From a virus: DNA of 32,861 bases. The notes beneath the pieces were generated by a model. It saw only the letters and a list, made by a program, of their open reading frames with translations, was not told the DNA's origin and searched no databases. The position numbers were made by a program, and so were the translations under genes. Below, in pieces: positions 1 through 32,861 of this stretch (position 1 is its first letter; each line of letters begins with the position of its first letter). The stretch spans positions 1 to 32,861 of IMG/VR virus record IMGVR_UViG_3300028844_004575. One strand, given 5' to 3'.

Positions 1-1821
1 AGTAATAGCATCAGCCTCAACAACTTCTTTTTCAACTGAGAAATGGTCTTGATAGGTATAACCAATAGTGGATATTCCACCCATACCATACAAGTTAATT
101 TTTTCAGTATCATACTTACCTTGTAAGAAAGCACCAAACCAATCAACTGTGGTTTCATTGTGATAAGCGATAATATCACCTAACCCAACTTTCTTACCAT
201 CAGGTGCGTTATCATCGGCATAGTCTACATAGTAGTCTCCACCTAATAAATCACGAACCTCACGAGCGTGTTCAATACCAGCAGTTCTCCAATCAATACC
301 AATCTGAACTTCAAGTTCATCTGATACATCATAGTTCAACTTAGAAATTAATCCAATTGTACTTTGACGATTGATTGAATTACGAAGAATACCAGTAGAA
401 CGATTTTCGGTATCAGAGAAAGCAGAATCTACATTAGCAGAGTTCTGTGCAATTTCTCCATCCCAATCCCAAGTCCAAGGTGAAGATGCATACCATCTTT
501 CTCCCTCAACTGCAGGTTTTCTACTGACACTTCCGTAAGTACCAGTTCCACCACCTGAACCACCAGACCAATAAGCAACAGAACTTAGTCTCATGTCGTC
601 ATTGATATCATAAAAATGGTTTAGGTTTACAAGTGGTTTATGAAAGAAGTTTTCTCTTTCATTTAGGAAGTCGGGACTAAATCTGTCTGATGTTTTATCT
701 CCATACATATACCAATACTGTTTTCCTTTGTAATCGGAACTTATTGGTGCTACGTTTTGGTTATAAAACCTACCAGCTTCAGTTTCAAACTTCTCACCCG
801 CAACATAAGCTGAATCATTGTATCCATCGATACTTCCAGCTAAGTCTTGAGAGTAAGTTGCTATATTCTGTTTGTACAGGTTTTGTCCGTGCCTTTGTGG
901 GGCACCAATTGCATATAACTCAAATCTTTGTTTATCTGATACAGCATAAGATGTACCTAAATAATAAGCCCAAGCGTCTGTCCAAGTTCCATCAATAAAA
1001 CCATCACCAGTTTTACGAACTATCGTTCCACTTATTGCTAACTTATCATTTATTAGACCTGAGTTATAATTCAAGGTGGTTTTTAGAAACCCACCCTCAC
1101 CGATTTCCTGTTTGAACTTCCCACCTTTTTCGTGAGATGAAGGATCGGTAATGATATTCATTGTTCCACCAATCGATGGTGTTGCTAGATTGACGGCTGA
1201 TAGTCCTCTTTGCATCTGAATTGAGGAAGTAGCATCACCTACTCCATCCCAATTAGACCAATAGACCCATCCGTTCTCCATATCATTCTGGGGAACTCCG
1301 TTAATCATAACAGCAACATTACGTTGGTTGAAACCACGAACATTGATACGGGCATCACCCGCACCACCACCTTGATTTGTAGCATATACACTTGGCGTAG
1401 TATTCAGAATCATTGGAATATCTTGACTACCAAGTCTGATTTCCATTTCAGCTTTATCTATCGTTGTGTAAGCTACAGGTGTTGTTTCATCTGCTCTTGA
1501 AGCTAATACCTCAAGTGCTGTGAGAGCAACAACATCAGTTTCTAAATTGAAACTAACACTCCCAACTATATCTCCAACTTCTACACTTTTAGTTGATGAG
1601 ATATAACCGATGTATGAAGCAGTAATATCAAAAGTACCAGTACCCGTTTCGATTACGAATTTACCTTCAGCATCTGTGACGCCTCCAATGTCTGTACCTT
1701 CTATTATTACATTTGCTCCAACAAGTGGTTCTTCTTCACTTCCAACGAAACCAGTTACGGCTTGTCCAAAGACAATGCTTACTGATAACATTAGAAATGT
1801 GATGAGATTACGATATGTCAT
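1..1821 (-). CDS. TonB-dependent outer-membrane receptor, N-terminal 607 codons (runs off the window)
   Basis: The frame is open from an ATG at 1821 to the first base of the window. An AAGGAGA ribosome site lies about 6 nt before the ATG. The product begins with a signal peptide (residues 1-19: basic start, hydrophobic core, then FGQ). Residues about 20-95 form a carboxypeptidase-regulatory-like beta domain (PLVGANV, GGVTDAEGKF, YIGY). The TonB plug follows at about 115-225, with INVRGFNQRNVAVMINGVP and GGTMNIIT. The remainder looks like outer-membrane barrel, rich in aromatic and Gly/Asn residues. Such receptors import siderophores, cobalamin, glycans or peptides using TonB-ExbBD energy. This N-terminal architecture is typical of Bacteroidota and other FCB bacteria. 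The substrate cannot be read from the sequence. It lies 72 nt downstream of a phage-type class II ribonucleotide reductase on the same strand. A receptor in a T4-like genome is unusual; a chimeric assembly or a host boundary beyond base 1 is the alternative. Confidence 0.92.
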   Translation of the reverse strand, partial: MTYRNLITFLMLSVSIVFGQAVTGFVGSEEEPLVGANVIIEGTDIGGVTDAEGKFVIETGTGTFDITASYIGYISSTKSVEVGDIVGSVSFNLETDVVALTALEVLASRADETTPVAYTTIDKAEMEIRLGSQDIPMILNTTPSVYATNQGGGAGDARINVRGFNQRNVAVMINGVPQNDMENGWVYWSNWDGVGDATSSIQMQRGLSAVNLATPSIGGTMNIITDPSSHEKGGKFKQEIGEGGFLKTTLNYNSGLINDKLAISGTIVRKTGDGFIDGTWTDAWAYYLGTSYAVSDKQRFELYAIGAPQRHGQNLYKQNIATYSQDLAGSIDGYNDSAYVAGEKFETEAGRFYNQNVAPISSDYKGKQYWYMYGDKTSDRFSPDFLNERENFFHKPLVNLNHFYDINDDMRLSSVAYWSGGSGGGTGTYGSVSRKPAVEGERWYASSPWTWDWDGEIAQNSANVDSAFSDTENRSTGILRNSINRQSTIGLISKLNYDVSDELEVQIGIDWRTAGIEHAREVRDLLGGDYYVDYADDNAPDGKKVGLGDIIAYHNETTVDWFGAFLQGKYDTEKINLYGMGGISTIGYTYQDHFSVEKEVVEADAIT

Positions 1822-1893
1822 AATCTGTCTCCTTGCTTTTGTTTATGAATAGACACATTTTTATACAGGTGTGTACCGTGCCTGTCCGCGATT

Positions 1894-3909
1894 TTAATTT
1901 GCATATTCTTGATCGTCATTATCACCAGTTGTTGGTATTATTTCTACATCACAAAAATCACCATCGCAGAATTTCTCTACATTTGCTTCTTCTTTATGTA
2001 TCACACCAAATGAAAGCTTTCCTAACCCACCCATCTGTTTATTATATTCACTTTCATCTATTGCTTCATACGGCATTTGTTGATAAGCACCATAATCATG
2101 CCTTGGTAATAAACTAATACCTTTTAGATGATATTGAAAGTAATTCAGACAAGGAGCAATTTGATTTGCTTCTGTTTCTGGATCAAATGTTACTGTACAA
2201 CTTACTTGATTATCAGCCCAGTGTCTTTGTAAGAAAGCGGCTAAACCGAATTGTTCCCAAATCGAAAGTTCAGCCGCTGTCCTAATCCCCTCACCTACAT
2301 CTACAGGTATTTCTACAACCATTGTTGTATCTTCTGAACCAAAAGCGGGCTCTACTTTGTAGTTAGCCTTTCTTAGAGGTTCTAATAGTTCTGAATGTTT
2401 TGAAACCCTTATTCTTCTTATATAAAATCTACTTTCAGGATAATGTAAACCTGGCGTAGCACCAGCCAATAATGAAACAGTACCTGATGGTTTTACTGAA
2501 GTAGTTTTGATTGACTTTGGTACAGCAAACCAATCAGAGTACATACCATCCCATTCCTGTATAACATCGTAGCCATTATTTAGCCAACTTTTTAGTTCAT
2601 CAAGACCTCTATGAGTAATGAATTGAGCAACACCACTTACACTACATCCAATTCTTCTATTACGAAGCATAACTCTATTAGTTTCTGACCAATGAGTTCT
2701 TCCTAATGTAACTGTTTTAGCATAAAGATAAGCATACTTTAGAGTTCTCGCATAATCTTCGAAGTCATCATGATTATCAGGAAAAGTTTCTACTAAGCAA
2801 CATAGTTCATATGATTCTAATGATTGTTCCAAACAAGGATTACCACCCATAACTCTGTGGTCTTTATTATCACCACCATTTTTCATACGAGAGTATTGTC
2901 TCATATTATCTAACCACGCAAATCCAGGCTCACCATTATCCACAATTCGTTCGGCAGCGGCAGTATAATCCATACCCAATTCTGCGAATATACTATTATT
3001 AGATGTCCATCCATATTGCTCCCTATGTGGGTTTACTTTATAATTTTTCAAATCCAAATACTCTTCTGAATCCGCGTCTCCGAATACAATCTCAGCAGTT
3101 CTTCTAACATTACCTGCAACAACACATTTACCAATCAGATTCATTATATCTACGATTGTTGTGATTGTAATTGGTTCTCCACTATTCTTTTCTAATATTT
3201 TTGATATTTCTATGTGAACTTCTTCAAGTGGTTCATATCCACTAGCAACACCACCGAATCCACTTATCGGTTCACCAGCACCTCTTATTTTTGAATAATC
3301 AAATTTTACAGAAGCAGTTCCATGAAAGTAACTTTCCAACAAAAGACTAAGAGACTCAACCCAGCCCTCACGTGTATCTGGTATTTCAAAGACTTGTTCG
3401 TCTTTGTTCTTATCTACCCCTTTTACTATAATCTCACCAGCGCCCTTTGTATCGAATCCTACGCCAACACCTAACATACTTGCGTCCATAAGGAAACAGA
3501 AAGGTTTAGCGTAATCTTCTTTGATTGTTTTTGTTGATACAAAAGCACAATTGTTGAGGGCGGCGTATAATCCCTTTTTTTCTGTGATGGGAGTTCCCAT
3601 AGCCCACAGACCGCGTCCAGGGGGCAAAAACTTCATAGTAAAAATACGCTCATACATATCTTGAGCACTTTTTTGAGCTTGCCACGCATTCCACCCTAAT
3701 TGATGTGATTCAATATGATTCTTTTGCATAGAGTAAGTTCCCTCTACGACTCTTTGTACAGTTTCCCACCATCTTTCATTCTTTCCATCTTCTTTGATTC
3801 TTGAGTAGGTTCTCATATAAACTAATTCACCCAAACCATTAAAACCAAAAGGAGCTTTTTTCCTTTTATACTTACTTATAAAATTTTCCGACAACTTAAA
3901 TTTTTCCAT
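1894..3909 (-). CDS. nrdJ: Adenosylcobalamin-dependent (class II) ribonucleoside-triphosphate reductase
   Basis: Reduces ribonucleotides to deoxyribonucleotides using an adenosylcobalamin-generated thiyl radical. The 671-aa product resembles monomeric RTPR of the Lactobacillus leichmannii type (739 aa) and is somewhat shorter. Visible landmarks are the N-terminal VYMRTYSR/RVVEG region and NNC at C121 (equivalent to C119). NPCLE gives N357, C359 (thiyl radical Cys) and E361. C370 lies 11 residues after C359, the same spacing as C408/C419 in RTPR. A C-terminal redox pair C648-x4-C653 matches the C-x4-C tail of RTPR. The ATG at 3909 is preceded by AAGGAGT and AAGGGG. The helicase lies upstream, separated by 67 nt containing a candidate promoter; a TonB receptor lies downstream. 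No class I partner (NrdB) is seen. The reaction should be oxygen-independent but needs host or imported B12. Confidence 0.93.
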   Translation of the reverse strand: MEKFKLSENFISKYKRKKAPFGFNGLGELVYMRTYSRIKEDGKNERWWETVQRVVEGTYSMQKNHIESHQLGWNAWQAQKSAQDMYERIFTMKFLPPGRGLWAMGTPITEKKGLYAALNNCAFVSTKTIKEDYAKPFCFLMDASMLGVGVGFDTKGAGEIIVKGVDKNKDEQVFEIPDTREGWVESLSLLLESYFHGTASVKFDYSKIRGAGEPISGFGGVASGYEPLEEVHIEISKILEKNSGEPITITTIVDIMNLIGKCVVAGNVRRTAEIVFGDADSEEYLDLKNYKVNPHREQYGWTSNNSIFAELGMDYTAAAERIVDNGEPGFAWLDNMRQYSRMKNGGDNKDHRVMGGNPCLEQSLESYELCCLVETFPDNHDDFEDYARTLKYAYLYAKTVTLGRTHWSETNRVMLRNRRIGCSVSGVAQFITHRGLDELKSWLNNGYDVIQEWDGMYSDWFAVPKSIKTTSVKPSGTVSLLAGATPGLHYPESRFYIRRIRVSKHSELLEPLRKANYKVEPAFGSEDTTMVVEIPVDVGEGIRTAAELSIWEQFGLAAFLQRHWADNQVSCTVTFDPETEANQIAPCLNYFQYHLKGISLLPRHDYGAYQQMPYEAIDESEYNKQMGGLGKLSFGVIHKEEANVEKFCDGDFCDVEIIPTTGDNDDQEYAN

Positions 3910-3954
3910 TTTACCCCTTTACTCCTTGTAAACTTATTTTCTTAACAATCATAA

Positions 3955-3968
3955 TTATAATATATATC
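3955..3968 (-). promoter_or_regulatory. Candidate promoter element GATATATATTATAA upstream of the reductase
   Basis: The minus strand carries this 14-nt motif in the 67-nt gap between helicase and reductase, 45 nt before the reductase ATG. The identical 14-mer occurs upstream of thyX (13296-13309), the other deoxynucleotide gene. It ends in a TATAAT-like block. A TTGAGT overlapping the helicase stop region could act as a -35 box, but the spacing is long. Low complexity makes chance sharing possible. Confidence 0.35.
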
Positions 3969-3976
3969 AACTTATA

Positions 3977-5335
3977 TTACTCAAAACCATTTAAATCTTT
4001 GTATTTTTGAGATAAAGTTTTCCTTAGATATTCTTCACTGTTATCCATCTTTGCTTGTGTGTCTTTTCCACCGACAGTAGACGATTCATATACTTGTATG
4101 TTGCCTGTATTCGTATTAATTTCAGCAGGAAATGTTATACCATCTACACCAAATCTATTTTTGATTACATGCACCCTACCAGTATTAGCAATCTTATCCT
4201 CTACCTTACGACTAACCGACATAACAAAGTCTGCTGTCATAACCTTACTATAATCCTCTGATACTTTACTAGCATCAATTACTTCTTCTTCCAGTGAACT
4301 ACGATTAGCCTGTGATGCTGTCCATATTGGAATATCAAATTCACCTGCCATACCACGAAGATTTTCATAAGTTTCACCAGTAGCGTGTCTCTTCTCTTTA
4401 TAGAATGTGGTTGGTTTTAGAATATCAGCATAATCAACTATAACAACATCAGGTTTGATTTCCTGTATTTCCATTTGTTTCAGATGAGCAGCCAGAGTAT
4501 TTACTGAAGCAGAACGAGTTGGGTAATATTTGATAATCAACTTACCATCTAACCCATCAATAACTTTCTGTACATCATCTTGATAGTATTTTATATTAGC
4601 AGTTGGTGTACCACTAAATACTGTATCGTATCTTAGTCCAACGTAAGCCTCATTCAATTCTAATGTATAATGAACTACAGTCTTACCCTGCTTTACTAAA
4701 TGTGCAGCTAGTGATTGTAAACACCAAGTCTTACCGATACCAGCAGGAGCAACCAATACTCCCAACTCACCACCAGCTAATCCACCATCCATTACATTGG
4801 TTATTGAATCCCAAGGTGTAGGTAAAGTATTCCTTACCGATGATGTAAGTCTCTCTTCTAATGAAATAATATAATCATGACCTAAGTCTCTTTCACTACC
4901 AGCTTTCATAGCAGCATCAATTAGAACTTTTATATCATCATATTTCTTTTGTTCTAATAAGTCTACCGATTGCATAATTGATTCTTTGATAACTTGATTC
5001 TTACAGAAACCCAATGTTTCTTGTTTTACAAACTCTAAGTCTGTAGCTTCTATATTTCTCCAAGCATCCTTTAGATTTTCTACAACAGATACTTTTAGAA
5101 TTTGGTCATCCATTTGATTGATTTTTATTTTTAGAACTTCCAATGTAGGAGCCTTTCTAAACTCCATAAAGTACTTAGCTATTTCTTTTGTCAGCCATTT
5201 ATTAGCATCAGAATCGAAGAACTCTGGTTCTAATATGTCATTTATTGTTTGTATAAACTTATTGTCTGATAAAAGTGATGATATTATTTTGGCCTGAAAG
5301 GAAGGACCAAAGGAATTAAAATTTTCACTCGCCAT
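3977..5335 (-). CDS. 41: DnaB/gp41-type replicative DNA helicase
   Basis: Hexameric 5'-3' helicase that unwinds DNA at the phage fork, normally with a primase not seen in this window. In the 452-aa product, residues 1-150 form a helical N-terminal domain of gp41 type (FGPSFQAKIISSLL, FDSDANKWL). The RecA-like motor follows, with Walker A A196-PAGIGKT-203, the TLELNEAYVGLR segment (H1a-like) and Walker B VVIVDYAD ending at D304. A conserved ASQANRSSLEE stretch follows. Length is close to T4 gp41 (475 aa). The ATG at 5335 overlaps the end of the 66-aa upstream gene by 11 nt and lacks a strong ribosome site, so translation is probably coupled. Context with SSB, recombinase and RNase H-type nuclease supports a T4-style replisome. 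Confidence 0.93.
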   Translation of the reverse strand: MASENFNSFGPSFQAKIISSLLSDNKFIQTINDILEPEFFDSDANKWLTKEIAKYFMEFRKAPTLEVLKIKINQMDDQILKVSVVENLKDAWRNIEATDLEFVKQETLGFCKNQVIKESIMQSVDLLEQKKYDDIKVLIDAAMKAGSERDLGHDYIISLEERLTSSVRNTLPTPWDSITNVMDGGLAGGELGVLVAPAGIGKTWCLQSLAAHLVKQGKTVVHYTLELNEAYVGLRYDTVFSGTPTANIKYYQDDVQKVIDGLDGKLIIKYYPTRSASVNTLAAHLKQMEIQEIKPDVVIVDYADILKPTTFYKEKRHATGETYENLRGMAGEFDIPIWTASQANRSSLEEEVIDASKVSEDYSKVMTADFVMSVSRKVEDKIANTGRVHVIKNRFGVDGITFPAEINTNTGNIQVYESSTVGGKDTQAKMDNSEEYLRKTLSQKYKDLNGFE

Positions 5336-5525
5336 ATAATTCTTTTATTTGTTTTTCTTTTATTTGCATTTGTCTTTTTTTACGATAGCGTTCTCTAGCT
5401 TTTGCCTGAAGAACTGCTCTATTTTTTTTGTAGTAAGCCATAGACCATTTTCTCTGAGCCTCTTTCTTTTCTTCTTCTGAGTTATACTTTTTATTTCTTC
5501 CCATTAGATTTTCCAGCCATTTCAT
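5325..5525 (-). CDS. Small basic protein of unknown function
   Basis: I do not recognise this 66-aa protein. It is highly charged: Lys/Arg/Glu-rich, predicted almost entirely helical, with KKEAQRKWSMAYYKKNRAV and RERYRKKRQMQ segments. Such segments resemble the basic helices of small nucleic-acid-binding phage proteins and regions flanking HNH nucleases, but no HNH catalytic residues are present. It overlaps the upstream nuclease by 35 nt and the downstream helicase by 11 nt. A second in-frame ATG at 5504, preceded by a weak GGA at 7 nt, reduces the overlap to 14 nt and could be the real start (59 aa). Placement between a 5' nuclease and the helicase suggests a replication accessory role; this is inference. 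Confidence 0.7.
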   Translation of the reverse strand: MKWLENLMGRNKKYNSEEEKKEAQRKWSMAYYKKNRAVLQAKARERYRKKRQMQIKEKQIKELYGE

Positions 5526-6522
5526 TTAGCTTACCAAAGCATTGAACTAACCAACTATCCATATTTGGTAATGTGGCAAATAACCTATCTTCAATAAAAC
5601 TTTTCTGAAACTTTAGTTTATTGAGTCTATTTATTTTTCCTCTAACCTTGTCTATGATTTTAGTTTTAGCAGACATACTAATATCCACTTCGTCTAACTG
5701 CATCAATGTATAGTTTCTATTCAATAACTCCTCATTCTCTTTGAGTTTTTCATCTTCACCGATTACATCCTCTATAGTAAGTATCTTATCTTCGAGTAAA
5801 AGTGGAATCTTTTTTTGAATAGTTTTCAAACCCCATCCACGAACTCCATCTATGTTATCAGACTTGTCACCATCTATTGCTCTGAATACAGCAAAGTTAT
5901 GTGATGGTATCCCATAGTCCTCTAAAACTTTAGGAGGATCATACATCTTCTTTTTCGTAGGAGACCAAACAGATACTCTATGATTTACTAGCTGAAGAAA
6001 GTCTTTGTCTGTAGACATTAGAACTATCTTTGATTGCGTTAGAAGCTGCTTAGTTACATAAGCCATTGTGTCGTCAGCTTCTATACCACCTATAGTAATA
6101 GTAGTTACTGGTAAAAATTCTAAGTACTCTACTACTCTAGTAATCTGAAGAAGCATTGATTGATGTTCATCTTCTTTATTGTTGAAGTCGTATGTCCTAT
6201 TCAATCTCTTAGACATATTTCTACCAGCTTTATACTCTGGAAATAACTTCTTTCGACGGTTAGACCCACCTTTACCATCAAATACTATAATGGTTCTGGT
6301 AGGTCTAATTGTCTTGATAGCATATCCGACTGACCTTAGAAAACCAACTATTCCCCCAACATGAGCGCCGTCATCATTGAGAGTTGGTATAGCACTAAAA
6401 CATCTTATGAATGTATTTAGTCCATCTATAACCAATACCTTATCATCAGGATTTTCTGACTCTGTATTGCCACCATTCTTTTTTATTTCTTCAAGTATCG
6501 ATAAGTATCGAGCATTAGTCAC
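5491..6522 (-). CDS. rnh: RNase H/FEN-type 5'-3' exonuclease (T4 Rnh-like)
   Basis: Removes RNA primers and flaps from lagging-strand fragments. The 343-aa product has the FEN/PIN-like acidic cluster: D33 (VIDGLN), D82 (VFDGKG), E148/D150/D151 (GIEADD), D172/D174 (STDKDF), then D218/D222 (GDKSDNI). The helix-hairpin-helix segment GVRGWGLKTIQ follows the last pair. T4 RNase H is 305 aa. The start is GTG at 6522 and overlaps the recA stop (GTGACTAA), which implies coupled translation with the recombinase. The basic patch NRRKK near residue 90 lies where FEN enzymes bind the flap. It is a stand-alone enzyme, as expected where the polymerase lacks a 5' nuclease domain. Confidence 0.92.
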   Translation of the reverse strand: MTNARYLSILEEIKKNGGNTESENPDDKVLVIDGLNTFIRCFSAIPTLNDDGAHVGGIVGFLRSVGYAIKTIRPTRTIIVFDGKGGSNRRKKLFPEYKAGRNMSKRLNRTYDFNNKEDEHQSMLLQITRVVEYLEFLPVTTITIGGIEADDTMAYVTKQLLTQSKIVLMSTDKDFLQLVNHRVSVWSPTKKKMYDPPKVLEDYGIPSHNFAVFRAIDGDKSDNIDGVRGWGLKTIQKKIPLLLEDKILTIEDVIGEDEKLKENEELLNRNYTLMQLDEVDISMSAKTKIIDKVRGKINRLNKLKFQKSFIEDRLFATLPNMDSWLVQCFGKLNEMAGKSNGKK

Positions 6523-7612
6523 CTAAAACCTCTTCCGTTATTTCTACTTCATCGATACCTAAATCAGCTTTGGTGTATTTCAGTATGACTTTATCACAAA
6601 TCAATTTGTAACAATAGTCTTTGAAATCTTCATCTTCTAACTTTTCAGACCAATCTTTGGATTGAAACTTTATCTCTTCTCCATTATGGTCTTTCATAGT
6701 ATACCAAGCACCACCAACTTTTACTAACTTATGTTCTTTTAGAACATGCAACCAACTACCCTCATCATCTACACCACTTTCAAAGTAGAGTGGAAACTCT
6801 GCTTTTCTAAGTGGAGGACCCAAACGATTTTTGATTACTTGTGCCAGAATAGTCATACCAATAACATTCTTTTTGGTATCTTTTATCTGACCTTTATTCT
6901 TCAGACGAACACGAGTTGATGCGTGAAATGGAAGAGCCTTACCACCTGATGTGGTATAAGGATCACCAAACATAGCACCTAATTTTACCCTCAATTGATT
7001 AGTAAATACCAAAGCAACTCTTTGTCTACCAATCATCTGAGTAATCTTTCTCATAGCCTTTGATATGATAATAGCCTTTGAAGTAGCCCAACCATCTTTA
7101 TCAAAGTCAGCATCTAATTCCACTTTCGTAGAAGCAGCTGCTAATGAATCAACTAAGATTGTTACTAACCTATCTTTATCTGATTCTCTTACTTTTGTTA
7201 CAATCTCTTCGATAGCCTCAAAGACATCTTCGATAGTTTCTAAATGTAGATACAACATATTGTTTATATCGACACCTATAACTTGTAGAAAATCTTCACT
7301 TACTGCTGTCTCTGTATCTATATAAACAGCGACACCACCTTTCTTTTGAGTCTCTGAAAGTAGGTGAGCACCCACTAATGATTTACCACTACTCTCCAAT
7401 CCATTCAGTTCTGTAATCCTACCAACTGCAATACCACCATTAGGGCGATTTGAAATTGCTAAGTCTAACATTGTTGAACCTGTTGAAATAAACTCTTTGA
7501 TATCTGTTGGTGTTTCTTGTGCGCCATCTAAGAAGTAAGCAACCTTATAATCTTTGAACTTCTTATTTAGAGAGTCGGCAAGAACTCCAGCTAAATCGTC
7601 TTTTACTGACAT
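6515..7612 (-). CDS. recA: RecA-type recombinase (UvsX functional equivalent)
   Basis: ATP-dependent strand-exchange protein for recombination-dependent replication and repair. The 365-aa product has Walker A G71-LESSGKS-78, the ATP-site acidic pair in YIDTETA (D99/E101) and Walker B LVTILVDS ending near D155. It has a bacterial-RecA-like L2 segment (TNQLRVKLGAMFGDPYTTSGG). Core and L2 read closer to bacterial RecA than to T4 UvsX. The C-terminus is acidic (VEITEEVLGD). AGGAGA precedes the ATG at 7612. The 95-nt gap to the SSB gene holds a long hairpin. The stop overlaps the GTG start of the RNase H-type nuclease. Context is a compact SSB-RecA-nuclease-helicase block. Confidence 0.95.
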   Translation of the reverse strand: MSVKDDLAGVLADSLNKKFKDYKVAYFLDGAQETPTDIKEFISTGSTMLDLAISNRPNGGIAVGRITELNGLESSGKSLVGAHLLSETQKKGGVAVYIDTETAVSEDFLQVIGVDINNMLYLHLETIEDVFEAIEEIVTKVRESDKDRLVTILVDSLAAASTKVELDADFDKDGWATSKAIIISKAMRKITQMIGRQRVALVFTNQLRVKLGAMFGDPYTTSGGKALPFHASTRVRLKNKGQIKDTKKNVIGMTILAQVIKNRLGPPLRKAEFPLYFESGVDDEGSWLHVLKEHKLVKVGGAWYTMKDHNGEEIKFQSKDWSEKLEDEDFKDYCYKLICDKVILKYTKADLGIDEVEITEEVLGD

Positions 7613-7626
7613 ATATTTCTCCTACT

Positions 7627-7693
7627 AAAAATGAGGGTGACTCCAGATGATAAAGGATAAATCAAACAGTAGCTCTGAACCTTAGCCACCCTC
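7627..7693 (-). terminator. Extended hairpin with U-tract between ssb and recA (terminator or attenuator)
   Basis: On the minus strand, GAGGGTG (7693-7687) pairs with CACCCTC (7639-7633). Within it TTCAGA pairs with TCTGGA (one G-U pair), and TGAT with ATCA at the tip. The structure is followed by A then five T residues. It could partly terminate transcripts after ssb so that SSB is made in excess over RecA, or protect the ssb 3' end. The 61-nt length, bulges and lack of a TpsiC arm argue against a tRNA. It is not a textbook compact terminator. Confidence 0.45.
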
Positions 7694-7707
7694 TTATTTT
7701 TGTTTAT

Positions 7708-8460
7708 TTACTTACTAAACAGTTCATCAAAAGCAGCACTCGCATCTTCAACTTTCGTAGAACTTTGTACTACGGAAGCAGGAGCCTCTTCTTTTGTTTC
7801 TTCAGTAGAATCTGATGGATTCAACCACTCGTTTAGAACCTCTGTGAGTTCTTCGTAGGTCTTTTCCTGATACAACTCAGTAATATCTTTTTGGTTTTCC
7901 AAAAGATTTTCTAACTGAGCTTTATCTTCCACAATTGGATTCTGATTAGGTTTTACCCTAATAGAAGTTTTTGGAAAAGAAGCACCACTTTCCTCAGCAG
8001 TTATGAACTCTACGGAAACATCACGACCATTTATAGCATCTGTGATATCACCATAGTCTGGATCAGCAATTACAGAAAGTAATTCTTGATAAACAGTCTT
8101 ACCAAAACCCCAAAACTTAACACCTTGAGTTTCTTCACCTCTGACAATTACTGGAGCAAAGGTTCTCATCTTAGCTTCTAACTTACGAGCCATCTGATAT
8201 TCTTCTCTATTTCCGCTTGTTTTTAGTTTCTGAGCAAACTCTTCAATTGGGTCTGGACGACCAAAAGAGATTGGTGATAAATAGGTTTTGTTATTCAAAC
8301 CAAAATGAAAGAACAACTCAATGAAAGGATTATCCTTATTATGTTTATAAGGTAAAACTCTAATTACTTGTTTTCCTGGTTGAGGTTTCCACAGATTTGA
8401 AGTCCTATTGTTTGTGGTTTGAAGTTGGTTTAATCGTTTACGAATTGAACTAATATCCAT
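7708..8460 (-). CDS. 32: Single-stranded DNA-binding protein, gp32-like
   Basis: Coats single-stranded DNA and organises replication and recombination proteins. The 250-aa product opens with a basic N-terminus (IRKRLNQLQ, comparable to the gp32 cooperativity region) and then the WKPQPGKQVIRVLPY beta-strand start of the gp32 core. The core contains FFHFGLNNKTYLSP and KFWGFGKTVYQELL. The C-terminal 50 residues are acidic and Ser/Glu-rich, ending in AAFDELFSK, the usual partner-recruiting tail. T4 gp32 is 301 aa. The classical zinc-binding Cys/His set of T4 gp32 is not evident. ATAGGAGAA precedes the ATG at 8460. Upstream is a 102-nt AT-rich gap; downstream is the hairpin before recA. Confidence 0.88.
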   Translation of the reverse strand: MDISSIRKRLNQLQTTNNRTSNLWKPQPGKQVIRVLPYKHNKDNPFIELFFHFGLNNKTYLSPISFGRPDPIEEFAQKLKTSGNREEYQMARKLEAKMRTFAPVIVRGEETQGVKFWGFGKTVYQELLSVIADPDYGDITDAINGRDVSVEFITAEESGASFPKTSIRVKPNQNPIVEDKAQLENLLENQKDITELYQEKTYEELTEVLNEWLNPSDSTEETKEEAPASVVQSSTKVEDASAAFDELFSK

Positions 8461-8562
8461 TTTCTATTCTCCTATGTTTTATTATTTATTTTTTAATTTG
8501 TAGTTACTTACCGTAACCATTACTAATAAGTATAACCTTTTATACTCAAATACAATTTTATT

Positions 8563-8976
8563 TTAGACCTCTCCGAACTTTTTTGTGTCTACTATTTTGT
8601 ATAATTTAGTTGGTATTTTATTTAGACCAATGTCATTTGTGAGCAATAATGAGTTCCTATATTCTTCCCAAGGAACAGGAAATCTTTTGTCCAATACGCC
8701 ACCGTTCAAATCTCTAATAACTTCATTCAAAGCATTGATTGAATATAAAGTATTTGTTTGTTTCTTTCTATGTAATGAAATAGTATTTGGTATATCTTCA
8801 GCAACATGATCATCATCATACATTACATTATAAGTACATATCATTTGATTTGGCTCTGATAAATTTTGGAATACATAGACCTTATCATATAAAATATCAT
8901 TACACTCTATGATAAGTTCGAGAATATCCTCAAGCCTATCTCTGATAGAAAACGTACATAGTAGTTGAGTTCTCAT
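8563..8976 (-). CDS. Conserved-looking 137-aa protein of unknown function
   Basis: I do not recognise this protein. It begins MRTQLLCTFSIRDRLEDILE and alternates hydrophobic strands with helices (KVYVFQNL, MICTYNV), giving a ferredoxin-like alpha/beta impression. ISLHRKKQTNTLYSINALNEVI is a plausible basic interaction surface. There is no signal peptide or membrane segment. Its ATG overlaps the stop of the 569-aa gene by one base (TAATG), with AAGGA about 5 nt upstream. It ends a chain of overlapping genes (thyX, 2OG oxygenase, polymerase, 569-aa protein), so it was probably co-translated and may act in DNA metabolism. The 102-nt gap after it, before ssb, may contain the ssb promoter. Confidence 0.8.
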   Translation of the reverse strand: MRTQLLCTFSIRDRLEDILELIIECNDILYDKVYVFQNLSEPNQMICTYNVMYDDDHVAEDIPNTISLHRKKQTNTLYSINALNEVIRDLNGGVLDKRFPVPWEEYRNSLLLTNDIGLNKIPTKLYKIVDTKKFGEV

Positions 8977-10685
8977 TATTTCCTTTTCACTTTATGTTTG
9001 AACAACAATTTAGGCGAACTATTCATTTCTGTTTTACAGTCAACCTGAACATACTCATCGGTCTGTGTTTCTAAATTTATCACAACCTTACCACCTTCAT
9101 ATTTTATATCAAAAGGTGGTTTAGGATCACAATAATGTTCTGGTGGTTTAATTTGCGACTCACCTGTTTTTTTATTGACGATTAGAGTATGAACATCATG
9201 ACCACATCCATGAACATCTTTCCACATCTGAACTAATTGTTTTTGACCTTCTTCAGTTTCTGCTAATTTTTTCATACCAGCACCAAACCCTTTTATGTAT
9301 TCTTCTCTAAAAGCTCTTTTTCTATCTTTTTGTTCTAAATCAGTTATCCCATCTTCTTGATAATTGTTCCTGTCTCTCATTTCTTGTAGTTTAGCATCAA
9401 TAGGAGAGCCTATTTCATCTCCAAGATAAGTTTTGCCAGCAGTTTTTGTACCAGAGTTCTTCATAGTTATATCATTTGGATTACTATAAATTTTAGCAGA
9501 TATTTTCATAGTCTGTTTATTTCCATCCTTATCATCATAAACAACTAACATATCTGTAGGATCTACTTTCTCATCTATTCCATATAAGTCCATTAGTTTT
9601 GAACCACCTATACCACCGACTTGTATACTCTCTGTTACTTTAGAACCCTCAGGCAAAGATTTTTTGATAAGTTCTACCGCTGTTTTATTTTGTTCATGTG
9701 CTTCTGAATCATCATTACCAAGCTCTTGATATTTTTTTCTGAGTTCTTCATATTGTTTTTGATTCTCTTCTGAAGGATCTAATAAAGCAACAACACCAGC
9801 TTCATTATGTTTACCACTCAAATCAGCTAATGCTCTATCAGCAGAGTTATTCCTCATATTAACTTCTAATCCATTTTCTCTGATAATTCTATTTATATCT
9901 TCAGTTACAGCATCACCTTGCTTTCCACCCATAAAATGTTTATATGGAACACCCATAGCATTAGATGATATATAGATTTTTCCCTTTGATTTTTCACTAA
10001 ACTGATTTCTTTCTATTAGACCATTATCTACCAAAGATTCAACAGCTTCTATTTTTTCTTCTTCAGTTTTAGCATTTGTAAACTTTTCCCAACTCTCAAC
10101 TAATGTACTTAGAGCCTTTTTTCTATCTGGATCTTTTTCATTATCTTTAATTTTTTGTGCACTTTCAATGTAACCTTTATGGTTTTCTTGTGTCTTTTTT
10201 GAAAATGGTTTGACTTTCGATTCTTCCTCAGAATCATTTTCGCTATCATCGCTTTTTGGTCTTTCAAAGTCCTTAGATATGCCCTTGTTAGAATCTACAC
10301 CTCTATCAAATTCACTTGGTTCATCTAACTTCTCACCATCTTTCTTATCACCACCATCGTTCTGTAGTGCTTTTGCTGCAATATATGCTGGAGAGTCTTT
10401 CTCTCTATTTATAGCAGACTTGTAAGTAGTTTCTTTATCGACATCCTTACCATCTTTGTCTTTTATTTTATATTTTACCTTAGTTTCTGGATCTATCTTA
10501 TCACCTTTTTGTCTGGGTGCTTCTGATAGATTTTCTAGTAAAACATTTCTTTGAGCTACATTCCAACCAAAATCTTTTAGTACGCTTTCTAGTACTATTC
10601 TGTCTCGAATACTTTTAGGATTAGGCTTACCATCTTTTACCCTATACGCCCATTCAATTATTATATCATCTATGATATCATTCAT
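8976..10685 (-). CDS. 569-aa modular protein, possible PD-(D/E)XK nuclease-like C-terminal domain
   Basis: No confident family. Residues 1-55 form a small helical module (EWAYRVKDGKPNPK, LKDFGWN, LLENL) of a kind I associate with proteins of large marine phages. Residues about 56-190 are a highly charged Lys/Asp/Glu/Ser linker. From about 235 a folded domain follows. E295 in GKHNEAGVVALL, D378 in VDPTDMLVVY and S396-A-K398 in MKISAKIY are spaced like the Glu, Asp and x-x-Lys of PD-(D/E)XK nucleases, with Ser replacing the middle acidic residue. A late segment holds a Cys/His-containing HGCGHDVHTL near residue 485. The ATG at 10685 overlaps the polymerase stop (ATGA), with GGAG 9 nt upstream. 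Function is unproven; a restriction-like or repair nuclease is possible, and a virion protein cannot be excluded. Confidence 0.8.
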   Translation of the reverse strand: MNDIIDDIIIEWAYRVKDGKPNPKSIRDRIVLESVLKDFGWNVAQRNVLLENLSEAPRQKGDKIDPETKVKYKIKDKDGKDVDKETTYKSAINREKDSPAYIAAKALQNDGGDKKDGEKLDEPSEFDRGVDSNKGISKDFERPKSDDSENDSEEESKVKPFSKKTQENHKGYIESAQKIKDNEKDPDRKKALSTLVESWEKFTNAKTEEEKIEAVESLVDNGLIERNQFSEKSKGKIYISSNAMGVPYKHFMGGKQGDAVTEDINRIIRENGLEVNMRNNSADRALADLSGKHNEAGVVALLDPSEENQKQYEELRKKYQELGNDDSEAHEQNKTAVELIKKSLPEGSKVTESIQVGGIGGSKLMDLYGIDEKVDPTDMLVVYDDKDGNKQTMKISAKIYSNPNDITMKNSGTKTAGKTYLGDEIGSPIDAKLQEMRDRNNYQEDGITDLEQKDRKRAFREEYIKGFGAGMKKLAETEEGQKQLVQMWKDVHGCGHDVHTLIVNKKTGESQIKPPEHYCDPKPPFDIKYEGGKVVINLETQTDEYVQVDCKTEMNSSPKLLFKHKVKRK

Positions 10686-11986
10686 ACAAATTTCTCCGTA
10701 ATATTTTCCATTTTGTGATAATTCAAACCTTCTGAAACTCTCACTGGATACTTACCTCTCACTTCGACAATAGATTTTACCATCTTCATAAACTCCATCC
10801 CATCATCTTTATGTACATCAAATAAAAATGAATCGTAACTGTACAGAATTATCTTACTCTTATAACCACTTAGTTTTGGTAATAATTTTGTAAGCACTTT
10901 CATATTATTTTCAGTTTCCATCAGCTGAATAAGATAATTGAACATTTTATTCTTATTCATATCAGATAGATTATTTTTGTATATCCTCTTATTATAAATA
11001 TCAGATTCTACGAAATTATTAGATTTATACCTCTTCCATACCTCATCGATATATATTTGAACTTTGGCAAAAAATGGATTTTCTCGCAAAACATTATCAG
11101 GAATATGCCCATATAAATACTGAAATGATAGAGACTTAGCCTCATCATAATTTACTTGATATAACTTAGACATATGTCTGTGAACAGACCCCTTTGGAAA
11201 TTTATAGTCTACTACATCCGCAATTAGCCTTAGGTGATAAGCATCGTAATCCATCTCTATCAGTACACCATCTTCACCATGCCTACTTATAAACTTTTTT
11301 CTACTACCATCTGATTTATTTAGAGCAGCAAAGTTAGTTCCACCGAATCTATTTGATGGACGACCTGTAGCAGTATACAGATTATATTCACTAAAGACCA
11401 TACCATTTGTGGTTTGTAATCCGTTCTTTTCAATACTATGTAAATTAGGTATAACATCGTTATTGTATGTACCAAAGCAACTTTGATCTTGAGTGAATAC
11501 ACATTTTTTTATCTCATCAACGATAAGTCTACTCATTTCTAAATGTTTCATTATAGGTATAATACAATTTATATTAGACTTCCCCCAATAAATTCTATGA
11601 AAATAGTCATGTGAATTTGTTGTTAGTTGATCGAGTGGCATCGGAACATTTTTATCTAAATAATTTTTCATCTGAATGTCTGTGATATCATCCCAATCTA
11701 AAAAGTGCAGTAACTTCTTTTTATCATAAGTAAAGACTGTCTGTTCTGTTCTAGTCATACCTAAATACTTTTTTTCTAAGTTTATAGCATCAGAGTGTCT
11801 AAATGGTAATATGTATTCTTCGGTATTATCATTCACATCTCCAAGCAATCTTATATAAATTAAGCACAGATTTGTTGCTAATGGGTGTTTGTTATCATCA
11901 CATTGTACAGGAACTACTACAGAAGAATTTATCTGAAACTCTTTCATAAAACTTTCCCACTCTTTATGTGATTCTATTATTTTCAT
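10682..11986 (-). CDS. Family A DNA polymerase, reduced, with degenerate exonuclease region
   Basis: Template-directed DNA polymerase (434 aa from the chosen start). Visible are TATGRPSNRFGG near residues 205-216 (the TxTGRxSS motif), motif A at D246 (MDYDAYHLRLIAD) and O-helix motif B K284-xxx-F288-xxx-Y292-G. Motif C is YDS at 384-386, where most family members have HDE. Thus both metal-binding Asp (246, 385) are kept, while the motif C His and Glu are Tyr and Ser, and the usual motif B Arg is Tyr280. Residues 1-150 are exonuclease-sized but lack a DxE motif. I chose the ATG at 11986 because it forms an ATGA overlap with the oxygenase stop; an upstream in-frame start at 12010 would add 8 residues. 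No family B gp43 is visible. A separate proofreading exonuclease may lie elsewhere, as in Rhodothermus phage RM378. Confidence 0.85.
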   Translation of the reverse strand: MKIIESHKEWESFMKEFQINSSVVVPVQCDDNKHPLATNLCLIYIRLLGDVNDNTEEYILPFRHSDAINLEKKYLGMTRTEQTVFTYDKKKLLHFLDWDDITDIQMKNYLDKNVPMPLDQLTTNSHDYFHRIYWGKSNINCIIPIMKHLEMSRLIVDEIKKCVFTQDQSCFGTYNNDVIPNLHSIEKNGLQTTNGMVFSEYNLYTATGRPSNRFGGTNFAALNKSDGSRKKFISRHGEDGVLIEMDYDAYHLRLIADVVDYKFPKGSVHRHMSKLYQVNYDEAKSLSFQYLYGHIPDNVLRENPFFAKVQIYIDEVWKRYKSNNFVESDIYNKRIYKNNLSDMNKNKMFNYLIQLMETENNMKVLTKLLPKLSGYKSKIILYSYDSFLFDVHKDDGMEFMKMVKSIVEVRGKYPVRVSEGLNYHKMENITEKFV

Positions 11987-12585
11987 TTTATATGAGGACC
12001 TGCTATCCAAACGACTAACGACCTTCTAATACCACTTGTGACTGGCAATACTCTGTGTCTCAGTAAGGATGGAAACATAACAGCATTACCTTTCTTCAAA
12101 TGTTCAGGTGTATTCAACATACCACCCCTTTCTAATTCAAATATACCACCACTATATTCATTAGCATCTGAAAGTTGTACTGACAGGCTAATTTTTCTAT
12201 AGTTCATATTGGGTCCTGTATCGGTATGCCAATCATACTTTGCTGTACCATCTGTCGAGTCATATATTGTATATTGTAGATTCTCATAAAATCCTCTTAT
12301 ATCTAACTCCCATCGATTTGTATTTTGAACCGAAGCCCAAATCCACTCATAAATCCATTCTGTTTCAGTTGCTTTCGGTATCCAAGAAATTTTAGAGTTT
12401 CTTGTATCTTTGGTGACACTTCCCTTATCTGTAATAGTAGCATCTTCCGATACTAATCGTTCTCCAATATCAATAATCTTATCACATTGTTCTTCAGAGA
12501 AAAGTGGTTCGAACAAGTAATGATGATTTAGTTCAAAATCAGCATCAACTTTCCATTCTTTAGGAATTTCTTCTACATACTCCAA
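11983..12585 (-). CDS. 2-oxoglutarate/Fe(II)-dependent oxygenase (prolyl-hydroxylase-like)
   Basis: Probably hydroxylates a protein or small-molecule substrate using Fe(II), O2 and 2-oxoglutarate. The 200-aa product shows the double-stranded beta-helix iron triad H120-x-D122 (YDWHTDTG) and H177 (LLRHRVLPV). R187 or R188 (GIRRSL) would bind 2-oxoglutarate, and the GGIFEL strand lies between. This matches the P4Hc/PKHD-like enzymes common in T4-like cyanophages. The start appears to be TTG at 12585, with GAGG 7 nt upstream; no in-frame ATG occurs before the catalytic core. It overlaps thyX by 13 nt upstream and the polymerase by 4 nt downstream, so expression is tied to the replication block. 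The substrate is unknown. Confidence 0.88.
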   Translation of the reverse strand: MEYVEEIPKEWKVDADFELNHHYLFEPLFSEEQCDKIIDIGERLVSEDATITDKGSVTKDTRNSKISWIPKATETEWIYEWIWASVQNTNRWELDIRGFYENLQYTIYDSTDGTAKYDWHTDTGPNMNYRKISLSVQLSDANEYSGGIFELERGGMLNTPEHLKKGNAVMFPSLLRHRVLPVTSGIRRSLVVWIAGPHIK

Positions 12586-13277
12586 TTATGCGCCTCGCAC
12601 CATAACTCAGTTGTCTTTGGAAATACTTCACCCATCTGTTTCAATAGAACCTTAGCATAATCTTGTATCTCTATCTGTGCTGTTTTTTCATTTCTTAACT
12701 CAATAAAGTTCATTACTGCCTGAAATGATGCTGTCCAATAAACTTCAGTATATAATGTAAGTGGCAATATACAACGAGCTTGTTCTTTTGCCATACCACT
12801 ATCTATTAGATTTTTATAAGCAGTTAGACTCATACTATGAGCCTGTTTCCAATTAGACTCTACATCTTTTATATCATCTCCTTCAAACTCGCCTTCTGAT
12901 GCTTGTTTATTATCATCAGATTGTTTTCTGTAAATGGTTGGTTCGTAAAACTCATCGTACTCGACATACCTACCACTAATCTCATTCCAAGCATGATCTT
13001 TAGTAGAAGAGTTAGATGTAGTCTCTATCCCAACTACATGCTTATACCATTGTCTCATTACGAACTCAGGTGCTTTTATGTGGAACTGAACTTGTAGATG
13101 TCTGAATGGAGAGTAGTGTTTGTATTTAGCTAAATACCTAACTAACCTCTCATCTGACTTATCGAATGTTTCTTTTCTTTTACCGAATGATACTCTAGCT
13201 GAATTGACAACAGTCAAATCGTTTCCTAACGAATCAACAACCTCAATAAAGCCTTTGTCTAAGACTTGACTTTTCAT
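12573..13277 (-). CDS. thyX: Flavin-dependent thymidylate synthase ThyX
   Basis: Makes dTMP from dUMP using FAD, NADPH and methylenetetrahydrofolate. The 234-aa product has the typical N-terminal NSARVSFGKR and the HYSPFRH segment. The signature region is RQWYKH (75-80) followed by NEISGRY (98-104). Compared with the usual RHRxxSxNExSxRY, the RHR part reads KHV, and about 15 residues (VGIETTSNSS...) separate it from NE. C-terminal ARCILPLTLYTEVYW and FIELR segments are also ThyX-like. The ATG at 13277 has AAAGG 9 nt upstream and a candidate promoter 18 nt upstream. Together with the B12-dependent reductase it supplies DNA precursors. Confidence 0.93.
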   Translation of the reverse strand: MKSQVLDKGFIEVVDSLGNDLTVVNSARVSFGKRKETFDKSDERLVRYLAKYKHYSPFRHLQVQFHIKAPEFVMRQWYKHVVGIETTSNSSTKDHAWNEISGRYVEYDEFYEPTIYRKQSDDNKQASEGEFEGDDIKDVESNWKQAHSMSLTAYKNLIDSGMAKEQARCILPLTLYTEVYWTASFQAVMNFIELRNEKTAQIEIQDYAKVLLKQMGEVFPKTTELWCEAHNWSM

Positions 13278-13295
13278 ATATAATAACCTTTGATT

Positions 13296-13309
13296 TTATA
13301 ATATATATC
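13296..13309 (-). promoter_or_regulatory. Candidate promoter element GATATATATTATAA upstream of thyX
   Basis: This is the same 14-mer as upstream of the reductase, in the 60-nt gap between the 293-aa gene and thyX, 18 nt before the ATG. It marks the boundary between the tail module and the replication module. Spacing to the start codon differs from the first copy (18 versus 45 nt). Confidence 0.35.
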
Positions 13310-13337
13310 TAATTAAAATCTGAAATACGAAAGTATT

Positions 13338-14219
13338 TTAGTATCCACCCATACCAGGAGGAGGACCACCTGAACCAGCATTATATCCTGATGGTGCTGG
13401 TTGTTGAGTCTGTGTCTGTGTCTGTGTCTGAGTTTGTGTTGTGGATTGGTTTTCAGTTTGCGTTGTATTGTTTCCTTTTATTTTAGACACTATGTTCTCA
13501 ACAGCCTCTTTTGGATTGAGTTTGTTGTCTTGTACAAAATATTGTAAGTCAGGAATCAACTTTGTTATACCAGGCATTTTCTTTTCTGCTCTTCGTAAAG
13601 CTAAATTGTTTATAACATTTACAGCATCTTTTGTACCTACGAAATGCCATATTAAAGTAGTGTATTTATACAACGGGCTTTTATTCATATCCTTTTTAGT
13701 AATCTCAAAGGGTGGAGTTGTATCGTTTGGTTTAGTAGCAAAATACCTTTTCATAAATCCACGCCCAACATCTTTAATAACAGGCTTTACTGTAGTCTCT
13801 TTTATAGAAAGTATTTTTTGTGGATTTAGATTTTGGTATATAGCAAAATCAGTTGGAGTATCAACTCTAGTAATTATTACAGAAGCTTTATTATGCTCAT
13901 TTCCAGTCATAAAAAATTCTTCTAACTTATTAGTATAATGTATGTGATATGGAGTTTCCTTTGGTACAGACTTTCCGCTCCTATAGACAAATTCTTCACT
14001 GTTAGTAACCAAGCCCTTCACTACTCTTGATGTATTATCCGTCACATATTTTACTAATGCTGGCTGTCCTTTTTTTTCAGAGTTCTTCTCATCGATTAGT
14101 TTTTGTAGTTTTTGACTCTGAATATTCTGTTGGGAAGTTGGTACATTTTGAGTAGCTTGTACTGTCGATTGCGCCTCTTCGGCTGTCATATTCCCTAAAC
14201 TTTCTGCTGAATAAGCCAT
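13338..14219 (-). CDS. Probable structural protein with Thr-Gln repeat tail
   Basis: I do not recognise the family. The 293-aa product has a Gln/Ser/Thr-rich N-terminus (residues 1-45) and a folded middle region (about 50-240; strands such as KASVIITRVDTPTDFAIYQNL). The C-terminal tail is low-complexity: Asn/Thr/Gln-rich, then four or five Thr-Gln repeats, then a Gly/Pro end (GPPPGMGGY). No catalytic motif is visible. AGGGAGAATATAA precedes the ATG at 14219. It follows the largest baseplate-region gene by 11 nt and is the last gene before thyX, so it is probably a baseplate or virion component. Flexible Gln/Gly tails often tether virion parts; this is inference. Confidence 0.8.
   Translation of the reverse strand: MAYSAESLGNMTAEEAQSTVQATQNVPTSQQNIQSQKLQKLIDEKNSEKKGQPALVKYVTDNTSRVVKGLVTNSEEFVYRSGKSVPKETPYHIHYTNKLEEFFMTGNEHNKASVIITRVDTPTDFAIYQNLNPQKILSIKETTVKPVIKDVGRGFMKRYFATKPNDTTPPFEITKKDMNKSPLYKYTTLIWHFVGTKDAVNVINNLALRRAEKKMPGITKLIPDLQYFVQDNKLNPKEAVENIVSKIKGNNTTQTENQSTTQTQTQTQTQTQQPAPSGYNAGSGGPPPGMGGY
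13397..13440 (-). repeat. Short tandem repeat encoding Thr-Gln dipeptides
   Basis: Within the C-terminal part of the 293-aa gene, a roughly 6-nt unit (on the plus strand TCTGTG, with variants) is repeated several times. It encodes alternating Thr and Gln. Copy number could change by replication slippage, altering the tail length without breaking the frame. Confidence 0.6.
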
Positions 14220-14230
14220 TTATATTCTCC

Positions 14231-17200
14231 CTACCATATTGCTGGTGTACTGTCCCAATGTTCTTTTCTTTGGGCATCATCTTGATAATCATTTTTATAA
14301 GCAGTATACCCAGTATATGGATTACCATCCGCATCTCTGAATGCACTTGCTAAAGCGGCTCTAGCATCAGCCCTATTAGCATGAGAACCAAATGGGTCTT
14401 CACTATAATATGGGTCTACAAATGGATATCCTGGATTCTGCTTTGTACTTCCTTCGTTTTCAGCTATCTCTTCATTAGGAAATTCGGTAGCAAAACGAGC
14501 TGCTATAACTTGTTCATTATATTTCTGAATTCTTTTTCTTGTTGCAAAAACTGAGCTTCCTGCCATCTCTGCAGTAATGAATGTTTCTTCTTTTTCTTTA
14601 AATTTTCCAATTGTTTCGACTTGTACATTAAAGTCTCCCGCCATAGCTGTCGTTGATACGTTATGTGTAAATTTTATTTTCTTTAACAATACTATTGCTC
14701 TTTCTGATGGTTTTGGGCTTTTTACATCTCTTTGTTTTTTTCTAAGACCAGCTTTTATTTTTTTCATTATATTTGCTAATCTAACACCAAAACTTGCTGG
14801 TATGTCGCTAGTTGGAGCACCAAGCTCTTCATCTACGGTTTGTGGTATTTTATCTGGAGATTTATCAGAACCGCCGGCATCAACCATATCAGCTTCTAAT
14901 GTAGTAGTTGATTTTTCACCGCCGCTGGGATTTATATTACCATTTTTAGATATATCCCCTTCCGAAAGTTCGCCAAATCCAGAAGATAAGAAGTTGGATA
15001 CAGCACCACTAATTGCACCAAAACCACCACTAGCAATAGTACCAACGCCCGCAGCAACTCCCTTAATAGGCGTAGCTATATCAGATGTCACGCCAGCAAT
15101 CTTTTTCAAATACTCTCCGTCCTGTTCACTAACAGGCGTAACCTTTCCATCCATATTATCTATTTTTTTCTTTTTCTCTTCTCTTTCAGCTTCAGCTAAC
15201 TTTTTAGCAGCTTTGGTTTCTGCTTGATTAGTTAAAGCATTATCGAAAAAGTTAGTAACACTATCAGCTACATCACCTATCACACTAATAAAGTCTTTTA
15301 TTTTACCCAAATAATCAAACGGCATGTTTTCTGTACCGAATGCTCTTCCCATTTCTAAACTAAAAAAGTCATCTACCGCACTCTGTTTTAATTTGGTAAA
15401 CTCACTTATAGCATCAGTATTAGGCAGTCCTATGCTACTAAAAGAAGTATTCCAGCCATCTACAGTTACTTCTTGTTTTAAATCACTTATCCTAAAGAAC
15501 ATTAAAGGACCATATTCAGTACCTCCATTTACAAAATTTTTATTATATTTTGCTGGAGCATAAGAAACATTGAACAAGTTTCCTGGAGAAACACCTGAAA
15601 TACCATCTATAGTCAATGATAAACTTGCGGGATAAAATGGGGGCATACTCTTACGACCCTTTGTCCCACTACTATTCATTAATGTACTAGCGTATTTTTT
15701 TACTGTAGACTTCAGTCTCATTCTTTCTAATGGGTGACTGTCTGAGCCTTTTGGATCTACAGAATAATAAAGAAAGTCTATGTTTTGAGTTTCTGCTGTG
15801 ACAGTAACAGCTTTTTTTGCCTTCGCAGCATCTGCATTGAAAACAGGTCTTAATACAGTTTTCTCCTCCTCCTCTTGAACTGCTAGGTACATCTCCAGAG
15901 GTATCGAACCACCGCCATTATCGCCCAAAAAAGGAGAAATGGTTTGTTGCAAATATTCATTATCAATACTCTTATCTTGTGCTTTGCCGAAAGTAAGACT
16001 GCCCGCAGCTGCTGTATCAGAACTCTCATTTATCGGTTCTTCAGGTGATGTGTTACCGACTGCTCCATCAACAGCATCTGAGACACTACTAACAGCATCA
16101 GAAGCAACACTCGCAATTGAGTGTGCAGTATCAGCTGGCTTTTCAGTAACATACTGATATCTACCATCGCTAAAAATTAGAGATCTGTTCTCTGTAGGAG
16201 ATTCGTCTGTTTCTATTTTACCAGACTTTGCTGTTGGTGTTGGTGAATACTTTCTCCAATATATACGTTCACTTCTTTTTTCATCTAAGTTAGGATTAAT
16301 AAACTCAGCAAGAGTATGAACTTTTTCTTTATGATTAAAATCAGATTCTAATTTCATTTTTCTAGACTCATCTCCATATGGATATCCACCATTTGGATAT
16401 TGAGTATAGAGTCTACCTAAACCTCCGTACAGACCTTGCTCTGATTCTAAGTCCCTATCAGAATTTTGTATAGCAGCAAAGTTTTGAGCACTTCTTATCT
16501 CTATATCTGATGATGGTTCAGTATTAACTGAATTAGCTGCATAATAATATACTGCAGCGTCTCCTTTTGGTATACTCACATCAAATGTTTGATTTTTTAC
16601 TACGCTTGAAAATTCCATACTTGGAAACAGATATACACCTAAATCCGATACTTGTGCGGGATTACCTAAGTCTGATTGTAAGAATCTAGTATAAGACCCA
16701 ACACGAACAGGTGAATGATTTTTATCTACCACCAATGAATTTTCAGGATTAGAACCATCGGTAATAACATCGAATTCCCAAAAGTTAGAGAAATTAGCAC
16801 TTATCTCTGACAATACACTTTTCATAGAAGCAACGATATTAGTAGATGGTGATATACCTTCTGTATGGTAACCATCGGTTCCTTGAGTAGGACCTAAATT
16901 ATCAATATCTATTCCAAACTTTTTTTGTATAACTTCAACATTTACAAAAATATTTCTTAGATATCCATCGCCCTCTTTGGAATCAGTTGAAGTATATTCC
17001 GGATGATTGAATTGTCTAGACTTACTACCACCTACCATTGTGCTGTTTACTTCAACAAGCATATGCTCTATTTTTTGAGTTCTTGATTTTGCTGAACCTC
17101 TCATAGTACTATATTCACTTTTGAATATCAATGAATGTGATGGATTTATAGGTCTAAGTAAATTGTGATCTGGGATTCTAACGGAAGTTTTTATAGCAAC

Positions 17201-17425
17201 ACCATTTGAATCAGTATATTTTGGGTTTCCGCCTTCGTCTAACTCTACAGCAAGACTTCTAAAAGTTACTATCGGCTTTCCAGCAGCACCTACAAGTGAG
17301 ACATATTTTGAAATTATATTATCTTCAAACCAACCCCATCGAATCATTTTTACTGTAGGACCTTCGGGTGAATTGAATACTATAAAGTTCTTTCCCTTAT
17401 CAATTAATGTATTAAAAGTTCCCAT
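14231..17425 (-). CDS. Very large baseplate-region structural protein (1064 aa)
   Basis: No confident family. The N-terminus (GKNFIVFNSPEGPTVKMIRWGWFEDNIISKY...) and the region NIFVNVEVIQ with SNFWEFDVITDG read as beta-rich virion domains. MFFRISDLKQEV followed by VDGWNTSFSSIGLPN (about residues 655-685) resembles the C-terminal strand pattern of tail-hub proteins. Two low-complexity stretches follow the patterns Ser/Ala/Val (about 430-470) and Gly/Ala (about 785-825), the latter perhaps a flexible or membrane-active linker. The C-terminus is Asp/Tyr-rich, ending in TPAIW. It is third after the LysM protein in tail order, where hub or spike proteins lie in other contractile tails. GGGA lies 9 nt upstream of the ATG at 17425. 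Hub or spike function is inferred from position only. Confidence 0.85.
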   Translation of the reverse strand: MGTFNTLIDKGKNFIVFNSPEGPTVKMIRWGWFEDNIISKYVSLVGAAGKPIVTFRSLAVELDEGGNPKYTDSNGVAIKTSVRIPDHNLLRPINPSHSLIFKSEYSTMRGSAKSRTQKIEHMLVEVNSTMVGGSKSRQFNHPEYTSTDSKEGDGYLRNIFVNVEVIQKKFGIDIDNLGPTQGTDGYHTEGISPSTNIVASMKSVLSEISANFSNFWEFDVITDGSNPENSLVVDKNHSPVRVGSYTRFLQSDLGNPAQVSDLGVYLFPSMEFSSVVKNQTFDVSIPKGDAAVYYYAANSVNTEPSSDIEIRSAQNFAAIQNSDRDLESEQGLYGGLGRLYTQYPNGGYPYGDESRKMKLESDFNHKEKVHTLAEFINPNLDEKRSERIYWRKYSPTPTAKSGKIETDESPTENRSLIFSDGRYQYVTEKPADTAHSIASVASDAVSSVSDAVDGAVGNTSPEEPINESSDTAAAGSLTFGKAQDKSIDNEYLQQTISPFLGDNGGGSIPLEMYLAVQEEEEKTVLRPVFNADAAKAKKAVTVTAETQNIDFLYYSVDPKGSDSHPLERMRLKSTVKKYASTLMNSSGTKGRKSMPPFYPASLSLTIDGISGVSPGNLFNVSYAPAKYNKNFVNGGTEYGPLMFFRISDLKQEVTVDGWNTSFSSIGLPNTDAISEFTKLKQSAVDDFFSLEMGRAFGTENMPFDYLGKIKDFISVIGDVADSVTNFFDNALTNQAETKAAKKLAEAEREEKKKKIDNMDGKVTPVSEQDGEYLKKIAGVTSDIATPIKGVAAGVGTIASGGFGAISGAVSNFLSSGFGELSEGDISKNGNINPSGGEKSTTTLEADMVDAGGSDKSPDKIPQTVDEELGAPTSDIPASFGVRLANIMKKIKAGLRKKQRDVKSPKPSERAIVLLKKIKFTHNVSTTAMAGDFNVQVETIGKFKEKEETFITAEMAGSSVFATRKRIQKYNEQVIAARFATEFPNEEIAENEGSTKQNPGYPFVDPYYSEDPFGSHANRADARAALASAFRDADGNPYTGYTAYKNDYQDDAQRKEHWDSTPAIW

Positions 17426-17441
17426 TATTTAGTTTCCCATC

Positions 17442-18668
17442 CTAAAGACCCAATAACTTAGCAAGCCAAGGTTTTTTGATAACTTCTTCGTTAGTTTCTA
17501 CTACATAAGTAGATGCATCAAAACCTTCTTCTGTAACATTATCGCCAACGATAACAACTTCCTCATCATCGCCTTTCGAACTTATTATACTAATAGAAGT
17601 TTCTACAGTGTTATCATATGCATCAATATCTTCCTCGGTAATTGGATTGTCGCCTATATCTGAAAATTCAATATCTATAGCACCATTACCGTACATATGA
17701 GCTAAGACTATGTTATCTAAGTTGAGCAAAGCATTTAGTAAATTATCTTCTGTACCAGTAACCTTTGGATTATCAACATTTTGTGCAGAATTAGGATTAA
17801 GAAAAGAAAATGTTTCTGTTATCTGTCCGATGGTATCGTCAATTACATTTATAACTTTATCAGGTATTAACCCATTAGAAATTTGTTTTAGCTTACTCTC
17901 TACATCCTTTGGCAAAACAGCAGACATTCCTTGAATATCTCCTAGTCTATTATCCACACTAAATACATTACCACCTAATGATATTAATTCGGTTACACAA
18001 TCAAATCCACCATCATCTCGTAGTTTGAATGAAAAATTACTTACTTGTCCCGCAACGCCATCCATATTTCCATTTGATCTAATTATTCTTTCTAAAGGAC
18101 TTGTTTGAACATCTTGATTTATTGTTATTCTATCATCATTTAAAACTATAAAACTTTCATTATTATCCAATGTTGTTTTAGCACCCACATTACCCCATTG
18201 AACTACTATGTTTTCACCTATTGTTAAGAATGCTCCAAACTCTTCTAGTGACTCAAGCGATGGAGCAACCCATCTTACATCAGTCTGTCTAATATAACTC
18301 TGATTGTCTCCTGTAAATTCTGAAGATATAGACTTTATTCCAGCAACTGGTCTTATTCCTGTCGCACTTCCCAACTCAGTATTTCTATACGCTCCATTCC
18401 CACTACCTTTGAATCCCCAAGACATATTAATTAAATTTCCGTTGTTTACTTTTATTTCACCAGCAGATATTGCTTTGTTTTTTGTAGAATCTGCCAGATT
18501 AGTAGACATTATAGCATAATGAGTTTTAGAAGCATAATCAGCGAATACAGCATTTTGTCCAGCACCAGGAACATAAATACTCTTTGCTGATCTACTACTA
18601 AGTAACTCTCTTCTTTTGAGCTCTTCTTGTATTTCTCTTGGTATCTTACTTGTAATTGATGAAGCCAT
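17442..18668 (-). CDS. Baseplate/tail hub-like structural protein (408 aa)
   Basis: The role is inferred mainly from order. It follows a LysM-type tail protein, the position of the XkdQ/gpD-like hub in contractile-tail clusters. The N-terminus is helical (IPREIQEELKRRELL). A central stretch has YIRQTDVRWVAPSLE, ENIVVQWGNVG and NFSFKLRDDGGFDCVTELISLG, reading as hub-like beta barrels. The C-terminal third is acidic (GDDEEVVIVGDNVTEEG) and ends in KKPWLAKLLGL. The ATG at 18668 overlaps the upstream stop by one base (TAATG). No enzymatic motif is visible. I am confident it is a virion gene, less so of the exact part. Confidence 0.82.
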   Translation of the reverse strand: MASSITSKIPREIQEELKRRELLSSRSAKSIYVPGAGQNAVFADYASKTHYAIMSTNLADSTKNKAISAGEIKVNNGNLINMSWGFKGSGNGAYRNTELGSATGIRPVAGIKSISSEFTGDNQSYIRQTDVRWVAPSLESLEEFGAFLTIGENIVVQWGNVGAKTTLDNNESFIVLNDDRITINQDVQTSPLERIIRSNGNMDGVAGQVSNFSFKLRDDGGFDCVTELISLGGNVFSVDNRLGDIQGMSAVLPKDVESKLKQISNGLIPDKVINVIDDTIGQITETFSFLNPNSAQNVDNPKVTGTEDNLLNALLNLDNIVLAHMYGNGAIDIEFSDIGDNPITEEDIDAYDNTVETSISIISSKGDDEEVVIVGDNVTEEGFDASTYVVETNEEVIKKPWLAKLLGL

Positions 18669-18961
18669 TATGAATTATTAGTCTCAAGTGTACTTAGTAT
18701 AGGTTGTATGTTCATCGGTATTCTTATTTTCGTTTCATTGGAAATTGCTATCTGACCATTAGCCATATCATTTGCTTTTGCGATAATCCACCATAAATTA
18801 GAATCACCATAAAATTTTTGTGCTAAGCTATCAAATCTCTCCCCAACAACAGTTCTTATAAATAAGTCTGTATCACTTATAGGTATTGACGGTACAATTG
18901 TTGGCAAGTAATATCGTTTTCTATTTTTATCTATCTTAAATTTGGTAGATTTATATCTCAT
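18668..18961 (-). CDS. LysM-domain baseplate protein
   Basis: This 97-aa protein has a LysM fold over residues about 32-82: TDLFIRTVVGERFDSLAQKFYG, then LWWIIAKAND, then TKIRIP. The pattern (gerfdsLA.kfYGd..lWwiIa.aN) is that of LysM proteins in contractile tails (gpX/XkdP-like and T4 gp53-like wedge proteins). These sit in the baseplate hub or wedge rather than acting as free enzymes. GGAGTAAAAA precedes the ATG at 18961. It lies 23 nt after the 969-aa baseplate gene and overlaps the hub-like gene, forming a tightly linked assembly cassette. Confidence 0.85.
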   Translation of the reverse strand: MRYKSTKFKIDKNRKRYYLPTIVPSIPISDTDLFIRTVVGERFDSLAQKFYGDSNLWWIIAKANDMANGQIAISNETKIRIPMNIQPILSTLETNNS

Positions 18962-18984
18962 TTTTTACTCCTACAGCGTTTGTA

Positions 18985-21894
18985 TCAGAACCAACTGGAT
19001 ACTTTGTCTTTCAAATTTTCTATACCTTTAGTTATTCCTAACTTTTCATCGACATAAGCAGCCCCTTGGTCTATAAGAGTACCATCATGATTTATATCAA
19101 AATTGATATATTTGTTGAATATATCTTCAGCAGTTGGATTATTGACCTCAAATGGCCTAATTCCACCATAATGATCTCCGGATGTTCCTGATGGTACACC
19201 ACTACCAATGTATCGATACTGGCAACTAACAGAAATATGTTTTGGAAACTGTAGTCCCTCATCCATTTCCCAAGTTGTATTATCTTCAACAGTAATACCT
19301 ACTGTTTTAAGTATACCAGGAGCATCTACAAACATATCACCTAATGTCAAATTCATAAATGGCGTTTTCATTCTACTATTAGATGATATACTTGGATAGC
19401 ATAGCCCAATAAGATAGTTAAGTTTTTCTATTAGTATTGGAAATTCCTGCTTTGATTTAGGGTAAATTTTAAAGCTGAAACTTACATCTCTATCAGCACC
19501 TTTGTAAATATAAAGTTTATCGGGCCTTCCTATATATTTTTCTTCACCATAATCAGTTTGTATTGTATCTTGTATTCCACTAAGTATAGCTCTAAATATT
19601 ATGTATTTATTATTTACAACATCAAAGAATCTAAACTTTATAAAGTCTTTAGCAGTCAAACTATTTGAATACTTTACATTTTCACCATCTACATCTGCTC
19701 CGTATGGAGTCATATTAATTTTATCAGTACCATCATAAGCACCTGCGGAAAACCCACTACCATATGTACTTTTCTTTACTACGCCTAATTTTGGATCTAT
19801 AGTAGGAACACCTACCTTACCTTCAACACCAGCATTCCCTACAGCATCATTTATTTCTTTCTCTTTACGCCTTCTAGCAACATTATGTGTTGATGGAACA
19901 TCGCCTAATGTTGCTGTGTAGTCGATTCCAAAAATTTCTCCTGTTAAAGTGGCACTTGGAAATATACTTCCTGGAGAAATATCACCATCCTCTAAAAATC
20001 CAATAAGTTCAGCAGGACTCTTTAGTGTTTTCTCATATGAATGTAAATTGTTTAGTCTACCATATGCTAACGAAGCATATTTTTGAGCTATGTTACTTCT
20101 TGTACTGTCATAGGAATGAGCTTCTTTATTGAAAGTTCCTCCTTGAGTATTTAATATTTTGTCAGCATCTGATTTAGCAGTACTACCTTCTCCCGTACCC
20201 GCATTTTTTGTAAATGATGGTATCCCATCTACTATAGTAACTGGAGCAGAAGATAGTTCTCCAGTATATCTATTTGGATTTGAAAAGAATATTCCATTTG
20301 CTAATGGTAATGCTGGATTACCAGCTTCAAAACCCGCAGTTATTCCAAATATGCTTAGTGATAATGAAACATCAGGATTTATATCATAATTTCCCTGCAT
20401 AGCAATTCTACTACCAAACCCAAATTTTTGTGTTAGAAGATCAAAACGACTAACATTTGGATTGTCTTGTATAAACTTTGGTGTAGTTTTTCCATTTAAT
20501 AACTTTTCATATCTATTACCATTATCATCCGTATCTTTATGTCTTGTCTTGTGTTGATAAAATAATCCTTTTGCTCCTCCAATACCACCAAGTATAGAGT
20601 TCTGATGAAACCCTCTAGTCTCAAATGTTGGGTTCAATTTCTGTAAATTTTCTTGTTGGGTGAACCAAACAGAACCAGCAGTAGTCTGAGACCAGACATT
20701 GATTCTATAATAACTAGCAGCACTCATATTTATTTGAATGTCTGATAAGTATCCAAAAGCATTATCATATTCGTCTTTGAGACCATATTCGCTCTTTGGT
20801 AATTCATCACTCCAATTATTATCATAACTTCGTATGAGTATAGGATGGGTGGCATTACCCTCAAAAGGCCCCTTGTTGGACACCATTCTCATCAGAGTAG
20901 TACTGAACAGATTGTTTTCATTTAGTCCATTCGGCACATTATTGAATTGAAAAATACCATCCTTTTTACCTGGCGCATCCGAGCCATATGAAAGTAAGTT
21001 TGTTCTAATCGTAGTATCCCATAATTGACTCAAAGTAGAACTTTCTCCAGTAGCACCAATGTACTGACTATCAAATGTATTTATGAAAGGACCTAAATTA
21101 GAACTTCCTTGGTACTTAGCAGTAGTACCCATCATAGTACTAGCAACTGCGTTCGGTGAACTAATAGCTAAAACATTATGTGTATCTGTGCTGTTATTAT
21201 TATTTAAATAACTGACATAACCACTAATTGGAGTAATCATAAAGTCAACATTAGCATTAACTACTGGATTATCAAAACTAAATCCACCTGGCTGAGTATC
21301 TATAGTCCACTGACCACCATCTTGTAAATTTTGTATTCCATATAAAGTAGTTTGTGTACTAATATCAAATGGTGGATAAATAATCTCACTTTCTGTTCCA
21401 GTAGGTATAGTTCCCCATTGATTGAAAGTGTAACTTGATTCTCTTCTATACATACTATTACGATTTTCTATTGGAATTAGATCAGCATAGTAAGAACCAT
21501 TATGATTTCTTACGCCCACTACCACGTCACCATCTATTATATGAGATTGGCTTGATATACCTACATTTGGAAGTTCCCCGTACTCACCATTTTCACCATA
21601 AGCACTTCTAGTCTTAGTATTCGTTCTAGCAGCATCAGGCCAAGCAGAAGAGATAGTAGCACCTTTCATCTGATGATATCTAGATGCTAAATCTGTTTTT
21701 GGTACAAATCCAGTATGACTGCTTGTGTTATCGTCAAAGAAGTCTACTCCATTTTCTATTTGATTGTCTATAGGATTAGTTATAGTACCGCCTGTCTTAT
21801 CTGCTGAAACTTTAGTTCTGTTAGGCTGACCTTTTCTCCACAAGTCTATTTTATCTTGTATTCTTTGCTCATTAATTTCTGGATCAAATCCCAT
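18985..21894 (-). CDS. Large baseplate structural protein (969 aa)
   Basis: I do not assign a family. The N-terminal half is Asn/Gly/Ser-rich and repetitive in character, typical of virion beta-structure. The C-terminal 200 residues are more distinctive: FIKFRFFDVVNNKYIIFRAIL, GRPDKLYIYKGADRDVSFSF, LIEKLNYLIGLCYP, MNLTLGDMFVDAPGIL and a final WEMDEGLQFPKHISVS. These read like the domain of tail-tube-initiator or baseplate proteins that cap the tube. The gene sits between the tape measure (1 nt gap) and the LysM protein (23 nt gap), consistent with the tube-baseplate junction. GGAAAATAAA precedes the ATG. The long N-terminal extension may decorate the baseplate periphery. Confidence 0.85.
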   Translation of the reverse strand: MGFDPEINEQRIQDKIDLWRKGQPNRTKVSADKTGGTITNPIDNQIENGVDFFDDNTSSHTGFVPKTDLASRYHQMKGATISSAWPDAARTNTKTRSAYGENGEYGELPNVGISSQSHIIDGDVVVGVRNHNGSYYADLIPIENRNSMYRRESSYTFNQWGTIPTGTESEIIYPPFDISTQTTLYGIQNLQDGGQWTIDTQPGGFSFDNPVVNANVDFMITPISGYVSYLNNNNSTDTHNVLAISSPNAVASTMMGTTAKYQGSSNLGPFINTFDSQYIGATGESSTLSQLWDTTIRTNLLSYGSDAPGKKDGIFQFNNVPNGLNENNLFSTTLMRMVSNKGPFEGNATHPILIRSYDNNWSDELPKSEYGLKDEYDNAFGYLSDIQINMSAASYYRINVWSQTTAGSVWFTQQENLQKLNPTFETRGFHQNSILGGIGGAKGLFYQHKTRHKDTDDNGNRYEKLLNGKTTPKFIQDNPNVSRFDLLTQKFGFGSRIAMQGNYDINPDVSLSLSIFGITAGFEAGNPALPLANGIFFSNPNRYTGELSSAPVTIVDGIPSFTKNAGTGEGSTAKSDADKILNTQGGTFNKEAHSYDSTRSNIAQKYASLAYGRLNNLHSYEKTLKSPAELIGFLEDGDISPGSIFPSATLTGEIFGIDYTATLGDVPSTHNVARRRKEKEINDAVGNAGVEGKVGVPTIDPKLGVVKKSTYGSGFSAGAYDGTDKINMTPYGADVDGENVKYSNSLTAKDFIKFRFFDVVNNKYIIFRAILSGIQDTIQTDYGEEKYIGRPDKLYIYKGADRDVSFSFKIYPKSKQEFPILIEKLNYLIGLCYPSISSNSRMKTPFMNLTLGDMFVDAPGILKTVGITVEDNTTWEMDEGLQFPKHISVSCQYRYIGSGVPSGTSGDHYGGIRPFEVNNPTAEDIFNKYINFDINHDGTLIDQGAAYVDEKLGITKGIENLKDKVSSWF

Positions 21895-21895
21895 T

Positions 21896-23485
21896 TTATT
21901 TTCCCATGTTTTTTGTTACTTTTATAAGTTCATCATTTTGAGCATGCATCTTGTTCATAAGCAACATCTGTTCTGTATGATTTGATGTTAGTATTTCATT
22001 TGATTTATTAGCAGCTGATAGAGTATCTTTAGCAACAGGTGGAGTAGCACTTCCATTGACTGTGTCTGTAACACTCTCTCCTGAATTCATTTTCAGCATA
22101 TCTGAAAAAGAAAAGCCAGGAAAAATATCTTCAAGTGCCCGTTGTTGAGATCTAGTCTGAATGTTCTCTATTCCTATTTTACCTAATACATTACCAATTT
22201 CTGATTGTAGTCCTTCTAAATCATTCGCATCTGATAACTGCATCGCCCTACTCAAATCTATATTAGCTCCTTGAAATAGTGAATTTAGTCTAGCTTGATT
22301 CATCATTGTTTTTTCAATATCCATAAAACTATCTGCTAAACTATCAAACTTACTTAGTGCAACCCCCATTCTCTCACTAGCCATAGCTGCCTTAATCATA
22401 GAATCAGCACCTTTTGCTCCCGCCATAGCAAAAGAATTAGCATTATTAGCAACCATTTTCAAAACATTTGCTGTTCGTAATGAACCAGCCTCAATCATAT
22501 TGTCTTTTGCTAATAATGTATTAATATTTGTTTCTAAAGAAGCATCATTCATTAAATCCATAGTCTTTAGTAAACTACCAGCTTCAGCACCAGTTAGTCC
22601 TGTATTAGCTAATAGTTTAGCCATAGCAGTAGAAGTACCCAATGTTACTACTCGAGTATCTCTGAATGCGTCAAGTAATCCAGTAACAGCTTCTTTTCCC
22701 TGTTCAAAATTACCACCAGCAAGTTTAGCAGCTGCACCAGCCGCTTGCATGTTGACTGCTAATCTACCTGATTCTAATGTCGAAGTACCTAAGTCTTGTC
22801 TTAGTTCCTTAGTTGCTTTTACTGTACCAGCAACGAATTGAAATAGCTTCATACCAAGATATCCAAGTATTGCTACAAGCGCACCAATTCCCGTACTAGC
22901 CATCATTGTTCTAATTGTAGTCAATAACCCACCAGCTGCTTTATCTAAAGCAGCAAATGTTTTAGCTTTTACTTCAAATATTTTTTGCATCTTTGGAGTT
23001 TTTCCCATAGCGTCAGCCAACTTCTTAACTTCTTCTTCGTGTACACCAAAGTCTGTATTAGCCAATGCTGATAGTATTCCACTTTCACCTAACTCACCAG
23101 AATTTACTTGATTTAACAAATCAGCAAAAGCGTTACCAGCACCTATAGCAGCTTCATCTCCAGATTTAGCCGCTGCACTCAATGATTTAGAAAAATCATC
23201 TCCACTTCCAGCCAACTTAGACATATAGCCAATCATAGACTTACTTAGTCCTTCTATTTTCTGTGTTAGATTGAGTTGATCTGCATCAGTCTTATATTGT
23301 GCTTGTTTAAACCCTAATATTTTTTTATCACGATCTAATCTGCCCTTTTCGTATTTTTCAATTTCTTTTTCTAATTTTAATAACTTTTCGTATGTTGCTA
23401 CACGCATTTTGACGCCTTTTTCAACAGCGTTTTTTTCTATTTTAGCAGCTTCTCTTTTAGCTTTATTATATTCTTTTTGATCCAT
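21896..23485 (-). CDS. Tail tape measure protein
   Basis: Sets tail length and may be injected with the DNA. In the 529-aa product, residues 1-65 are a charged coiled coil (KAKREAAKIEKNAVEKG). Ala/Lys/Asp-rich helices follow. A hydrophobic segment at about 199-222 (GIGALVAILGYLGMKLFQFVAG) could insert in a membrane. The rest is Ala/Met/Leu-rich helix (NMQAAGAAAKLAGG, MASERMGVALSKF). This composition and its position after tube and chaperone genes identify it. T4 gp29 is 590 aa; at about 1.5 angstrom per residue this one predicts a tail near 80 nm. The start at 23485 lies 11 nt after the 66-aa gene. The ribosome site is weak (GTAAG), so coupling is likely. Confidence 0.87.
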   Translation of the reverse strand: MDQKEYNKAKREAAKIEKNAVEKGVKMRVATYEKLLKLEKEIEKYEKGRLDRDKKILGFKQAQYKTDADQLNLTQKIEGLSKSMIGYMSKLAGSGDDFSKSLSAAAKSGDEAAIGAGNAFADLLNQVNSGELGESGILSALANTDFGVHEEEVKKLADAMGKTPKMQKIFEVKAKTFAALDKAAGGLLTTIRTMMASTGIGALVAILGYLGMKLFQFVAGTVKATKELRQDLGTSTLESGRLAVNMQAAGAAAKLAGGNFEQGKEAVTGLLDAFRDTRVVTLGTSTAMAKLLANTGLTGAEAGSLLKTMDLMNDASLETNINTLLAKDNMIEAGSLRTANVLKMVANNANSFAMAGAKGADSMIKAAMASERMGVALSKFDSLADSFMDIEKTMMNQARLNSLFQGANIDLSRAMQLSDANDLEGLQSEIGNVLGKIGIENIQTRSQQRALEDIFPGFSFSDMLKMNSGESVTDTVNGSATPPVAKDTLSAANKSNEILTSNHTEQMLLMNKMHAQNDELIKVTKNMGK

Positions 23486-23496
23486 AATCTTATATA

Positions 23497-23697
23497 TTAC
23501 TTACCAAATTCATCTTTTAGATGTGGGAATTTTTTTACTAATGCGGCTATAGCTTTTTCACTAGCACTATTCATATTTTGAAATGACTTTTTTAGCTCTG
23601 GATCTTTATCTAATAATTTTTTAGCAGCTCCTTTGAGTTTATTATCTCTCCACCTCTGATATAGTTTGTCTAATAGACCATATTCAGTAATTTTCAT
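23497..23697 (-). CDS. Small helical tail-module protein of unknown function
   Basis: This 66-aa, Lys-rich and predicted all-helical protein (LLDKLYQRWRDNKLKGAAKKLL, then EKAIAALVKKFPHLKDEF) is not recognised. GGAGAGAAGT gives a good ribosome site before the ATG at 23697. A candidate promoter element lies 39 nt upstream. It sits between the tail assembly chaperone frame and the tape measure gene. Tape-measure-interacting proteins map to this position in many tailed phages, so a chaperone or tape-measure partner role is plausible but unproven. Confidence 0.75.
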   Translation of the reverse strand: MKITEYGLLDKLYQRWRDNKLKGAAKKLLDKDPELKKSFQNMNSASEKAIAALVKKFPHLKDEFGK

Positions 23698-23736
23698 ACT
23701 TCTCTCCGTAGTTTATAAAGTTGGAACTATTCAATA

Positions 23737-23744
23737 ATAAATAT
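23737..23744 (-). promoter_or_regulatory. Candidate late-promoter element (ATATTTAT type)
   Basis: The minus strand reads GATATTTATTATTG, 39 nt before the ATG of the 66-aa gene. The ATATTTAT core is shared with the elements before the sheath, tube and beta-propeller genes, and the distance equals that at the sheath gene. The sequence is short and AT-rich, so confidence is low. Confidence 0.3.
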
Positions 23745-23750
23745 CAAGTT

Positions 23751-23984
23751 CTAAAACTTTTTACCTCTGGCTTTTTCCATTTCTTTTTCTTGATCTTTAT
23801 AATGCTTCATAAGCCTTTTCATATAAAATGTCCGTAAATATATGGGCATGTCATACAACTCTGTAAAGGAAAATAGCCCTTTAGAGTTGAAACCTATTTG
23901 AAATATTTGTTCGTGAATCTGTGACTTAGATTCTGGCGTTAGGCCAAAGAAACGTAACGGTGACTGGCACCAATATATCCCTCC
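23751..23984 (-). CDS. Start-less tail chaperone extension, probably made by +1 (or -2) frameshift from the gp26-like gene
   Basis: This frame is open for 77 codons between a TAA at 23987-23985 and the TAG at 23753-23751. It has no ATG, GTG or TTG in its first half, yet encodes a protein-like stretch: SQIHEQIFQIGF, FSFTELYDMPIYLRTFYM, then a charged helix. It overlaps the end of the 248-aa gp26-like frame by 56 nt and is in the +1 (equivalently -2) frame relative to it. The overlap contains TTT-C at 23952-23949 and CTT-T just after, both able to re-pair in +1. A slip at TTT-C would give a 306-aa fusion with 65 new residues. Position (tube, chaperone, frameshift, tape measure) is where tailed phages make G/GT-type chaperones. 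An indel error in the assembly is the alternative. Confidence 0.75.
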   Translation of the reverse strand, partial: GGIYWCQSPLRFFGLTPESKSQIHEQIFQIGFNSKGLFSFTELYDMPIYLRTFYMKRLMKHYKDQEKEMEKARGKKF

Positions 23985-24672
23985 TTACTCCGTTGTTGTC
24001 TGTATATTCCCACGACATATCAACATCAGGAGTAATGTCCTCAATGTACTTTCGTAGTTCGATACTATCAATTGATAGCAATTCATTATCAACAAAAGAG
24101 TTTATACCAGCCTTATCTGTCACACCATCTACTGATATAATTTGATGCTTCATTCTAGTGGTTAGATTGTATGATACACCACCACTTATTTTAGCTAATG
24201 CTTCTGCCTCATCTGATATACTTTTTTCATCTTTTGAAGTAAGCATTTTAAATTTTAGTTTTCTCTTAGTAGCAGGCAGTTCATAATCAAATGAATTTAT
24301 ACGATCACCTACAATAGACTCATCTAATATTTTATCTTTCAGTTTAGTTAAATCTACTTTTACTTTTTGACCATCTACCTCTACCTCATAATCTTTACCA
24401 TATGCTAATATTCTAGCAATTATAAGTATGGCGTTTTTGTCGCCGGATAGTAAGTTTTCTACTTTTATATCTTTATCGACTATAAGACTTTCCAGTAACT
24501 TATCAATTACTATTCCTTGTTTTATTAGATTAGGCGATGTGAGGATATCCTCATCTTTTGCCGTCATATACCTTACTTCTACTTTACCAGTTGATATAGA
24601 ACTGTCCTCAGGATAAAGTAACCCTTTTGACGGCAAATCCACTACTTCTGTAGGGAATTTGACTTCAGCCAT
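23926..24672 (-). CDS. 26: gp26-like baseplate hub/tail assembly protein (frame-0 product)
   Basis: The 248-aa product begins with the diagnostic VVDLPSKGLLYPEDS, then YMTAKDEDILTSPNLI, IDKLLESLIVDKDI and LLSGDKNAILIIARILAYGKDY. It ends with VDMSWEY and TFLWPNARI. This is the T4 gp26 family as seen in many T4-like marine phages. These proteins are called hub subunits and plausibly act as tape-measure chaperones. AGGAGTCAAAT precedes the ATG at 24672, and a TATAAATA late-promoter match lies 19 nt upstream. Its last 19 codons overlap the start-less frame described separately, so it may give both a short and a longer frameshifted form. Confidence 0.88.
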   Translation of the reverse strand: MAEVKFPTEVVDLPSKGLLYPEDSSISTGKVEVRYMTAKDEDILTSPNLIKQGIVIDKLLESLIVDKDIKVENLLSGDKNAILIIARILAYGKDYEVEVDGQKVKVDLTKLKDKILDESIVGDRINSFDYELPATKRKLKFKMLTSKDEKSISDEAEALAKISGGVSYNLTTRMKHQIISVDGVTDKAGINSFVDNELLSIDSIELRKYIEDITPDVDMSWEYTDNNGVRRDILVPVTVTFLWPNARI

Positions 24673-24691
24673 ATTTGACTCCTATGATTTG

Positions 24692-24699
24692 TATTTATA
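24692..24699 (-). promoter_or_regulatory. TATAAATA, T4-type late promoter match
   Basis: The minus strand reads AGTATAAATACAAATC in the 33-nt gap before the gp26-like gene, 19 nt from its ATG. TATAAATA is the established late promoter consensus for the T4 gp55 sigma factor. In an AT-rich genome an 8-nt match is weak evidence, but the location is right. Confidence 0.4.
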
Positions 24700-24705
24700 C
24701 TATAA

Positions 24706-24915
24706 CTATTTTTTACCGAACTTTTCAGCTGCTGTAACACCAAGTCCAACTACTGAAATGTACATAAAACATTCTAATATTTTGTCTTTTACTTCGAATG
24801 CAGAAAAGGTATCAGCACCCCAACTACATATCAACATAAAGAAAGCCATAAAACCGACAAATCTTTTACTTGATATCTTCGCATCACTCGAAAGCATTTC
24901 TCTTAAAAAACTCAT
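24706..24915 (-). CDS. Two-helix membrane protein, holin-like
   Basis: The 69-aa product has a charged N-terminus (REMLSSDAKISSKR) and two hydrophobic segments at about 18-35 (FVGFMAFFMLICSWGA) and 47-63 (ILECFMYISVVGLGVTAA). It ends in a Lys-rich tail (EKFGKK). SSKR-FVGF-type small membrane proteins occur in many phages and are often annotated as holins. Size and topology fit a class II holin, but no lysis enzyme is adjacent. It lies 9 nt after the tube gene with a clear AAGGAGTTATT ribosome site. Holin function is therefore a guess; a membrane-active tail accessory is the alternative. Confidence 0.75.
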   Translation of the reverse strand: MSFLREMLSSDAKISSKRFVGFMAFFMLICSWGADTFSAFEVKDKILECFMYISVVGLGVTAAEKFGKK

Positions 24916-24924
24916 AATAACTCC

Positions 24925-25413
24925 TTAGAATTGTAGGACAGCGTAATCGTATTGTAGTGTCAATGTGATATCAGATGGTTCATTTACAGACCAATCGATA
25001 GTACCAAAGTTTGCGTTTTGTATAAAAGCACCTTTTAGTGTCCATTCTTCTACTTTATCTCCTACGGGACCTAACATATTGAAAGTAATATCCTTTTTAT
25101 AAAAATCTGAATACCCATCTCTTCCTGTTACGGATTCATGTGATAATCTAACCCATTCCATAACGGCTTGAGCACCAGATGGTACTATTGGATCAAATAA
25201 CATTATTTCTAATGTCTGCCAGGTACCTTTACCTTTTACATACCTCTGAACATTTATATGGTCTAAAGTAATAGTTTCAAAATTTATTTGTGGTCTGTTT
25301 CCACTTTTTATAATATAAGCAGGTACGCCTTCAATGTACATAATGAACCTGTTTTTCAGTTTAGGTTCAAATGGAGTGAACATTATTTCTGAAGGATCGA
25401 TTAAGTCTGGCAT
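24925..25413 (-). CDS. 19: Tail tube protein, gp19-like
   Basis: Forms the hexameric rings of the inner tail tube. The 162-aa length is nearly that of T4 gp19 (163 aa). The sequence fits the family: FEPKLKNRFIMYIEGVPAY, a long loop, TLEIMLFDPIVPSGAQAVMEW, KKDITFNMLGPVGDKVEEWTL and a final ITLTLQYDYAVLQF strand. AGGAGAACTGAA precedes the ATG at 25413. The gene has its own leader with terminator, palindrome and AT-rich promoter-like element, so it may be expressed at a level different from the sheath. Confidence 0.9.
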   Translation of the reverse strand: MPDLIDPSEIMFTPFEPKLKNRFIMYIEGVPAYIIKSGNRPQINFETITLDHINVQRYVKGKGTWQTLEIMLFDPIVPSGAQAVMEWVRLSHESVTGRDGYSDFYKKDITFNMLGPVGDKVEEWTLKGAFIQNANFGTIDWSVNEPSDITLTLQYDYAVLQF

Positions 25414-25445
25414 TTCAGTTCTCCTAATAAGTGTTTAATTCTTTC

Positions 25446-25459
25446 ATATATAAATATAA
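25446..25459 (-). promoter_or_regulatory. Candidate late-promoter element TTATATTTATATAT upstream of tail tube gene
   Basis: This 14-nt sequence is identical to one upstream of the sheath gene (28060-28073). The TATATTTATA core also precedes the beta-propeller gene (31666-31675). The core ends 35 nt before the tube ATG. It follows a terminator and a palindrome, so the tube probably starts a new transcript. Confidence 0.45.
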
Positions 25460-25478
25460 CCAAACTGAAAAATCGTTC

Positions 25479-25495
25479 AAATCATTTAATGATTT
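25479..25495. repeat. 17-nt perfect inverted repeat (operator-like)
   Basis: AAATCATT and AATGATTT flank a single central base in the leader of the tail tube gene, between the sheath terminator and the AT-rich promoter-like element. It has no U-tract and almost no loop, so a DNA-binding dimer site is more likely than a transcription terminator. No regulator gene is seen nearby. Confidence 0.4.
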
Positions 25496-25525
25496 CTTTC
25501 ATAGTTTTTTCTTAGTTTTTTAGAC

Positions 25526-25555
25526 AAAAAAAAGGGGCTCTAAATTGAGCCCCTT
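25526..25555 (-). terminator. Rho-independent terminator after the tail sheath gene
   Basis: On the minus strand the 9-bp stem AAGGGGCTC/GAGCCCCTT (25555-25547 with 25540-25532) has a 6-nt loop and is followed by six or more T residues. It lies 21 nt past the sheath stop. A T-rich run on the other side would let it work on both strands. This is the clearest terminator in the window. Confidence 0.9.
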
Positions 25556-25575
25556 AGTTTTTTTACACCCCCTTA

Positions 25576-28023
25576 TTATTCAGGAAATGCAGCACCAGTC
25601 GGTAATACTGAGAAATCCAATACAATGAACTCTGCAGTTCTTGTAGGTTGGATAAATATCTGTCCAACCAATTGGTTTCTGTCAATTACATCAGGTGTAT
25701 TATTACTTTCGTCCATTACTACTTTGAAAGCACTCAATCCACTATTAGATTGAACTGATTCTAAGAACGGATTCACAATATTTAGGAATCTAGTTCTTGT
25801 AGATGAATCGTTTTGTTCAAATACTAAGAATCTACTTGACGAAGCAATAAACTTCTTCAATCTGATTAATAATCTTCGTACATTGATTCTGTCTAAAGCA
25901 GATGGTTTAGCTTGTAGTGTCTTTTGTCCAAATACCACAACTCCTTGTCCAGGAAATGTAGCAATAGGATTGACTCTACCATCATACAATCTATCTCTAT
26001 CTGTATGAGTTAATTTCTTTTTAGCCATTCTAACACTAGCTAACCCACCACGATTCAATCCAGCAGGAGCAAACCATTCGTGAGCTACACTATCTGTGAA
26101 AGCAATTACGCCAGGTATTACTACCGATGGCGGAACCCATACACCTTCACCAGTATTAGGATCATCTATCTTTACCCAAGGAAAATAAGTAGCAGCATAA
26201 TTAGTGTCTAATGTTTTGACATTACTAATAGCAGCAGCAACTGTATCACCCCAAGCAGCACCATCCATTACATAGAAAGCATCAGCTCTAGCTTCTACTT
26301 TACTGATAATATGATTAGTTACGTTTGGATGTAAACTATGTACTAATCCAGGTGTTGCTACCATATTGATATCAATCTCATCAGGATTACTAACAGCATT
26401 TACAGCTTTTTTCCAAGCAACTGAACCACTAGCTGCTGATGTACTACAATCAAATCCCATTACATTAGTAGCAGTAATATCATTACCAGTGTTTAGAACT
26501 TTATTTGGTGCTATACCATCAAATCCATACTGCATCGGAACAGCAAATTTCTGTTGTACAGAAGCGGCAGCAATCGTCAAACTAGCTGCACTGCCTACAA
26601 ATGTAGAACCATATGTAGTCTGTAATGTTGTTAGGTCAGCGCCTGTTCCAAATCCACTCATATTAGATAATAAGAAATTAGCATTATTACCTTTTACAGC
26701 CGCCTTTGGAATCGGTGACAAGTAAGAAACAGCATCATTTCTCTCTTCTTTATTGAAATGTAATGAACTCAATTTGAATCCATATGCTACTCCACCATCA
26801 TAGTTACCTTTGTTTGATGTTGATTGTTGTATCGTATTTATTGAACCAGTAGGTACAGCAGCTGTAGATATAATCGGTTCGATTACAGCAGCAAAACCAA
26901 ATGGCTGTGAAGCCTTTGAAGCCTTTAGATTATCTGGAAGATAGTCACCGACTCTGATTCTATTAGAACGATTAGCGTACTCACCATAAACAGTTACTTC
27001 ACCATCATCACTTACACTCTGAAATTGGTCTCCTATTACCTTAGCAATAAAATTAGGTGATGTAGGATCTAATACTAATTTAGAATATGATTCTAAAGAA
27101 TTTCCTATTGCATCAAATAATTCTAATCCAAATTCAGCATAATTTTCAGCTGTATTATTCACATCCGCCTGAACAACATCTTTTATGACAACATAATAGT
27201 TGTTAGTTGCTGTTCCATCTGCTCTCATATAAATTTTGAACAATTCGTTGGAATTTTGGTCTAAAATAGATGGTGTTCTAGCAGAAGTTGCTCCACTACT
27301 ACCATTTATAGTAGATACATATGTACTAGCATTTACTGTCTCAGTTCCGCTTTGAAAATCCATCTCTGATGAAGATAATACTTCAATACTCATAGATACA
27401 GTAGAGGCTACTGCGCCACCAGACAATGATTGACTAATGTGTCCTCTGAAATACTTGTATGTGTATACTGGAGCAGAAGTGCCATCAATTGTGTTTACAT
27501 TAGCATCCGATGGTACTTTATCTCCAAGATAATTAGCACTTGTAGCGTCTGATTCAGCTATGGTCAATGATGTAAGACTAGCACTAGCATTTGAACCAGC
27601 AAATCTAATATCAAATGAATTAGCCCGTGTTGCTGTTGCTGATGTCAACGAAGCAGATACAGAACCACCAGTATTATTTTTAGCTGGTAAGTAACTGGCA
27701 ACTACGTGATTTATTCCTGAGCCACTAGCAACTAAATGTATTGCATTTGCTTTGTATCCTTGTAAATATCCAACTCTGACTACGGTTACTGAACCTGCAG
27801 ACCTTAGATATTCGTTTATTGTGTAAGGCGTATAATAATCTTTGGTATATCCTCCAAAAATTGTTTTAAACTCAGAAAAAGATGATACTTGTGTTGGAAC
27901 AAATGAAGGACCTTTCAATGTAGGTCCTATTATAGCTGCTCCAATGTTAGCTACCCCAGCGGGTAGAAACGATAAGTCTTTCTCACGAGTAAATACACCA
28001 GGACTGACAATTCTCTCTGACAT
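25576..28023 (-). CDS. 18: Contractile tail sheath protein, gp18-like
   Basis: Forms the sheath that contracts around the tube. The 815-aa product starts with the sheath hallmark SPGVFTREKDLSFLPAGVANIGAAIIGPT, then FGGYTKDYYTPYTINEYL. The C-terminal domain, which makes most inter-subunit contacts, is conserved: VVFGQKTLQAKPSALDRINVRRLLIRLKK (pieces around residues 680-710), then GQIFIQPTRTAEFIVLDF. T4 gp18 is 659 aa; the extra length lies in Ser/Ala/Asn-rich beta domains between about 100 and 560, probably surface insertions. AAGGAGAAAAGAC precedes the ATG at 28023. A promoter-like element lies 39 nt upstream and a strong terminator lies downstream, so it looks like its own transcription unit. 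Confidence 0.95.
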   Translation of the reverse strand: MSERIVSPGVFTREKDLSFLPAGVANIGAAIIGPTLKGPSFVPTQVSSFSEFKTIFGGYTKDYYTPYTINEYLRSAGSVTVVRVGYLQGYKANAIHLVASGSGINHVVASYLPAKNNTGGSVSASLTSATATRANSFDIRFAGSNASASLTSLTIAESDATSANYLGDKVPSDANVNTIDGTSAPVYTYKYFRGHISQSLSGGAVASTVSMSIEVLSSSEMDFQSGTETVNASTYVSTINGSSGATSARTPSILDQNSNELFKIYMRADGTATNNYYVVIKDVVQADVNNTAENYAEFGLELFDAIGNSLESYSKLVLDPTSPNFIAKVIGDQFQSVSDDGEVTVYGEYANRSNRIRVGDYLPDNLKASKASQPFGFAAVIEPIISTAAVPTGSINTIQQSTSNKGNYDGGVAYGFKLSSLHFNKEERNDAVSYLSPIPKAAVKGNNANFLLSNMSGFGTGADLTTLQTTYGSTFVGSAASLTIAAASVQQKFAVPMQYGFDGIAPNKVLNTGNDITATNVMGFDCSTSAASGSVAWKKAVNAVSNPDEIDINMVATPGLVHSLHPNVTNHIISKVEARADAFYVMDGAAWGDTVAAAISNVKTLDTNYAATYFPWVKIDDPNTGEGVWVPPSVVIPGVIAFTDSVAHEWFAPAGLNRGGLASVRMAKKKLTHTDRDRLYDGRVNPIATFPGQGVVVFGQKTLQAKPSALDRINVRRLLIRLKKFIASSSRFLVFEQNDSSTRTRFLNIVNPFLESVQSNSGLSAFKVVMDESNNTPDVIDRNQLVGQIFIQPTRTAEFIVLDFSVLPTGAAFPE

Positions 28024-28059
28024 GTCTTTTCTCCTTAAAAATTAGTGTGATAAATTATT

Positions 28060-28073
28060 ATATATAAATATAA
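28060..28073 (-). promoter_or_regulatory. Candidate late-promoter element TTATATTTATATAT upstream of tail sheath gene
   Basis: The same 14-mer as before the tail tube gene, with the core ending 39 nt before the sheath ATG. The element itself can fold (ATTATA/TATAAT around a 6-nt loop). It lies in the 87-nt gap between the coiled-coil gene and the sheath gene. Confidence 0.45.
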
Positions 28074-28110
28074 TGAGAAACTCCCAAATACACATATATA
28101 CAAGTTTATT

Positions 28111-28407
28111 TTACTTTTCCTCTGGTTTTTCTTCTAATTTAGATGTAAATTCACCAGTCTGTGGGTTCAATGTTCCCTGACCATACTTTTCATTCATATC
28201 TTTCAGCAATGCTCTTTCTTTTTCTTGCGCTTCGATATAATTGGATTCAAGTTTGACTTCAGTTTCATCAAGTCCCTTTATTTGTTGCTCAAGTAACATT
28301 CTCTGAACCTTTAGTTGACCAAAAGTATTAGCAATAGTTTGATATTGTGTTCCTAAGTCCTTAATAGTCTGTAGCTCTTCTTCTGTTACTTTTTTTACTT
28401 CACTCAT
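28111..28407 (-). CDS. Small coiled-coil protein upstream of tail sheath
   Basis: The 98-aa product from the ATG at 28407 has an AAGGAGTATATT ribosome site. An upstream in-frame ATG at 28437 would overlap the previous gene and lacks such a site, so I reject it. The protein is mostly one long coiled coil (EEELQTIKDLGTQYQTIAN, LLEQQIKGLDETEVKLE). It ends with a short conserved-looking motif, KYGQGTLNPQTGEF, and a charged tail. Similar small proteins with a YGxGTLxxxTGEF end are familiar to me from large marine phages, without a known function. Position next to the sheath suggests a virion or assembly role. Confidence 0.82.
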   Translation of the reverse strand: MSEVKKVTEEELQTIKDLGTQYQTIANTFGQLKVQRMLLEQQIKGLDETEVKLESNYIEAQEKERALLKDMNEKYGQGTLNPQTGEFTSKLEEKPEEK

Positions 28408-28423
28408 AATATACTCCTTGTTA

Positions 28424-30631
28424 TTATTTTTTTTCATTAAAGAAGAACACTTGATACAATCTAGAATTATCTATGGATTCTCCAAAGTAAGAACCTGCTG
28501 TATGTAAATGTCTCCCATTCCATAAAATTAATCTGTTATAGACATTAGCAATATCGTCTATCTTTTCAAATGGATGTGTATCCCATTGTGCCTGATTACC
28601 TATAAATACATCTTCGAGACCTTCTTGTCTCATCTTCTTGCCAGTCTCTTTATGTTTCATCAACCAAGTGCCTGTTCTTGGTGGTGCATCAGGACTTAAA
28701 AATATTATACCAGCCCAATCTGTAGCATCACAATGTACTACCTGACCAGTTTCTGCTGGTGACCATTGATAGCACCCATGCGTTCCACCATCACCAGCCC
28801 ATTCGCTATCATCTGTTTTTATTCCTAACAATTTTTCAAATATTGGTCTGTAAATATCTCCATGTGGATATGGTTTAGACCTAATACCAACCGAACCCCT
28901 TTTTTTATACTCATCTGACATACTTAGTGCTAACTCTCTAACCTCATCAGGATTTTCTAAAAAATTATCAACTACAACGATAGTTGGTTCATTATCGGTA
29001 TTTACTTTAGGTAGTAAAGTTTTTTTTTCATAGATATCACCACCCCATTTAGAAGTTTCGTTTATTTTTATTATATCTTTCTCTAACGAAATTTCATCAT
29101 TTAGACCTGCTTGGTTATCAATCAATTTATCACCTAAAGATTTATTAGCCAATTTATCTTTTATTGGTATAGCATTTTCACATCCATTACACAACGAAAA
29201 ACTTTGATTATTATCAGGAATACTATCTTCAAATGATTGTTCATATAAGTTACCTGTAATATGTTTTAGTCCATAGTCCATACAACAAAGAGACACATCT
29301 CCATTTGGTAATAAAATATTATGATATAAATCTTCGACACATCCACAAGTAAGTTCCCCTTCAACATAATTTTCAGAGTTGTACTCAGAAGCATCCCTAA
29401 CTCTATCCATAACTTTTCTTAGTTCCGGCTTCATTTGAGCTTCGCCCTTCAAATTACCAGCTCTAGACCACATTACTGGTATATGGATATCCTCTTTTTT
29501 CCAAATGCCTAATTTTTCTACTTCTTCATGTACATCTCCCATAGACATTAGGTAAAAACTACTAAATTTAGCCTTTTTTATAGCTTTCAGTACACTTATA
29601 TACCTTTTTGTTATAGGATGTTTTGCTAAATGTTCTTTATCTGGTAAATGTAATGTAAATCCGCTATTAGGACCGTCATCAAATGGTATATGTTTTATTT
29701 TTTCTACATCATCTAATGTCATACCTATACCAGTAGTAAATGCTGCAATAGGATGTCCCTTTTCATAAGCATAAATCATCATATCAGAGCAATGCTTATT
29801 CATAAATGGTTCTATAAAGCCTGAAAATATAATTCTCACATCATTAGGAACTTTATCAATAGCTTTTTTGAAATCAGCCATAGTCATAAATCTCATCTCA
29901 TCAGTATATGATTTTTTTAGTATTTCTTGTGGACAAAATACACAATCTACAACACATCCCTTAGTAGGTATTACAGTTGTTATCTCTAATGTTGGGTAAT
30001 CAGTTACAGCCCATTTTGGTTTTTTTGGTTCTATATCTACTATCTTAGGTTCTTCTATTTTATTATTTTTTTCAGGCCACCCACAGTTATTTAGGTTGTT
30101 TACGACAAGTTCGTTATAAAACTCAGACATTTCATAATTTATATGCAGGTCATAAAGGATTTCTTTTGACTCTTCTATCTTCCAACTATGCCAAGCGTTT
30201 ATGGCTTTTTGAAATACAGCTTTATAATGTTCATACTCAAATGGTAGAGATGTTACCCTTTTTGAATTATCTTTATACTCAATTGATATATTAGCATAAG
30301 CATATGCCTGAAATGGCTCTTCTATTTCAAATTCTCTACATAAAAGAAAATAAGCTTCAGGTCTTTTTGGTTTTAGAGCAACTGCGTGATATAACGAAAC
30401 TTTATTATGCGAACTTCTATTTCCTTGTAGAAAAAAACAATTTGCTAAAAGTAAAAGACTTTCATATACAACATCATCATCTTTAGATGTTTCAGCTATT
30501 CTATTTAGGTATGATACTGCTGAAGCATATTGCTGTATATCGAAATAAGCCTTAGCCAGCTCCAACTGAATTTCAATACCAGTAGTATCTATACTGTATT
30601 GCTGTAATAATTTTGTTATCGTATTATTCAT
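28424..30631 (-). CDS. TPR - radical SAM - SPASM-like - 2OG-oxygenase-like (DUF6445-type) fusion protein
   Basis: Four regions are visible in the 735-aa protein. Residues about 20-125 are TPR-like helices (IQLELAKAYFDIQQYASAVSYL; KPKRPEAYFLL), of the kind often fused to carbohydrate enzymes in marine viruses. Residues about 215-420 are a radical SAM core with C226-xxx-C230-xx-C233, which would bind a 4Fe-4S cluster and cleave S-adenosylmethionine. A Cys-rich SPASM-like region follows (C429, C431, C449, C450, C481, C484, around NILLPNGDVSLCC). The C-terminal 190 residues look like a 2OG-Fe(II) fold of DUF6445 type: H633-x-D635, H708 or H710 (WNGRHLHTAGS), and R724 near the end. The start overlaps the beta-propeller gene stop (ATGA). 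The substrate is unknown; peptide or glycan modification of the virion or host surface is a guess. Confidence 0.85.
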   Translation of the reverse strand: MNNTITKLLQQYSIDTTGIEIQLELAKAYFDIQQYASAVSYLNRIAETSKDDDVVYESLLLLANCFFLQGNRSSHNKVSLYHAVALKPKRPEAYFLLCREFEIEEPFQAYAYANISIEYKDNSKRVTSLPFEYEHYKAVFQKAINAWHSWKIEESKEILYDLHINYEMSEFYNELVVNNLNNCGWPEKNNKIEEPKIVDIEPKKPKWAVTDYPTLEITTVIPTKGCVVDCVFCPQEILKKSYTDEMRFMTMADFKKAIDKVPNDVRIIFSGFIEPFMNKHCSDMMIYAYEKGHPIAAFTTGIGMTLDDVEKIKHIPFDDGPNSGFTLHLPDKEHLAKHPITKRYISVLKAIKKAKFSSFYLMSMGDVHEEVEKLGIWKKEDIHIPVMWSRAGNLKGEAQMKPELRKVMDRVRDASEYNSENYVEGELTCGCVEDLYHNILLPNGDVSLCCMDYGLKHITGNLYEQSFEDSIPDNNQSFSLCNGCENAIPIKDKLANKSLGDKLIDNQAGLNDEISLEKDIIKINETSKWGGDIYEKKTLLPKVNTDNEPTIVVVDNFLENPDEVRELALSMSDEYKKRGSVGIRSKPYPHGDIYRPIFEKLLGIKTDDSEWAGDGGTHGCYQWSPAETGQVVHCDATDWAGIIFLSPDAPPRTGTWLMKHKETGKKMRQEGLEDVFIGNQAQWDTHPFEKIDDIANVYNRLILWNGRHLHTAGSYFGESIDNSRLYQVFFFNEKK

Positions 30632-31644
30632 ACACTATATTCCAAATTCTTATCAAAAAAGTTATCAAGAACCTTTTCATTTATCTGTAGCATGTGAGCT
30701 GAATTATCTTCGAACCCAAATGTTATATAAAAGTCATCTCCTAACTTATCCATACCACAGCAAAATTCAATCTGACCATCCATAAAAGTAAATTGTTTAG
30801 ATACCCTTTGTACTACGAAATCTTTATCCCATTGTACAAGTCTGTGACTATAAATAGCATCTTTGTTTTCAGCACACCTATCTTCAAATCTCCACCAATT
30901 AGTATCATGTACTATAGCAAAAAATCCATCATTATGTTTTATAATTTGTGAAGAGCCTCTCATATTTCCATCAATATCTATCTTTTTCCCTTCATATACC
31001 AATTCACATTTTCCTGTTTTTGGATTAGCTTTGACTAATTTAGTAGGATTAGCATCCATAACAAAATGATATGGTAAGTCCCTAACAGGCATCCAATTTT
31101 TTTCACAATAAGAGTTTGGATCTGTAGGGTGTTCTATTCTAACTCTACTAATTTCAGTTGGATGTGAAGATATTTTTTTCAACTCTGATAATTCCATTCT
31201 TCCTTGTCCATTATCTGTAGTATCTCTACGGACACCTGTAATATAGACTTTATCATTCCAATTTACTAACCTACCATCTTCTAATCCAGCAAATGTCCAT
31301 TTGGATTCAACATCTAATTCCATATTTATTTTATTGAATTTAGTCGAATTACTCCACTTTGCTAAAAAGTTATCTGTAACTAATCTAGCATCATTTTCAG
31401 GATGTACATATGTCAAAGGACCCCATCTTGAAGAATATCTACCACCTTCTTCCATCCAACCTTTAGCACCAATAGAATGATATAATGTGTAGTTTAGCAT
31501 TCTTATATTGATATATAAAAAGTCATCTATATTCAGTATGCTAGGATTGGCAATTCCAGTTCCATTTGTATCTGAACTGTCTATAATCAAAGGATGGTTT
31601 ATGCCCAGCTTTGATATCGATTCAATATTCATAAAAGATTTCAT
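30628..31644 (-). CDS. Five-bladed beta-propeller protein, GH130/GH43-like
   Basis: The 338-aa product follows the pattern of glycoside phosphorylase/hydrolase propellers: NPSIL (33-37), GLEDGRL (120-126), a Cys-Glu-Lys-Asn-Trp turn (EKNW 181-184), GNMRGSSQ (226-233), YSHR (265-268) and IEFCCGM (292-298). GH130-type enzymes cleave beta-mannosides by phosphorolysis; whether this one is active is not provable here. There is no signal peptide. A GAGG site lies upstream of the ATG at 31644, with a hairpin-forming AT element before it. The stop overlaps the start of the radical SAM fusion, so the two are coupled. Lying between fibre and sheath genes, the pair may modify a glycan on the virion or act on host surface sugars. 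Confidence 0.8.
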   Translation of the reverse strand: MKSFMNIESISKLGINHPLIIDSSDTNGTGIANPSILNIDDFLYINIRMLNYTLYHSIGAKGWMEEGGRYSSRWGPLTYVHPENDARLVTDNFLAKWSNSTKFNKINMELDVESKWTFAGLEDGRLVNWNDKVYITGVRRDTTDNGQGRMELSELKKISSHPTEISRVRIEHPTDPNSYCEKNWMPVRDLPYHFVMDANPTKLVKANPKTGKCELVYEGKKIDIDGNMRGSSQIIKHNDGFFAIVHDTNWWRFEDRCAENKDAIYSHRLVQWDKDFVVQRVSKQFTFMDGQIEFCCGMDKLGDDFYITFGFEDNSAHMLQINEKVLDNFFDKNLEYSV

Positions 31645-31663
31645 ATAACTTTTTTCCTCAATA

Positions 31664-31679
31664 ACTATAAATATATAGT
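31664..31679 (-). promoter_or_regulatory. Candidate late-promoter element with dyad symmetry upstream of beta-propeller gene
   Basis: The minus strand carries ACTATATATTTATAGT: a 6-bp inverted repeat around 4 nt, containing the TATATTTATA core shared with the sheath and tube leaders. The core ends 21 nt before the ATG. A wider 7-bp repeat (ATAACTA/TAGTTAT, 31661-31685) surrounds it. It is probably the promoter of the beta-propeller/radical SAM pair. Confidence 0.4.
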
Positions 31680-31711
31680 AGTTATCTCAAAAAATAATTT
31701 ATTTTTGCATT

Positions 31712-31957
31712 TTAGTAAGAACCACTAACATCATTTCCTGCCCAAAATACATTACATTCAGGACAAAATGAGCCTGTTATAAAGTCTCCTATCTCTTCAT
31801 CATCGCTATCCATATCGTGAGTTGAAGATATTTTTAGTAATGAACCTGAAGTCGCTCCTTTTGTACTAATGATACTATAATCTTCTGTTCTACATATGTA
31901 TATTGATTCGGATAATTGCGTTGTTCCATCGCAACTCCCACTATGTATTAGACTCAT
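31712..31957 (-). CDS. Small protein with CxxC, unknown
   Basis: This 81-aa product is not recognised. It is Ser/Thr/Asp-rich with short beta-like stretches (ESIYICRTEDYSIIST) and a C-terminal CPEC motif (GSFCPECNVFWAGND). Two further Cys (SGSC, YIC) could complete a metal site. AGGATAATGAT provides the ribosome site for the ATG at 31957, 4 nt after the fibre-like gene. A fibre-associated or capping role is possible from position alone. Confidence 0.7.
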   Translation of the reverse strand: MSLIHSGSCDGTTQLSESIYICRTEDYSIISTKGATSGSLLKISSTHDMDSDDEEIGDFITGSFCPECNVFWAGNDVSGSY

Positions 31958-31961
31958 ATCA

Positions 31962-32762
31962 TTATCCTGTTATGTAAATGCCTAAGAAAAGAGTACCCAT
32001 ATTTGATCCGTAGCCATAGCCTTCATAAGTCATGGTATTAGAAGAAAAAGTAATTTCAGGAAACCTTAGATAAACATCTTTGTTAGAACCAGCACCACTT
32101 GATTCATAATAAAGACCATCTGCACTTACTCCTGTTCCACTTGACGGAGGTGTACCATTACGTTGATTCCATCTTCCTGCCGTAGTTGCATTAGCGATTT
32201 GAATCCATGTAGAGCTGTGATTGTATGCTGTATTAGTGGTTAGGGATGTTGTTTGAATACCATTGACTCCTGATGTAGAAAATGATTTGAATACAAGACC
32301 ACCATTGTAAATTAGTCTTTTTAGCTGAGCATCAGATCTAAAAGATGTTCCTGACTCAAATCTAAAGAAAATATGACCTGTCGCGCCGATGAGTGATTCA
32401 CCTACATAAGCTGCTGATGATAAGTCTATATTCGAAACGGTTACTTGTCTAGTACCTTGATCTCCTGAGAACATTTGGGTATTACTACTATTACCATAAG
32501 AGCCTACTGACGGGCCACCATCATGATCATAACCATAAAACTCACTCATTGAGTATGGAGCTACTTGAGCCTGTACACCATTACCACCACCACTACCTTT
32601 CAAATTTATATTTCCATTACTACTGTCATCGTGACTATTACTAGAAAGTCCTCTTAGACTAAAATTGCTCTCACCATCTGTATTATTAGAAGTATAATCA
32701 CTATCATTTTTTTCAGACCAAATACCTAGCATTGATATTGTACCGCTACCAGGAACCGCCAT
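31962..32762 (-). CDS. Fibre-like/adhesin-like virion protein (266 aa)
   Basis: The N-terminus, AVPGSGTISMLGIWSEKND, and the later VAPYSMSEFYGYDHDGG follow a pattern common in marine phage tail-fibre-associated proteins (xGxISMLxI...; PYxMSEFYG). The middle is Gly/Asn/Ser-rich. The remainder is predicted beta-sandwich (HIFFRFESGTSF, VYLRFPEITFS) ending in GTLFLGIYITG. It could be a receptor-binding tip or a fibre adaptor. GAGGAG lies 9 nt before the ATG at 32762, and the start overlaps the stop of the S74-type fibre by one base. Confidence 0.82.
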   Translation of the reverse strand: MAVPGSGTISMLGIWSEKNDSDYTSNNTDGESNFSLRGLSSNSHDDSSNGNINLKGSGGGNGVQAQVAPYSMSEFYGYDHDGGPSVGSYGNSSNTQMFSGDQGTRQVTVSNIDLSSAAYVGESLIGATGHIFFRFESGTSFRSDAQLKRLIYNGGLVFKSFSTSGVNGIQTTSLTTNTAYNHSSTWIQIANATTAGRWNQRNGTPPSSGTGVSADGLYYESSGAGSNKDVYLRFPEITFSSNTMTYEGYGYGSNMGTLFLGIYITG

Positions 32763-32861
32763 TATTTCAACTCCTCTAATTCTCGTCTAAGTTCATCGAT
32801 TTGTTTTTGTTGTTCTTTTATAGACTCTATTAGTAATGGAACTATCTTATCATATTTGACT
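32762..32861 (-). CDS. C-terminal end of a tail fibre with S74-type intramolecular chaperone (partial)
   Basis: The frame is open from the window edge to the TAA at 32764-32762 (32 codons). It encodes VKYDKIVPLLIESIKEQQ followed by a charged helix ending ELEELK. The pattern (Y-IVPLLIESIKEQQKxI-ELR) is the trimeric coiled-coil end of the peptidase S74 chaperone found at the C-terminus of phage fibres and endosialidases, which is cleaved off after the trimer folds. The rest of the gene, including the cleavage Ser, lies beyond 32861. Confidence 0.8.
   Translation of the reverse strand, partial: VKYDKIVPLLIESIKEQQKQIDELRRELEELK

Follow-up and report, generated by a model that had tools for sequence, protein, structure and literature searches.

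A modular viral cassette of propeller, TPR, radical-SAM and DUF6445 domains that may decorate phage fibres or the host surface

Across many viral contigs, propeller, TPR, radical-SAM/twitch, DUF6445, FkbM and glycosyltransferase domains appear in shuffled orders, in fusions and in close linkage, and the gene pair described here is one configuration of this modular cassette. The window, meaning the whole analysed stretch of 32,861 nucleotides of viral DNA, carries on its minus strand the gene of a 338-aa GH130-like five-bladed propeller protein (30628..31644) and that of a 735-aa protein in which TPR, radical-SAM/twitch and DUF6445 modules are fused in one frame (28424..30631). The folds and the linkage are well supported. 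The cassette probably decorates fibres of the virus itself or, alternatively, the host surface, since its modules travel together and often lie beside collagen-like fibre genes. Our best reading, to which we give about an even chance, is that it builds glycans and oxidises or methylates on virion fibres; both the enzymatic activities and the fibre substrate are here predicted.

Results

The two genes overlap in an ATGA stop-start (30628..30631, minus strand), in agreement with the translational coupling proposed in an earlier note on this DNA, and among 63 distinct loci left after removal of near-duplicates the propeller gene overlaps its neighbour in 58. The pair also lies, as proposed, between fibre and sheath genes. 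The tail sheath gene (25576-28023, by profile match) is downstream, and the gene at the right edge is the 3′ end of a collagen-like fibre gene (32762..32861, minus strand), identified through the sister contig L006, which differs from the window in 2 of 12435 overlapping bases. A 266-aa protein without any Pfam match (31962..32762, minus strand) separates the fibre gene from the cassette, and an 81-aa ORF (31712..31957, minus strand) is found directly upstream of the propeller. An 81-aa ORF also sits at the equivalent position in the sister contig L012. No tRNA gene was found in the whole window. That the fusion consists of separate genes joined by an assembly error, an option left in the earlier note, is ruled out: the same module order occurs in L005 and L006 (100% identity) and in the separate contigs L008 (82%), L007 (72%) and L111 (84%, radical-SAM part), and because it recurs in independent contigs at 72-84% identity the fusion is real.

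The propeller scores 12.5 bits against Pfam GH130 (PF04041), below the cut-off of 26; PDB sequence searches gave no credible match, and the alignments made by hhalign between the propeller and individual GH130 sequences were all short and of low probability. Despite the weak Pfam score its structure model (pLDDT 87.2) matches GH130 enzymes, with a Foldseek E-value of 2.0e-10 to 5b0p and a VIA-align Z of 24.1 to 5ay9 (rmsd 3.0, 272 aligned), which places it in the GH130 fold. Against PF04041, 25 of 59 propeller relatives reach E<=0.1 (best 4.8e-6), and the bacterial relative L107 scores 31.3. Residues N33, R48, E122, D123, R125, K182, Y265 and D313 occupy columns common to four of four GH130 sequences, and H246 a column common to three of four. 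With active-site roles taken from PMC4599007, the catalytic Asp of GH130 beside Glu/Tyr and the -1 subsite residues are present as E122-D123, N33 and D313. Within the phosphate-binding trio of GH130 phosphorylases, K182 and H246 stand in columns with most GH130 rows, and R149 matches one of four. K182 and H246 align with GH130 sequences that keep the Lys and mostly the His, which makes a hydrolase the less favoured reading. The fold and the active-site columns are held in common with GH130 beta-mannoside phosphorylases and mannosidases. The Leishmania mannosyltransferases MPT, which we take to be family GT108, match the fold at Z 18.5, and GH43 matches tie at Z about 18. Identity to GH130 and MPT is 10-16%, and unlike these the window propeller is viral, coupled to a TPR partner and below the Pfam GH130 cut-off.

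The fusion protein begins with a TPR module (residues about 1-183; 30083..30631, minus strand) with helices at 3-182 in the model. Pfam TPR_19 reaches 21.3, just under its cut-off of 25, and the superhelix matches 3gw4 at Z 17.2 and the TPRs of O-GlcNAc transferase at Z 16.7, a common arrangement in which the transferase is one among many TPR proteins matched. The radical-SAM module follows (residues about 206-398; 29438..30016, minus strand) and belongs to the PF04055 superfamily, with E 3.7e-9 and 37.4 bits against a cut-off of 29.5 over residues 220-365; the cysteines of its CX3CX2C motif, C226, C230 and C233 (29933-29956, minus strand), are invariant in the alignment. Next comes a short SPASM part (residues about 414-489; 29165..29392, minus strand) with cysteines 429, 431, 449, 450, 481 and 484, of which C429, C449, C450, C481 and C484 are invariant in 12 sequences. 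SPASM PF13186 scores 21.0 in the window protein, just under the cut-off of 21.5, and is above it in the relatives L140 (24.5) and L119 (23.0). BtrN matches the model by VIA-align at Z 16.5 over residues 204-488 (18% identity) and is the sole PDB match by profile at E<=0.01 (E 0.009). Model and sequence together point to a short, twitch-like SPASM module nearest to BtrN, with the BtrN-like fold of radical SAM plus a one-cluster twitch domain. BtrN itself is the radical-SAM dehydrogenase of butirosin biosynthesis and oxidises a sugar-like alcohol. Both proteins have CX3CX2C and one auxiliary cysteine set, whereas the window module is fused to TPR and DUF6445 and has adjacent cysteines, 449 and 450, in its auxiliary part.

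The 2OG-oxygenase-like DUF6445 module (residues about 544-732; 28436..29002, minus strand) matches PF20043 with 30 bits, above the cut-off of 24. Its HxD...H...R residues are H633, D635, H710 and R724 (minus strand), and the triad and downstream Arg are invariant in 22 of 22 sequences, all of which match PF20043. This part is strand-rich in the fusion model, for which the fold-match lists are filled by TPR, and PDB sequence searches with DUF6445 gave no credible match. PHROG 1644, annotated as 'minor coat protein' of cyanophages, matches the module (E 1.7e-26); unlike the cyanophage proteins, the DUF6445 of the window is fused to TPR and radical SAM. The earlier domain reading, with a GH130/GH43-like propeller, a TPR domain, a radical-SAM CxxxCxxC at C226-C233 and an HxD...H motif near H633, was right, its SPASM-like part being narrowed to a twitch-like one with invariant auxiliary cysteines and a PF13186 score below threshold. 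What changes is the layout, in that the fusion represents one arrangement within a cassette that recurs and is shuffled.

Linkage was counted on the best 80 matches of each scan; the confirmed stretches numbered 598 for the propeller and 266 for radical SAM, and the tail-sheath control scan likewise gave more matches than the 80 used. Near-duplicates were removed by shared 5-mers before counting, with cut-offs that differ between counts, giving 65 distinct loci in the upstream and permutation count (61 with upstream genes), 63 in the gene-overlap count, 56 in the propeller linkage (propeller scan only), 41 for radical SAM and 56 sheath controls. The window supplied the seeds of the module profiles, which were then iterated on propeller loci, so linkage is tested more fairly by the radical-SAM and sheath sets, although the former includes contigs that had been found before. 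The gene-neighbourhood search proposed in the earlier note links the modules firmly. Among the loci from the best 80 matches, a TPR module lies within 8 genes of the propeller in 56 of 56 and is the next gene or fused to it in 51 of them; a propeller lies within 8 genes of the radical-SAM module in 38 of 41 (the remaining three lie at contig ends); the corresponding figure for the sheath controls is 1 of 56. Fusions include propeller-DUF6445 (L016), propeller-TPR (L024), propeller-radical SAM (L026), propeller-FkbM-radical SAM-SPASM (L119) and radical SAM-SPASM-FkbM (L140), and the propeller is fused to radical SAM in 6 of the 41 radical-SAM loci from the best 80 matches. The radical-SAM part is an optional module, because it is absent in L012 between TPR (58% identity) and DUF6445 (84%). 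Domains of GT2, GT17, GT25 and FkbM and single GDP-mannose dehydratase-like genes occur near the cassettes, and distant bacterial propellers are fused to GT25 or GT2.

A gene was counted as collagen-like if it encodes at least 8 Gly-X-Y triplets in a row. By this measure, 29 of the 56 propeller loci have one within 8 genes, compared with 5 of the 56 controls (best 80 matches each). Such genes are absent within this distance from 27 of 56 propeller and 25 of 41 radical-SAM loci from the best 80 matches, many of these being cut by contig ends. A collagen-like gene lies within 3 genes upstream in 22 of 61 loci, compared with a permuted mean of 8.8 and a maximum of 17 in 2000 permutations, and such genes fill 28 of 160 slots upstream but 7 of 184 downstream. 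The fibre gene of L006, the only contig in which its complete part was seen, encodes at least 1490 aa with a run of 191 Gly-X-Y triplets, whose Y positions are mostly Thr (94/191) and Gln (68/191). This composition is no proof of modification, since T and Q are common at the Y position of phage collagens.

Relatives of the cassette occur in the isolated Synechococcus cyanophages DSL-LC02 and S-SCSM2R. In S-SCSM2R the neighbouring genes are nrdA, nrdB, a ligase and one annotated as baseplate wedge, with the nearest collagen-like gene about 6 kb off on the opposite strand, and DSL-LC02 has its fibres on the strand opposite the cassette. The methanogen virus vir524 has a radical-SAM relative, but no propeller or TPR was found in the 16.6 kb examined. 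Bacterial or archaeal contigs holding relatives number 18, mostly MAGs. A bacterial origin was considered; since the propeller profile matched only 1 of 118 and 2 of 150 genomes of two phyla, centre genomes included, the propeller is mainly viral within the searched data.

Discussion

If the cassette acts on fibres, the TPR part would bind the acceptor protein, as do the TPRs of O-GlcNAc transferase, and the propeller, with GH130 sugar-binding and general-acid residues kept, would build a mannoside-like link. The BtrN-like part may remove two electrons from the alcohol group of a sugar or side chain, handing one to its own auxiliary cluster, and the DUF6445 part may hydroxylate peptide or glycan using Fe(II), 2OG and O2, with O-methylation by FkbM domains where present. 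The likely substrate would be a fibre of the phage itself, collagen-like or otherwise, which could gain stability or an altered surface. Collagen is hydroxylated and glycosylated in known systems, mimivirus L230 and Bacillus BclA being examples, which like the present proposal combine an oxygenase with sugar transfer on Gly-X-Y repeats. They use other enzyme families and no radical-SAM step, and in the cassette the link to collagen is one of gene neighbourhood. Counted against fibres as the substrate are the gene arrangements of S-SCSM2R and DSL-LC02, the vir524 relative and the loci without a collagen-like gene, and it is odd that O2-labile and O2-using parts should share one protein.

The main rival, which we consider distinctly less probable though still a serious contender, is that host surface glycans (O-chain or capsule) are remodelled during infection, excluding other phages, and that fibres are close by because both lie inside a host-recognition island. 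Pelagimyophage host-recognition clusters form, as here, one variable island of fibres, glycosyltransferases and radical-SAM genes, and were read by their authors as changing the host O-chain (PMC7029224); the passages concerned do not name propeller, TPR or DUF6445 parts. The GT2, GT17, GT25, FkbM and GDP-mannose dehydratase-like genes would suit such remodelling, but the enrichment of collagen-like genes upstream and not downstream speaks for fibres, and the TPR in every propeller locus from the best 80 matches suggests a protein acceptor, although TPRs bind many things. Direct modification of a peptide side chain by radical SAM and DUF6445, through anSME-like oxidation and hydroxylation with the glycan genes as mere neighbours, seems unlikely. 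The peptide-oxidising SPASM enzyme anSMEcpe was ranked by Foldseek (4k37, E 3.0e-5) and a protein substrate suits the TPR and DUF6445 parts, yet BtrN is better in the VIA-align list and by profile, and the propeller-radical SAM fusions tie the radical SAM to sugar chemistry. Very improbable is a captured heme-type or other host-metabolism gene such as AhbD: NCBIfam AhbD matches at E 3.7e-5 and viral 'ahbD' genes are reported in PMC9301287, but the score is 23.3 bits against a cut-off of 500 and the propeller linkage is at odds with heme synthesis. The earlier note had offered two guesses, that a peptide or glycan of the virion or host surface is modified or that host metabolism is rewired. The former was the better one and is partly supported, and the latter is not favoured because the modules keep company with glycosyltransferases, with FkbM methyltransferases and, in many cases, with collagen-like genes.

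Going beyond decoration of fibres as such, we tentatively suggest, as a possibility that falls well short of even, a combinatorial toolkit in which GH130-like transferase, BtrN-like dehydrogenase and DUF6445 dioxygenase work in series on collagen-like fibres and shuffling diversifies the phage surface. If true, a virus particle would be modified by radical-SAM chemistry, DUF6445 would gain a setting, and the many viruses behind the propeller and radical-SAM stretches would have a dedicated fibre enzyme line. The labels 'minor coat protein', 'FkbM family methyltransferase', 'CcmH/NrfG' and perhaps viral 'ahbD' would be corrected.

A role in defence was also considered. PADLOC weakly matched the radical-SAM region to viperin (E 3.3e-4 for the window) and also matched L119, in its methyltransferase part, to mads_2 (E 2.4e-6), and this role was rejected because the matches are taken as general similarity.

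Gene layout and domain content

The propeller ORF (338 aa, 30628-31644) and the fusion ORF (735 aa, 28424-30631) are at the place given in the earlier note; both lie on the minus strand and share an ATGA overlap. In the fusion, radical SAM (Pfam 37.4 bits, cut-off 29.5) and DUF6445 (30 bits, cut-off 24) score above threshold, and SPASM (21.0 bits, cut-off 21.5) and TPR_19 (21.3 bits, cut-off 25) slightly below. The propeller itself matches Pfam GH130 weakly, at 12.5 bits against a cut-off of 26. PHROG 1644, 'minor coat protein', covers fusion residues 546-734, and the TPR part resembles the tail of a PHROG named beta-1,4-glycosyltransferase (E 2.7e-5). No PHROG match at E 0.001 was found for five large ORFs of the window (8976-10685, 14231-17425, 17442-18668, 18985-21894 and 21896-23485).

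A shuffled cassette around the propeller

Scanning with the window propeller gave at least 600 matches, at least 598 of them confirmed, and the best 80 were used. Among the matches listed, 63 distinct loci have the following gene on the propeller's own strand; the two genes overlap in 58, compared with 287 of 782 other same-strand gene pairs. The 65 distinct partner genes (out of 90) among these matches carry most commonly TPR families, led by TPR_17 (36), followed by FkbM methyltransferase and Methyltransf_24 (12 each), radical SAM, SPASM and DUF6445 (10 each), GT17 (4), GT2 and GT25 (3 each).

The window's own modules served as seeds for the profiles with which linkage was counted. Among the best 80 propeller matches a TPR module lies within 8 genes in all 56 distinct loci, adjoining or fused with the propeller in 51, and DUF6445 and radical SAM are within the same distance in 22 and 8 of the 56. 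Of 334 stretches matched by the radical-SAM profile, 266 were confirmed; the best 80 represent 41 distinct loci with a propeller in 38, TPR in 39 and DUF6445 in 25, and all three loci lacking a propeller (L009, L166, L184) sit at the edge of their contig, no more than 128 bases separating the start of the radical-SAM gene from it. Among the matches listed for the control, 56 distinct tail-sheath loci, each of propeller, TPR and DUF6445 was found once, all in L188, a relative of the window.

The modules are fused in pairs (propeller to DUF6445 in L016, to TPR in L024, to radical SAM in L026) and in longer series: propeller-FkbM-radical SAM-SPASM (L119), radical SAM-SPASM-FkbM (L140) and TPR-FkbM-radical SAM (L073). 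The window's own order occurs in 4 of the 41 radical-SAM loci among the best 80, one being a 100% sister, and in a close sister of the window the radical-SAM part is the sole module absent.

In the Synechococcus phage isolates DSL-LC02 (14031-17741) and S-SCSM2R (14031-16863) the genes are labelled beta-mannosyltransferase, FkbM methyltransferase (twice), MGP protein and CcmH/NrfG, and such scattered labels hide the common cassette. None of the open-licence papers found in literature searches describes it, judged by titles and the start of abstracts. A Baltic study reports viral prolyl hydroxylase genes and 261 viral 'ahbD' genes, with radical-SAM and SPASM domains together on three contigs only (PMC9301287); these 'ahbD' genes may in part be the cassette's radical-SAM module, whose own AhbD match is weak.

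Predicted structures and candidate chemistry

The propeller model (pLDDT 87.2, pTM 0.88) has GH130 enzymes as its closest folds, with Foldseek E 2.0e-10 to 5b0p and, by VIA-align, Z 24.1 to 5ay9 (rmsd 3.0, 272 aligned); the MPT-2 mannosyltransferase 6q4z (Z 18.5) is tied with GH43 8hcj (18.2). In a MAFFT alignment N33, R48, E122, D123, R125, K182, Y265 and D313 fall in columns common to 4/4 GH130 proteins, and H246 in one common to 3/4. In BT3780, N74, R89, E141, D142 and D363 are described as sugar-binding or required for activity (PMC4599007); they are paired with residues of the propeller by motif.

The fusion model (pLDDT 79.3, pTM 0.48) has confident TPR helices, which align with O-GlcNAc transferase (VIA-align Z 16.7) as one among many TPR proteins. 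Residues 204-488 superpose on BtrN 4m7t (VIA-align Z 16.5, rmsd 3.4, 215 aligned, 18% identity). A profile built from 12 radical-SAM modules matched nothing in the PDB at E≤0.01 apart from two BtrN entries (0.009 and 0.0098). BtrN is described as performing a two-electron oxidation of a cyclitol with one auxiliary cluster (PMC9012708), and this likeness makes sugar-alcohol oxidation by the radical-SAM part plausible. The part may instead oxidise peptides, the peptide-oxidising anSMEcpe also being in the Foldseek list for the fusion model (E 3.0e-5). Cysteines C226, C230, C233, C429, C449, C450, C481 and C484 are invariant in the radical-SAM modules; all 22 DUF6445 modules match Pfam DUF6445 and retain H633xD635...H710...R724.

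Fibre genes, glycan genes and the possible target

Over 12435 shared bases the sister contig L006 has 2 differences from the window, and it extends beyond the window's right edge, where the gene ending at window position 32762 grows to 1490 aa or more and encodes 191 consecutive Gly-X-Y triplets, in which Y is mostly Thr (94) or Gln (68). The end of this collagen-like protein resembles a fibre chaperone. Among the matches listed, a collagen-like gene stands within three genes upstream in 22 of 61 propeller loci having upstream genes, against a mean of 8.8 and a maximum of 17 in 2000 trials with the propeller moved to random places. Such genes fill 28/160 slots at -1 to -3 versus 7/184 at +1 to +3, lie within 8 genes in 29/56 propeller versus 5/56 sheath loci (Fisher p 1e-6), and make Collagen the commonest Pfam family among nearest upstream genes (14/58), all among the matches listed. 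Decoration of virion fibres by the cassette is given about an even chance. Against the fibre link, 27/56 propeller and 25/41 radical-SAM loci among the matches listed show no collagen-like gene within 8 genes, and in S-SCSM2R the cassette adjoins nrdA, nrdB, a ligase gene and one annotated as baseplate wedge; the nearest collagen-like gene is about 6 kb away on the opposite strand. In DSL-LC02 the cassette is flanked by a collagen-like gene on one side and a gene for a tail fibre on the other, both on the opposite strand.

That the cassette changes the host surface is considered the less likely alternative; pelagimyophage islands with fibres, glycosyltransferases and radical-SAM cassettes were read by their authors as changing the host O-chain (PMC7029224). 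The common theme of the cassette's company is the building and capping of sugars: genes after the partner (n=76, among the matches listed) include DUF6445 (14), GT2 (11), GT17 (5), collagen (5), FkbM (4) and GT25 (2). Among distant bacterial propellers, that of L102 is fused to GT25, that of L101 to GT2 and a sugar-binding DXD region, and that of L105 adjoins a GT2-TPR gene. Phage-encoded surface decoration is a known kind of system; the enzyme set here is unusual.

Relatives in other settings

In the methanogen virus vir524 (BK063669.1, 7989-8729) a stand-alone radical-SAM relative follows a gene for head morphogenesis. The 16.6 kb examined contain neither a propeller nor a TPR module; the wider radical-SAM family is not bound to the cassette. 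Close propeller relatives of 35-44% identity, each followed by a TPR gene, occur on MAG contigs of several phyla (L092-L099); these contigs appear to be viral sequence placed in bacterial bins. On a 260 kb Ignavibacteriae MAG contig (L107, 4200-8997) a DUF6445 module, TPR genes and a two-propeller protein lie near each other, possibly a bacterial version of the cassette.
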